Assembly (NCBI GenBank): GCA_947462335.1 | Contig: OX381721.1 | Span: forward strand, 5,084,001 to 5,148,000 | DNA: 64,000 nt | Source: Harmothoe impar | Taxonomy: Eukaryota > Annelida > Polychaeta > Phyllodocida > Polynoidae | Direction: 5' to 3' | Shown here: positions 1-64,000 of the stretch, in pieces | How the letters are laid out: each line of letters begins with the position of its first letter | Position numbering within the stretch: position 1 is the first letter of the stretch | The notes under the pieces: generated by a model | Told to the model about the DNA's origin: nothing | Database searches by the model: none | Seen by the model: only the letters and a program-made list of their open reading frames with translations | Program-made: the position numbers and the translations under genes

Positions 1-349
1 AAAGTGCTCTAATACTCCTAACTAGTCCGACATATTAGCTTGCCCTTATGCCTCAAACACTATATGTAGTGATCCTATACACCTAACTGGCCTAAAATAT
101 CAACTTGCCCTTATCCCTCAAACACTATATGTGACCGTCCAAGGGAAAACCAGCCTTATGCACCCCTTGCATAAGGCTGGTTTTCCCGTGGACTGTCACA
201 TATTGTGCTCTAATATTCCTAACTAGTCCAACTTATTAACTTGCCCTTATGCCTCAAACACTATATAGTGATCCCATATACCTAACTGGTCTAAAATATC
301 AACTTGCCCTTATTCCTCAAACGCTATATGAGTCAGACCCCCAATGCAC
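1..349. repeat. 63-bp satellite block, left part
   Basis: About five diverged copies of a unit of roughly 63 bp. Each copy carries 'cctaactggcctaaaatat' followed by 'cttgcccttatccctcaaac' and ends in 'gctatat'. The same unit returns at 2765-3021. A perfect-arm palindrome interrupts it at 127-203, and the sequence at 4-60 recurs at 206-262, so one unit pair was duplicated on either side of the palindrome. No coding signal is seen; an open frame across 249-557 looks accidental. Confidence 0.75.
127..203. repeat. Long near-perfect palindrome (36-bp arms)
   Basis: Arms 127-162 and 168-203 pair with only two mismatches around a 5-nt spacer. The inner 20 bp (143-162 against 168-187) are exact. It sits inside a satellite unit and would extrude as a cruciform, or give an RNA hairpin. 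It could be a foldback transposon remnant, but no target duplication is certain because the flanks are themselves repetitive. Confidence 0.85.
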
Positions 350-724
350 GTACCAACTGGTGGTCTTTTGGGGTTTTTCACCTTCCAACAGCCATAAAAA
401 TAGAACTGCCTGCACCATACTTTTTCTTCTGATATCATGTAAAAGGAAATACTCTAGACTTTCAGAAAAAAAAAGGAAAAAAATTGTCGGACCAAAATTT
501 ATTGAGTTATGGCCCCTCAAAGGTGAAAAATACCCCAAAATCAGTGTTCCCCCCTAATTTTTAATTTTTCGAAAGCCCCCCAAAACCACTAAGACTATTA
601 CAACCCATCCCAAACAGCTCAGTCCATTAGGTATATATGCTACCTCAAATATTCAGGAGTTTTTACGGCAATATCTTTCGCGAAATTTTCACAGTGGAGG
701 TTCATTTGTGAAATGCTGCTCGCT
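350..724. other. Unassigned sequence inside the satellite block
   Basis: No gene, RNA or element is recognised here. The stretch has A- and C-rich runs and joins the 63-bp satellite to the first copy of the GAAAGTCCGTAACG motif at 725. Confidence 0.5.
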
Positions 725-2575
725 GAAAGTCCGTAACGAAAACTATTGATGTGATAGATTGCATACTTGCAAATCCACCCAAATATTGCTTTTACACCTA
801 ATATGTAGGGGATTATGGGCTCTAATCATGAAAAAAGAAATTGGGATGATCCGCAAATTTTTCTCAACTGCAGGTCTCAAAGAGTGACTTTGGTGATCCA
901 TTAACGTGACAGACTTTCACATACATTTTCCTGTACATAACACAAAATACCCCCAAGCTACTATTTAAAAGCAATTGATATTCATGGCTGGTACATATCC
1001 CCTCCATCTGGATAGCTAGAATAGCCTAATATTACTTCTGTGTACTCAGTAAGGCATTTTGGTGCGTAATCAAGAAAGTCCGTAACAATAATGAAAGTCC
1101 GTAACGAAAACCAGGGGGTACTGTAAAAGTCCTCCTGCTGCTGTGATATTGTCCATCTACTGTTCATTGTTTGATAAATATTGTACAGCGCACCTTGCTA
1201 CATAGCTGGGTGAAGTTTTGAGCCAGTTGTATAGGTTTTAGTTTACCTGAGGGGTGGTTAAGTTAGACTGTGCACACAATTTGACCACATTTAATTCCAA
1301 ATACCCCCCTCAGGCCATAATCATAGGAATCAATGCTGCTTTTTGTGCTTTATATTATACCCACAGCCCCAACACATCATTCTAGAGTGTTAAACCCACA
1401 GTGGGTACTTGGATTTGATAACTGCAGGTCAAAATGCTTGTTTTCGTTACGGACTTTCGTTTTCGTTACGGACTTTCATTGGCAATGAGAAAAATACTCA
1501 TAGAATCGTTGATAATCAACTTATTTTCCTCATTTCTGGACTAGATGTCAAAGGGACAGCTATTCTAACTATCTGAGCACTAAAAGAGAAAGGAAATCTG
1601 CTTTTTCAATTTGTCAGGGTAAATTTTGTGTTTAGGAAAGTCCGTAACGTTAACTCTTGATTTGAAAAAGATGTACTTCCACCTGGCCAATCGTCCTAAT
1701 ATTTTAACACAAGATGCCCCTATGGTACTTACTTCATCCCAAATAGTCATTTCCTGAATACTAAAAGATTTATTTTTGACCTTATATGCCTCATGTGAGT
1801 TTTCATGAAGAAATTTTGAAATTTTGTCTTCCAAGCGAGATTGCATAGTCAGAATATATGATAACATGGGTTTTATATGGCTAATTTGCTAGTCCAACCT
1901 GTTTTGAACACATAGATATAAGGTAGATAAGCATGGAAGATGTTTGAGATGTGTGATACCTATTGTGCTATGAGCTTCCAATTCCGGAAAGTCCGTAACG
2001 AAAACTCTGGTTTTCCTGGACTCGTGTACCTCCCGGTAGATGCCTTACTATTCTACTAATAACCATAGTATGATGGTTAATGTTATTTTTTCTAATATAG
2101 GACATGTTTGTGTCATGTAATAAGGGTAAACAGGTGCTTTTGTGGTATTTCAAAATTAAATGGAGCCTCTGTTATCCAAGTACTACGAAAAACCGGAAAG
2201 TCCGTAACGGAAACTCCATGAATATGGCTTGTTATACCAACACACACACAGTCTTCACATATGCAAAACTAAGCCTAATATTGATAGCAGACATGTTGCA
2301 GATAACACACAGCCAATTTAATGATAGACAGAGCATTTTTAAAGAAATTAGAGTAAAGTTGGCATTCTTATCTTAAAATTTCACCAAAATCCACGCGTCT
2401 CGAAGAGTTGGTCGCCTCTTAAAAATAAAAGTCTTTGGTCTATGGTTTTCAAACTTGGCATGCCTAATCATACATATTGTGGCAACATATGTACCACATT
2501 AGAAGTTATTGTAGTGTTTATTTACAGTTTTACACATGGTTTGGTATTTTTGACGGAAAGTCTGTAACGATAACT
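725..2575. repeat. Spaced GAAAGTCCGTAACG motif array
   Basis: The motif occurs at 725, 1074 (variant ending), 1093, 1637, 1987, 2196 and 2556 (one mismatch) on the plus strand, and twice inverted at about 1441-1458 and 1460-1477. Several spacings are close to 350 bp (725 to 1074, 1637 to 1987, 2196 to 2556). A weaker CCTAATATT element recurs near 1025, 1693 and 2273. It reads as an ageing tandem array of a unit of about 350 bp in which this motif is the best conserved part. Function unknown. Confidence 0.6.
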
Positions 2576-2764
2576 CCGGGTTCTGTTTGATGGTGAATAA
2601 AAACAGACCCCCTGGGAGATAAGCTCTCCCTCAAGTGGATTCTGGGACCAAAGATACATGTCTTTTAATAAAATAAACTTGCATAAAGATGCATTGAGTT
2701 TGCCTAAATTTTGTTGTGATCCAGAATAGGGACCAAAATTGGGTCATTTTTCGGATTTCTGACT

Positions 2765-3021
2765 CATATAGTGATACAATATATACCTAACTACCTTAAA
2801 TAATCCATTTGCCCTTATCCCTCAAACGCTATATAGTGATCCCATACACTTACTGGCCTAAAATATCAACTTGCCTTTATCCCTCAAACGCTATATAACA
2901 GTCCTATGTACCTAACCGGCCTAAAATATCAACTTGCCCTTATACCTCAAATGCTATATCGTGATCCTATATACCTAACTGGCCTAAAATATCAACTTGC
3001 CCTTATCCCTCAAACGCTATA
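2765..3021. repeat. 63-bp satellite, right part (four copies)
   Basis: Four head-to-tail copies, each running from 'tagtgatcc' through 'cctaactggcctaaaatat' and 'gcccttatccctcaaacg' to 'ctatat'. It is the same family as 1-349, so the motif array at 725-2575 is bracketed by one satellite. Confidence 0.8.
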
Positions 3022-3049
3022 TATGATATGGTGGAAGAATTGTGGTTAA

Positions 3050-3300
3050 AGCCATTTGAGGGATAAGGCCGTTTGAGGGTTAAGGCTGTTTGAGGGATAA
3101 GGCCGTTTGAGGGTTAAGACCGTTTGAGGGATAAGGCCGTTTGAGGGTTAAGGCCGTTTGAGGGATAAGGCCATTTGAGGGATAAGGCCGTTTGTGCTTT
3201 AACGCCATATTTGAGGGATAAGGGCCCGTGGTGTGCCCTTAACCCTCAAATGGATACTTGTTTGAGGGTTAAGGGCTCGTTTGAGGGATAAGGGCCCCAC
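3050..3300. repeat. 17-bp minisatellite, inverted core of the 63-bp unit
   Basis: About ten units of roughly 17 bp, alternating 'gtttgagggataaggcc' and 'gtttgagggttaaggcc'. The unit is the reverse complement of the 'cttatccctcaaacg' core of the satellite just upstream. The array therefore lies inverted against its presumed source. Copies near 3240 flip orientation again. Confidence 0.8.
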
Positions 3301-3506
3301 AGGTGCTGTATAAGCATATTGTATCACTGGGGCTGGGAGTAACAGATGAAGTCCATGAATACCTTGGATCAACTTGATTTAGGACGACCAGGTTTTATAA
3401 TGAAATATGATGTGACCCCTTTAAATGTAAAGAGGTGTTTTGTTCCAGTTGTTACTATCATGAAGTCATAAATTAAACATTAGTTGATTTTGAATGATTA
3501 ACTTTC

Positions 3507-3605
3507 TTTAAAGTGGCACAGTCACCAAATGTATCCCGCTAACAATTGTAGGACTATTGTAGTCTACTATGTGGTTAAATGTAAGTGGAGAGAATACCCC
3601 TTTAA
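3507..3605. mobile_element. Miniature palindromic element, copy 1
   Basis: A segment of about 99 bp starting TTTAAAGTGGCA. It aligns with 40161-40263, which starts TTTAAAGTGGCATTCTCACT and ends in an inverted version (GAGAATGACCCTCTAAA). Shared inner landmarks are 'gtctactatgtggttaa' here and 'gtctaatatgtggttaa' there. The inverted ends suggest a MITE; no clear target duplication is visible. Confidence 0.55.
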
Positions 3606-5077
3606 CATGTTGAATTTAATGTAGTGATATCTTTTCAGTCACTAAAATCTTTGGAGGTATGATAAGGGTTATGATAGTGAATTGATGTTTCAAAACGATT
3701 ATTATATAATTTGATATCTCATGATCATGTATGACCATGTAGGAAAAAAGTAGTGAGATATTTCAAATGTCCATCAATGTTAGGTGAATATAGGTTCCAA
3801 AATAACTTTAAACAAATTGAAGCCTTAGAAACCAGGGCCCATGGATCTTGTGTCCGACCCAGGAGACTCTTCCTTCTTGGGTTGTGTCAGTTGTCAACTC
3901 TCCCCTTCCTGCCTGAGGGCAGCACCATTCACCAGGGGACAAGGTGTGTAGGTGTGTCTACATCCATCACTTACCTGTAGACCAATGCAGCAAGAAAGGG
4001 TGACTTCTCAGAAGAGTTTTTGATAAATGTCTTGAACAACTCTGAAGTTTGATCGACAAATACATAATTGTAAATTCAAAATCCTGCATTTTATTACACT
4101 CCATTTGAAAGATGATTGTTGTGTGAATCTCCTGATATGAGATGTTTGCAAACATAGTCATTCCAAACAATGATATGAAGATTCTTCTAAAACCATTGTA
4201 AACACAACTGGGCAGCTAGCTAAGTTGTATTCAGGTGCTTGATCACCCCACTTTTGTCAGTGACAAACAAATTGAAAAATCATATAACTTATTTATCTAA
4301 GTATGGATATATACCATTCTCTTCATCTACTATTGATAGAGGTTTAGTTTAAGTGAGAAAACCTTTGAGCTGTAGAATAATAACCTATTTGGCTGAGCCA
4401 CAGAGGATAAGCCCCATATTCTACTGCTCTGTGTAGGGTTTCAATCACTAAAACAACAGAGGAAGTAGGGATATGGGATATCCCAATTTCCTTGTTAAAT
4501 TCACTTCTATTCAGCTAAAGATCCCCCCTATAATTCAAGAGTTTTAACATTAACCTACTACGAATAACCTTATAGACAGTTCCCCCCCCCCCCAACAAAA
4601 AAATGGCCAAACTTCCTATATGAAGATTCATCTGAAAATTATATGGATAAATTGCCAGGTGTAAGATGTTACCCTTATTACAGGTGGCACAACACAAAAC
4701 CTATCCATCTCTTGTATGCACACAGGAATCCTCAAGGGTGCAATGTATTTCCTGAAGTGGGCAGTGTATGTGTGCTAATCTGCCTTCTTCATCATACTAC
4801 ATCACAGCTTGGAGTATCATTCAGAATAATCCATGAGAAAAATTATATTCTAAATGAATTAGGCATTTCATGAATACTCAATGAATTTTCATCAATCTTC
4901 ACAATCTAGCATTTCTTTTTAATGCTATATATTTTTCAAATGTGGCTGATTTAGATTAAAGTATGCTTCAAATACCAATTCTAAAAATCATTTGTTTGTT
5001 CACAGCTCCTCAAATTCTCTCCTCGGTGTATGCAGTCAGTCGATGAGCCCTGTGGACTGGTGTCATGTCTATATATG

Positions 5078-5130
5078 CAGGGGCGGATCCAGGATCTAGG
5101 GAAAGGGGGGCATATGCGAGCTTTGTCGGA
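5078..5130 (+). mobile_element. hAT-like transposon terminus
   Basis: 'caggggcggatccaggatc' resembles a terminal inverted repeat common to many non-autonomous hAT elements in animals. On the minus strand, 5290-5560 carries a short possible coding remnant, possibly transposase debris. No matching opposite terminus was found nearby. The assignment rests on recall of the motif, so it is tentative. Confidence 0.35.
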
Positions 5131-7798
5131 AGTCCCAGTGCACTAAAATAGTTTACCATAACATCAATTGTCCCAAGATCTTCAAACCCATCTCAAGTTG
5201 GATTATTTCTTAAACCTGCATGGGCAAGGTACCTGAACTAGGCTTTGGTCTGACCAATTTGACCCCATTAATCACCTTGAAAAAAAACATTTGCCACTTG
5301 AATCATCTCCAACCACCCATGGCAATTTTTCCTCAGCTTTGACTCAAAGTGGCTGTGCCTGTCTCAGCTGGACTACAAGACGTTTTAAGGATTTGCACGA
5401 TCTTGATATTCTGAAGTACTGCTTCAACGGTTTGAAGAGATTTTTAATCCAACTTGAACTTCTCCAGCTTAGATGCCAGTGTCTGCCTCTGGGACACTGT
5501 GGAGAGCTCTTGTTTGTGAATGATGTCCTTGATGTAGTTCGGAGTGAAGAACAACTCTTATAATCTCAAGCCACAAAGGAGAGCTTCTTGGAATAAAGAA
5601 TTAAGTATATCACAAAAATTTGAACAGCTGTTGCAGAAAAAGAATCTCTATATGTTGGCTTTTAACCATTGCACAAGCTTACATTCCACCTTTAAATTTG
5701 GTGATGTATCAAGCCATTTTGGAAAATAATATTGTCTAAAATTGGCGTGCAACATATTTATAATTTATTGCTTGATAGAGAAAGCAGAAACCGTCATCAG
5801 AGAAATTTATTTTGATATGGTATACATGCTTGCGTAAAATCAGCATTTATTACCTCCATCCCTGGCACCTCTTTGATTTACTGAAATTGTGTGAGTATTT
5901 GTATAAAAATGTTTCATCTAACTTCCTTGGTAATCAATGAGGGAAATGTCCAGAGTACCCATATCAGAGAGATTATGAATGCAAACTATATTTGATGCTA
6001 AAGTAGTTCATAGAGCTTTCAGTTCTGAGTAGATTAATTGTTTTTATAACTGCATGCTATCAAAGTCCATGTTTGGATAGAAATTGAACAAATTAGAGAT
6101 TTGTTGCCTCAAATATAAAAAGTAATGACTTCCATACCGAGACTATTTTGCCAAGCTACACTGCGGATATTTGTCTCTGTCATCAGACGAAATGAAACTC
6201 TTGGGACACTTTAACTGTTGGTATATAACCGTGAAATGTAAATGAATGAGCTTGACTACACTATATGCTATTTATATTTGATATCTATTTCATTGCTCCA
6301 TCTTTTTAATGGACACAGGATTCCCCTAGGGTGGGTTTTCCTGAAGTAACCTGTCTATGTAGTGAGAATTACTATATGCTCAATGAATTAGCAATTTCAT
6401 TAGTCAAACAATTATCGTAATTGCCACTGGGCAGCTTGTAATTATGTGTAGCTAAAGAGTGTTCAGATTAAAGTATGCTTGTATGGGAGAAGTAAGTGAG
6501 AAGAATGGTGTGTATCAACAAATTGATACACGTATTGAATTTAAGTATTGAACAGCACACCAGGTAAATAGACAGAGCTGCAGGTTAAAGTGACCGAGTC
6601 AGTGGTCATTGCAGGAGTTGTTCCAATGGCCATCGTGCAATATGGCCCTCCTGTTAATTAAACACATTGAATCATGATCTTTCATTAACATGCTTCAAAT
6701 GATTTGGGAGTTCACAGGGAATATGGAATAATCCAAAGTTGTGCTGAAAACAACAATTCAAGAGATTCAATTAACCTGATTCCTCTCAAGCCAGTACAAT
6801 TAATCTAAAATCATCCACATATGAGTCTCACTTGAGATGAGAATAAATACTACCTACAGAGAAATGAAAATTGGATCTCATTGGATCTAATTGATGTCCC
6901 AGAATCCTTCCTGCTGCAATCTGTCTTATTTGGGACTGGTTTGGACCAAAGGGGACTGGCATTCTATTGATGAGACCTCTTTCCTATCAGGACACATATT
7001 ATTCTGTCTGTGTGCTTGCCCTGCTAATCACCCCAGAGACATGTACTGTTGTAGGCTGGGCAGATGTGATGTAAATTAAGGATGGTTTCTTTGTGTAGAT
7101 GGCAACAAGGCAACTCCCTAATCACTCATCCTCAGGGTCAAGTAAAAAGGCATTTTTCTCAAGATACATGGTTGAGGAATAAGGCAGTGGAGGAGGCTGT
7201 CGGAACAGAAAGTAATATGACATATTCCTCATGGTATTGATTTGATGATGTGTGTCTTATACTATGTATTTAGTTATTGCCTATATTACCTGTGATGATG
7301 AGAATGTGAAAAACATAGGGTCTCATAATATCCACCCTGTACTGCAAACATTGATTGTTTACTAAGCATCATCAACTGCATTATCACTTACCTGATTGCT
7401 ACCCTGGCAGTAACTTAATGATTAAGGTTTTTGAACACAGTCAAGGCTGCTCTAGTTGAGGGAAACATCAAGAGGCTTTGTTCAAGTCTATTCAGAGACA
7501 ACAAGAAATGCCTAATACCGGTATCAAGAAAAGACTGCATTTGAGAGAGGCTGAAATTATCTTAGTTTATCTTCTTTCAACCAATTCTTTATTCAGCAGG
7601 TTAGACAGTTTTGCAGTTTTAACAAAAAAACCTAGGTTCAGATAACGAGTCCTGTGATATTATGAAGGCTCAAACAGCTATTTATTGACCAAGAATATCA
7701 TGTACGATTGCTTTGTCTCCCCTTACAAGTTGAAGACAAAGCATACAAACACCTGCTACATGGTACCTACACCGTCCACCAGTGGCGCTGCACCACCC

Positions 7799-7815
7799 TA
7801 TTGTATATAAGGGGC
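7799..7815 (+). promoter_or_regulatory. TATA box, possible solo-LTR or orphan promoter
   Basis: 'tgtatataagggg' sits in a GC-rich pocket (7775-7850) within AT-rich DNA, followed by 'gtcagagagagctgggta'. The arrangement resembles the core promoter of an LTR, but no paired LTR or clear TG..CA boundaries were found. It points rightward, away from the sulfotransferase, which is on the other strand. Confidence 0.35.
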
Positions 7816-8319
7816 ACGCGCTACTAGCTAGTCAGAGAGAGCTGGGTAGGGTACTAGGTGCATACCATCACATACCTAATGTACAAAAAACCTAAACTAC
7901 ACACCTAACCGCCGATTGTTGTGTTACTTTTTACCAAACCAGTCTCACTTACTTTTGTGCATATCAAATCTCAGATCTTTGTGCAATGCGTATTGACAAT
8001 GGTCCCATATGACAGTCATATCCTGTGAGCTAGCAGTCACCATTTTGATACTGCCCTTATCCCTACACATGTTATACATTGTTGATTGTAGGTTTAATGG
8101 ATCTTTAAGGATACAATGTTGGTTCTAACCATTCACCTAGTATATATAGTTGGAGCTACTAGGTCGGATTGCTAAGAGTGACTGCACAGTGAAATTTTCA
8201 GCATCAGAAGCCCAACATCAGGGGTTGGACACACTGGTTTGAAGGCCCAAACTCCAGAGTTATGCAGTTTGGGGCTGAGAAAGGACAAATCAGAAAGTTC
8301 TTAATATGTTTTAACAAAT

Positions 8320-8325
8320 TTATTC
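8320..8325 (-). terminator. Polyadenylation signal AATAAA for the sulfotransferase
   Basis: On the minus strand this reads AATAAA, about 230 nt downstream of the stop at 8554. It is the first perfect hexamer seen after the gene and implies a short 3' UTR. Confidence 0.45.
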
Positions 8326-8553
8326 TATTGTAAGGTATATGTCTTGGCTCCTTGGAACACTTTTGAATACATCTTCAGCCCTAGTGGTTCAGTTTTTATA
8401 GCTGCGCAAACTCAATTCTCTGTTTTCAGGTGACTCTGGGACCAAATTAAGGTGATTATGTACATTATGTCTTTAAGAAAATCACAGCAACAAATAATTT
8501 TGTTTACAGACTGGGACACCATATGTCTTAAGGCATACTCATGAAATGGCCCA

Positions 8554-9783
8554 TCAAGTTGTATTCTGCTGTAGATAGCAGGTGGATAGGAGATTGTCCT
8601 GTGGGAACTCCATGATTGGGTTCTTATTCCTGAGGTCTGACTTAGACAACATCACTCTATACCCGAGTCTCTGTAACACCTTACTACACACCTTCTGTAT
8701 TACCATGACATTTTGCAGACTCAGCCTCGTTGTCCAAGCAGTTGGCACAGTGGAAGAGTTCCGCTTAGTAAGGTAAGGATTTCTGCTAGTTGGGTTAGTA
8801 ACTGTAGATATCCTTATCCATTCATGAACTTCCCTCCGGAAATCAAGTCCTGCAAATTTATACATGCTCATAGCCAAGACCTCTGGATTAAGGGCCACAT
8901 CCTCATATCTCACCAAGAGGTAGTTGTCCTTAATTGATTGATTCTCCCCTATAAGTCTCTCTGCAGCATCCAACATAATTGTATGATTAGCACACGTATG
9001 CGCAACTGCTTGGCTGACATTGAGTCCAATGAATGTTTTTATATTCAGGATGGATGCAATCTGGCCCCGTGGATCACGTACAAGATGTATTACTTTGACA
9101 CCATTGGCTATAAGCTCCTGAATCATACCTCCATCATGTACACGGATTGTTTTGATGACAGTGTGTTTGAAAGAGTGACAAACATTTGATGTTACTGCAG
9201 TCGTAATGGTACTTTGTTTTCTACACATTTTATAATAATCTGCTGCTATTTTATTATATACTTTATCTTTGGTGCACAACATCCTCTTCCATCGACGACT
9301 GCGGAGAGAATATACAGATCCTGTTTGAATCCAGTCAAATGCACATTGATATAGATGCGCAATAACTTTTTTCTGCAATATCTTTTGATTTCCCAATGAT
9401 ATGCCATGTTTTTGGATTACGTAAAATGGCTCAAACATATAGTAGACATCAGGGTGGTGACTGAAAAGGTCCCCAATAAAGGAAGACCCAGAACGATGTC
9501 TTGTCAGAATTATGATCTTAACCGACTTAATACCAGGCAGTAATTCTGTTGTATAATTCCTAGGAGCAGGTGGCACACCCTTGGCATAGGACGGTTTGGC
9601 CAGCCGGCAGAATATCAGTATTCGAGATGCCTTAGTATTGCATAAGTAGGATTGCCTCTCAACATTGACGTTGACCAAAAAAAAAAAGCTACAGCCTAAT
9701 ATACCTATCCATAAAAGTCTTGCCTTAGATGAGAATAGTTTTAATAAGGGATAACTTATTAGCTCCGTGACAGTGCTGGCCAT
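8554..9783 (-). CDS. Golgi carbohydrate 6-O-sulfotransferase (CHST1/3-like)
   Basis: Predicted to transfer sulfate from PAPS to the 6-hydroxyl of a Gal, GlcNAc or GalNAc residue in glycans, in the Golgi lumen. The 409-aa protein is type II: a short cytoplasmic tail, one membrane anchor at about residues 22-38, then a lumenal catalytic domain. The 5' phosphosulfate-binding loop LTRHRSGSSF is at 93-102 and the 3' phosphate-binding motif LVRDPRGQIAS at 234-244; 'RYEDVALNP' follows later. Several N-glycosylation sequons are present (for example NYT at 76-78). The frame is open 28 codons further upstream, to 9867, but those codons overlap a polypyrimidine tract and splice acceptor, so I start at the ATG at 9783. 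The catalytic part is in one exon, as is usual for this family. Which sugar is modified cannot be read from the sequence. Confidence 0.9.
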   Translation of the reverse strand: MASTVTELISYPLLKLFSSKARLLWIGILGCSFFFLVNVNVERQSYLCNTKASRILIFCRLAKPSYAKGVPPAPRNYTTELLPGIKSVKIIILTRHRSGSSFIGDLFSHHPDVYYMFEPFYVIQKHGISLGNQKILQKKVIAHLYQCAFDWIQTGSVYSLRSRRWKRMLCTKDKVYNKIAADYYKMCRKQSTITTAVTSNVCHSFKHTVIKTIRVHDGGMIQELIANGVKVIHLVRDPRGQIASILNIKTFIGLNVSQAVAHTCANHTIMLDAAERLIGENQSIKDNYLLVRYEDVALNPEVLAMSMYKFAGLDFRREVHEWIRISTVTNPTSRNPYLTKRNSSTVPTAWTTRLSLQNVMVIQKVCSKVLQRLGYRVMLSKSDLRNKNPIMEFPQDNLLSTCYLQQNTT

Positions 9784-9793
9784 TGAGTTGATG

Positions 9794-9815
9794 CTGCTGG
9801 GAAGACATGAAATAT
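9794..9815 (-). promoter_or_regulatory. Splice acceptor just upstream of the sulfotransferase start
   Basis: The minus strand reads 'ttcatgtcttcccag' and then 'CAGCATCAACTCAATGG'. A pyrimidine-rich tract plus AG lies 11-14 nt before the chosen ATG. It implies an untranslated upstream exon spliced to a single coding exon. The upstream exon was not located. Confidence 0.6.
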
Positions 9816-9867
9816 AGATATACACAATGATATAAAGTAAACAATTCTTATTAGGAACCCTTTCCAA

Positions 9868-11201
9868 CAGATTTGAAAAATCAAAAGAAGCAACAATACA
9901 ACCAGATTAATTCTTATGCATTTTCACCTAAAAATTCAAAACAAGAAGATTTACAAATAGTGCAATGCATGACCAACTAACTTTAATTAAGTTGCATTTT
10001 TTCTCATATTTAGAATATTGGAATGGCTGCAAAAGAAAGAAAAAGGTTTGCTTTCTGCCATTTCTGATAGGAAATATATTTTAAAACTTCAGATATAAAC
10101 TGCTGCTAGCATCAGAGATCAACCTTTCATTGCAGGACTATTGATTTGTACATAAAATGCTACCTGAAAACTTTTTCGGTATACCCTTCACTCCTTTTTG
10201 TCATTCTGTTGCCCAATGGTGGCCTGAAAAAGAAAATTCCTGAAATGTTATTTTACCAGAGCACACTTCTTATCTTAGTATATCTAATCAGTGGGATTTT
10301 TCTAATATGTATGCAGTAACAGACCAGTTGTGAAGTGGTTACAAGTACTAGTGATCCGCTCAGATGCCATAGTCAACTTGTAAAGGCATCCACTGCTAGG
10401 CAAGTCATTCAACAAACAACATGTGTGCTCAGGGTATGAAGTTGGATACATGTTTTCAGGCTATGGATTCAAATGGAGACTTAAAAATATTCAAGGTAGT
10501 GGAGGACAAGACTATTGAGAATTGTGTCACTTGCATGACATAGAGGAGGCAGACATGGTGACGAGGCTGTGGGATTTGCACATAACATATCTTATCTGAC
10601 ATTCTTGACCAATTCCTATATGCCCTGTTTTTGTCAAAGTCCAGACTACAAATAAGGCAGAATATCTTAGTGTGCATGCAATGAAACTCTTCACCATGAA
10701 AAATGTGAGTTTGAGTTTGAGTTTAAATAGCCTTCATTTTCGTCATTTCATCACAACTGTTACATTTGCAGGTGTCCATTATATACTTAAAAATAAGGCA
10801 GGCTGCATTTAGGATTACTCATCCCATTTATGGCTGCAACCTTTACACCAATACAGTTAACCTTTCATAGCTGCTTCTATAATAAATATTAGTACAAAAA
10901 TAGCTTACTTACTAAGGTGTCATGTTTCCACATTTACCTGACATTTATACGATTTCCAGGTGCAACATGAGATAAACTAAATATTTTTTGCATTGGGAAA
11001 AGAGGAACGTAAACAATCTAATACCCCTGGTGGCAATTATTAAGAATTGCGACGAGGGAAAAATACAAACACATTTCCGACAGTAAGTTGAGAACTACAG
11101 GGTGGTCTTGTGGGAGCTGAAAGACTTCAATATCATGGTTTGTTCATTTTTGATATGAACCAAGGTTAACGGGACTTAGAGAGAGAGTCAGTAATCTGTG
11201 A
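9868..11201. other. Upstream/intronic DNA; possible LINE 3' tail near 10700
   Basis: No coding signal is seen. On the minus strand 10700-10725 reads as a short repeat of AAACTC, the kind of simple repeat that ends many non-LTR retrotransposons. It lies about 490 bp past the LINE's last codons and could mark its 3' end, or belong to a separate insertion. Confidence 0.35.
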
Positions 11202-11512
11202 CTAAGGAAGTGCCTCATTTCTGGGGGGGGGATTGGTATTTTGTTCCATAATTTTGTCTTTAGGTCTGTTTTGGCCGTCCCATAGCCTGGTTCTTAGAAG
11301 TCTCTCATCCACATACTTGTCATCCCTAGACCTTATATACGCTGCCATTTCAAGGTGCAATCTTCGTCTATCTTCTAACAAATTTTTATTTGCTTTTTTA
11401 TGTATGGCACTTGTACTTGTCCAGTAAGACAATTTCAATGCTACTTTGATGCACCTGTTTTGACATCGTTGCAATTTCTTCAATGCAGTTGTGCCCATAC
11501 TAGCATATAGTA
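11202..11512 (-). pseudogene. LINE C-terminal segment
   Basis: The region after the RT thumb, with the Cys-containing stretch 'LQRCQNRCIKVAL' and a basic tail, then a stop. In the intact LINE this would follow directly on the RT. It is now separated from it by the inserted element and offset by one base. The ORF's first residues are read from the inserted element's inverted repeat and are not LINE sequence. Confidence 0.7.
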
Positions 11513-11514
11513 TA

Positions 11515-12596
11515 CAGTCAACTCCCTCTATTGCGACCACCCTTGGGACTTTCTAAAAGTGGTCGCAATGGTGAGGTGGTCGCAGTAGGGGGAGTTTGGG
11601 TTAAGTAAATGGAGCTATTTGGAAATTAGTCAGGTGAGTGAGTGGTGATGGAAGGGGGGGGGGGTTCTGGTGAATACAATCATTGATATAGTTGTCCTGA
11701 TTCGTAAGCTCTAAGGTACATACTGTATTTTATGGATAACCGGTATCAACACTTTACCCCTATTTAAAACTTTTTAGATCGGTATTTCTATACTGTGCCA
11801 AACAAGTTAGGACGGAATTTCAGTGTGGCTGATGTTATATTCCACCCTGTATCAGTAAGAAAGACAGTTTGTTATCCAAAAGGTTTAGTAACAATTTAAG
11901 TCGGATCTAATGGATTATAATATTCAATTGATCACCTATATAATATCTATACCGTGTATCATAGTACAATTTGCAAAAGTCTGATGTGCCCTTCCTCTTA
12001 TGTGCGACCACTGTGTTGAGTGAGGGGGGAGGGCTTCTGGCCCTCTGATGTGCTATTCCTCTGATGTGCGACTACTGGTCAGGTGTGAGGGTGGGGGGGG
12101 GGGGGAGAGGGCGTCTGGCCCTCCCTTTGATATACCTGCTTTTGGTGTGCGACCACTAGTCAGGTGTGAAGGCGGGGGAGGGCTTCTGTCTGTCCCTGAT
12201 GTGCCCTTCCTCTGATGTGCGACCACTGGTCAGGTAGATGAGTGAGGGGGAGGGATTCTGGCCCTCTGATGTGCGACCACTAGTCGGGTAGGGGGGGGGG
12301 GAGTTCTTCTGGCCATCTGATTTAAGAGGGAAGGGTTGGGGGGTTCTGGCTCTCTGATCTCCGACCACTGGCCAGTTGCCCTCTTGGGCACAGTGGTCGC
12401 ATTAGAGGGAGGAAACCCTTCATTGGGACTAGAATTTTAGTGGTCGGAGGGTGGGGTGGTCGCATTAGAGGGGTGGTCGTATTAGAGGGAGTTTTATACA
12501 TTAAAACAAAGGGAAAAATGGTTGGGACTCTCCAAAACTGGTCGCAATGACGAGGTGGTCGTTATAGAGGGGTGGTCGTTAGGAGGGAGTTGACTG
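11515..12596. mobile_element. Non-autonomous pogo/Tigger-like element in the LINE
   Basis: Terminal inverted repeats of about 25 bp: CAGTCAACTCCCTC at 11515, and its complement ending GAGGGAGTTGACTG at 12596. The duplicated TA is at 11513-11514 and 12597-12598. CAGT ends with a TA duplication fit the Tc1/mariner-pogo superfamily. The interior has no transposase. It repeats the 'ggtggtcgcattagaggg' motif of its own termini near both ends and holds a degenerate minisatellite (about 12000-12370, 'gtgcgaccactggtcagg'). It interrupts LINE coding sequence, so it is the younger of the two. Confidence 0.85.
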
Positions 12597-12598
12597 TA

Positions 12599-13818
12599 TC
12601 TCCATACTCAACTATTGGTAATATGTACGTCTTGTATATCATGATCATACAATTGCTATCCAAATATCGTGAAATCTTACATAATACATACGCTCTATAA
12701 TTAACGTTCCTGAATCGGCTACTCATGAATTTCTCATAGGACAAGTGTGGATCAAGTATAACCCCTAAATACGTGTAGCTGGGCACCTTATGCAATCTGG
12801 TACCATTCAAAGTAATGTTTACTTCTGCTTGTTTGTGTCTAAAGATCATATATTTAGTCTTACCCACATTAATCGTCAATTTGTTTTGATTGCACCATTG
12901 AGAAAATAGATGCAAGTCATGTTGTAAGGTTTGTGCAACCGTGTTACAGTCTCTTCCTGAGGCATACAATGCTGTATCATCAGCGTATAACAAAATCGAG
13001 CTATTAACACAACATTTTTCTACATCGTTTATGAATGTCAAAAACAGTAGTGGCCCCAGGATAGATCCTTGGGGCATACCATATAAGACCTGCGCTTCCC
13101 CAGAGTGAATACCATTTATTAAGATTCTTTGTTTCCTATCAGTTAAATAATTTTTCACCCTATTTAGAAGATTGTTTTTAATTCCGTATTTTGATAGTTT
13201 GGCCAAAAGAATATTGTGATCTACCGTGTCAAAGGCTTTTTTAAAATCTATAAATACCGATATTGTACTATTTCCCTTATTCCTTTCCCTTAATATGTCA
13301 TCAGTTAAATCCTCTATTATTTTCACTGTGGAGAAACCTTTTCTGCAACCACCCTGTTTGCTAGATAGGATATTGTTTTCTTCATAGAAATCAGTTATTC
13401 TGCCATGAACTATTTTACCTGGTAAAGGGAGCAAGGATATTGGTCTATAATTAGACACTTCTTGTAAGTTACCTTGTTTAGGAATGGGGATAACCGTAGC
13501 ACATTTCCATTTAACCGGTACCACTTCATCTCTAAGAGATTTGTTGAACATATATACCAGTTGGGGAACAATATGTAGAAATGAGTCAACTAAACATCTG
13601 GTACTGAGACCATCAATTGCACTGGATTTACTCATTTTTACCGCCTTTAATATTTTTGTGACCTCGTCCACATCTGTAACAATTTCACCAAGGAGACTAT
13701 CTTCATTCTCATCACCCCAAAAGGTCCAATTTGTATTAAAATTTTCAGCTAACTTACTACCAATATTGGCAAAGTAATTATTCATATAATTTGGAACATT
13801 GTCTATTAAATCCCCCAA
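12599..13818 (-). pseudogene. LINE reverse transcriptase
   Basis: Target-primed reverse transcription enzyme of the LINE. Motifs seen: 'NYRPISLLP', 'SKQGGCRKGFST', 'VFIDFKKAFDTVDH' (first catalytic Asp), 'GMPQGSILGPLLFL', 'LYADDTALYA' (catalytic YADD), 'KTKYMIF' and 'YLGVILDPHLSYEKF'. The domain is nearly complete. Its last eleven codons up to the stop at 12562 come from the inserted pogo-like element. The upstream part of the ORF is in other frames. Confidence 0.85.
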
Positions 13819-13924
13819 ATTATCTTTAAGTTCAACAGAATTAGTATCTTTATTTTTCCCTGGAGTAATTTATTAATTTCATGCCAAAATTTCTTTGAAT
13901 CCCCATCAGCTTCATCTATTTTAT

Positions 13925-14149
13925 TCAGGACAGGTGCTTTTGTCTTTTTAATCGTGTACAAATCCTATCTTTATTTTTAATTTCAGCTATTAGGGTTTTT
14001 GTCATCCAGGGTTCTTTCTTTTCTTTCACCCTATATTCCCTTAAAGGACACATGTTGTCCATGATCGTTTTAACATGATTGTGAATAAAATTCCAGCATT
14101 CCTCAACATTAAAATTATTGTCATAATCAGGCCAATCCAGAGCACTCAA
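13925..14149 (-). pseudogene. LINE linker between endonuclease and RT
   Basis: A 74-aa open segment with 'KKEPWMTKTLIAEIKNKD', a stretch characteristic of the endonuclease-RT connector in CR1/Jockey-type LINEs. It is a fragment of the same ORF, cut off from its neighbours by frame breaks and not an independent gene. Confidence 0.7.
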
Positions 14150-14399
14150 TTTCTCACCAATAAGTTGCTCATTATAGTTTTTGAGGCTCCGGGCTAATAT
14201 GGACTTTTTTCCCTTATGTGTTATTCTATCTCCCCTTTATTGCACTAACAATATTATGGTCACTTAGACTTATAGGCCTATTTGTTTATGAGAAATCACA
14301 ATCTTCATTTGTAAAGAGCACATCTAACAAAGCCGGGTTATCACTATGTCTTGTTGCCTTGGTTACCAGATTTTTCAAGCCATATCCTTTTAAACCAGC

Positions 14400-14957
14400 T
14401 TATAGTGTTTGTGTGTCCGGGTTCTGTTTATCAAGCATATTCACATTATTATCACCAGTAACATACAAATTATGTCTCTGTCTATGTCTAATGTTACTAA
14501 TAATATGTTTTAAAAAATTCCAAAATATTTGAAAGTCGCCTTCAGGTGGCCGGTACACATTCATCAAAGTCATTTTCTTTTTGTGTGGTACATCTATTTG
14601 CAATATTTGTGCTTCAATATCTATTGTTGAAACGTTTAAAACATGATATTCAAATTCAGAGACCTTTATAAAATTCCTTACATAAACAGCTAGGCCACCA
14701 CCAATCTTTGGGAGTGTGCGGTCACCTGCCCTACTTCCCAGAGGTCTGTCATTTCTATACACATTATAGTTGCACAATGAAAAATTACAATTATCATCTC
14801 TGGGATCCAACCAAGTTTCAGACAGGGTTATAATATCAGTATTTGTATCAGTTAACAAGACATTGAAGTTATCAAACCTGTTTTTTATACTTCTACAATT
14901 TAAATGTAATATACTACCCCATCTCTCATTGCCTGTTACAATACCCTGCTCATCCAT
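14400..14957 (-). pseudogene. LINE apurinic-like endonuclease
   Basis: 185 aa matching the N-terminal endonuclease of LINE ORF2 proteins, which nicks target DNA. Seen: 'LHLNCRSIKNRFDNF' (N-terminal strand with catalytic Asn), 'IITLSETWLDP' (catalytic Glu), 'GGGLAVYVRN' and 'LMNVYRPP'. The C-terminal catalytic SDH region falls in the broken part between 14400 and 14150. The protein-like start is at 14957; anything upstream is not recognised. Confidence 0.8.
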
Positions 14958-14961
14958 TTAA

Positions 14962-17041
14962 CAACAGTGAACAGCCCCCTACCCCCCCAGCATTCTCAAT
15001 GGTTACAAGCCTCTGAATTTCCCAGTCCTTTGTTTCAGGGGTGAAGGCAACTTCAGCCACCTCTGGTCCTTTAAATGTGCATGAATAAAAACAAGTTAGT
15101 GTAAACTTAAAAACTATAAAGTTCTCCATATTTGGTTGGAGGCTTTATATAAATAGCTTCTCCACCTGTCAATAGCAGAAATAGCAGATAGCAACAATTT
15201 TACTATACCATTCATATCAGGAAAAAAAGAAAAGAAAATGATATTTTGTATGAGCAGTGACTTATTACAGTGTAATTCAACATGTAACATTTCAACCGGT
15301 ATGTACTTAATATTGGCTACTCACATCTCATATATGTAGACTTGGTTTGAAGCAATTTTGGGCCAATTTTCTCGTCAGAAGCCAGACAACACAACATAAA
15401 CACTATTATTGGCATTCATGACTTTTACCACAAGTTAGGATGGAAACCACTATCACCACCTACGATTATAAAGAATCTTACTATAAAGAATGTGTTTACA
15501 TTTAAAATATCAAATATGTTATGTTTATTTGGACAGACAGATTACACTTACCATGTGTGAGATATATCTACCAAACCAGTGTCAGTCCATTCTTCTAGAT
15601 GCAATGGTACTCCAATTCCTATATCATGGCTGTAGGTCTATTACTACTAGTTTAAGTCTGTTATGAAGACTTTGGGAAGCGAAGCATGGTGATGTTTCAT
15701 TTCTTCACACTTGACACTACACCAATATGACATTGAAGTAAGACATTTTATTCGGCCTTGAATTTATAGAAAATAGAATCTGTGTTTTGAATATTGATGG
15801 CCGCTCTACCGTTACAAATGTCAGACTATCCATAGTTTATCAGATAGATAATAGCCCAAAGATCATATAGAAACGAGTAAAATTATCATAACTAGCTATA
15901 ATTTTTAGACATGCTCTAGTGGGTTATTAAGGTTAAATGCAACAACTTACATATATGTAGAATCGAAATAGTAAGATCAGTCTATGCTACTAATAAGAGA
16001 GTCCATGGATCCATGTTTCACATTAATAATAACATAAAATCTCTGGTCAATGATGCATCTCCACCTCTCTACAGTTACAAATGACTGACTGTCCACTGTT
16101 TATGAGATGAATTAAAGCTAAATGACCAGATAGAAATAGCCTGGACGTTTTGTTATTACATTATGGTTTAAGAACAGAATCAAACTTTATCCCATTATAG
16201 CATTCATTACTGGAAAACGAGCATTGTTGTGTAAGGCATGAATAATCTCAGTCATAACAAGTTGGGATTAAACAACAACATTTGTGGAGTTGGAGTTGGG
16301 GGGGGGGAGTGTCTAAAAACAATTTCACCTCCTTCAACCGTAGGACCCAAAAAAACTACACTCCATTTTGAACCGAGAAGGAAGCTATGAGGAACTTATA
16401 TGGTGTTTTCTTAAGTGTAAAGGTTTTGCTATTATTTAAGATTGTTTTCCAATGTCCTCTGTTAATCAAAGTGCTTCTAATGCGATATTCATTGTAATGC
16501 GGGGATAACAAGTTCATTTATTTTCCCACTTACTGAACATAAGAGTTGAAGTAGCGGGTAAACGATGCATTTATTCAAATAGTAACATTGCAGTGGCTGG
16601 GGAAAGTTAAATCACAATGATATATCTTCCATTTGTGATAGTGATATGGCATTAGCAATAGAATATAATGTTCTGTCCATTCCCTGACATCCCCAATCCA
16701 TTCCCTGACCTCCACTGTCCCTTCCCTGACATTCCCTTGGGGCAATTTCACCACATGATATGGGTCCATATGTGACATATGGCATTTTTCCGTTTCACCA
16801 CATAATATGTGGAGATCTGTATTCAAATGTGGGGGGTCCGTATTCAAATGTGGCGTTTTTGCATTTCACCGGATAATGTGGAGATCAAAAAATCTGTATA
16901 CGGTCCGTATATTTCCCCTTGAATGTCGTAGGTCTAGGGGCAGCATATATTGAGAAAATGGAGGAAAAAGGGCCGTATGTAGGGCCGCATGTTGTAAAAT
17001 TGGTCTGCATGTTGTTTTTGGTCTAGAGGATAGGTCGGGAA
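14962..17041. other. Unassigned intergenic sequence
   Basis: No gene seen. 16660-16900 has repeated short phrases ('cattccctgacatcccc', 'tttcaccacataatatgtgg') hinting at a decayed tandem repeat that grades into the 21-bp minisatellite at 17042. Confidence 0.45.
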
Positions 17042-17270
17042 ATGGACTAGGGAGGTCAGGGTATGGATTGGGGAGGTCGGGCTATGGACTGGGGAGGTCA
17101 GGGTATGGATTGGGGAGGTCGGGCTATGGACTGGGGAGGTCGGGCTATGGACTAGGGAGGTCGAGGTATGGACTGGGGAGGTCAGGGTATGGACTGGGGA
17201 GGTCAGGGTATGGACTAGGGAGGTCTGGGTATGGACTAGGGAGGTTGGGCTATGGACTAGGGAGGTCAGG
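17042..17270. repeat. 21-bp minisatellite, about 11 copies
   Basis: Unit 'atggactggggaggtcgggct' with small variants. Because 21 is a multiple of three, it reads as a Gly-Arg-Ser-Gly-Tyr repeat in one frame. The frame is repeat-driven and has no supporting flanks, so I do not call a gene. Confidence 0.9.
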
Positions 17271-19384
17271 TCTCCTTGTCTATATATATTATGACGTCAC
17301 ATAGGGAATTCCCTGGGGGCTCCCCAAAATGTAGACTGGTTTCTCCACAATAGCATGGACATGTGTGCTTTGGAAATTGAACAACTTGTAGATTGATCGC
17401 CTTAGATAGAAGAGGTAATAACTCAGTTTTTCTCACTCCCTCACACACCTGGGAAGTGTAGCAGACCATGCTCTATAACAGTGCGATCCATGACAAGACT
17501 ACTTCCCACAAGCACATTGTAAATAGTTGTCTATGACTGTGGTTGACTTCAGTTGTGGAAGCCATAGATGATAATTAGGGTACATTGGTCTACCATATTA
17601 CCAATGTGAGAAGAATCCCAAAAATCGGATGTGGACTCCCCCTATGATAAACATATAGGGAAATTTTTTTTCTGGCCTATCCATATGTTTCGAACTATTA
17701 TTTATCATGTTTAATATTCCCAAACAATACAAACAACAAAATTATGTTTAAAACACGACAATGAAAAGAAACAGTTTCAATCGAAATCTATCTTGGAAAA
17801 AAAGGGAAATTGCTAAGTTCTATAACATCCCCCAGGATTTATGTATCATTTACTGCCAAAATAGATATAATATAAGCCTCTAGATCATGCCCTGTACAAT
17901 ACAAGGGGTACAAAAGCCATTACCCCAAAGCATGCTCCTCTCTGGAGTGAGCCAACAACTACCTTGTCGTTCAGTTGTTTAAGTGTCCCTAAGCAGGAGC
18001 TACCTTCCGGCTCCACGAGTAATCCTGTTCTAATGATGATAGTGATGATGCTATAGGTAATCATTGTGTGACCAGCAGTTAGGCTATGCCAGTGGTAGTA
18101 TACAATACTATTGATACCTACTAGTGTGCTGACTGTCTAGACTGCCTCTAGTGTGTCCACAGAAAATGGTATACTCCCCCTGGAATAAACCGTATCCTAC
18201 GCATTCGGTTAAAAAAAAACACAATCAAATACATAAGGATTCCCTTCTGCATTGTTTATCCCTAGAAGCCTAGTTTAATGATTAATTTTAGTAGGTTATG
18301 ATAGCTTTATTATGGTCTATAAAATGTTTCATACCAAGCCAAGCCTGATTTATGGTTCCCTTAGCAATTTCTCCTGACCAGGCCAGGTCAACTGTCTTCA
18401 ACTGGTTAAAGGTAATAATAACCACAGGGGTGGCTAGTGATCCATGCAGACCACTACTACTACACTACAGACTGCTAGAGGCAGAGTTAAGAACTACATG
18501 ATCCACTCTCCTCCAGTCTCATATACCAGGTCCCTCTTGAGATATAGGCTGATCCATAATGTTAAAGAAGGGGCCTGGACCTAGTACCTCCCGAACAAAG
18601 GACATGCAACCAATCAACAACAGTGCTGCAGCTCCTATATATATAATCTAAGTCACAGTGAGGAAGTCTTATCTCATGCTAAGCTATATCATTACCTCTT
18701 TAGTCTGAAGTAGGATACAACTTAAAGTCACATAATGTCCAACCTCTACTGCAAATATCAATTTGTTACTTATAATCATCAACTGCATTATCCGGGTAAT
18801 AAGTATGTAATTATCGTTATAACGGTATACATACTAGTATAACAAGTACTGCACTCTAAGAACAGTGTGTTATGTTTACACACTTATGAACACCATTTTA
18901 TGCAGCTACTTTTAACACACATTTTTGTGCAGCACGCTACAAAATGCACACTCTTTGCCATAAGTGTGTCAAAAGTGTGTTGTAAATTTGTGTGTGTACC
19001 TCCTGCAACACACAGTTCTCCCAGGTGACGCCACCAGTGTCACATCCAATCTCACCTAACTCAATGTATGTGACCCAGTTCGACATTTACTAGGAGCACT
19101 AATTGTAACAAACTCATTGCTATGGGTTCGGTATTATTTATGTGAGATGTAAGGGTATGATTATGCCTGATTAATTGCTAACCAAGTGATAACCCAAGGA
19201 TTCACGTTAGATTTTTTGTGCTGGGGTAAACCTCTGGAGTAAGCCGCTTGGTTACATCATTGACTGCCAACCTGCTATCATTACGCCCCCTTATCTGGCA
19301 ATTTGCCCTTAGAATGGCATGCATCTTTAGCCTCAGGGTAATATAATCTATTTGAGATAAGCAGGATTCTGGGCAGCTAAGTGG
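17271..19384. other. Unassigned sequence; possible foldback at 18855-19010
   Basis: No coding signal. 18855-19010 is rich in 'tgtgtgtaaacacac'-type inverted words ('acacacttatgaacacc', 'ggcataagtgtgtcaaaag') and may be a small foldback element. The rest is ordinary AT-rich DNA. Confidence 0.4.
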
Positions 19385-19399
19385 CTTAGTTACCATAAT
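19385..19399. repeat. PLE target site duplication, left copy
   Basis: 'cttagttaccataat' here is repeated exactly at 24928-24942. The pair brackets the Penelope-like element and fixes its boundaries to within a few bases. Confidence 0.85.
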
Positions 19400-20167
19400 T
19401 TTTTTTCCCTACACTGAACGCTACATTTATGGTACGCCCGGGAAATATGCATTTAAATTAATTTAAATTAATTTAAATCATTCCCATGGCCCTGTAGTGC
19501 AACCAACAGCACGGGAGAACTTTCAATGTAAGATTGACCCCCGAATCAAAACCAGAAGCTACAATCTCACATTAAATCAGGTACACTAAAATGTACAGTA
19601 GACTGAGTCTAGCCCCAGGCTAAGTCCACAACATAGGCCTACCTAGGGTAGCCCCTTCCATAAAAACCACAGACTGACTAAAAATCATCACACAGGTCAT
19701 TAAATCAAATGTGATTAATCAATCCTAAAGGAACTGATAAAAATAAAATGCATAAAACTCTGCAATCACCTGATGAAGCTTGAACAGCTGAAACTCTATT
19801 CAGAACTCACCCACTGGACAGTGTGACTCAAACATTGGTACTAAAAATGTATTGACATTTTTCTAAAATAACAAATCAAACCAGTCTCTGGACTGGTTCC
19901 CTCTTTTTAGAGGTGTAACTGATAAATTTCATTTTTGAAGTTTTTTAGTTGCCAGATAAATAAAAGGTTTGTTATGAAGCCCAAACGTTGGGACTAAAAC
20001 ACAAGGGACTGACTTCCTTAGTGTCACAACCAATGAGAATGAGCCAATTTAGGTTACAGTGGGGGTCAGCTGACCCAAAGCTCCAAGGGAGCGGGAAGGA
20101 CGTACCTGATTTAGTTCTGAAAGAGTAGTGGCGGAGTAAACACCTAGTCCTCGTCGAATCATTTCTT
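19400..20167 (+). repeat. PLE 5' pseudo-LTR
   Basis: Starts in a T run followed by 'ccctacactgaacgctac' and ends '...gtcgaatcatttctt'. It is nearly identical to 24163-24927, with single-base changes such as 'cgggaaatat' against 'cggaaaatat' and 'aaacgttgg' against 'aaacattgg'. It contains a hammerhead-like core at 19770. It should carry the promoter for ORF1; no TATA box is evident. Confidence 0.9.
19770..19793 (+). ncRNA. Hammerhead ribozyme-like core (5' pseudo-LTR)
   Basis: CTGATGA (19770-19776), then a 4-bp AGCT/AGCT stem with a 5-nt loop, then GAAA (19790-19793). That is the conserved heart of a hammerhead with stem II. Hammerheads are known in PLE pseudo-LTRs. I could not find a convincing stem III and cleavage triplet after GAAA, so this may be an inactive or divergent ribozyme. 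Confidence 0.45.
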
Positions 20168-20347
20168 GGTCTTCACAGACAAGCGTGCTCCGTTTTCCAT
20201 TACAACGACTTCAGCAACTTCGGTGTCGTAGATCCAATCTACTTCACCACCCACTTTGTTCGCAAAGCCGTACACTTGGTGTACAGAGAATCCACTTCGG
20301 TGTTTCCTCGAGTGTCAATAGGTCGAGTACCAACGACACCGTCAGCC

Positions 20348-21626
20348 ATGGCTGACACCGGCGACCACGCCACGGCCACGAGTCGAAAGACCACGGCCAC
20401 CTTCGGCCAAGACGCCAAGAATTCCAGCGGGACTGGAACCACAACAGCAGCGGTAAGTACACAACATTCTAGCTGCATTGTTTGTCCCGCAAGTGTGAAA
20501 AACAAGACGTATAAACAATTGAGCTTAGCGTCTTCGTTCTTGAATGCTGCCTCGGCCGCCATGACAGTCGCTGGTTCTCAGGTTATCCTCACCCGCTCAC
20601 CCAGTGTGAAGCGAAAGGTACCGGCAACCAGCTTCAGCCAAAGCAAAGGCAGGCGACAAGACGAAGATAATGTGCGCACTTTGACAGATTTATACACAGA
20701 AAATAGATTTACCATGCTCAACAATTCCCAAAACATTTCTCAATCAACCACAACGATGGAAACTGATTTGTTAGAAATAACGATGGCTTCTATGCCCGAC
20801 TTTGAAAACACGCTATACGAAAATACGAAACAGGGTCCCGAACCGCCCCATGTAGCCACATGCCAAAGTGTCATGGCGGCCATGGAGGACGCTTCGACCG
20901 ATAACATTACTGTTCACGCAGATACTTCTCTCCTAAAAAGAACACAGGCAAGTTTTGCTAAACCTAAACTTAAACCTCCTCTTTCTCCACAGGGCAAGTC
21001 CATCCCGGACCACCTACGCCTACCAGACGAGGCCAAATCGACCTGGGATGCCGCCAACAAGGCGGCCCTCGACTCCCAGACTGCCAAGTTGTGGGCCGAC
21101 TGGTACCACGACTGCCGGGCAGTCGAACCGAGACATATTCCAAATTGGGTCTTTTGCATTGACCACACACCAGATGTGGTCCTAAGCATGACCGACGTTT
21201 GTAATGATATTCATGATTGGCGTATGGCTTTAGCCGTCAAAATTACCGACCGTGTAGAAGTGGGCCTGAATAAACGGGCCATCAGCCTTGCCAAGGCCAG
21301 GGTCGTGCAGAATAAGGCCACCGAGGACTGCCGACTCCCCCAATGCCCCCGAAAAATTGGCTGCTTCTAAGAAAAGCCAAGACGAGATGCTCGTCACCAA
21401 CAAAAGAAATCTGGTCAAAGACCAGGAGGTAAAGTCCAAAGTCCCAAACGCCACCAGGGTCCAGATACTGAACCCCCCAAGGGCCCGCACAGCCCTCAAA
21501 AGGAGGTTTGACGACGACAGCGACACCGAGAACCGCGGCCTTGGCCGTGGCCGTGGCCGTGGACCAAACAAGAAAAGCCGGGGAAACTTCAACACGCGCA
21601 ACCCAGGGCGCGGCAACCGACGATAA
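20348..21626 (+). pseudogene. PLE ORF1, basic RG-tailed protein
   Basis: An ORF upstream of pol, not matched to any family I can name. The ATG at 20348 has a good initiation context and is preferred over the in-frame ATG at 20276. The frame runs to a stop at 21370; coding character then continues one frame over (21288-21626) to a tail rich in Lys/Arg and Gly-Arg ('GLGRGRGRGPNKKSRG'), typical of RNA-binding retroelement proteins. The frame switch near 21330 is a frameshift or an unseen intron. 20453-20992 has GT..AG ends, is a multiple of three and is less GC-rich than its flanks, so it may be an in-frame intron. The role is inferred to be a nucleic-acid chaperone. Confidence 0.6.
20453..20992 (+). 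other. Candidate retained intron in PLE ORF1
   Basis: Donor 'gcg|gtaagtaca' and acceptor 'cctctttctccacag|ggc' both fit consensus and are in phase 0. The length is 540 bp, so spliced and unspliced forms share a frame and there is no stop inside. Flanking coding DNA is GC-rich and the insert is not. PLEs are known to retain introns through transposition. Confidence 0.55.
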
Positions 21627-21685
21627 ACTCTCATAAAAATGACTCTTTATCGAATGATGATTTTGATCTGTCCACCGACTATGAG

Positions 21686-23665
21686 TTGAATTGTGTGCAA
21701 ACCATACCTCTCAATGAATTAAACAAAACTTTGTCTGAAAATGTTGTCAATGTGTCTTTATTGTCATCAACAGTCGATCACAATGATACTATCAATTCAA
21801 ATGATACAGAAATATCCAATGAAAAATCTATGGTGGTAAATCTCTCTGATAAATCCCTCACAAATCCTCAAATGGAAATCCTCAATAAGGGTTTGAAGTT
21901 CTGTCCAACACAATCCAGTGTAGATTTAGCTGAAGTTCGAAATGACCTAGATAAATTTCATAACACGCTGAGAACAAAACAGTATTGGTAAAATGGCAAA
22001 GGGAAGAAATTCCTGGATGGGAAAAAGAAAGCCAACAATAGCAATAAGGACTCAGATGGCCTTAGACAACTAACCATTATGGAATCAATGTCCAAAAGGC
22101 CAGCACCCCCATTCAGCAAGGCAAACCTGATCAAGGTGAAAAATTCTGGTACAGGCTGGAAAGCCCCTAGTGGTTCAATCCCTCTAGAAAACTAGTTTCA
22201 TGAAAATATCAAAAGTCTAAACAATTCGAGCTACCCCAAAGAGGTTAAAGACCATAATATAAATACAAACCAGAGAAAGGCACTCAGAGAACTTGCAAAA
22301 GACAAGTCCATTACCATAAAACCAGCAGATAAAGGAGGGGCCATAGTAGTTATGGACACCCTCAAATACATAGCTGAGGGTCACAGACAACTGACTGACC
22401 CCACAACATATCTAAAACTAGATAGTGATCCGACTGAATTGTACCAAGCAAAGGTAGAGTCAAAAGTACATCAAATGGTGGAGGACAAAGAAATCAGTAA
22501 AAAAGTGGGAAAATCCCTTTTATCTCAAAAGGTCAGAACCCCCCAAATTTACTTCCTCCCAAAAATCCACAAAAATTTGACCAACCCCCCAGGCAGACCC
22601 ATAGTCTCTGCCAATGACTGCCCCACGGAAAGAATATCATCCTTTGTTGATATCTTCCTGAAACCAATGGTACAAAACAGCAACTCCTATGTAAAAGACA
22701 CAACAGACTTCATAAACAAGGTGGAAAATTTAGACCACCTAACAGACACAAGTTTAATAGGCACACTAGATGTGACCTCACTATACACCAACATCCCAAA
22801 TGATGAAGGTATAGAGAGCATAAAAAACATGCTCCAAAATGAGAGAAAGGGTGACATGAACCCTAAAAATGAGACTCTGATAGATCTCTTAACTATGGTT
22901 CTGAAAAGCAACAATTTTCAATTCAATGGTGATAACTACCTACAAATGAGTGGCACCGCAATGGGCACCAGGGTAGCACCATCATATGCCAACCTATTCA
23001 TGACAACTCTAGAAAATAAATTTCTAGAAAACCATGATAAAAAACCAAGGGTCTGGCTACGGTACATAGATGACATCTTCTTTGTCTGGGATCACGGGGA
23101 AGATGATCTAAAGAAGTGGCTCGAATATCTGAACAGCCAACATCACAGCATCAAATTCACATCGGAATGGTCCAAGGACCAGATCAGTTTCCTTGACACC
23201 ACGGTGAAAAGGGCTACCACAGGAGCACTGTATACTGACTTGTATACCAAACCGACAGACTCCAACAGCTACCTGCGGTATGATTCAGCACACCCTCCAA
23301 GTGTGAAAAAGAGTCTGCCATACAGCCAATTCCTCAGACTGCGACGCATCTGTAGGAATGAAAGTGACTTTGAAAAGCACTCTGAGATAAAATCTCAACA
23401 ATTCAGGGAAAAGGGCTACCCTGAAGAACTATTGGCCGAGGCAAAACAAAAAGCCACCCAAAAACGACGCAGAGAACTGCTCGCCAAAAAGAAGAAGGAC
23501 CAAAAAAAGCAGGAAGAAGAAAGAGTCTTCCTGTCCACAACCTTCAGACCCAATTACAACAAATTGGAGAAAATTATAAGAAGGAGATGGGACGAGCTGG
23601 GTGAGTCCAGCACGACCAGAGGCCTACAGAGGAAAAAACTCGTGATAGGCCACAGACTGCTCTAA
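21686..23665 (+). pseudogene. PLE reverse transcriptase, two in-frame stops
   Basis: Telomerase-related RT of the PLE. The N-terminal part (21686-21988) holds 'LTNPQMEILNKGLKFCPT', a PLE hallmark. The same frame continues through TAA (21989-21991) and TAG (22193-22195), past 'ITIKPADKGGAIVVMD', into a long open part from 22352. Numbered from that ATG: 'FLPKIHK' 68-74, 'LDVTSLYTNIP' 139-149 with catalytic Asp140, 'AMGTRVAPSYANLFM' 203-217, 'YIDD' 238-241, and a Lys-rich linker beyond about 375. The frame ends at 23665, and coding continues one frame over into the endonuclease. With two stops and a frameshift this copy cannot make full-length pol without suppression. Confidence 0.88.
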
Positions 23666-23666
23666 C

Positions 23667-24137
23667 CCCCCAAAGGTCAATGGGTGTGTCCACATACCGA
23701 CCAAAAAACACCCAGTCTGTGAAGTGTGTCCAAAACTGGACAAATCAGGAAAAATCTCGGTGACCAAAAACACCTTGAGAGAAACCAAAACCAACATTGT
23801 GTGCGGCAGCTCAAACATTGTATATTGCATAGAGTGCAAATGCTGCGGCAAAAGATACATTGGAGAGACAAAAAGAACCCTCCATGACCGAATTGCAGAA
23901 CACATCGGAGATGTGGAACACAAAAGATATGGGAAAAGTGAAGTGGCGTACCACTTCAACCGACCTGGTCATAAAAAAGACCAAGACATGAAAGTCTATA
24001 TACTGGAGTTCATCTATGAACACCCTGAGTCAAAAAGGGCCAATAAGCTGAGGAAAACCATTGAATGGAAATGGGTACAGAGGCTGAGGACTATCATCCC
24101 ATTAGGGATGAACATAATGGAAAATCGCTTTGGTTAG
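23667..24137 (+). pseudogene. PLE GIY-YIG endonuclease domain
   Basis: The C-terminal nuclease of the PLE pol, expected to nick target DNA. In this frame a Cys-rich linker ('HPVCEVCPK') precedes the domain, as in the zinc-finger linkers of several PLE clades. The GIY-YIG core appears as 'NIVYCIECKCCGKRYIGET', with the usual GIY replaced by VYC, then 'HDRIAEH' with the catalytic Arg, and 'KTIEWKWVQRL'. The frame is open back through the end of the RT, so a single one-base shift near 23650-23665 separates the two. It ends at a stop 25 bp before the 3' pseudo-LTR. Confidence 0.85.
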
Positions 24138-24162
24138 ATTCTATCCCCAAAAAGCCACGTCA

Positions 24163-24927
24163 TTTTTTTCCCTACACTGAACGCTACATTTATGGTACGC
24201 CCGGAAAATATGCATTTAAATTAATTTAAATTAATTTAAATCATTCCCATGGCCCTGTAGTGCAACCAACAGCACGGGAGAACTTTCAATGTAAGATTGA
24301 CCCCCGAATCAAAACCAGAAGCTACAATCTCACATTAAATCAGGTACACTAAAATGTACAGTAGACTGAGTCTAGCCCCAGGCTAAGTCCACAACATAGG
24401 CCTACCTAGGGTAGCCCCTTCCATAAAAACCACAGACTGACTAAAAAACATCACACAGGTCATTAAATCAAATGTGATTAATCAATCCTAAAGGAACTGA
24501 TAAAAATAAAATGCATAAAACTCTGCAATCACCTGATGAAGCTTGAACAGCTGAAACTCTATTCAGAACTCACCCACTGGACAGTGTGACTCAAACATTG
24601 GTACTAAAAATGTATTGACATTTTTCTAAAATAACAAATCAAACCAGTCTCTGGACTGGTTCCCTCTTTTTAGAGGTGTAACTGATAAATTTCATTTTTG
24701 AAGTTTTTTAGTTGCCAGATAAATAAAAGGTTTGTTATGAAGCCCAAACATTGGGACTAAAACACAAGGGACTGACCTCCTTAGTGTCACAACCAATGAG
24801 AATGAGCCAATTTAGGTTACAGTGGGGGTCAGCTGACCCAAAGCTCCAAGGGAGCGGGAAGGACGTACCTGATTTAGTTCTGAAAGAGTAGTGGTGGAGT
24901 AAACACCTAGTCCTCGTCGAATCATTT
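24163..24927 (+). repeat. PLE 3' pseudo-LTR
   Basis: Direct repeat of 19400-20167, starting in a T run and ending 'gaatcattt'. A second copy of the hammerhead-like core (CTGATGA..GAAA) is at 24533-24556. Confidence 0.9.
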
Positions 24928-24942
24928 CTTAGTTACCATAAT
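24928..24942. repeat. PLE target site duplication, right copy
   Basis: Exact repeat of 19385-19399 directly after the 3' pseudo-LTR. Confidence 0.85.
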
Positions 24943-26449
24943 CATCTTCATGACCGATCAGTCCTTCACCCTAGGCCAAATGCTGCCATCAACAAAGCCC
25001 ATCTAGAATGGATAAGAAATAGCCTTTAAATACCAAGGCTATTTCTAAATACATGAATAAATTGTGTTTAAGATTAGAATTTAATAGGAAAGGCAGGGCA
25101 GGGCAGAGAAATACTGGGAAGGATAGGGTAGGGCAGGGCTCCTGACGACCAGGGTTATCATGCATAACCCTTAGGGTATTTTGCAGAACGAACACATACA
25201 TGGGCCAAATGAATTGATTTATAGCTAAGCACTCAGATATTTATGTGGAAAATATATCACATTGATCCATGCAATTATTTTACTACATATGTATCCTTTT
25301 GAAGATGGTTCAAAGTAGGTTATTAATTAGGAATGACAATTCATTACGAGATGTGCTATTTATTCAAACTTCTTTGTTAGATTTCTTCACTAATCAATAC
25401 TTGACATATTATACTAAACATACAAAGGCAATTTCTCAAATTATGTGATAGGTAAACACTGAAAATTGTGCAAAAAATCAGTCGATGGTGACCTTTAGGC
25501 CTCTCATAGACTGGCATTGTGCAAACGCCTAAATTGGGCTCATTGAAATATTGAAGACAAGAATACTAGCTCCTTACATATAGCCATTCATTTGGAAATA
25601 GACTCAGTTTCATTGTGGACTGCTGCTGCCCTTTCAAATAAATATGAAGATAATTATACCAATAGACATCTGACCTACATCATGTGCATCATGACACTAA
25701 TCTAAGCCAATAACGGTGGTCTATAAACTCTGTTACAAGGCACATTATGAACAGATTATCAGTAATTAATCAATTGTCTATTGCCCTTTATTGCCCCATA
25801 GAACAGGCGGCTACTGCTGTAGCTACCATTAACCCATGTTAACACCTCTGTTCAGTGTCAGCTGATTCTACACAAGCCAATGAATGTAGAGTCCCTTTAG
25901 AGGTGTATGAGAAGCAGGTGTAAGAAATGTCTGAGATAAAATGGGAGATTATAACCAAGCTTTATCTTGTTTCAAGTTCTCCAATCTAAGACCTCAGAGT
26001 GTGGATGTAGTATTAAATGATGTTTACACATGATGATGCATGATGCATTTGGTCAGAACATTTCTGAACAACACTCTTCATCAAATTGGCCAATCTAGGC
26101 CACTGTCATCAATTCTCTGGAATCACAAAGTAAGGACAACATCAGCATCGTAAGTGCAATTTCTTGGATCATGAATGCGATATGTTTGTTTTATAATTAT
26201 AGCAGCTCATTTCATTACAAAAAGAATATTGCCTGTTCAATTATAATTCCCTTTTAGTCTGGTCAAGGGTATAATTATGAATCTACAAAGTGCTAGAAAA
26301 TATCCTGTACAGGCTACTTATCATTCATCACTACGACGTATTAGAGAATGTGCCAATTTATTTTTCATTCTTTTACAAACATAATGATCATGCGTGAAAC
26401 CCAAGTTAATTGTTGCCTTGATTAACCTTAAGGATGGATGTCGCTAAAC
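24943..26449. other. Unassigned intergenic sequence
   Basis: AT-rich, without coding or RNA signal. A short purine-rich run (about 25090-25140, 'gggcagggcagag') is the only compositional feature. Confidence 0.45.
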
Positions 26450-26770
26450 ACTTGTTGTCATGATGCACCAATGCAGCCCTGGCAGGTAACCCACCAGGGC
26501 TTCACTGGTGTATCACGCTGACCCTTCCTAAGTGCCTCTACCTTATAAGTTCGGCAAGATGCTTGTATGCAGCCCTGGTGAGTTGCTCTCCAGGGCCGCA
26601 TTCAAACATCATGATGACCAAGGGCATGATACTTTGATGCATCATGCCCTTGGTCGCTATGAAGCATGAATGCAGCCCCGGTAAGCTACTCACCAGGGCT
26701 GCATTCATGCATCATGACTACCAAAGCCATGATGCATTGAGGTATCATGCCATCCTGAAAGGGTTACACA
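26450..26770. repeat. Hairpin-rich dispersed repeat, main cluster
   Basis: Repeating cassettes of about 100 bp built from two palindromes: 'atgcagccctgg' paired with 'ccagggctgcat', and 'gaccaagggcatgat' paired with 'atcatgcccttggtc'. Related copies lie at 59500-59750, 62108-62190 and partly 57590-57640. Each cassette can fold into strong hairpins. No open frame. Confidence 0.7.
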
Positions 26771-29700
26771 ATGGTTTACACACTGCCTCATAAGGTGATG
26801 AAGCAGCTTCCTATGAGGCAGCTCAACATGAAGAATGAAAACCATCCCAGTCACAGCTAGTTTTTATTTTTACTAGTTAATTTAATTAAGACAGAGAACA
26901 ACAGGTTTTACCCGAATAAGGCTAAGGATTAAAAGAGAAGTTCACTACTTTTAACAGATAGACCTGTCTATGGCATAATTGTACGACGTTATCTATGTAC
27001 TTTGAAATTATTAAAGTTATTCATTTGTCATGCATGAATATTTGTTCAGCTATATCCTAGCCTAGATAATAATAACAGGTTTTTTTTTTACATCTAGTGC
27101 CTTACATCGTTAAACTACACAGAGAAAAGCAACAGCGTTGGAAGGGAGTCGAGGTTGCCTCCAGAATGACTTACCTCTGTAGTGAGATATGTCCGTAAAT
27201 GGTTAAGGAGTTGACTATAGAGATGTTGTAATTATAACAAAGCTCTGTGTAGAGAGGGTGTCTGGTGTCTGTGATCTGATACCAAAAGACAGTAATGTGA
27301 ATCTCAGCTCTCATAATTCTTCATACCCTGCTCCCTAATTAGTTTTGGAAACTGGAGGTGCCTCTTTAAATCACTGCAAGACACAGTGATAATTAGATCA
27401 TGGATGTGGGGCTTTAACAAGAAGAGTGTACCCAGTTGGCACACCACCACTTACTAGTTGTTGCTTGAGTGGATAGTGGCCTTGCAGCCCTTATTAGTAA
27501 CCTGCTAATAACTAGTGCGTATGCACTGATTCATGTGCAGCCCTTACTAAGTGGGATGGTACAGCCCTGATTAGTAGTTTCAGTTGCAGGGCTACAGAAA
27601 CAGTTCACACTTAGGGCAGTTTTTTATGACTGCTAGCAAGGGCTTCCCATTTTATGGTTATTAATCTATACTTGAGCTGGCTTAACAAGGGCTAAATTAG
27701 CAGTGTTTAAGCAGAGCTACATTCAAGCTATTATACAGAGCAGAGAACTGAAATGCTGCAAAAGCAGTGCATGATAAGGGCTGATCATGAAGGTTTGAAT
27801 AATGCCTGGACATTGAATGCTTATTAGTCTATGCTTGGACTTGGTCTTCTAAGATCCAAATAAGCAGTGGATAATAAAACATTGCCTGTAAGCTCTTATT
27901 GTATAAATAGTATTCTTAGATCTAATGCCTATTATATGAAGGCAAATACACAGATCATAGCAAATTATGAGTCACTTACAAGAAGAAATAGCTTTGTCAT
28001 AACTAACTATAGCACTTTTCTGCATGACAAATTGCATTTTTTAAACAATCTAAACTGGTTAACCAATGCTGTACATCATTTTGTTAAAATCGAAATATGT
28101 AATTCCAAAGTTAAAGAATCACAATTCTGGGACTGTGAATTTTAGTCACTGATTGCTTTGTTGGCACAATGCTGAAACATTGTTATAAACAAAACAAATA
28201 AGGCACCTTATTTCCATTACATCAGCAATTTGCAATTGGAAAATTCACAGAACAAGGACGAGTTACTTATTTGCATTCCTTAACATGTTGTTCATCTAAC
28301 AGCTGTTCAATGAAAGTAAAGGTATGTAAAAACCTTAGAAAAGATCCGTCAAGCTCTTAATTGAAAAAAGGCTATGAAAATGCTGCTTCACTTGAATTTT
28401 ATGCTTCAAAATAAAAAGATATTTTCTGTTGCTTGATGATTCACTCCCCTTTTTCTGTATGAACCTAATAACACCTGTAGGCATTCTTCGGTTCCATTAT
28501 CTGTTGTTTCCACTCCTTGAAACCTTTTTGGTCATTAGTACTTGTATTGTTCTAGCATCCACTACCATTGTTAGAAGTACAAAACAGTTACAGCTGTGAT
28601 TTTGTAAAAACATGTTCTCTTTCTATTCCACAAATATATATAGATAGGGAATGAAAGCTTTGACTGAAAGGTTAACATAATAAATATCCAGTTGCTTGAT
28701 ACAACATATAGCAAATGAAAAAGGTACACAGCCCAATGCCTATTTGCTATCTCACACAAACTGTCCAGCAAATAAATAATGTAAATAATTCATATGTGCA
28801 TATTGCAATTAGACTTCCATTTCAATTATTGTAATCATTTAGTATTTTATTATTGTAATTCTGCATATGGCTGCAGAGATTGAAATACCTCAAGAATAAA
28901 ATAATCGAATAAGTTTTAGAAAATGCAAAAAATAAAAGAAGAAAATTAACATTTCTTTTTTGCTAATATGGCATGTTTAATGGGTTTTTTTCTGAGGGTG
29001 TGTTTTTCTGCTGATTTTTGCTGTGTTTGATTCCACCTAAATCACGTTTTAGATGACAGGTAGTGGTAAATATGAGCCAATTCAAAATGTAACAGTTCTT
29101 ATTTTTGTTCTGTCCATAGTTCAATTCAGATCTCTGTTTTCTACATGTTCAAAAATTGTTTTATAGATAAGATTTTCAGTCAATAAACCAATATCAATAT
29201 CCATGGACAGTACCAGCAGATACCCCCAGGTGGCAGTGGCCATCCACATTGAGCTCGTTAGTTTTGTGGTTTTGATTTGAATAAATCAGGGTTTAATAAT
29301 GTGTTCTGCCCTCATAGAACCCCACTAGAAAGCTTTTTGCGGAGCTCCTCACAACTGCAAGCTGGCACTGTTTAAGGATGCTTTCAATCACAATTAATCA
29401 GACAATTAATTAAAGAGAAACCAAAAGAAATCTTATTGAATAAATAGCCCTAATCTTAATGGGGGAGCTCAGAAAAATTTGTTTTGAAACCCTGATAACG
29501 TAATTGATGTGAATCAAGTTTTTATTTTTTGTCACCTGTATTTTTCTCCTTCAACGGCAAATTACACCAGCATACCTCTGGTAGGAGTTGCTGTTTGCCT
29601 TTTGAGACCATTTGGAGGACTGCCTTTAACAGTACTTTACCAAACAAAAAATGCACATGGAATAGCTTATGAAGGTAATGTTCATATATATCTAATTGTA

Positions 29701-31239
29701 TTTGTTGCAAAGATGATTGTTAAAGTATACAATTAGCATTACCAAACAGGGCCATAATGTCTTTTGGAGGATCTTTTTGTGTTTTTTCATGATTTTTATG
29801 GTCCCTTTTTAAAAAAAACGTTTTGGACTATCGATAGCAGCTTTGAGGGCTCTTACTAGATTAACATTTGTCTAGAAGAAGTTAAGGGCTTTTTGAATAT
29901 GTAAACATTATTTTGCTATGTACATTGGAACCTTTGCAGGATTTAAATTGCCTTGTTAAACAGCTTTCCATTCATTTCTATAGTAAATAAAACACCCCAA
30001 AATTTACCAAACATAGCTATTTCAATTGAAATCCCGCAAAGGTTGTACTAATCACACAACATAAATATGAGCATTTCAAATAAGCTGATGACCTCTTCTT
30101 CAGAATGATTACCACAGCTTTTGGCCAGAATTAGAAATAAGCATTTAAAGCTTGGTTTTACTTGAAAAATAGTGTAAAATAGAGGGAGAGCAGGGGGTCC
30201 ACTGGCCCCACAGGTTTATCATTGAAAATGTCTCCAATAAATACCCGTATTTTGCCAATTGTATTCTATGATTGAAAGACAACCAATAGAGATAGAGCTT
30301 AACCGAGAGTAGTTCTGTAATCCCCATGCCATACTGCATCTGATAGAGTAAAAAGTGATACAGATAGATTGTTCTGTAGATCCTGTGTGGTAATGCTAAT
30401 ACAATGGCTCAAACTACATGCATGATCTCTTAGCTAATTGTTGAGGATTGCAGGCCGAATTTATTATAAGTATATTTAACATGTTCAATATCCAATCAGA
30501 TCATGAGTGTGTATAGAAAAAAAAACACTTCACATTGATGAGTTTCACTGTCTGTAATGTCGCCAAATGTTAACATTTATATCTTTTACATCCTGATCTT
30601 ATATGGAGTTTCTAAAGAAACAGTTTCACATGTTCACAGGGCTCACAGGGCTCATATGAACCGAACCAGGGACAATGGATGACACTTAGACAAAACAGGG
30701 GTCAACACAAGCAAACACACAAAGAAAAATAGACAAGAAGAGTCAAAAAGAATAGATGGACCTGCACTCAAGGACGCGGCAAAGATGAAACAATAGAAAA
30801 CCAGATAATACAATTATTACCTAGTGCTATTACCTAGCTTGGGTTCTATCCCCCTCTATCTATCCTTCTCTTTTCTACTTCTCTATCACTATTCTTCTAT
30901 TAAAGGACTATTATTGTATACATACTAACTAATAAATTAACTCTGTGCCAAATTATAATCCATGACTTTATTATGAAAAGTTAGGCATGTATAACAGGAA
31001 TCCACACCATACGTGGCTGTGTTTCCCTGTTATGATATTCTTATAAGGCTACAAAAGCCTTTATTACCTCCGCTCATCGAAAATGCTGGTGATTGTATTA
31101 ATACAACCTTCTATGCCATTACAATCCTGCCAGGATAAATAAAAGAAATTACAAAACAATACAATATAATGCAATGTAAGTGACACTGAGTGTCAATAAA
31201 GGTCGCTGTGGCTCCTTGGATCTCATGCTATAAGTTTTG
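26771..31239. other. Long unassigned AT-rich stretch
   Basis: No supported gene. 27480-27600 contains 'gcagcccttattag' and similar words, repeated loosely. 29540-29680 is a possible exon-like open stretch followed by a GT, but the translated residues match no family I recognise. Host introns or intergenic DNA are equally likely. Confidence 0.45.
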
Positions 31240-32080
31240 TTTCTTTTGTATTTAGGAGCAGTAGGAGGCTGGCAGTGGTCCCCAGTCAGGGTTCAGGCTC
31301 TACAAATAACCCCCACATCCATCACTGAGCTGCTCTCTGTCTGCATTTATATGCACCTTATTAAGTGCTGAGGTGATCACAGAAGCTTATGGGGAAAGTA
31401 ACCACTTGCCCGCAGTAATGCATGTTATTACAAAACCTAACGATATTGGTATGATCCTGTGTTTGGATAATGAAAAAAAAAGTACCACCCACAGGTTTGG
31501 TATGCTTTTGCATACCACCCAGACATCTGGCTCGCCTTTGGATGCTGTACAGCAATCACAAGTGAGCATTCATTCACGTGAGAGCTAGGGCAATTGCGGC
31601 AATGTTAACAACACACTTGGCAATCCAGTATGAAAAAAAAGCCATCTAGCATGAAGATAGGGTGATCTAGCATCAACATAAATGTAGAAAAGACTTTCAA
31701 ATGTTGGCTGTTGTGTGGTTTTTCATTTTTCTAGGGAAGGTGGGTTTGTTGATAAGAACCCTGAAAAAGCAAATCAAATAGGGTCTACTCTGTTACAGAT
31801 GCCGGACTGGGTAGTGTGTCATGTGACAGGAATAATAATGTGAGAAGCTGATACTGAAACCCTCCTGAACCTTCAACTTAATTCCAGGAACAGAGTGTAG
31901 CTTACTGACAAGACCATGGAAAAACAGTTAGTTTTCACGGCAGCTGTACCAAGTTGTGTTTATTCTGGGAGCTCACACAGAAGTTGGTTGCATGTTGTGT
32001 GACAGAAATAGCAAAGCTGGAGCCTGCAGGCTGTTGTTTTCCAGCATGAACAAAGGGAAATACTGACAGTGTGTGTCTAT
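31240..32080. repeat. Local duplication, copy A
   Basis: Aligns with 57920-58560. Long shared phrases include 'tgtcatgtgacaggaataat' and 'gatactgaaaccctcctgaa'. The two copies now lie about 26 kb apart because the nested retroelement landed between them. No coding signal. Confidence 0.7.
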
Positions 32081-32918
32081 TATGAGCTTCAGAATAATCT
32101 AAATGCAGGCAGTTACTGATTTTATAATCATCAATACGTTACACCATTTGTGGATTAAATATCAAAACCAATTTGCTACATTTGATTCCACTGAGAAATA
32201 ACATAATATATTGCAAGGTTTTTCTTGCCTTTACTTGTGCCTTGGATAGTTCTTTCCATTTCTTCATGTGTTTAGGAAATATAAAGAAGGTCTTTTACAG
32301 ACGGATGGGATAATTTCAGCCCTAAAAGCGATTGCCTTCCATACTGAATATTGCATTCATGTGTTATGTATGCATCTGCTAATTTGAGTACTGCACATAA
32401 TCCACATTAGTATGAATGCATTATGACGTCCCCAAAGGGTTAACAAGCTGTTCTCGTGGTCAGTTTTTCTGATTTCCTACTTTACCTCCTTTCTCTATTC
32501 CAATCTTTGTGATCTGCTGTATCTATATATATAGATATAGATGTGATTAAACTATGTATATATATATACGGAGTTTAATCACATGCTGTGACACAAGAGC
32601 CCTGACATATTAAAGAGGGGTCAGCCTTGGATCAGTTTTACAACTGTTAGGATTAAATGTTTGGTGTGGTTTGCTCATCTGTCTTTTCTGTGTTTTGCTT
32701 TGGTGAAGGTCCCTTGCCCTTGTCTCTAGTGACTTATTTACAGACCAGTACTACTACTTGCTAGAATTAGGACACCACACTCTGATATAACCTATCTGTG
32801 AGGCTGATAGGGCTGAATGGGAAGTCTTGATTCCTAATCTGGGTTTAGTAGAAACTTGAGGAAGAACATGTCCTGTTACCATTATGACAGTGCGCATGAG
32901 TAAATAGCAGGCCCTACA
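32081..32918. other. Unassigned sequence with a small AT palindrome
   Basis: Flank of the Gypsy insertion. 32543-32583 has an 11-bp inverted repeat 'gtgattaaact'/'agtttaatcac' around a TA-rich microsatellite, which may be a minute foldback element. Confidence 0.45.
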
Positions 32919-32922
32919 CTCC
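32919..32922. repeat. Gypsy target site duplication, left (CTCC)
   Basis: CTCC precedes the 5' LTR and recurs at 57010-57013 after the 3' LTR, giving a 4-bp target duplication. Confidence 0.75.
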
Positions 32923-33337
32923 TGAAGGGGTTTACTACGGTAATCATTTACATCCAGGTGACCGAGGAGGGTTAAGTTCGGGTTGTTCCCGCCTGGCGTT
33001 AGTGTGGGCGGTATCCCAGAGGGGGCGACTGTCCTCTCTCGGGTACTGCGCATCACGTTTCAGGCGGGAGCCAACCGACACGTGACCATGTCGATTTCAT
33101 ATCCAGAGGGGGTATATAAACCTCCCCTCCTCGTATAGTCGCCAGTCAGTGCAGGCCCGGCTGACTCCCAGCATTACCCTACCCCAATCACTAGATTGAA
33201 CCAGGACTACTTCGTCTTACCCTTCGGGTTAAGACTAGATTCAATTGTAATAGGGTGCGTTGAATAAAAACACTCTTTCTACTTCGCACTTGGAAACTGA
33301 CGTTCTTGTTCTCTTTCTGAGATTCCGAACCACTACA
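32923..33337 (+). repeat. Gypsy 5' LTR
   Basis: Contains a TATA box ('ggtatataaacc', about 33109-33120) and a downstream AATAAA (near 33264), as expected for promoter and polyadenylation signals of an LTR. It has a 4-bp 'gcat'-type insertion relative to the 3' LTR. Confidence 0.88.
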
Positions 33338-33338
33338 C

Positions 33339-33351
33339 TGGTGGATCTGCC
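33339..33351 (+). promoter_or_regulatory. Probable tRNA primer binding site
   Basis: TGGTGGATCTGCC starts one base after the LTR, the usual place for the primer binding site. The primer tRNA was not identified. A related 'tggtggatcggcc' recurs at about 33989. Confidence 0.45.
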
Positions 33352-34029
33352 GCGATGAATCGGGTAGTACGTTGAGTGTACGGTAGGAGCATTCCAGCTT
33401 GCTGGGGATTGGCCACCTGCTGGCAGTTGGTAGTTGCAAGGGCAGCTTGGGAAGTGTTTGTCCCCAGTACGGGCAGTTGGAGTTCAGCGTGGAGTTCAGT
33501 CAACAAATTGGCTGAATCGGTATGGTGTAGAAAGCTTCCATCACTGGGAAGTCAGGGTATCTCAACGACTGCTTGATAAAGCCCCATTGGGACCTGCGGT
33601 CTCCAGTGGGTGAGAATGCCTGGTGCTAGCTGCCTCTATACTCTGGGGGCTGGGACTCTCTGTAACTGCTTGATAAAGCCCCTTCTAGGAGGGAGAGAAA
33701 GCCCAGGGTTGGTAACCCCCCGGAAAATCCGAATCTAGAGGACATGATGGAAGCTGATGGGGGTAGTGTAGGGGTCGGATTCCCCGTACCCTGGTGGAGA
33801 GCCCGAAGGGGTAAAACACCTGGGTAATCCTCACCCTCTGTACCATACCGATCCAGTAACCTAGGGAGCGGAGAACAGTCAGACACGGGTTGGTAGTGTA
33901 ACGGTTAGCACGCTTGTCACCGGTGCGAGAGGTCTGTGGTTCGATTCCCAGCCGATCCAATGACTAAGTTTTCCGCGACCTCTACACTGGTGGATCGGCC
34001 GGTGGTTAGCACACTTATCAGAGTTCGGG
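33352..34029 (+). other. Gypsy leader without gag
   Basis: About 680 bp between the primer binding site and the RNase H remnant, where gag, protease and RT would be expected. 'actgcttgataaagcccc' occurs twice (33568 and 33666). A tRNA-like segment lies at 33888-33959 and a partial second one at about 33990-34030. No open frame with a retroviral motif is present, so the central genes were deleted or replaced. Confidence 0.6.
33888..33959 (+). ncRNA. tRNA-Asp-like segment (SINE-type remnant)
   Basis: An A-box-like stretch 'tagtgtaacggttagcac', 'cttgtcac' with a GTC anticodon context, and a B-box 'ggttcgattcc' lie in tRNA order, ending 'gccgatcca'. The T-arm stem is poorly paired and the acceptor 5' half does not match, so it is not a working tRNA. 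A tRNA-derived SINE head or a captured tRNA is likely. Confidence 0.4.
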
Positions 34030-34521
34030 TTGGAACAGAAGCAGATCCAACACCGACCCGGTGTAAAGCATGTAAATGCTGATGCACTGTCCCCCAGGCC
34101 CATAAGGAGTTGTGGGAATGAAAAATGTGACGATTGTGGAGCCCACGGGGCGGTCCTGGCTGGGGTCCGGTTGCCACTGGAATCCAGAGGAACTGGCATC
34201 CTTCAGTGGTCTATGGAGACTATCCGAAGGTTCCAGGAGAAGGATCCGAACATGGGGAGGTTGCTCGGGTTAATTCCTAAGGGAATCAAACCTGTTCCAC
34301 CTGAAATCTCTCTAGAAAATCGAGAGATGAGGAGATTTTTAGCACAATGGACAGAGCTGGAAGTATCCGAAGGTGTTCTATATAGATGGAAGATCAATCC
34401 TTCGGGAAGAAGGATCAGACAGGTAGTGATCCCCTCCGGTATGAGGAGGGATTTGATGTTTTATTGTCACGGTCATATGACCAGTGGTCACTTTGGGAAG
34501 AAACGTTCACTGGAACGCCTG
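34030..34521 (+). pseudogene. Gypsy RNase H tail and front of integrase
   Basis: 'IQHRPGVKHVNADALS' marks the end of RNase H in Gypsy pol. The His half of the H2C2 integrase zinc finger follows ('CHGHMTSGHFGKK'). The frame is cut at 34521, where the 17.3-kb element begins; residues after that are read from the element's inverted repeat. The second half of the zinc finger resumes at 51866 in a compatible frame. The ATG at 34030 is only the first Met available; the real coding region came from upstream. Confidence 0.85.
34516..34521. repeat. 6-bp target duplication of the 17.3-kb element, left
   Basis: CGCCTG here and TGCCTG at 51860-51865 flank the element, differing at one base. Collapsing them restores a continuous integrase frame, which supports this as the target site. 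Confidence 0.75.
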
Positions 34522-34730
34522 AGTAGTATATATTGTATCGGAACGGGACCATGCTTAAGTACTGTTTATTACTCACTCGATATGCAGCCAATCAGAGGCC
34601 GTCATTTGGTCACGTGACCCCCTCATTTGCATAATTACGTAATAGGCCACGCCCCCTTGATCACCAGCCAATCAGAGGCCGCCATTTGGTCACATGACCC
34701 CCTCATTTGCATAATAGGCCACGCCCCCTT
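34522..34730 (+). repeat. Left terminal inverted repeat with CCAAT/E-box/octamer units
   Basis: Matches the complement of 51660-51859 almost base for base over the first 80 bp, with close similarity after that. It is built of repeating modules: CCAATCAGAGGC (34588, 34668, then 34783), 'tttggtcacgtgacc', and ATTTGCAT (34625, 34705, then 34748, 34820, 34852, 34985). The module array runs past the TIR to about 35000. Confidence 0.88.
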
Positions 34731-34880
34731 GATTACGCGACCCTCTCATTTGCATAATAGGCCACGCCCCCTTGATCACCAGCCAATCAGAGGCTTCCAT
34801 TTGGTCACGTGACTCCCTCATTTGCATAATAATGGATCACGTGACCCCCTCATTTGCATAATAGGACCACACCCCCTTGG

Positions 34881-34926
34881 TCACGTGACCGGAAGCGCTC
34901 CTTATTTGGTCACGTGACCGGAAGCG
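34881..34926 (+). promoter_or_regulatory. Two E-box/ETS composite sites
   Basis: TCACGTGACCGGAAGCG occurs at 34881-34897 and 34910-34926. It joins an E-box (CACGTG) and an ETS core (CCGGAAG), a pairing common at animal housekeeping promoters. It lies directly inside the TIR modules. Confidence 0.55.
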
Positions 34927-35059
34927 CTCCTTATTTGGAAAATAGACCACACCCCCTTGGTCACGTGACCTGAACCCCTCCCTCATTTGCATAATATAGA
35001 TAATAGACAGACCACGCCCCCCTTTTGGTCACATGACCTGGACCAGCCAATGGGAGGCT

Positions 35060-35200
35060 TCTATGGGGGGGGGGGGAGGGGGAGGTGGGGAGGGGGGCAC
35101 TTTAAGATGCATGGGGAGGGGAGGGGGGGAGGGGGGCACTATTTTGGGGTGGGCGGGCACTTTGGGGGGCCTTTGGGGTCTGCTTCGGAGAAAAAAAATA
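35060..35200. repeat. G-rich tract with quadruplex potential
   Basis: Runs of up to 13 G with repeated 'gggaggggggcac' phrases. Many GGG tracts are close together, so G-quadruplex formation is likely on this strand. It lies between the TIR array and the nested LTR element. Confidence 0.7.
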
Positions 35201-35222
35201 ATTTTATCTGATCTCTAGGGAA

Positions 35223-35266
35223 TCGCCTCCTACCTATCCCCGTTTAGGGGGTAGGGAGGAGGCGAG
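35223..35266. repeat. Long imperfect hairpin
   Basis: 'cgcctcctaccta' pairs with 'gtagggaggaggcg' around 'tccccgtttaggggg'. It lies 14 bp left of the nested LTR element and belongs to the 17.3-kb element. Confidence 0.6.
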
Positions 35267-35276
35267 TCGGAGGTGA

Positions 35277-35280
35277 CTGT
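35277..35280. repeat. Nested LTR element target duplication (CTGT), left
   Basis: CTGT here and at 42893-42896 flanks the LTR element. Confidence 0.7.
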
Positions 35281-35902
35281 TGTCAGGTGACTGACATACT
35301 TAAAATGAACGGAAGACTCCATTTGATTATAGTTATGATATCTTTATTACAATTTGTATAACAGTAGTTCATAGGGTGAATATAATAATAATACAGTGAG
35401 AGTTGAGCAATCTATTGTGGCAGTGGATACATGCTGCACTTCTGTGCCATAATAATACTATTCTATGGGGAAACTATAGATACCTGTTTGTGATCATGTA
35501 ACTTCATGATTGTACTAGGGTTGCACTAGTACTGGCTGGGAATGCATACCTGGGACTGACTGCATGCTATTGTATATTGGTATGTGTATCTGGATACATC
35601 CAGTCTAACCCAGCCCATTCTGCCCAGAGGCTGGATGAGGCTGGACAGAACTGGACCCGACCAGAAGTTACTGGTGTGCCCTAAAATGGCTGAGACCAGA
35701 TAGGACTGGACAGGACTGGATAGGACTGGACAGTGCTGGTAGCTGCCAGTCTGCTCAGGTTGGAGCAGTCCCATCTATGTTGTTATTGTATGGAGTGCAC
35801 ATACCACTGGTATAGGATTACAAGTGTACTTTTAAAGCTTTTAATAATGATGAAAGTGGTTTACACATATTATCATATTATACAATCTATATACACCTGA
35901 CA
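35281..35902 (-). repeat. LTR of the young element (downstream copy)
   Basis: Identical by eye to 42271-42892. It contains a short tandem of 'ataggactggacaggactgg' words (about 35700-35730) and AATAAA on the minus strand at 35343-35348. Confidence 0.9.
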
Positions 35903-38900
35903 ATATCCCCCATTTAAGCATCCGACTCCGTTCGGATAAGTGTATGCAGCACAAATATTAATCAACCCCAAAAAAAGTATTGCTACAGGCATGAGAGTTG
36001 CCACCACTTATACCATATGACATAAGTACCTATGATACCATCATGAGCAGTCATACAATGTGAAACAACATGCAGCAAAGACGCCGTTTGAAGGGTGTAG
36101 ACATATTTTTTAACTATGAATTTGTTAATGCACTGAAAAGACCTCAGGAAGTCCTCATAGGTGGGTTGTCGATCAGATTATATGGTTATATTTGATCTTA
36201 TAGTGAGTATAGTCCACCATGAGCTATTGGAAACCCCATGAGGTACAAGTGCTAATACCGATGTATATTGGCATTGATATTGTTCCAAACCCTATATGAC
36301 GGGTTGGAATTCATAGTTAAAATCTGATATATACAGTAATCCTGCCATAACCCAAGAAACGGAAGTCATTGCTCCAGTACATGGCCCTATACAATGGGCT
36401 TACTTTCGGTGTAACTTGAGCCATGTTCTATGAACATGGGTCTGCATAACTGATGAGTATCACAGGCCTAAAATAATGGTCCACAGGTGCATACACTCAA
36501 ACCACCAGTCATACAAGGCTAATTATAGATTGGTGTGGCACACACCGTAAATAGATTGTGAATGTGAATTGGATACTTATGGGGAAATATCTCCTGTAAC
36601 TAGTTATAATTTGGAACATTGAAAGTGATTTAGGATGTGATTTCTTTTTTAGGTCCAGAAAAATATACTAATATGCTAGGTTTGTTGTTACTATGTAGCA
36701 CACATACACATATTGGGGTGCCACAAATGATATTAGCATGGGATATCACAAAAGAAAACGAATTACCCGGCTACTAACTGCCTGTCTATAATAATTACCA
36801 ATAAACTACTCATGCTCTCACTACTACCCTCCTACAAAAAGATGGTCACGTCAGCTATACATTATAATTAACCTTTTACATATAGCTATTAGACAATAAA
36901 ATCAGGTAATGAATACATGAATAATACATATGAATATATACACATGTTTGTATACGTATACAAGTACAGAGTTCATTATGATGCTTCAGCATTTTGATAT
37001 AGTGATAATATGAATGCATTAATGGTGTACATGACAGCTATTTCGTGTATTTAGTATTACAATAAGACACTGCTTCCTACAATCTCCAGAGTTTGTTTCA
37101 AACAGTGGAAAAACTGTTGTTCGAATTAATTTCATCAGCATAGACCTTTACGTGTTGTACTGATTAAACGCCAGAAGATTCTGACCATAAGTCCATCTCC
37201 ATTGGAGGATCCCTAACACAGTTCATAGGTGATCCATTGGTGAGGCTATAGAGGAGGTTGATTGTTGAATGTCGGATGGTACGATCAGACTGATAGAGTA
37301 TCGGTCATCTGTTGACACTGCACAGGCTCGGGTGCATCATAGGTTGATTTCTGAATGTGAAGCGTCTTGCCCTACAGAAGCTCCACATCTGAATTCTGTG
37401 CCGGGTGAACGGACTCGATATGCTTGTTGAGGTCATGCCCCCAGCACTCAAGCAAGGTCACTTAGTTAGGTTCATGGTGACTGGTTATCGTCTCCATCGT
37501 CATCCCTTTATAAACACAAATTGAGATAGATATAGGAGATGCAAATTTTACAGGGTAACATGCCTTTGATGCTAAACCTTGACTAAACCAAGCTCTATAA
37601 TTTACCACCTACCTGAATGAGCCATGCACTATAAAGAAACCAAAATTACACATAGCATACATACAATATGTTTTCTAAATAAAATCATATTAGTCCTATA
37701 CATAATAATACTAATACATGTTCCATGTAATATATGCACAATATATTGATACTACAACTACTGCGAATTCACCGTATCTACCATACTAATGATAACTGAG
37801 GGTTAAGTTGAACTGATAAAAATTATGCCATACAGTTTGTTGAACAGAACTTCTACCTCCGGTGAATTCCACTGAATTACTTGATATTATCAGACTCAAT
37901 TAGTCCATAACAAGATGAGATGTGTCACACTAGACGAGCCATACTGATGTTTAATTATAGACTGGGATTTAAAATTGATTATCTTAACACTATGCCTTAA
38001 ATTTAAAGCATGTTGTATAGGTGTTAGTGTGGCATGAAATTTTTGACATGTAAAACTGACAAATTTAGAGATCTCTCTGAGGATACTGTACATTATAATG
38101 TATTAACCATTTGCCAAAGTGATACAACAAAGGTATTTTATAAGTATATATATGGTTTTACATAAGAATTGAAAGCTGCTGATTTACATAATATGTTGTT
38201 GTTAAATAAAGTTGATAACACATATTGTGATCCTACTTGACCAAGGAACCTATAATATGAAATGAGATACCTAATGCTGTACTGCATGGAACTTTTAGCT
38301 TAGATATAAGGAATTAGTATATAACTATTGCATTGCATACATGACATGCTGGATAAAAGAAAAAAAAACAGTGTGTCCATAATGATTACAAGCTATTTTA
38401 AGTTGCAATGAGACTAAATTTGAATACGATTGAATGCTTCGTTCCACATTACAAATATGTTAAATAATACTTAGGAAACAGTTCTCTGGATAATGTCTGC
38501 ATATATGTTGGATATGTAATGTCTATACCAGTACAGAGGATGCCATTCTTAGAATAGGCTATGTCTAGACTGCAGAATGTTATGTGTAGACTGCAGGATG
38601 TTTATGTCTAGACTGCTGGTTGCTACGTCTAAAAAATGATATTTTCCACAACTTGCAATATTAGAAATTATGGATTTAAAGTGTGTCTGGCTAATTCTAG
38701 ATAACTGCTTAATAAAATGCTGTATGGGAAATGTATTCATATATTAAATTCCCTTTTTACAAATGCAAACAAGTGATACAATGTGCTTCATGGGTTGAAT
38801 CTCACATCTCGGTGGCAATGACCCAGAGGACAAAACCATCATATATATTTGTAAAAATTCATCATAGCTGCACATAGTAGGGAGGGGGTTATGGGCATGG

Positions 38901-40307
38901 GATTAGGGGGTCTTACTGCTTCATCTGGGCCACATATATGGCATGATGCCAAGCAATCAGGGGCTCAAAACTACAACATGGAGCAATATATAAAAGACAC
39001 AATCTAAACTGCCGGCTATCGCCCACACAAGGATTTGACCCCTCCAAATCGATTTTGCAAGTAAAAGGTTGACAAGTGGCATCAGGGAATGATGGTTGCC
39101 AAGGAATGACAATCCGACTATTTATGGTGTGCTAAGGTGTCGCTCTAAACAACTGCTGGGTAGTATGATAAGTGAGGAGTGGCTAATTCCCCATAACTGT
39201 AAACCCATCGCTAAGGATTGCAGATGTTTCACAATTAAAAGGTTATTGTTGTGGTTTGCCACTTGGCCAGGTAGCATTCCTCTATATATTGGAGGTCTGT
39301 TAACCATAACCTCCGTTTTAGGTTAATAAAATATTGTTATATGAGGCTAATATGCAATTAACTTAATACAATATATCATATATGTGCCACCCTCATCCTG
39401 ACAGTCACGCATCTGTATGAATGAGGTCCCTTGATTAAAAGCAGAAGAGAAAGATTTATTTCAGTCTTTAATGCAACCATGAATGCAGTTAGGTGATAGG
39501 ACTTTATCATAGCTACCATCCAATATGGGTTTATCCAGATCTGTGAGGCAGCCCCAACCATTATAGCTCCCTACTAGTCTTGCTAGTTCTATATGAATAG
39601 TGACACTTTTGGCCTAATGGCATGCCATAACAGATGTGGAAAGAGTCAATGTCCCAGAATGCACATGTGTATAATTATGTGACTTTTAAGAAAAAAAATC
39701 GTACAAATATAGCAAACTTATAGCAGTACTGCTATTTGGTTTTGACACGTAAATGTAATATATGTTGTGCAACCAGCCAGGTGATATTCTCAAAAGTAAC
39801 TGGTAAATTCATTACTAACCAAATCACTTTTAAAATGTGGGCCTTGATATGGCTAATTTTTTTTTTTTTACATGATAATTAGTTGGATCTTACTTTTATT
39901 ACCATACACAATATAACCACTAAACTATAAACCTAAACTATCAACCTAAACTCAAATGCCAGATTGTGGCAGAAATGGCTTTCCATAAAGGATTGGTTCT
40001 GGGGATATGGGTGGTCTGACAGACAGTGTTTTGATACGGAGAGGTATTGTATTTCGTACTTTGGACTGCACTGATTAGAACTGCTCAGTAGCTACCCATG
40101 ACCTGTGTGAGTCTATATTATGTATCTAACATGGATCTGATGAATACAGGCTATGGCTTGTTTAAAGTGGCATTCTCACTGAGCAAATCCCACTCCCAGA
40201 TCTACTAGTACTGTTCTAGTCTAATATGTGGTTAAGTGTGAGTGGTGAGAATGACCCTCTAAATTTGTAAAAGTTTTATTTGTAATGTACATATATACAT
40301 AAAGTAT
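35903..40307 (-). other. Non-coding interior of the young LTR element
   Basis: About 4.4 kb downstream of the 502-aa ORF, AT-rich, with no open frame above 80 codons. A less AT-rich pocket (about 37150-37500) stands out but has no recognisable protein. A MITE lies at 40161-40263. Since the LTRs are identical, this lack of coding is original and not the result of decay. Confidence 0.65.
40161..40263. mobile_element. Miniature palindromic element, copy 2
   Basis: Starts TTTAAAGTGGCATTCTCACT and ends in a near-complement (GAGAATGACCCTCTAAA). Related to 3507-3605. It rides inside the young LTR element just after its ORF. Confidence 0.6.
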
Positions 40308-41816
40308 TTACAATGACATGCCATGCTGGTCTGGTTCTGCTATTGGTACAGACTGGTTTCCATAGTCTATTTTACCTCTGTCTCTTGGGCCCTTGTAAGT
40401 TAATGGCACTAGATTGTTGGTATTGTTGTTATACTTTATCATTGAGATGCCCTTTTTTCTTGCTCTTTTGCCTCTGCTATATGATAGTTTCTTTCTCCTA
40501 TTCAAAGAGTGACTTCCCTCTCTATTACAATGAGCCTTTCTCCTTGACTTTTTAGCACCTATCTTTTTGAATTTACCTTTACGCCTTTTGTTTTGTGAAC
40601 CATATTTAACATTGAATAGTAATATATTAGACTTGTGGACATTTTGCACTATTATTGAGCTCTGTGTATAGATATGTAAAGGGTTGGTTATGTTCTTTTC
40701 TATATCAAAATGTAAGGGGGTTTCTTGTATTTCTTGCTGTTGGTCTAATGATTCTAGGTGGTGTGGTTGTAGTTGTGGCTCTGGAAGCTCTACATTAGTT
40801 GGGCATGGTTGTGGGTCTATAGGCTCTACGTTTGTTAGGCCTGGCTGTGGGTCTAAAAGCTCTACTTCTTCCTCTATGTCTGAGTATTCTGAAGATGTTT
40901 CCCACTCATCTGAGTCTGAGCATTCTGAGGATGTTTCCCAATCATCAGAGTCATAAATTTCTTCTGCAGTATAGTTAGCAGTGGTAATTATGTTATCTTC
41001 TGATTTTTTATGTTCTTTGAAGTTCAGTTTATCCTGATCTTTTCTGAGATTACTAAATGTGCCTACTTTGTATTGTGGGTTATTATTCTCTGGATCTGGG
41101 TCTTCTTGGGGAAACTGACTAAGATATACCTCTTCAGGGTCTCCATCTGAATCCGAATCTGTATCTGATTTAGGAAACTGATTTAGATATACCTCTTCAG
41201 GATCTTCATCTGTGTCTGATTGTTCTGAATCTGTATCCCAGTTATGAAAATATAATGTATATCCTCGCGTTACTGGGGCTGTTGGGGCAAGGACTGTGGT
41301 ATGGTTAATTTTAGTTTGTGATGAGTAACGGAAACTATCTGTGTTAGGCAGATAACCATTAACTTGGTTTCCATTAATATTGTATGTGCATGTATTGGTT
41401 GGGTGATTATTTCTGCTCTGTATCTCTCTCAAATATACCAGATATTCTTTGCAACAGGTCACTGATAAAGTTAAGAACTCATATATAATGCCCTTTAAGT
41501 GATTGTTTCTGGCAAAGTCATAATTATCATCCTGAGAACTCAAAAATTCATGACTTTTGGGGATTTCATCAGTTTTGATCACTTTATCATAGGCACAGTG
41601 CAATATATAATACAAATGCCTAAATCCCTCTTCTCTTAGCCTGTAATAATATTTGTCAAGATCTTCAGACAACTGAGCTAGATTACCAATGAAAGTAGTT
41701 TCCACATCTATGTCCTCTGCTACTGCTAATATACGCAACAAACTTTCACTACATAGCTGAAATTGCCGAAAAAGTAAAATTGCATCCTCCACTGTAGACA
41801 CTGTAGACACATTCAT
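40308..41816 (-). CDS. 502-aa gag-like protein of the young LTR element
   Basis: Not recognised as a known family. Layout: an N-terminal part of about 140 residues that looks helical and is rich in Leu, Tyr and Cys; a linker with PTAP at 178-181; an acidic, Ser-rich middle with internal repeats ('DPEEVYLNQFP' 205-215 and 226-236; 'DSDDWETSSECS' 289-300 and 301-312; 'DPQPGLTNVEP' 322-332 and 334-344); and a strongly basic segment at 409-456. First position after the primer site, a PTAP late-domain-type motif and a basic nucleic-acid-binding tail all suit Gag. No zinc knuckle is present. The ORF is intact and about 455 nt inside the element, so it is probably expressed. An accessory protein is the main alternative. 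Confidence 0.6.
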   Translation of the reverse strand: MNVSTVSTVEDAILLFRQFQLCSESLLRILAVAEDIDVETTFIGNLAQLSEDLDKYYYRLREEGFRHLYYILHCAYDKVIKTDEIPKSHEFLSSQDDNYDFARNNHLKGIIYEFLTLSVTCCKEYLVYLREIQSRNNHPTNTCTYNINGNQVNGYLPNTDSFRYSSQTKINHTTVLAPTAPVTRGYTLYFHNWDTDSEQSDTDEDPEEVYLNQFPKSDTDSDSDGDPEEVYLSQFPQEDPDPENNNPQYKVGTFSNLRKDQDKLNFKEHKKSEDNIITTANYTAEEIYDSDDWETSSECSDSDEWETSSEYSDIEEEVELLDPQPGLTNVEPIDPQPCPTNVELPEPQLQPHHLESLDQQQEIQETPLHFDIEKNITNPLHIYTQSSIIVQNVHKSNILLFNVKYGSQNKRRKGKFKKIGAKKSRRKAHCNREGSHSLNRRKKLSYSRGKRARKKGISMIKYNNNTNNLVPLTYKGPRDRGKIDYGNQSVPIAEPDQHGMSL

Positions 41817-42270
41817 GCTTTCTGCTTTAGATCATGAGATCCATACATTAAATAAGAGTAGGTCATTAGGAGTCTATTTGCTTAAACTCTATAAAGCTTG
41901 CAATTATTTGGGTAAAGCAGTCCCCTTTGAGAATTGTTAATACATTCTGAAAGTAAATGGGGTTGTTAATGAATGCAATACATTATACTATACTTAGCTT
42001 TATGATGGTGCCTCCATGGGATAACTGTATACATCGGTGGTGTCAGGCTGCATCCCCAATGTTGTGGTGCTGCCTTATCTGTTGTTTGGAGTCCCGTTGA
42101 TAATACTTTGTCTCTCCTGGATTGTCCTGTTTAACGTTACTGCTTGTTACTGTAGGGAGGCCCTATTCAATCTATTTAATTTCAGTTTTGTGCTATTAAG
42201 TTGTATCAAGTACCATTTCAAGAATTGCTCAATTTTTTAGTAAACAAGGATCAAGCCGTTCTCCACCAAA

Positions 42271-42892
42271 TGTCAGGTGACTGACATACTTAAAATGAAC
42301 GGAAGACTCCATTTGATTATAGTTATGATATCTTTATTACAATTTGTATAACAGTAGTTCATAGGGTGAATATAATAATAATACAGTGAGAGTTGAGCAA
42401 TCTATTGTGGCAGTGGATACATGCTGCACTTCTGTGCCATAATAATACTATTCTATGGGGAAACTATAGATACCTGTTTGTGATCATGTAACTTCATGAT
42501 TGTACTAGGGTTGCACTAGTACTGGCTGGGAATGCATACCTGGGACTGACTGCATGCTATTGTATATTGGTATGTGTATCTGGATACATCCAGTCTAACC
42601 CAGCCCATTCTGCCCAGAGGCTGGATGAGGCTGGACAGAACTGGACCCGACCAGAAGTTACTGGTGTGCCCTAAAATGGCTGAGACCAGATAGGACTGGA
42701 CAGGACTGGATAGGACTGGACAGTGCTGGTAGCTGCCAGTCTGCTCAGGTTGGAGCAGTCCCATCTATGTTGTTATTGTATGGAGTGCACATACCACTGG
42801 TATAGGATTACAAGTGTACTTTTAAAGCTTTTAATAATGATGAAAGTGGTTTACACATATTATCATATTATACAATCTATATACACCTGACA
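42271..42892 (-). repeat. LTR of the young element (upstream copy)
   Basis: Exactly 6990 bp from its partner and identical where compared. As the upstream LTR of a minus-strand element it should drive the 502-aa ORF. Confidence 0.9.
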
Positions 42893-42896
42893 CTGT

Positions 42897-43436
42897 AGAG
42901 GAGTTTTTCGGTGACTTGATGACCTTCAAACGACCATACTGATAGTTAATAAATTTGACTTTTGACTTGAATATTCTTGCGACTTTGCGACCTGTAAGCG
43001 AAAGCGAAAGCGACTTTGCGACTTGTAGCCCTTAAAAGAGGTGACTTTGTAACCTCAGGGGGGAGACCTTTCTACACTCCCACGGAGGAGGAAGGATCTC
43101 GGTTGATTGACTGTACTTTGACTTGTTGTTGTAAACAAAAAAAAATCTATGAATAGAACGACCCCCTTATTGCTAACAAAGGAACGACTTTGAATTACAC
43201 AAAATGAGACTACCCTCTTTTGTAGGGGGTTAGTGGTAACTCAACTTAAATTAGAGTATTAGGGAGAGCGCACGTAAACAACAAAACGCGACTACACGCC
43301 GTCTTAGACTGTCTTACGGACCGGATAACAATAACCATAGTTACCTTGGTTACTGTAGATGACGCGTAATGAGCAACGTCGTCAAAATTAAGCTGGCGTC
43401 AGCGGTCGGCTAGCCAGACAGTTTTTTTTTGTCAAA
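42897..43436. other. Right arm of the 17.3-kb element, proximal part
   Basis: CpG-rich relative to the window. A 'gcgaaagcgaaagcgac' run (about 43000) and 'gcgacttt' words repeat. It looks like upstream sequence for the small ORF at 43437. Confidence 0.4.
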
Positions 43437-43538
43437 ATGACCGGAGCAGGTTACGTTGCAGTCGCTCAAGAGACGGTGATGGATCTGGTCATGAGGATAC
43501 TGAAAGAAGGTCTACCTAGAACCACCGCGCTGGTTTGA
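43437..43538 (+). CDS. 33-aa ORF ending in a hairpin
   Basis: The ATG follows a T run and 'gtcaaa'. The product is mostly hydrophobic with a few charges ('TVMDLVMRILKEGLPRT'). No family is recognised. The stop codon sits in the loop of a perfect 6-bp hairpin (CCGCGC/GCGCGG, 43525-43544), and a second nested hairpin follows at 43556-43588 (CATGGG..CCCATG outside GGACCC..GGGTCC). It resembles the coding remnant at 45851 in being short, CpG-rich and followed by stem-loops. It may be the last exon or a remnant of a longer gene. Confidence 0.35.
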   Translation: MTGAGYVAVAQETVMDLVMRILKEGLPRTTALV

Positions 43539-43599
43539 GCGCGGGTATCAGTCATCATGGGACCCTTGACGGGTGGGTCCTCCCCATGCAGCCGTATGT

Positions 43600-44280
43600 C
43601 GAATTTAAGAAATGTCCATGTCACATGGCACTAAGGGGGAAACATTTTTGAAATATTTAGAACCCAAATTGAGCATTCTGGTACATTTTAGGGACCCAGA
43701 CACTGCAAAGCCGGGTACCATCCAAGAATTTTTTTTTTTTTTTTGCAAAATGTTTAGGCTTGAAATGGAACTTTTCTGATGCACTCTTCGAACATTTTTT
43801 CTCATTTCACTATGGTCCATGTCACATGTCGGACTTAAGAAATGTCCCATGTCCCATGTCACTTAGATGACCGTGCCCCATGTTGATTTTTTTAAGATAT
43901 GACCGTGTCGTCGTATCAAATTTAAGAAAATGACCATGTCACCATATCGAATTTAGGGGTCTAGGGACATCAACATGTCCGGCTATCCTCCACAAATTTA
44001 GCTCTAAAATTTTTATTTTTTGGGCTGATTTCTCATCATTTTTAAAAAACAATAGGATGTTGAAATGTTTGCTGTTGTAAATGGAAACAAAACAAAACAA
44101 GTGCATGGTTAGATTATGTCACATTGTAGTCGCGGGTCCACTTGTGGCTTATCCAGCCTCTTTGTGGATCCACAACTGACAATGTGTCATATACTAATCA
44201 CCTGGCGTTTACGGTATTATATACTAAGGTATGAGACAGTCCCCACAGGAAAGGTGTCTAAAAGCGCTGTGACCTGATTA
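43600..44280. repeat. Diverged 'gaccatgtcacatgtc' repeat region
   Basis: 'aatttaagaaatgtcc' and 'accatgtcac' words recur between 43600 and 43980, resembling the interiors of the MITEs at 46374 and 47561. Probably an older element of the same kind. No gene. Confidence 0.4.
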
Positions 44281-44283
44281 AAA

Positions 44284-44291
44284 TGACGTCA
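44284..44291. promoter_or_regulatory. CRE palindrome TGACGTCA
   Basis: A perfect CREB/ATF site. A second is at 45807-45814, 37 bp before the coding remnant at 45851. Confidence 0.5.
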
Positions 44292-44299
44292 GCGGCGTC

Positions 44300-45800
44300 T
44301 GCTCATCAGCGCCCAGCTGTAGGACATGACATCCTGCTTTGCTGGAGGTTTTGAAATATTTTGATTTAACTGATAATACCTGATAACAAGCCTCTGAAGC
44401 AGTTTGATCGATTCTCCGGTGTATTGCATTACAAATATGTGTTCCAAGACACAGACGGATAGTCATCGCAAGGTCATAGGGTCCGTATCCGGCCCTAGTA
44501 TACTTAAGGTTGGTATACACGGCACGTCTTCAGTAGACTAGACAAGACAAAACATGAGCAGACAAATATCCGGTGACGTTTTGTCTTGGTCTCGTCTTGT
44601 CTGCTGGACATGATACACGGCTCATCATCCAGACCTGTCTGCTGAAGTCTTTAGTGAAAATCCTAGTGTAAAAAGAATTCTATCCCTATAGTAAGTAGGA
44701 CAGTGGACAGTGGGATGATTGTCACAAGACCATGAGAGCTACCCTTATTGGCTGAGTAGCTCACAACATGTCGTGGGCAGTCTGGAGCTGGGTAATGTGA
44801 CATACATAGCTTACAATCCGATTTTTGACCCGTCCCAGTACGTGTTCTCTACTTTCCATTGATTTATAGCTGCTTCAGCAAATCGCGCGGTCTAGATGAC
44901 GGAGGAGCTAAAGCTCTGTCTAGAGAGTGGAACTTGACTATAGACTCAGTACTAACTGAACGCCCGGTTAGTAAACTCCGTTCACCCCTCATGTGGGTAT
45001 ATGTACAACTTCAGGTTCTTCACTTTACGGCTTGACTAAAACTGAGACACATCCATTATAAACTCTAGGATTCTTTTCTAGGATCGAGAGATTTTAAATG
45101 GGGCGGTAATCTAAATAGCGTGGAACTAAATCAGGCTGCGGCAGAGAGTATCTCTGCGCACCTCAAGACTCAACGTAGCTTTCACTCTCCAGCAGAGGTT
45201 TAGTTGTCACTAACTATGGGTGGCGACCATTATCCACCGGAGGATATTGGAGAGTGTTGGAGAGCTGAAGCCTACAGAGATATAAATCAATCGCTCTGGT
45301 GGAGACAACTGTCGGAAAATATCTCGCCATAGATTGGAACCAAATACTTATCTAATGGAATCGTTATCAGTTTCAGTTTTCTTGCCGTACAAATTTATTC
45401 CCACTCTTCACGTGGTGATAGCTGAAGGTTACTCGTCGTAGGTACGTGTGACCAGAACACACTTTTTTTCCTTTTTGTTTTGGCGCGGGTTGACAGATTG
45501 TACCGTACTGTCGCGATTAAGTGCTCTGAGGGAGCGCTTTTCAATTCGGTGAAGTTCTTACTCAGGAGCTTATACAAACCAGGCGTTAGCACTTATTCAA
45601 GGTCGCGATTTTAGTGCTTAAGAAAAAACATTTGGAGGCTCTTATACTCCAGCGCTTATTCAAGACCGGCGCACTTTCAACACTAGTTGCTTTATCGCGA
45701 CCATACGGTATGACTGCGGTGTCACAAGTTCCCAAACTCCAAATAAGGAAGTAAAACGACGTCGCCTGCCTGCCTCATGAGCGTCATAGCGTCGTCGAAA
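44300..45800. other. Right arm, central unassigned part
   Basis: 44500-44650 has inverted words ('gacaagacaaaac' against 'gttttgtcttg') suggesting a foldback element. 45480-45690 has 'gcgcttattcaag'-type repeats, also MITE-like. No coding signal. Confidence 0.4.
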
Positions 45801-45806
45801 ATAGTG

Positions 45807-45814
45807 TGACGTCA
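45807..45814. promoter_or_regulatory. CRE palindrome upstream of coding remnant
   Basis: TGACGTCA, 37 bp before the ATG at 45851. Position and perfection suggest a promoter element. Confidence 0.5.
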
Positions 45815-45850
45815 GCTCATCTCAGGCGGTTAGGAAGTCAGTTTGACGAA

Positions 45851-46113
45851 ATGGCTCAACGAGTGAACTTCGTGGTCGTTTCTCGATCTATGATCGAGGG
45901 GGCCGTGGAGAAAGAATTGCAGCCGCACTACAGAGAGAAGAGGTAGAGAGGCAGCGTGCTGCTGCGGAGGAGGGTGTGGCGGATGAGTTGATGACGGAGG
46001 TCGCGGATCAACTCATCCGGCAGTCCGTCGAACAGGCCAAGCAGCAGGTCTGCAGGGAGGAAGGCCTACCGCCCGCCATCCTGGAGATGCTGAAGGACTA
46101 CGACGTGATATGA
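45851..46113 (+). pseudogene. Small CpG-rich coding remnant followed by a histone-type stem-loop
   Basis: An ATG at 45851 opens a 31-codon frame that stops at 45944. The neighbouring frame, open from 45847, runs to a stop at 46111-46113 and has convincing coding character: a charged helical stretch ('ALQREEVERQRAAAEEG', 'LIRQSVEQAKQQVCREEG') ending 'LEMLKDYDVI'. The simplest reading is one gene of about 87 codons with a single frameshift. No family is recognised, and there is no histone fold. The histone-like 3' stem-loop begins 31 nt after the stop, a normal distance for such mRNAs. Confidence 0.5.
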
Positions 46114-46144
46114 CTACCACCACACCCTCCGCCTCATCACTAAC

Positions 46145-46160
46145 GGTCCTTTTTAGGACC
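46145..46160 (+). terminator. Histone mRNA-type 3' stem-loop
   Basis: GGTCCTTTTTAGGACC fits the metazoan replication-dependent histone consensus (GGYYYT HHTH ARRRCC) at every position: 6-bp stem, 4-nt loop, with 'aac' before and 'acc' after, as in true sites. It lies 31 nt after a stop codon. No clear purine-rich downstream element (GAAAGA type) was seen, so processing by the U7 snRNP is unproven. Confidence 0.65.
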
Positions 46161-46373
46161 ACCCGCGGCGTGTGTGTATCATGTTGTATGATGGTATCAT
46201 GATGAATGTGACGTCGTATCAGGTCTTATCATGAGGGGAAGGGGTGAGGCCGAACAAAAAAAACAAAAAGAGAAAAAAAAGTTGTGTTCCGGTAACCCGA
46301 CCGACCCTATCATTTTGGCCCGACCCTAATCTTTTTAAAATTTTTTTTTTTTAGATTCTCCCTTATGTAGAGG

Positions 46374-46611
46374 GGCCCCCAGACGGGTAAAATCGACATA
46401 TCGACATGACCCTAGTGACAAGGGACAAGACCTATTCCTTAGAATCGACAAGTGACATGGGTATTCCTTAGAATCGACAAGTGACATGAGGCGTAGTGAC
46501 ATTTTTATAGTGTCAGTGACAAGGGACAAACCACTTTTCTTAAAAATCGACAAGGGACATAGCCATTTCTTAAAATCGCCAAGTGACACAGCATCCCCCC
46601 GTCTAGGGGCC
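46374..46611. mobile_element. 238-bp MITE (GGCCCC.AGACGGG termini), copy 1
   Basis: Starts GGCCCCCAGACGGG and ends CCCGTCTAGGGGCC. 'tatgtag' flanks both ends, giving a duplication of about 8 bp. The interior repeats 'cgacaagtgacatg' words. No coding capacity. Confidence 0.75.
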
Positions 46612-47560
46612 TATGTAGGGTTTCACCAAAAGGGCTTAAAACATACATAATGACCTTCAGCTATCTCAATTCTTATCCTTTGAAAAAGCCTAGAAGGGTG
46701 GGAAAATTCTTTGTATGTAAAAACAGAACTGATAAGGGTTTTTAATTAGACAGATATTGGTTCTACACTATCAAAAATAACCACTCAGTAAAAAAAGATT
46801 TGTGGTAACCCTGAGTCAATAAAGGAGAGAGAAACATTATAGAGATATATTTTTCCTCTGTCTATAGAACTGGTTCGGGCTCAATTCTATAATACTATAA
46901 AGTTGTACTCAATAAACCCTCCCAGAATAACACACAGTTATCGCCCTCTATTTTTGAGTTACTGCCTATTCTCCAAGCACAGACTTGGCCCGCTCATAGT
47001 TCTGGTTGATCTCTCTCAGCAGCGCACGTGGGTGTCTATGCTCGGAGAAGGGTTACCGCCCCTATGTTTGCAGCTAGAAACTTCTCCTGTTCAGGACTGT
47101 TCCATGTGTCAGTCATAACAGTTGATGTAGCCTATTATCTTAAGACTAAGAAACAACCTAAGTTGTTTCTCATCACTAAGCGGTGAAAAAATATGACGAG
47201 AGCGTTTTTTTTTGTTGTTTTTTACTTGGGGCTAAAATACATGGGGAAATTTGGAATTTTCGCGATCAATTTTCACGTTTCAGTAATTCGGAAAAAAGTT
47301 GTTATAATGCAAGTTATTCCTAGCTGACTGCATTACTGACAGCATAAGCTTTTAATTTGATACCAAAATTTGCCGCCTAGTGTGACTCGTTCTTTTCTGT
47401 ACATTATTAAAATTACGTATCTTGTTTCAAATACTCCAAACACATTGCGTATTACCCCATCTCAATCTACCTCCCAAATTCCTAGATCCACACATGCAAC
47501 ATTTGAAGGAGGTTTGGTACAACATATAAGCTGCAAGTTATACACAGGGATTAATAATAA

Positions 47561-47775
47561 GGCCCCAGACGGGTAAAATAGACAAGTCAACAATGTCCTG
47601 TTTTAGCCAATATGGACAAAGAGACACGGGGGTGCTGGGAGTTGGCGACAAGGGGCAAGACGGGCAAGACTACTTCTCAAAATAGACAATGGCCAAGACC
47701 TAGTTCTTAAATTCGACAAGGACCATTGGCATCTCTTATATTCGACAAGTGACACATGTACCCCGTCTGTGGTCC
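47561..47775. mobile_element. 215-bp MITE, copy 2
   Basis: Starts GGCCCCAGACGGGTAAAAT and ends CCCCGTCTGTGGTCC, with the same 'gacaagggcaagac' interior as copy 1. The flanking duplication is unclear ('taataataa' against 'taatatag'). Confidence 0.65.
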
Positions 47776-48033
47776 TAATATAGATTTTCTAAAGTAAATT
47801 TTCTGCACCATGTGACAACGACCGATCAGCTAGATAGCAGAGATTTCCCCAACCTATTTGGTTATTTTTCTATTCAGTTTTTGATCAGCGCTCTATATTA
47901 TCGTGTTTTTTTTAATTTTTATTCATAAATAGACTTGGAAAAAAAAGAAAAAAAAAAGAGAGCTGACACACAAACTCCGACTCTCCCCCCTCCTACTCCC
48001 ATGTCACTGTTTTGTCACTAAACCCAAAGACCC

Positions 48034-48260
48034 GCCCACCCCGTAGGAAGGGGTGACGTTTGTGAACGTTCCCTTAGTCTTCTATTCTTTATTTATTGTG
48101 TGGCCCCTAAAGAGGGGCCAACCAACTCTGATTGAGTTGGTTATATGCTGCGCAACATCGGCGTAATTAATTACGCCTCATGTTAAGCAGCATGGATCAC
48201 TCTAACAGACTGGCCTCAAAAGCCCCGTTGGACGGGGGGCCTGTGGCACTGTCAACAACG
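48034..48260. other. Hairpin cluster
   Basis: Consecutive perfect or near-perfect stem-loops: CACCCC/GGGGTG (about 48036); TGGCCCCT/AGGGGCCA, 8 bp, loop AAAG (48101-48120); AACCAACTC/GAGTTGGTT, 9 bp, loop TGATT (48120-48142); a nested palindrome ATGCTGC..ACAT..GGCGTAATTAATTACGCC..ATGT..GCAGCAT (48145-48193); and CCCCGT/ACGGGG inside GGCC/GGCC (about 48213-48249). There is no open frame. The density argues for a structured RNA, a replication or packaging site, or a processing region. Confidence 0.65.
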
Positions 48261-49140
48261 AGTTGATCTGTTTGTCCGATTACCGACTCGGTGAGAGGTT
48301 CTGACTATGTATATCTTTTATAACGCCTTAGATATGGTGTGGTATTTTTCATCTCGCTATAGTTTAGTTGATATTTAAAAGAAACTGTCTCATTCTATCA
48401 GAAATACACAATATTGAATTGTTTTTTTATATTTAATATATTTTAAAAGCGCGCTTTGTTGCCTATATAGCTCATTATGCATTAAAATGTTTGTGAGCAT
48501 CGTAGGAATGTACAAAATTCCTATTGTGGGGCCATCTGACGAAAGAGCGGGGAACTATACTAGCGCGTTCTATTCGCATCTTTGACAGCGACTAAGAGAC
48601 GCTCAAACTGTCTCTTATTTACTTTGAACTTATCACAAAATTGTCTTTGATAGGTCGTAGATTGACTTCTGACTTTTTTTTCTTTTTTTTTAGTTAGAAT
48701 AAAAAAACAACCAAAAAAAACAGTGACGCCGACACAGACCTGCACATTAACGCGCTCCACCGTCTTCAGAGGGTTAAGTCTATAGTACAGTAGATTTTAC
48801 TGTGTACTTACACTAACAGTGCTACATATACATACCTCAGTTCTAAGTGGTTTTTTTTTTAGAAAAAATAAAGTGATCTACTCACCCATTTTTTATTTAG
48901 ACAAACCGCTATTAGTAGGTAACCAGTATAAACCATACCGCAAACATCTGCCTCGTGACTGGTAGTGTACCAGAAGAAAAGGTGGGCGGTGGTGAAGTGC
49001 TGTTGCAAGAATAATTGAGGCTCTTTATAGAGCTGAGAGAGCGAATGTCCTAATCTTGTTTTCACCTTGAGCCCCACCCTCTTCCAGAGAGGAAATCAAA
49101 ATCGCATGTACATGTATATGGGCTTATAGCTGCTGAATAG
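48261..49140. other. Right arm, unassigned AT-rich part
   Basis: No gene or repeat recognised beyond homopolymer runs. Confidence 0.4.
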
Positions 49141-49880
49141 ATAAGGCGGGACAACTGTGTATACAAAGACTACAGGGGGTGTTTTAACGACAGGTGTGAC
49201 GCGCCAGCCCGTGGACAGAGCTTTTGTTTTCACCTAGAGAGGGGATCAAGAGTGTATACAAAGCCTACAGGGGGTGATTAACGCGGCCGGATGACTGCAT
49301 GTTTTGTTCTAAGCCTGTTTTGTTTTCAGCTCGATCCCCCACCCTCTTCTAGATCCTTTCCACCCTTAAATCAATCTGATAATTGTCATAAAGGGGGTAA
49401 TGCGCATTACACATGTATATAGGATTATAGCTGGGTAAGAGATTAAGACGTTCAAACTGTGTATACAAAAAAAAAGCCTACAGGGGGTGTTTAAGGCCGG
49501 GTGTCATGCACCGGTGAAGAGACTGTGTATACAAAGACTACAGGGGGTGATTAACGACAGGTGTGACGCGCCAGCCCGTGGACGGATGACTGCATCTTCT
49601 AAGCTTTGTTTTCACCTAGAGAGGGGGTCAAGAGTGTATACAAAGCCTACAGGGGGTGTTTAACGCGGCCGGATGACTGCATGTTATGTTCTAAGCCTGT
49701 TTTCAGCTAGAGAGAGGGACCTAATCACCTAGGCCCTTTCCACCCTTAAATCAATCTGATAATTGTCATGAAGGGAGTAATGCGTATTACATGTATATAG
49801 GATTATAGCTGGGTAAGAGATTAAGACGTTCAACTGTGTATACAAAAAAAAAGCCTACAGGGGGTGTTTAAGGCCGGATG
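49141..49880. repeat. Interspersed 'gtgtatacaaagactacagg' repeat array
   Basis: The core GTGTATACAAA..CTACAGGGGGTG occurs about six times (near 49155, 49252, 49448, 49508, 49636, 49836), each followed by versions of 'gacaggtgtgacgcgccagc' or 'cggccggatgactgcatg'. The units are 60-200 bp long and of at least two types arranged in a higher order. It ends about 300 bp before the Ala-rich ORF and may be its upstream control region. Confidence 0.65.
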
Positions 49881-50189
49881 TCTGCCACTCTAGCTGTGAC
49901 TGCAAGCGCGTGCGTGTGGTAGACAGCTTAAATCAAACAAGTTAAGCTCCTTATAGCTTCCTACTGACTGCGGATTCGAGTCCTTGAAAGATGGTCTTTT
50001 GTTTTTTCATCTATTTCCTCAGGGAGTCGAACAGAATTAAAGATGTAACGAACCCGCACCTACACAGATAGACAGCCGGTCGCCTTCCTAGTGAGAGTTT
50101 TTTTCATGAGTTAAGAGGCTTATCTCGGAGCCTAGTACATAAGCGAGAGTGAAACATCGATCCCACACACTTCTTCTACCACCTTCAGC

Positions 50190-50957
50190 ATGGCGTCATC
50201 GGGAATCACTCTACGTTCTACCAAATGTGAGCATCCCAACACTACTACAGAGCAGCGACAACACCACACGGAGGAGACGACCATGGTTACTGATGAGTTA
50301 ACAAGTAGCAACGTCGAGGTTCGTTTTTATCAAGATTCGTACGGGTGGCTGGATAGTGTGAGGGCTACTTCTGCAGCTGTTACTGCTGCTCGTGCAAGAC
50401 CTGAAGCTCTTACCGCCGTTCGTGCTACACATACTGCATACGAAGTCGCTAATGCTGCTAACAACGCTGCTGTTACTCTCGCCACTGCTGCTCGTGCTGC
50501 TAATGTTCTTGCTACTGTTACCGCTCTTGCTGCCGATGCTGCTGCTGCTGATGCTGCAGCGACTGCTAACAGTGTCGCTGTTGCAGCTGCTGCTAGGGCT
50601 AGTGCTTTTAATGCTTGTACAGCTGCTAAAAACATAGCCTGTTTCGCTGATACTAGTCGCAATGTCGCTGTTGCTGCTATTGCTGATGCACATGATGCTA
50701 AGTTACGGGCTGTTGCTTTTGCTGATGTTGCTGTTGATGCTAATAGAGTTGCTCAGAGCACTGCTACTGCTGCTGAAGATGCTGCTGCTGCTGCTGCTGC
50801 TGAAGATGCTGCTGCTGCTGCTGCTCTAGACACCTATGACGCTGCTGCTGCTGCTGAAGATGCTGCTGCTGCTGCTGCTCTAGACACCTATGACGCTGCT
50901 GCTGCTGCTGCTGCTGAAGATGCTGCTGCTGCTGCTGCTCTAGACACCTATGACTAA
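50190..50957 (+). CDS. Ala-rich repeat protein (255 aa)
   Basis: Starts at an ATG in good context after 'ccttcagc'. The first 55 residues are ordinary ('ITLRSTKCEHPNTTTEQRQH'); about residues 56-200 are Ala-rich with scattered charged and polar residues, suggesting one long helix; the tail repeats 'AAEDAAAAAAA' and ends each repeat in 'LDTYD'. The tail comes from GCT-triplet expansion, which continues beyond the stop for 560 bp. The non-repeat head and the degenerate codons through residue 200 favour real coding over a pure microsatellite artefact. No family is recognised. Confidence 0.5.
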   Translation: MASSGITLRSTKCEHPNTTTEQRQHHTEETTMVTDELTSSNVEVRFYQDSYGWLDSVRATSAAVTAARARPEALTAVRATHTAYEVANAANNAAVTLATAARAANVLATVTALAADAAAADAAATANSVAVAAAARASAFNACTAAKNIACFADTSRNVAVAAIADAHDAKLRAVAFADVAVDANRVAQSTATAAEDAAAAAAAEDAAAAAALDTYDAAAAAEDAAAAAALDTYDAAAAAAAEDAAAAAALDTYD

Positions 50958-50979
50958 ACTTAGTAGGTGTTATTTACAA

Positions 50980-51104
50980 ACAAGAAAGCCACGTGGTGTT
51001 GTTTACAAACAAAGAGAGCCACGTGGTGTCGTTGTGGCTTATTATGCAAATGAAGAGGTCGCGTGACCACGGGCTGTTGCTTTTGCTGTTGATGCTGCTC
51101 CTGC

Positions 51105-51136
<32 letters not shown>

Positions 51137-51268
51137 AAGATGCTGCTCCTGCTGCGACTGCTGCTGAAGATGTTGCTCCTGCTGCTACTGCTGCTGAAGA
51201 TGCTGCTGCTGCTGCTACTGCTGCTGAAGATGTTGCTCCTGCTGCTACTGCTGCTGCTGCTGCTGAAG

Positions 51269-51305
<37 letters not shown>

Positions 51306-51660
51306 AGACACCTATGACTAAACTTAGTTGGTGTTGTTTACAACCAAAGAGAGCCACGTGCTGTTGTTGTGGCTTATTATGCAAATGAAGAGGCCACGTG
51401 ACCACGGGCTGCTGCTGTTGCTGCTGCTGCTGAAGATGCGGCTCCTGCTGCTACTGCTGCTGAAGATGTTGCTCCTGCTGCCACTGCTGCTGAAGATGCT
51501 GCTGCTGCTGCTGCTGCCTATGACTAAACTTAGTAGGTGTTATTTACAAACAAGAGAGCCGTGTGGTGTTGTTTTCAAGCAAAGAGAGCCACGTGGTGAT
51601 GTTTACAAACAAAGAGAGCCACGTGATGTTGTTGTGGCTTATCATGCAAATGCACGTGAT
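50980..51660. repeat. Subterminal cassettes with GCT repeats, E-boxes and octamers
   Basis: Three cassettes, each with 'ctagacacctatgactaaac', 'gtttacaaacaaagagagcc', CACGTG sites, 'ggcttattatgcaaatgaag' (octamer) and a GCT/CTG triplet run. Octamers are at 51044, 51379 and 51644. The last triplet run fades before the right TIR. The open frames in both strands here are triplet-repeat artefacts. Confidence 0.75.
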
Positions 51661-51859
51661 CAAATGGAAGCTTATTATGCAAATGAGGGGGTCACGTGAC
51701 CAAATGGAAGCCTCTGATTGGCTGGTGATCAAGGGGGCATGGCCTATTATGCAAATGAGGGGGTCACGTGACCAAATGGCGGCCTCTGATTGGCTGCATA
51801 TCGAGTGAGTAATAAACAGTACTTAAGCATGGTCCCGTTCCGATACAATATATACTACT
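51660..51859 (-). repeat. Right terminal inverted repeat
   Basis: Inverted counterpart of 34522-34730, with octamers at 51677 and 51749, inverted CCAAT boxes at 51717 and 51789, and CACGTG sites. It ends ...TATATACTACT. Confidence 0.88.
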
Positions 51860-51865
51860 TGCCTG
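51860..51865. repeat. 6-bp target duplication of the 17.3-kb element, right
   Basis: TGCCTG, matching CGCCTG at 34516-34521 except at the first base. Confidence 0.75.
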
Positions 51866-53137
51866 TCCCGAAGGTACTACTGGCCAGGAATGAGCACTGA
51901 CTTATTACGTTGGATCGCCACTTGTCCCGATTGCTGCAAGAATAAACCCGGCCCTGGGATGGGTAAAATGCCCTTGTCCCAGGAACTGTTCGGAGTTAGG
52001 TTTGCTAGAATAGCAATGGACATCATCAGTGGTTTTAAAACAACCCCTGATGGTAACACGTGTATGATGGTAGTAACCGACTACTATACTAAGTACACAA
52101 GGGTGTTCCCCTTACCCGATCACAAAGCCGCGACTTGTGCGAAGGCCTTTGTGAAGGGTTGGGTATTACACCTAGGAGTGCCTCTGATGATGCATAGTGA
52201 CCAAGGCCGGGAATTTGAGTCGGATCTATGGCAAGAGATGTGCCATAGGTTAGCAATCTGTAAGACCCGAACCAATCCCTACCGACCCCAGAGTGATGGG
52301 ATGGTGGAAAGGTTCAACAGAACGCTAATTCAGGTTCTGAAACCCTTGGTGAATGAAAGTATGACAGATTGGGATGAACAATGTGAATATGTATGCCATG
52401 CATACAACAGCACTGTTCATAAAAGCACCAGTTGCACCCCAAACTTATTAGTGTTTGGGGATGACATGATCATGCCAGCCGATCTTGTTTTAGGGGTGGT
52501 CTGGTTGAATCCCGACGCACCATGTCACGTGATGTTTGTGGAATCACTAAGAGACCAGTTTAAATTCGCATATGAACTTGTTAGAACTGAGTTAAAAAAG
52601 AAGGCGAAATGGCAGAAAACTGGTTATGACCATGGACTAAAAGTCCGTGGGTTCAAGGTAGGGGATCAAGTAGTGAGACTACACAAACCTCTATCCAATT
52701 TAAAATTGGCAAGCAACTGGGATGGTCCATTTGTGGTGACTAGAGTAGCAAGTGACTGTACTGTCATGATTAGATCCTTAAATGGGCGGATCTATAAATC
52801 CAACTTGGCTCGGCTCCGTCCCTGGAAGGGGAGGGATCTGACCACAGAAACGTATGGGTTAGGAGTAGATGAATTACTCCAGAAAGTAAATAGCAGGAAG
52901 ATGGATCAAATAACCCTGAAACGTGGCCGAGGAAGGCCTAGGAAGTTAGCGGTCCGTGATCGGAAGGTGCAGAAGAAGGAAAAAGTCTCGCTAGCTGTAA
53001 GCAAACCTAGGCGGAAGAGAAAGGAGACGGCTAACCCTGCCTCTGAAAAGGCGCCTTCGGGAGCTAGGTCAAAGAAAATACCCATGGGAGGTACCCGACG
53101 CAGTCCCCGCCTGATAGAAAGGGCTGCGGTAACCTAA
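51866..53137 (+). pseudogene. Gypsy integrase, rear part
   Basis: Inserts the retroelement cDNA into host DNA. Numbered from the Met at 51890: Cys pair of the H2C2 finger C12/C15, catalytic triad D44, D104 and E140 with exactly 35 residues between the last two (D,D35E), a GPF motif at 279-281 in the C-terminal domain, and an AT-hook-like 'RGRGRPRK' at 345-352 within a basic tail. The catalytic core is intact to the stop at 53137. The front of the protein, with the two zinc-binding His residues, is 17.3 kb away at 34030-34521. The ATG at 51890 is internal to the original frame, so the piece is probably not functional. Confidence 0.9.
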
Positions 53138-53300
53138 GCTGGTACACAACGAGTGTGTTGTCCTGTACTATGTTAGGAGAAGGAGGGAGGAAGCTCCCGG
53201 CGGGAAATATTATAAATTTATTTCCTCTTTTTCCGAGAAATTGTTTTGTGTTGTCATCTGTTCTATGTTGGAATATGCACGAGTGACCGGGTATGGAGCG

Positions 53301-53307
53301 TATAAAA
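53301..53307 (+). promoter_or_regulatory. Internal TATA box before the 3' ORF
   Basis: 'gcgtataaaaccc' 456 bp upstream of the ATG at 53757, in a GC-rich region between integrase and the 3' ORF. It may drive a subgenomic transcript of that ORF. Confidence 0.4.
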
Positions 53308-53756
53308 CCCCCCAGCAGGGTACCAGTGGGTGGTGAGCGGATAATCCGGTGGGTTTGCGGGCATGCTTCCCATAAAATCCTCACTAATACTCCAGCAGAG
53401 CTGTTGGTTGCGAAAGGTTCGGCTACTACCCGAAGCACCTGTCTATAATTTGAGCTCCCAGCGCCCTGCGGGCGGGGGAAAAGAACTGGGTCAATGAGTG
53501 ACCTAGTTCAGTCTCGCGGAGGGCCCGAGACGCGCATGGATGCGCGTGACCTCTGCGCACAGGGGTCGTTTTGGTTCATTAGATTTCGAATCTTCGCCGG
53601 CACCGTGTGCTGGCCAACGAGGAGGGTCTAATAGGAACCGGATTCACACGTTAAAAATAGGTGAATAAGTTTCAAAAAGGAGAACAGGTCCTCCACAAAG
53701 ACCTGTAGCATCTGATAGGACTCTTATTTAGTAGAAATAACAGCGCCCAACCCAGC

Positions 53757-55043
53757 ATGGCCGCACGGCAGCTCGAGTTGGGCGGAGGAGACCGGCCACA
53801 CAAGATGGCCGAGCTGCCCCAAGAAGACAGCGCTGGTGTCGCCAGCCCTGTTACTCTCTCCGTGGAGCAACTCCTCGAGGAGGAAGACATGGATGTATCC
53901 ATGTCTGCATCAGTCCTTACTGAGGCTGAACGACGGAAACTTCATGAGGAAGATCGTCTTCTGGCTCTAAAAATAGAAAAGGAAGAAGCCCAACATCTAA
54001 AGGATACGTGGGATATGACTGGTAATCCGGATGTCGATCCGGATAACCATCCGAAGGAGGAGAAGCCAGCTAGACTGGTGAAGTCAACTGGTAAGAGTTG
54101 CTACGATGGGAGAGAGATGAATCTCCACCCAGACGTAATGTCCGCCACGGAGATAGGCCTACCTAGATCTATCCCAAACGACATAGTGGATATGTTGCAC
54201 AAATTTATTGATGCAGGAGCTCTCCGCATCATGCCCCCAGAGTGGTTCAGCACCTGGGAAAATCTACAGCAAGGCCTCCAGGTGTGTAAAGCACTTTGGA
54301 AGGGCTTGTTCGACGCCGAGATGGCCGACGTCGGGGTGTGTGTACCTCGGATGACACGCATCTCGGATGACGTCTCGTGTAGGGCATTCGGCGCCACTAC
54401 CCTTGCTGTAGCTTGCTACCGCAGGTACAGCCCAGTAGGGATGTTAGAACCGAAATCGGTTGAAGGATATCGGGCCTTAATACGGTCCAACTTATCCTAC
54501 GAAGTCTATCAGATAGACTACAACCGCATGAAAATTATCATGGCGGAGAAGGGCCTCAGCCGTCACGAAGCAATAGTCGAGACGGTGGAGGAAATGGTCA
54601 AGACTCGGACTAAGAGTTTGACCCAGGCAGAGGAGAAGGCTGCAGCTAAGGCCAGCAGGGACATCCGAAAGGGTGACCGTTACTACACGGAGTCATCTCA
54701 TAGTGGTCGAAGCTATGAGGCATCTGCGGATAGATATAGCGACTACCCGGAGATGGACTTGGCGCCTGGACTGGAGTCTCAGACGCTCGGCCAGACTCCC
54801 CATGATACCCGAAGGCCCGAGAATGAACTCGCCCGCCTGAGGGAGATCGACAGGGAGCTGGCACGACGGGAACGCCGGAGTCCTGGTGAGGATTATGATT
54901 CCTCCAGGTCCTGGTATGACATGGTGCGACATGTAGCGTCCACCTCGTCTGCCCAGGATCACTGGGCCGGGAGAGGACACTATGAAACCACCCCCTCCGC
55001 CACCAAAAGGGCCAGTACCAGCACCGGTGACACCACCACATAA
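53757..55043 (+). CDS. Gypsy 3' ORF, unknown coiled-coil/charged protein
   Basis: 428 aa, sitting where env would be in a retrovirus but with no signal peptide, membrane segment or envelope motif. An acidic N-terminal part (about 1-120) is followed by a compact middle (about 125-270: 'FIDAGALRIMPPEWFSTWE', 'LWKGLFDAEMADVGV', 'YRRYSPVGMLEPKSVEGYR'), then a charged helical C-terminal part ('ELARLREIDRELARRERR'). The middle could be a capsid-like domain, which would make this a gag displaced to the 3' end; this is speculation. Near 54980 coding character slips to another frame, which is proline-rich and runs on (see next entry). Confidence 0.55.
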   Translation: MAARQLELGGGDRPHKMAELPQEDSAGVASPVTLSVEQLLEEEDMDVSMSASVLTEAERRKLHEEDRLLALKIEKEEAQHLKDTWDMTGNPDVDPDNHPKEEKPARLVKSTGKSCYDGREMNLHPDVMSATEIGLPRSIPNDIVDMLHKFIDAGALRIMPPEWFSTWENLQQGLQVCKALWKGLFDAEMADVGVCVPRMTRISDDVSCRAFGATTLAVACYRRYSPVGMLEPKSVEGYRALIRSNLSYEVYQIDYNRMKIIMAEKGLSRHEAIVETVEEMVKTRTKSLTQAEEKAAAKASRDIRKGDRYYTESSHSGRSYEASADRYSDYPEMDLAPGLESQTLGQTPHDTRRPENELARLREIDRELARRERRSPGEDYDSSRSWYDMVRHVASTSSAQDHWAGRGHYETTPSATKRASTSTGDTTT

Positions 55044-55558
55044 GCCGGTTCCACCACCAGGGAAGCCGGCTGAGGTTGGGAAACCAACCGTGGATCCTCC
55101 TCTTAAAACCCAGGAGGTTAAGCCTAATAAGAAAAAAACCTGCAGCCACTCTTAGTGTAGCGCCAGTAGCATCCTATTTTCCGAAGGATGCTCCGCTGTC
55201 CAATCAGATCTGACAGGAGATTCTGGATGACTTCCAGAAGGAACAGCGGGCGATGGCCGAGGACTACCACAAGAAGGTGGTACAACACTTCATTGAGGGG
55301 GTCAGGAAGTGTCACCGGAAGGAGAAGGAGAGCCTTCAAAAAGAGACTGCCGATGAGGTAGTTACCAAGACCAGGTTCTTGGAAGCACAGCGGGACAAAG
55401 CCCCTGTGCTAGAAGCTACAGTCCGAGAGGAGTGTAAGGATCTCCAGGAAGAAATTCGGGATGAAATTCTTGGACTGGGATGGGAGCCTGGAGCAGCTCA
55501 AGGAGGCCATCCAGAAGAAGGAGGTACCCGAAGGCTGAAACAAAGCTCCTTCGGGTAA
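54980..55558 (+). pseudogene. Proline-rich and coiled-coil continuation of the 3' ORF
   Basis: From an ATG near 54981 another frame reads 'KPPPPPPKGPVPAPVTPPHK' and on to a stop near 55155. After a gap with a further stop, 55253-55558 gives a Lys/Glu-rich helical stretch ('KKVVQHFIEGVRKCHRKEK', 'EECKDLQEEIRDEILGLG'). Together with 53757-55043 this looks like one larger protein broken by at least two frame lesions. Confidence 0.45.
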
Positions 55559-56585
55559 ACTGAATACAGCTGTAGTTGTTTCAGGGACGCTTTTGGCTAT
55601 GAAAGCCGAAGGTAAATATGAAAGGACTACCCCTTCATATTAAAAGAAGGTTCTTAGGTAACGATATACATACCAAGTATTAATATTATTTCCACATATG
55701 TAAACGTTTAAACAACATTGCATCTACAGGGGTCTACCATTTGCTGGTAGACCAGAAGAGGAGAGCACCAGACTCAGTCGTCCAAGATGAAGAGGAGAGT
55801 ACCTCACTCACTCGTCCAAGATGAAGAGGAGAGCACCTCACTCAGTCGTCCAAGATGAAGAGGAGAGCACCTCACGTACTCGTCCCGAAGCAGATCCGGA
55901 GAACAGCCCAGGACTTTTTAAGTCGACATAGCACTTTTTGTGAGGTTCTGCAGTATACCGCTGCAGTTCGAGATTATTTATTAACGTACATTCTCGTCCA
56001 TGTTTCTAATATATATATTTATGGTGCTGATACACTACGATAGTTTATGATACTCAGGATATTACCAAAGATCTGTATAAACCCTGACTGTGTTCAAATG
56101 TTGACCACTTCGGGTGGATGTAAATAAGAGTATGTATATCTAGTCGTAGATATATTTTGTTATGGAAAACGGAGGTGATAAAATTTTGATTCTGGTGCGG
56201 AGAGAGGTTATCATGAATCCCTATGTAATTTTTTTTTTTAGGCTTGTGAGTCCTTTTCAGGACTGGTAATAATTCTTCAGAATTGATACACGTGCCGATC
56301 ATTTTTTTAAAGGTCCTTATCAGGACTATATATGTATTTTATATCAGAAGATAGTTACAAACTGTTAGTAACTACTTCGGGTTCTACTTAATGTAAAAGT
56401 CATATCATAAGGTATCTATGACAGTGTAATGCCTTAATTCCATTAATATATTGTTCATCATATATTACATATGACTAATGGTAGTAAAACCCTTTTATGT
56501 ATAGTGTATAGACAAACTACTTCTGGTTGTCAAACTATTTTTATGAGTCTACTACTCAGGTTTTTACCACACCTAGTGTTGTCTA
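55559..56585 (+). other. Gypsy 3' untranslated region
   Basis: No coding signal. It contains the 34-bp minisatellite at 55755 and AT-rich sequence with scattered 'cttcgg'/'tcaggac' words before the polypurine tract. Confidence 0.5.
55755..55890. repeat. 34-bp minisatellite, four copies
   Basis: 'gaagaggagag' recurs at 55755, 55789, 55823 and 55857, exactly 34 bp apart, each followed by 'cacctcactcagtcgtccaa' or a variant. 34 is not a multiple of three, so it does not encode a repeat protein. Confidence 0.85.
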
Positions 56586-56598
56586 GGGGGGGGGGTAG
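56586..56598 (+). promoter_or_regulatory. Gypsy polypurine tract
   Basis: Ten G followed by TAG directly before the 3' LTR, the primer site for plus-strand DNA synthesis. Confidence 0.7.
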
Positions 56599-57009
56599 TG
56601 TAGGGGTTTACTACGGTAATCATTTACATCCAGGTGACCGAGGAGGGTTAAGTTCGGGTTGTTCCCGCCTGGCGTTAGTGTGGGCGGTATCCCAGAGGGG
56701 GCGACTGTCCTCTCTTGGGTACTGCACGTTTCAGGCGGGAGCCAACCGGCACGTGACCATGTCGATTTCATATCCAGAGGGGGTATATAAACCTCCCCTC
56801 CTCGTATAGTCGCCAGTCAGTGCAGGCCCGGCTGACTCCCAGCATTACCCTACCCCAATCACTAGATTGAACCAGGACTGCTTCGTCTTACCCTTCGGGT
56901 TAAGACTAGATTCAATTGTAATAGGGATACGTTGAATAAAAACACTCTTTCTACTTCGCACTTGGAAACTGACGTTCTTGTTCTCTTTCTGAGATTCCGA
57001 ACCACTACA
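56599..57009 (+). repeat. Gypsy 3' LTR
   Basis: TG..CA ends; TATA box 'ggtatataaacc' near 56784 and AATAAA near 56936. It is 4 bp shorter than the 5' LTR. Confidence 0.88.
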
Positions 57010-57919
57010 CTCCTGTTTAATGCCACCCATTCACAAATGTCTCAGCCCTGTAGGATTCATCCATGTGTGTTAAGGTTATTTGCCCATACTTCCCTAATGT
57101 ATGAAACTGACAAGAGGATGCTGCCCTTAAAAGGTTGAAGTTAGTATATATTCTGATGTGGTTGTTGATTTCCCTAAAAATGAGTCAGAATGTTCACAAA
57201 TAATAAATTTGACTTCCTGTCTGTTCAATTTCCCTAATTCCCACAATTTGCATTTATTATATTTTATTGCATAATATATAGTCCTTTCGGAAAAAAAGTG
57301 TGCACCATTTCATTCGCCTCATTGAAAATACACAAGAAAAGCCCATGGTGGGGGGACATTGGATCCCTTTGTAACCTTTTAGCACCTATTGATGACATTT
57401 AATTGACCCCTTTTCTCTAAATATCATACATTTATATATGGCCGGTGTCTGGCAGGTTTTGGTATAGACAGCTGATAGTGTGTACAGTGTGTCCCATAGT
57501 GAACCTTTCAGGCTGATGTAAAACATCTGGCATGTCAGACCTACCATCCCTCTGAAGATGTTATTCCATGCCTTAACCATTTAAGAACGGCCTGATACCT
57601 CATCATGTCCTTGGTCATGATGATGCACAATGCTATTCATTGGCTTCCCATATGACCAAACTCTCAGTCACTATGGCCTAACCAAATTTTGTCATTTGTT
57701 GGCTCCCTATACAACCAACCTAGGTTAGCTAATAGTGTCAGGTTAGTCAGTATTTACCTTAGTCTCCTCCTTTGCAACAAGTTTAAGGCTGAGTCCTTTT
57801 CATTAAGGCATAAAAAATATGCCTCTGTCATTTTTGAACAACACCGGCTCATACCTGACTAATGTCCCTATGACTAACCGTGGATAGCCACTTCAGACTA
57901 AGCACTTATGTTTTCTGTG
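57010..57919. other. Right flank of Gypsy; second small local duplication
   Basis: 57018-57140 resembles 58716-58830 (both with 'gaggatgctgccc'- or 'aggatgctgccctaaaagg'-type phrases). 57590-57640 holds a fragment of the hairpin repeat ('gcctgatacctcatcatgtc'). No gene. Confidence 0.5.
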
Positions 57920-58560
57920 TAGCCACCTGGCCTACTTGGAAGCCGCATGGGAGTTGCAGAGGTCCTCAGTCAGAGGCGGGAGCAGCACAAATAACCCTTA
58001 CATCAATCATTCTGCTGCTTTCTGCCCTTGTATGTATGCACCTCATTAAGTCCTAAGGGAGTAGTCACTTTTTAACAATAAGAGGGTTGGTGGATTTGGG
58101 GGAGGAGGCTTAACATATGTGGACCCCTTGAAGGGGGTTAAAATATGACCACTCCCTAACATGATGATAGAAAATTCAAATGTGAAGGCTCCATGTTTGT
58201 CTTTGTGTGGATCTACATTATTCTAGGGAAAGAGGTTTGTTGACAAGATACCCTTAAAAAAGCACATCAAATAGGGTTTACTCTGTAAGCAGATGCAGGA
58301 CTGGGTAGCGTGTCATGTGACAGGAATAATAATGGGAAAAGCTGATACTGAAACCCTCCTGAACCTTCAACCTAATTCCAGGAATAGGGACTGTTTTTCC
58401 TGACAAGACCCTCTGAATAAAGTCACTTTTCAAGGCAACCTCATCAGACCTTGTTTATTCTGGGACCTCATACAGAAGTTGGTGGCATGTTGAGTGAAAA
58501 AAAAAATAGCAAAGCTGAAACATCCAGGCTGTTGTATTTAATCATACATAAAGAGCTATA
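57920..58560. repeat. Local duplication, copy B
   Basis: Aligns with 31240-32080, sharing 'tgtcatgtgacaggaataat', 'gatactgaaaccctcctgaa' and 'acagaagttgg'. It was probably a tandem neighbour of copy A before Gypsy inserted. Confidence 0.7.
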
Positions 58561-58918
58561 CCAATATTGTGAGCCCTACATTTCTATTTAGGCTGTTATC
58601 GCCCATAGAGGACATTCTATTGTACCCTATCCAGCAGATATTATATTGTAGTGGCATTTCGGACATACTCTAAGGTATCACTTTACAAGTACAGCATGCA
58701 TTGCTGCTTTATGCCAACCATTAAGAAATATCTCAACCTTGCATGAATCATTCAAGCAAGCAGATTTATTTGCCTGTTTTGCCCTAATGCATACTGCTGA
58801 CACAAGGATGCTGCCCTAAAAGGCTTAAAGCCATTAGCAACTCAAACTTCAGCCCTGAGGTGGGATGTGGCGGTATCTGCTGTAAACTAAATGTCCCGCT
58901 GCAATGAAGCATCAGGAG

Positions 58919-59420
58919 GGCTGTGTCTCATGAGTTTGAAACAATTGAAACATCTTTGACCGGGTGTAGTCTTTGACCGGGTGTAGTCTTTGACCGGTGT
59001 AGTCTTTGACCGGGCAGCTTTATAATCTAATTTTTAAATTCTTTTAAAATCTTTTGATATTTTACATATCTGTACAATGTAAAATTGTTTGAGCCAAATC
59101 TTATTGCCTATTACTTTGCACAGTGCAGCTGTTTATGTGTATGTAGTGATGTCTTTGACCGGGCAGAGGGAAATGATAACATTATGCTCTACTATGCATA
59201 GTATGCTCAATATACATATATAACAAAATTGATTATGTTTGCTTTAAACGTGTATCAAAATATGGGTGCACTATTTCTCCTCTTTTCTTACTATATAGGC
59301 CTCATTTCTATCATTTTAACACTGCCTGGTCAAAGACTACACCCAGTCAAAGACTACACAGGTCAATGACTACACCCACTCAAAGATGTTTCAATTGTTA
59401 CAAACTCATTAGACACAGCC
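58919..59420. mobile_element. Foldback element with 'gtctttgacc' tandem arms
   Basis: Inverted ends of about 100 bp. The left arm begins GGCTGTGTCTCATGAGTTTG, has 'caattgaaacatctttgacc', then about four copies of 'gggtgtagtctttgacc'. The right arm is the complement, with three to four copies. The spacer is about 290 bp of AT-rich DNA. No coding capacity and no certain target duplication. Confidence 0.75.
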
Positions 59421-59499
59421 TGAGGCAGTGCTTAGGTCTGAGTCTGAACTAATGCACCATTCAGTAATGTGAAAAATGTGTAAATGTAAATGTTAGTCT

Positions 59500-59750
59500 T
59501 AACCCTTTATGGACACATGTCATTAAAGATGACATTTGTCGTCTTGATCCATTAATGCAGCCCCTGTGAGTACTCACTGGTGCTGCATTCATGCATGATG
59601 CTAACCCTGCAAGGGGTGTCTTAACCCTATAGGGTCGGCATGACTCTTGAATGCAGCACTGGCAAGTTACTCGCCAATGCTGCAATCATGCATCATAACA
59701 ACCAAAGGCATGATGCATTAAGGCATCATACCATCTTTAAAGGGTTAATC
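59500..59750. repeat. Hairpin-rich dispersed repeat, copy 2
   Basis: Same family as 26450-26770: 'atgcagcactggcaagttac' paired with 'tcgccaatgctgca', and 'catgatgcattaaggcatca' words. Confidence 0.65.
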
Positions 59751-62107
59751 TTTGTAGATGAATAATGTCAACATCAATTACACCTGAAACACAGTATTGC
59801 ATTCATACAATCATGATAACATATTTGGCAATTGCCAACAATGTTTTACCCTTAATGTGTTTGTCCTATTGATCATATTGCCCGTCTTCAAAGTCAAACA
59901 GATCCATCTTTTGGTCAGATAGCAATCTTTGCTGGGGATGTTTTCCATTCATGTTGTATTGAGCTTTGTAAGTGTGCATTCATTCATGAACAAATAATAC
60001 AAAGCCGTACAATATTCCTTTATGGGGCTTCCAAGTAAGTTCATGCCTCAACATCACAATGGCTATAGGTACAGATTGATCATCATCGTCAGATCACCTG
60101 ATTGACTCTAAACAGGGCCAATTTCTTTCAAATGCAATTTTGAAGAAATGTTGATACTTTTACCTTTTTTTTTTTTGTCAATTTTAGGGTATGTGGATAA
60201 GCTAGCTGGTAAATTCATGTTTAAGAATAAAAGGCAAAAATTTAAAATCACCTACCAACCCTATGCACTACAACAATACATCAATCAGACTGAAATAGTC
60301 AGGGGATTTAGAGATGGCTGATGCGGACATAGTGCCCCAAAACGCCCCTTTAAGACTACCCTACCACATCCAGCATGCTCAGTATAACACCTATCCTCTG
60401 TAGGGGTAGAAACTAATTTTGTCAGCCATGAGCCATCCGGGCCAATGGCCTCAGAAATCTATGAGCCCTTACCTGAAACTGTTGGCCAAGAATAAATTTA
60501 TTTCGTCATATAAAGGTTTATGTGGGTATCAATTGTAGACCGGGTAATGCTGTGGCGCCAAATGGGCCTCAGCCTAGTTCTAAATACACTCACCAGAGGG
60601 TGGGCCTAGTACATGACGCCGTTCCTGTTCTCTGTGTATCTGTGTGCTGAACACTACAGTGGCGTAGAAAGCAAACTGGGAATTATATGCATCATAGCAT
60701 TGGGACTTGCAAAGCTTCAAACATATTCAGACCCCTCCCCCTCCTCTGTCAATGGGGGGGGGGACTGGCCCCCTGGCCCTCCATTTTCCTACTCCACTGA
60801 ACTAGAAGCACAGACTGTATATCTCCTTATTGACACTGTGCCCTCTAATAGTTTATACCAGCTGTATAAAGCATGACACATTGCCCAATGTGATTTGAAC
60901 TACTTTGAAATATTTCAGTTTTGAACGCATTATGTTTGTAACACTTTTCAGACCATTGATGTTATAACTTTGTCAATTTCAATACCTTTTGTTTTAGCAA
61001 GACTCCATGACTTTGATCTATATTGAAGTTTAGAAAGGCATAGCTACTAAAGAAAATGATAGTACATGTATATATATGAGGGATTTGTTAATTGTAGCAA
61101 TGTCTGTGTATTGTCAAGTGGTTTATGTGTGTGGTAAGGGTATTGCAGAATGACTCTCTGACAGCCATTGGCATTTAAGGGCAAATTTATTGATTCTTTT
61201 GAATCACACAGAAGGGAAATCATTAACATACCACTCACAATTTACTAGATTCACAAAAGTGACACTTAACATTCATTATATTTACCAGCTGCATACAATC
61301 TGCACCCATTTACACTAACCACTGATTATACCTAGCACCCCATAGTCAACGGGTGGAGTCTGAAAGTGGGTTTGGAATAACCAGACTTTGATTTTCAAAA
61401 AGACGATCTTACACACATATATATCTTAAAATATTACACATCATGCATGAGAAAACCACCTGAATACATAGTTTTCTCGTTAGGATATCATTATGGATAT
61501 TTGAATAAAGTTCATACATGTTTACATACTAAATGGGACCACAAGAATGATATAATCAGAATGGCATCCTTTTAAATATCAATAAAAGAACAGGACTTAA
61601 TCAAACTAATGCCTTAACTTCAATCTTTGATAGCAAGATGGTTGTAAAGCAGGTCCTCACTGAGGATGTTGTGTGTATAGTCAGTCCAAATGACAACTTA
61701 TTGAATGAGACACTAATGCAGACTGCTGGACATGAACATGGCCTGCACAGGAACAACTTCCCTCTGATTGCTGCAGCAGCTGATGATAATACAGGCAGAC
61801 TGAAGGTCCCTTAGGGCAGACCAAAATCGTGAGGACAGGAATGTCTATACAACTATTGCAGCTGTTGGGGGCTCCCTTCCCTCTCAAGCTGAAAGGCAAG
61901 GCTTGATTTTATTTCGAGAGAGTATCCCTCCAGAAACCAACAATAATTGACTCTTATTTAGAGAGATTCTCTCTCCCCAGATGTAGATGTTTTCTCTAAA
62001 GCCCTCAAGGATATACAATAACACATAGACTTTAGTAATATGCCTTCTCAAAATAATATCAACATTACGAGTTGAGAAGTTACAACATACAATCTACAAT
62101 TGATTCT
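59751..62107. other. Unassigned intergenic sequence
   Basis: No gene supported. A G/C run near 60750 and short frames without family signal. Confidence 0.45.
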
Positions 62108-62190
62108 TGAATATAGCACTGGCGAGCTGACTTGCTAGGGCTGTATCCATGCATCACAACGACCAACGGCAGGATGCATTCAGGCCATCG
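62108..62190. repeat. Hairpin-rich dispersed repeat, fragment
   Basis: 'atagcactggcgagctgac', 'ctagggctgtatccatgcat' and 'caggatgcattcaggc' mark a decayed copy of the 26450 family. Confidence 0.5.
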
Positions 62191-64000
62191 AGAGTTTAAG
62201 TAGTTGCAAATATGAATAATTCAAGATGCTGTTGAAAACTTTCAGTCTCAACCAAAAGTGACTCAACCTGTCCTCCATACAAAAACAAAATGTCCCACTT
62301 ATATCAACCTTCTTGATATCTAAAGCACTACTTCAGAGCTGTGAAGAAACTTTCTAATCCATCCCAAATGGCGGGCAACATGGCTCATCATTCAGATGAA
62401 GGCTAAACGCCTGCAGCAGACACTTGGCCAGTTTTTATATTACTGTCTGAGAGGCTGGAGGGCACTTGGTGGTGAACTCTTATATTGAAGAAGTTTTTGA
62501 GAGAACCAAAGCTGTCTTATTCTGGGGATAAGGTCATAAGCACAGTCTATAGAAACACTTTTTCACTATGCAGGACATTTAGTTCTGCAAAAAAATTTTT
62601 TTTTACAGGCCCGGCTTCATTTTTCCACGTCTGAGTATTGGTGTACGATCTTGTTTTGTTGAGAATTAAAATAAATAAATATGAAGCAAGTGATTATACT
62701 GATAATGATAAATGAAAGGGGTTCCTCTGTATGTACTCTAGGCTTCATACACTACATAATGCAGCATTAGTATCATCTAGTGTTGCATCAACACCTGAAT
62801 AACTGAAGTGAGCTAAAAAGTGGAGAGTACATGGAGACAGCCAGCACATACATGATATCTCATGATCTGAAATATTAGATATAAGGGCTAAAGTGTGACA
62901 GAAACATATACCCTGTAAATTGATTAATCATTTTTTATGTTATAATTCCACACAAAACCAGACAAGTTGAAATTGGGTTATTTGACATTTTAATAGGGGT
63001 AATATTTACATCGAAAAAGGGGCGGATGCATATTAATAAACATGGGACGTTTCGTTTACATTCAGTAAACTTCTTCAGGCGTTGTTGGATTCTTCTTAGA
63101 GTCCATAGGTTTAGTACTATTTTGGGATCTGCTTTGTCTACAATTGGCAGTGTTGCTAGGTTACAATTGCCATTGTTGACTTAGCAGTAAATGTCTTGCT
63201 GGATTCTGAATGGTCCATTTGTCCATATGATTCATAATTCATAATAAATAGTCAATTTACCGGTACTTAATGATTATGCAGGGGTCATGTGGGGACTAGT
63301 TTTCAGATAGGAATATGATACATCTAGATAGATATTAATTGATCAGATTGGTTTATAATAAAAAAACGGGTCATGCAAGCATGAATTAATTATAAATTTA
63401 TGTTTGCCATTATGGTGGCACTGTAGCGTGTTGAAGTATTGGTCTGCATCTCTGTGATCTATGTCTTGCAGCATTCTGTATATTGAATAGTACTGCAGGT
63501 CTTACATCATGCTGGGGGCTGCAGGTGTATTTGGCATTTGACAGTCGGGGATCAGGCAGACAGTGAAGGGACCTCTCAACAATGTTGTGTGAGTGGTAAA
63601 TCAATCGATAAATCAGAAGGGCCTGCTGTTGGTGTAACCTGAACTGTCACTTATCTTCACAATTACCTAAATGTACACTGGGCAACGTTGGTAGCCTTAG
63701 TCATCCAGAAATGACACTTGTGTATGCGGGGCTAAATACAGCACCAAATTATAACACAGGGCTGATTCTGTGTCAACTCTACCACAGGCTCCCTGATGAC
63801 CATCCCCCATTTCTATGTTATTTTTCTTTCTGATTGCCCTATGTATCCATATTGTCCCCCAAAAATTTGTAATCAAGATTCCACACAGTTTCTGTAATCT
63901 GGCTCCTGGCTCTTGTTTCACTTCTAACCAGCGAGACACCACTAGTGTACTTCTAACCTTGTCTATGATCAATCGTGCGTTACATTATGATAGTAAGGAG
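62191..64000. other. Unassigned sequence to the window end
   Basis: AT-rich, with no coding, RNA or repeat signal that I can support. Confidence 0.45.

Follow-up and report, generated by a model that had tools for sequence, protein, structure and literature searches.

A ~10-kb DNA element with Maverick/Polinton-type termini and a nested LTR retroelement in a Gypsy integrase of Harmothoe impar

An element within an element

In a 64,000-nucleotide stretch of the Harmothoe impar genome (contig OX381721.1, positions 5,084,001 to 5,148,000, here called the window), a Gypsy integrase frame on the plus strand is split into a left portion (33964–34521) and a right portion that includes the rve domain (51866–53137). 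The frame is in phase over the insertion, position 34521 ending a codon of the left ORF and position 51866 starting one of the right ORF, and the interruption falls within the H2C2 zinc-binding domain, positions 1–35 of the PF17921 profile being matched in the left ORF and positions 30–58 in the right. The inserted DNA is bounded by terminal inverted repeats (TIRs) of 114 nt each with one mismatch between them, the left (34522–34635, plus strand) starting AGTAGTATATATTG and the right (51746–51859, minus strand) terminating in ACTACT, giving AGTAGT/ACTACT termini. These are flanked by a target-site duplication, CGCCTG on the left (34516–34521) and TGCCTG on the right (51860–51865), identical in five of six letters. 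An initial annotation of this DNA had described AGTAGT inverted ends, a 6-bp duplication and an insertion inside an open integrase frame, all of which are borne out, the duplication with its single mismatch. The outer boundaries that it gave to a 17.3-kb element are likewise correct, but its view of the whole interval as one element is not.

A 7,612-bp segment of this interval (35281–42892, minus strand) is itself an LTR retroelement. Its 622-bp LTRs, located at 35281–35902 (the 3' LTR in a minus-strand reading) and 42271–42892 (the 5' LTR in the same reading), are 100% identical, have TG...CA ends, and are enclosed by a CTGT target duplication (35277–35280 and 42893–42896). On the minus strand, inspection by eye for a possible primer binding site and polypurine tract shows TTTGGTGGAGAACGGC following one LTR and AAATGGGGGATAT preceding the second. 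The segment is absent from all 14 sister copies for which the junction was read, in which base 759 of the element is joined to approximately base 8371. This absence, together with the LTRs and CTGT repeats bounding the segment, led to rejection of the 17.3 kb as a single unit. Within the nested element the list of stop-to-stop ORFs includes one of 502 aa (40308–41816, minus strand), possibly Gag-like as judged by its position, for which no Pfam or PDB match was found and none of 5826 word-sharing database candidates reached E ≤ 0.001. The three interior ORFs of at least 80 aa gave no Pfam match to a reverse transcriptase or an integrase. Because of its location in the nested element, the 502-aa ORF was rejected as cargo of the DNA element. 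The LTR retroelement is non-autonomous and inserted after the DNA element, nearly doubling its size, and the latter measures ~9.7 kb once the nested element is subtracted. The 17.3-kb stretch is a clean example of two nested mobile elements taken for one.

Both ends of the DNA element carry arrays of short motifs, which we take to be CCAAT-, E-box- and octamer-like. One array lies in plus orientation in and behind the left TIR (34585–35058), and a mirror array, with the octamer-, E-box- and CCAAT-like motifs in that order, occupies the right end on the minus strand (51041–51796). In the window, ATTTGCATAAT is matched 10 times against 0.15 expected, GGTCACGTGAC with at most one mismatch 26 times against 0.40 (24 of them inside the element, near-palindromic sites being counted on both strands), and CAGCCAATCAGAGGC with at most two mismatches six times against 0.07. 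For each of the three, the observed count was reached in 0 of 100 shuffles, placing the arrays reported earlier at the TIRs far above chance.

A family of elements and its genes

The window holds one member of a large family of ~10-kb DNA elements with Maverick/Polinton-type termini. Allowing up to three mismatches in 38, the TIR tip occurs 962 times (476 + 486) in the 1.5-Gb genome, and its reversed control 0 + 0 times. Among the 100 of these 962 tips that were listed there are 20 adjacent facing pairs, spaced 6.2–14.0 kb apart with a median of 10.1 kb, one of which exceeds 12.7 kb. Examination of sister copies, suggested in the initial annotation as a check on the boundaries, confirmed them: six sisters read at both ends share the boundaries and the AGTAGT...ACTACT termini of the window copy, show perfect 6-bp duplications in all six cases, and range in size from 6.2 to 10.7 kb. 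The left tip differs in one sister copy, C11. Sisters read from subfamilies A, B and C share the same pieces in a common order, with no Maverick-sized gene set.

Of the possible genes in the DNA element, a plausible one encodes an 87-aa coiled-coil protein (45851–46113, plus strand), frame-broken in the window copy and intact in sisters. A database homolog (P0001) is 57% identical across its full length, a copy of the gene lies downstream of 33 of 42 left ends, and no stop interrupts 139 of the 150 genomic copies with the best scores. In a set of 17 copies selected for open frames longer than 80 aa, four of which (L032–L035) were placed in subfamily A by default, pN/pS between subfamilies is 0.46 (A–B), 0.42 (A–C) and 0.40 (B–C), and inside subfamily C it is 1.35. 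Fixed differences between A and B number six synonymous and ten nonsynonymous (p = 0.19, not significant). Judging from these sequence comparisons, the gene seems to be real, with signs of conservation, and to have been kept working in relatives. An ORF at 43437 was considered as a relative of the 87-aa protein and dismissed, there being no tblastn match. A comparison of P0001 with viral contigs yielded one weak match (L031, 37% over 49 residues) that was taken as chance.

The coding status of an Ala-rich ORF of 255 aa with GCT repeats at its end (50190–50957, plus strand) is doubtful. Across 12 copies, selected by script for an open ORF, its pN/pS between subfamilies is 1.4–1.7 over codons 1–185 and 0.62–1.15 over codons 1–60. 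In view of these values, of minus-strand frames that are open as well, and of a search that found no homolog among 8000 candidates scored, it was not accepted as coding. The cargo that had been described as impossible to place in a known system is mostly the nested LTR element and non-coding DNA common to the copies read, together with the plausible 87-aa gene and the doubtful Ala-rich ORF.

Maverick affiliation and competing explanations

The element has (AGT)2//(ACT)2 ends, one of the two forms, with (AG)3//(CT)3, expected of a Maverick, and the expected 6-bp duplication, perfect in sisters and matching at five of six letters in the window. According to PMC8097293, the terminal signature shown most often by vertebrate Mavericks is this pairing of (AGT)2//(ACT)2 ends and a 6-bp duplication; their TIRs measure 46–1447 bp, and intact copies span 12.7–24.6 kb. 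Both the element without its nested insertion (9.7 kb) and the sisters (6.2–10.7 kb) fall short of this size. Earlier assignment to Mavericks/Polintons had appealed to ends and size; the ends and duplication continue to argue for it, but size fails as an argument because 7.6 kb belongs to the nested LTR element.

The reported absence of Polinton core genes agrees with the present searches. A Pfam scan of 15 of the 24 stop-to-stop ORFs of at least 80 aa (13 element ORFs and two host Gypsy ORFs) gave no match above cut-off in the 13 element ORFs, be it to PolB, integrase, ATPase, protease, capsid or any other family; MRP-S26 (E 0.016) and DUF3293 (E 0.074) appeared there as weak matches below cut-off. 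No PolB was found in the window by a genome search in which 83 of 695 candidates were scored, and Rfam gave nothing above gathering score across 34000–52500. Elsewhere in the genome, the same 83 scored candidates revealed at least 129 stretches with protein-primed-type polymerase genes (PF03175) and open frames of up to 1567 aa, which by protein family are putative Maverick genes. Among the 100 listed of 962 tips, none lies within 30 kb of any of 68 PolB loci (the nearest is at 125 kb), and no autonomous element of any superfamily sharing the TIR was found. When 150 copies of the 87-aa gene and 40 left ends were compared with the PolB loci, none of them had one within 25 kb. For one PolB gene, the 2.1 kb on its upstream side show no TIR, and the end of that element may lie beyond this stretch.

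The locus probably represents a ~10-kb non-autonomous, Maverick-ended family, inserted here in a Gypsy integrase and later invaded by a non-autonomous LTR element, with mobilisation presumably occurring in trans. Autonomous Mavericks in the same genome would supply the integrase and the protein-primed polymerase that recognise the ends, and the motif arrays beside the TIRs may drive expression or attract host factors. The 87-aa coiled-coil protein could be the element's own helper, perhaps with a part in replication, packaging or transcription; a seemingly constrained gene in an element where no mobility genes were recognised hints at a helper role from which the element itself profits.

Other DNA transposon superfamilies, such as IS3EU and Dada, also generate 6-bp duplications, and a non-autonomous member of a superfamily of this kind might have arrived at Maverick-like ends by convergence. 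Such an origin would fit the scanned element ORFs with no Maverick gene and the listed places with no PolB neighbour, as well as a length of ~10 kb, below the 12.7–24.6 kb given for intact vertebrate Mavericks in PMC8097293. It is nevertheless unlikely, since the exact combination of (AGT)2//(ACT)2 ends and a 6-bp duplication is the Maverick signature published there, and the genome has polymerase genes of the Maverick type whose open frames are long. Decay or deletion of an autonomous Maverick in the window copy only, to which the Maverick ends and the one broken gene might be ascribed, is very improbable, being contradicted by the A, B and C sisters with their common order of pieces and no Maverick-sized gene set. 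By analogy with virophages and phage satellites, the element may be a gene-poor satellite that uses an 87-aa protein of its own to hijack the replication or particle formation of Mavericks. The conserved small coiled-coil gene, the Maverick ends, the hundreds of TIR tips and the lack of any Maverick gene found are consistent with this, as is the 87-aa gene not being seen near any of the 68 PolB loci compared. However, that gene could have a regulatory role or be left over as a remnant, and the 100 listed of 962 tips yielded no autonomous element that shares these TIRs. A satellite is given a low probability, the upper estimate of which includes overlap with the preferred non-autonomous Maverick-ended family, both readings entailing mobilisation in trans. 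Mavericks being suspected viruses, a search for their satellites would be a logical follow-up.

Relation to known elements

In Polinton names, 'N' designates a non-autonomous family. Polinton-1N1_DR of zebrafish (listed in PMC9341505) resembles the present family, going by its name, as a Polinton family without autonomy. In the open literature searched, little seems to have been written on large non-autonomous families with Maverick ends. The nested retroelement is similar to large retrotransposon derivatives and other non-autonomous LTR elements, as portrayed in PMC6431247, in having two LTRs, a long interior and no reverse transcriptase found, and differs from them in retaining a 502-aa ORF without a recognised relative. 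Compared with vertebrate Mavericks/Polintons as described in PMC8097293, the DNA element shares the AGTAGT//ACTACT ends, the 6-bp duplication and a TIR length inside the 46–1447 bp range, and departs from them in its size (~10 kb as opposed to 12.7–24.6 kb), in core genes that were not found, and in its additional 87-aa gene.

A retroelement nested within the DNA element

The element at positions 34522–51859 of the window (5084001–5148000 of contig C21 in this 1.51-Gb, 736-contig genome) ends in 114-nt TIRs (34522–34635 and 51746–51859) that differ by a single mismatch and are flanked by the six-mers CGCCTG on the left and TGCCTG on the right. Its insertion interrupted a Gypsy integrase, dividing the H2C2 zinc-binding domain (PF17921; profile positions 1–35 in the left ORF and 30–58 in the right, the latter also matching rve in Pfam), and arithmetic on the coordinates places the left and right Gypsy frames in phase. 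Repeats, flanks and interrupted integrase thus bear out the boundaries drawn in the initial annotation, which had further read the 17.3 kb as one element. This second reading does not hold. In eight sister copies element base 759 is joined to base 8371 onward (in C7, a locally duplicated stretch of the element intervenes), and the same junction occurs in L029, L030 and L036–L039, giving 14 of 14 copies in which it was read. The piece missing from the sisters, 35281–42892, is an LTR retroelement, with direct repeats of 622 bp (35281–35902 and 42271–42892) that begin TGTCAGG, end CCTGACA and are bordered on both sides by CTGT; since these LTRs are 100% identical, it is presumably young. Read on the minus strand, it contains sequences that by eye could plausibly serve as primer site and purine tract, together with a 502-aa ORF (41816–40308) that matched nothing in Pfam or PDB and for which none of 5826 candidates scored as a homolog. 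Pfam scans, which covered three interior ORFs, revealed no reverse transcriptase.

The DNA element without its passenger measures approximately 9.7 kb. The cargo previously regarded as unplaceable is mostly explained, leaving a likely gene for a small, putatively coiled-coil protein of 87 aa as the point of interest. Motif arrays far above chance, which we take to be Oct, USF and NF-Y type sites, adjoin both TIRs. An Ala-rich ORF (50190–50957) is open in 12 copies, selected by script for this property, and these showed no sign of constraint when compared. Elsewhere the window holds an uninterrupted 450-aa sulfotransferase ORF (8557–9906, minus strand; PF00685, E 4.8e-13), two successive ORFs with the Pfam domains RVT_1 and GIY-YIG, in that order (22196–24134, plus strand), presumably a Penelope-like element, and an RVT_1 ORF with a sub-threshold Exo_endo_phos ORF (12565–14957, minus strand), probably a LINE.

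A family that inserts into itself

A query with the left 601 bases, for which the best 40 of 2198 candidates were scored, gave 42 matches, two of them secondary hits on copies already represented; the first is the window itself and the others are 87–97% identical to it. Allowing up to three mismatches, a genome search located the 38-bp TIR tip at 476 forward and 486 reverse sites, against 0 and 0 for a reversed control. Among 100 tip locations listed, all exact, 20 adjacent facing pairs span 6,227–13,976 bp (median 10,142), lengths taken from coordinates, with sequence read for a minority. All six sisters with both ends read have perfect 6-bp duplications: C13 (10,026 bp, TACGGT), C12 (6,227 bp, CCCATC), C7 (10,673 bp, CTCCAC), a C4 copy nested in another copy (9,508 bp, TAGGGG), L029 (9,500 bp, CGGATG) and L030 (9,777 bp, GACATG). 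Within the stretches read, no right end was identified for C20, C11 or either outer C4 copy, and C11 differs in its left tip.

At least three subfamilies share one order of pieces: A, that of the window; B, comprising the nested C4 copy, L029 and L030; and C, comprising L036–L039, about 84–90% identical in most longer pieces. The subfamily-B copy lying within a subfamily-A copy (L024–L025 on C4, concatenated positions 34796–44303), with its TAGGGG duplication, indicates that the family inserts into itself. L038 is truncated by the end of another copy. An insertion in the subfamily-C copy L036 contains a 313-aa ORF (2645–3586) resembling a tyrosine recombinase, which we assume to be Crypton- or DIRS-like.

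A likely gene of 87 aa

The 87-aa frame is likely a gene of the element, the strongest support being a full-length homolog: P0001 (source ENA), the single one in a protein search, shares 57% identity and 81% similarity with the C13 copy (L027, 5158–5418) across 88 residues. With P0001 as query, the best 150 of 2024 candidates scored in this genome showed identities of 52–64%, and 139 of the 150, a set favouring the best-scored copies by design, contain no stop. A copy lies 1–15 kb downstream on the same strand in 33 of the 42 left-end matches, secondary matches included. In 17 copies chosen for open frames, pN/pS was 0.46 (A–B), 0.42 (A–C) and 0.40 (B–C) between subfamilies, and 0.48 (A), 0.36 (B) and 1.35 (C) within them. 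A separate A–B comparison gave 0.45 in frame; of the other frames, four gave 0.94–1.14 and one, antisense, 0.49. A fixed-difference test (6 synonymous, 10 not, p = 0.19) was not significant. AlphaFold, given P0001 as a single sequence, predicted a long helix (12–70) and a short one (76–84), with mean pLDDT 78.6 and pTM 0.31.

The window's own copy (45851–46113) is broken across two frames, with intact copies elsewhere in the genome. Four copies on C12 (5633011, 5637898, 5642784 and 5647665), about 4.88 kb apart on the same strand, probably belong to a tandem array built from one part of the element. In L036 (4532–4909) and L037 (4500–4952) the gene, with about 30 residues duplicated internally, is still open.

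Relation to Mavericks

A PF03175 profile search found 129 stretches in this genome, from 83 scored of 695 candidates, with open frames of up to 1,567 aa, and no match in any of 14 control genomes; going by polymerase family, we take these to be Maverick genes. None of 68 polymerase loci lies within 30 kb of the 100 tips listed of 962 (nearest 125 kb), and around the 150 gene copies and 40 left ends none lies within 25 kb. No TIR was found in the 2.1 kb beyond one PolB gene, a stretch that may end short of that element's end. We therefore offer 'works like a non-autonomous Maverick' as a reading of the element and do not claim membership through a common TIR.

A literature search, with most subscription journals and Repbase outside its coverage, found no paper under phrases describing Polintons or Mavericks as non-autonomous, defective or miniature. 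Under variants of the name it found one, PMC9341505, in which a zebrafish element is called Polinton-1N1_DR, so the kind appears to exist. Within the same coverage, no such family carrying its own conserved gene was found in print. The remaining interest lies in the 87-aa gene, carried by a family whose ends are of Maverick type, whose TIR tips number in the hundreds and for which no mobility gene was found. According to PMC8097293, the signature most often seen in vertebrate Mavericks is (AGT)2//(ACT)2 plus 6-bp duplications, their intact sizes are 12,723–24,620 bp and their TIRs measure 46–1,447 bp. The element agrees with these in its ends, 6-bp duplication and TIR length, but not in its genes or size, so that the original Maverick/Polinton assignment stands on the former features and fails on size, and the affiliation is probable.
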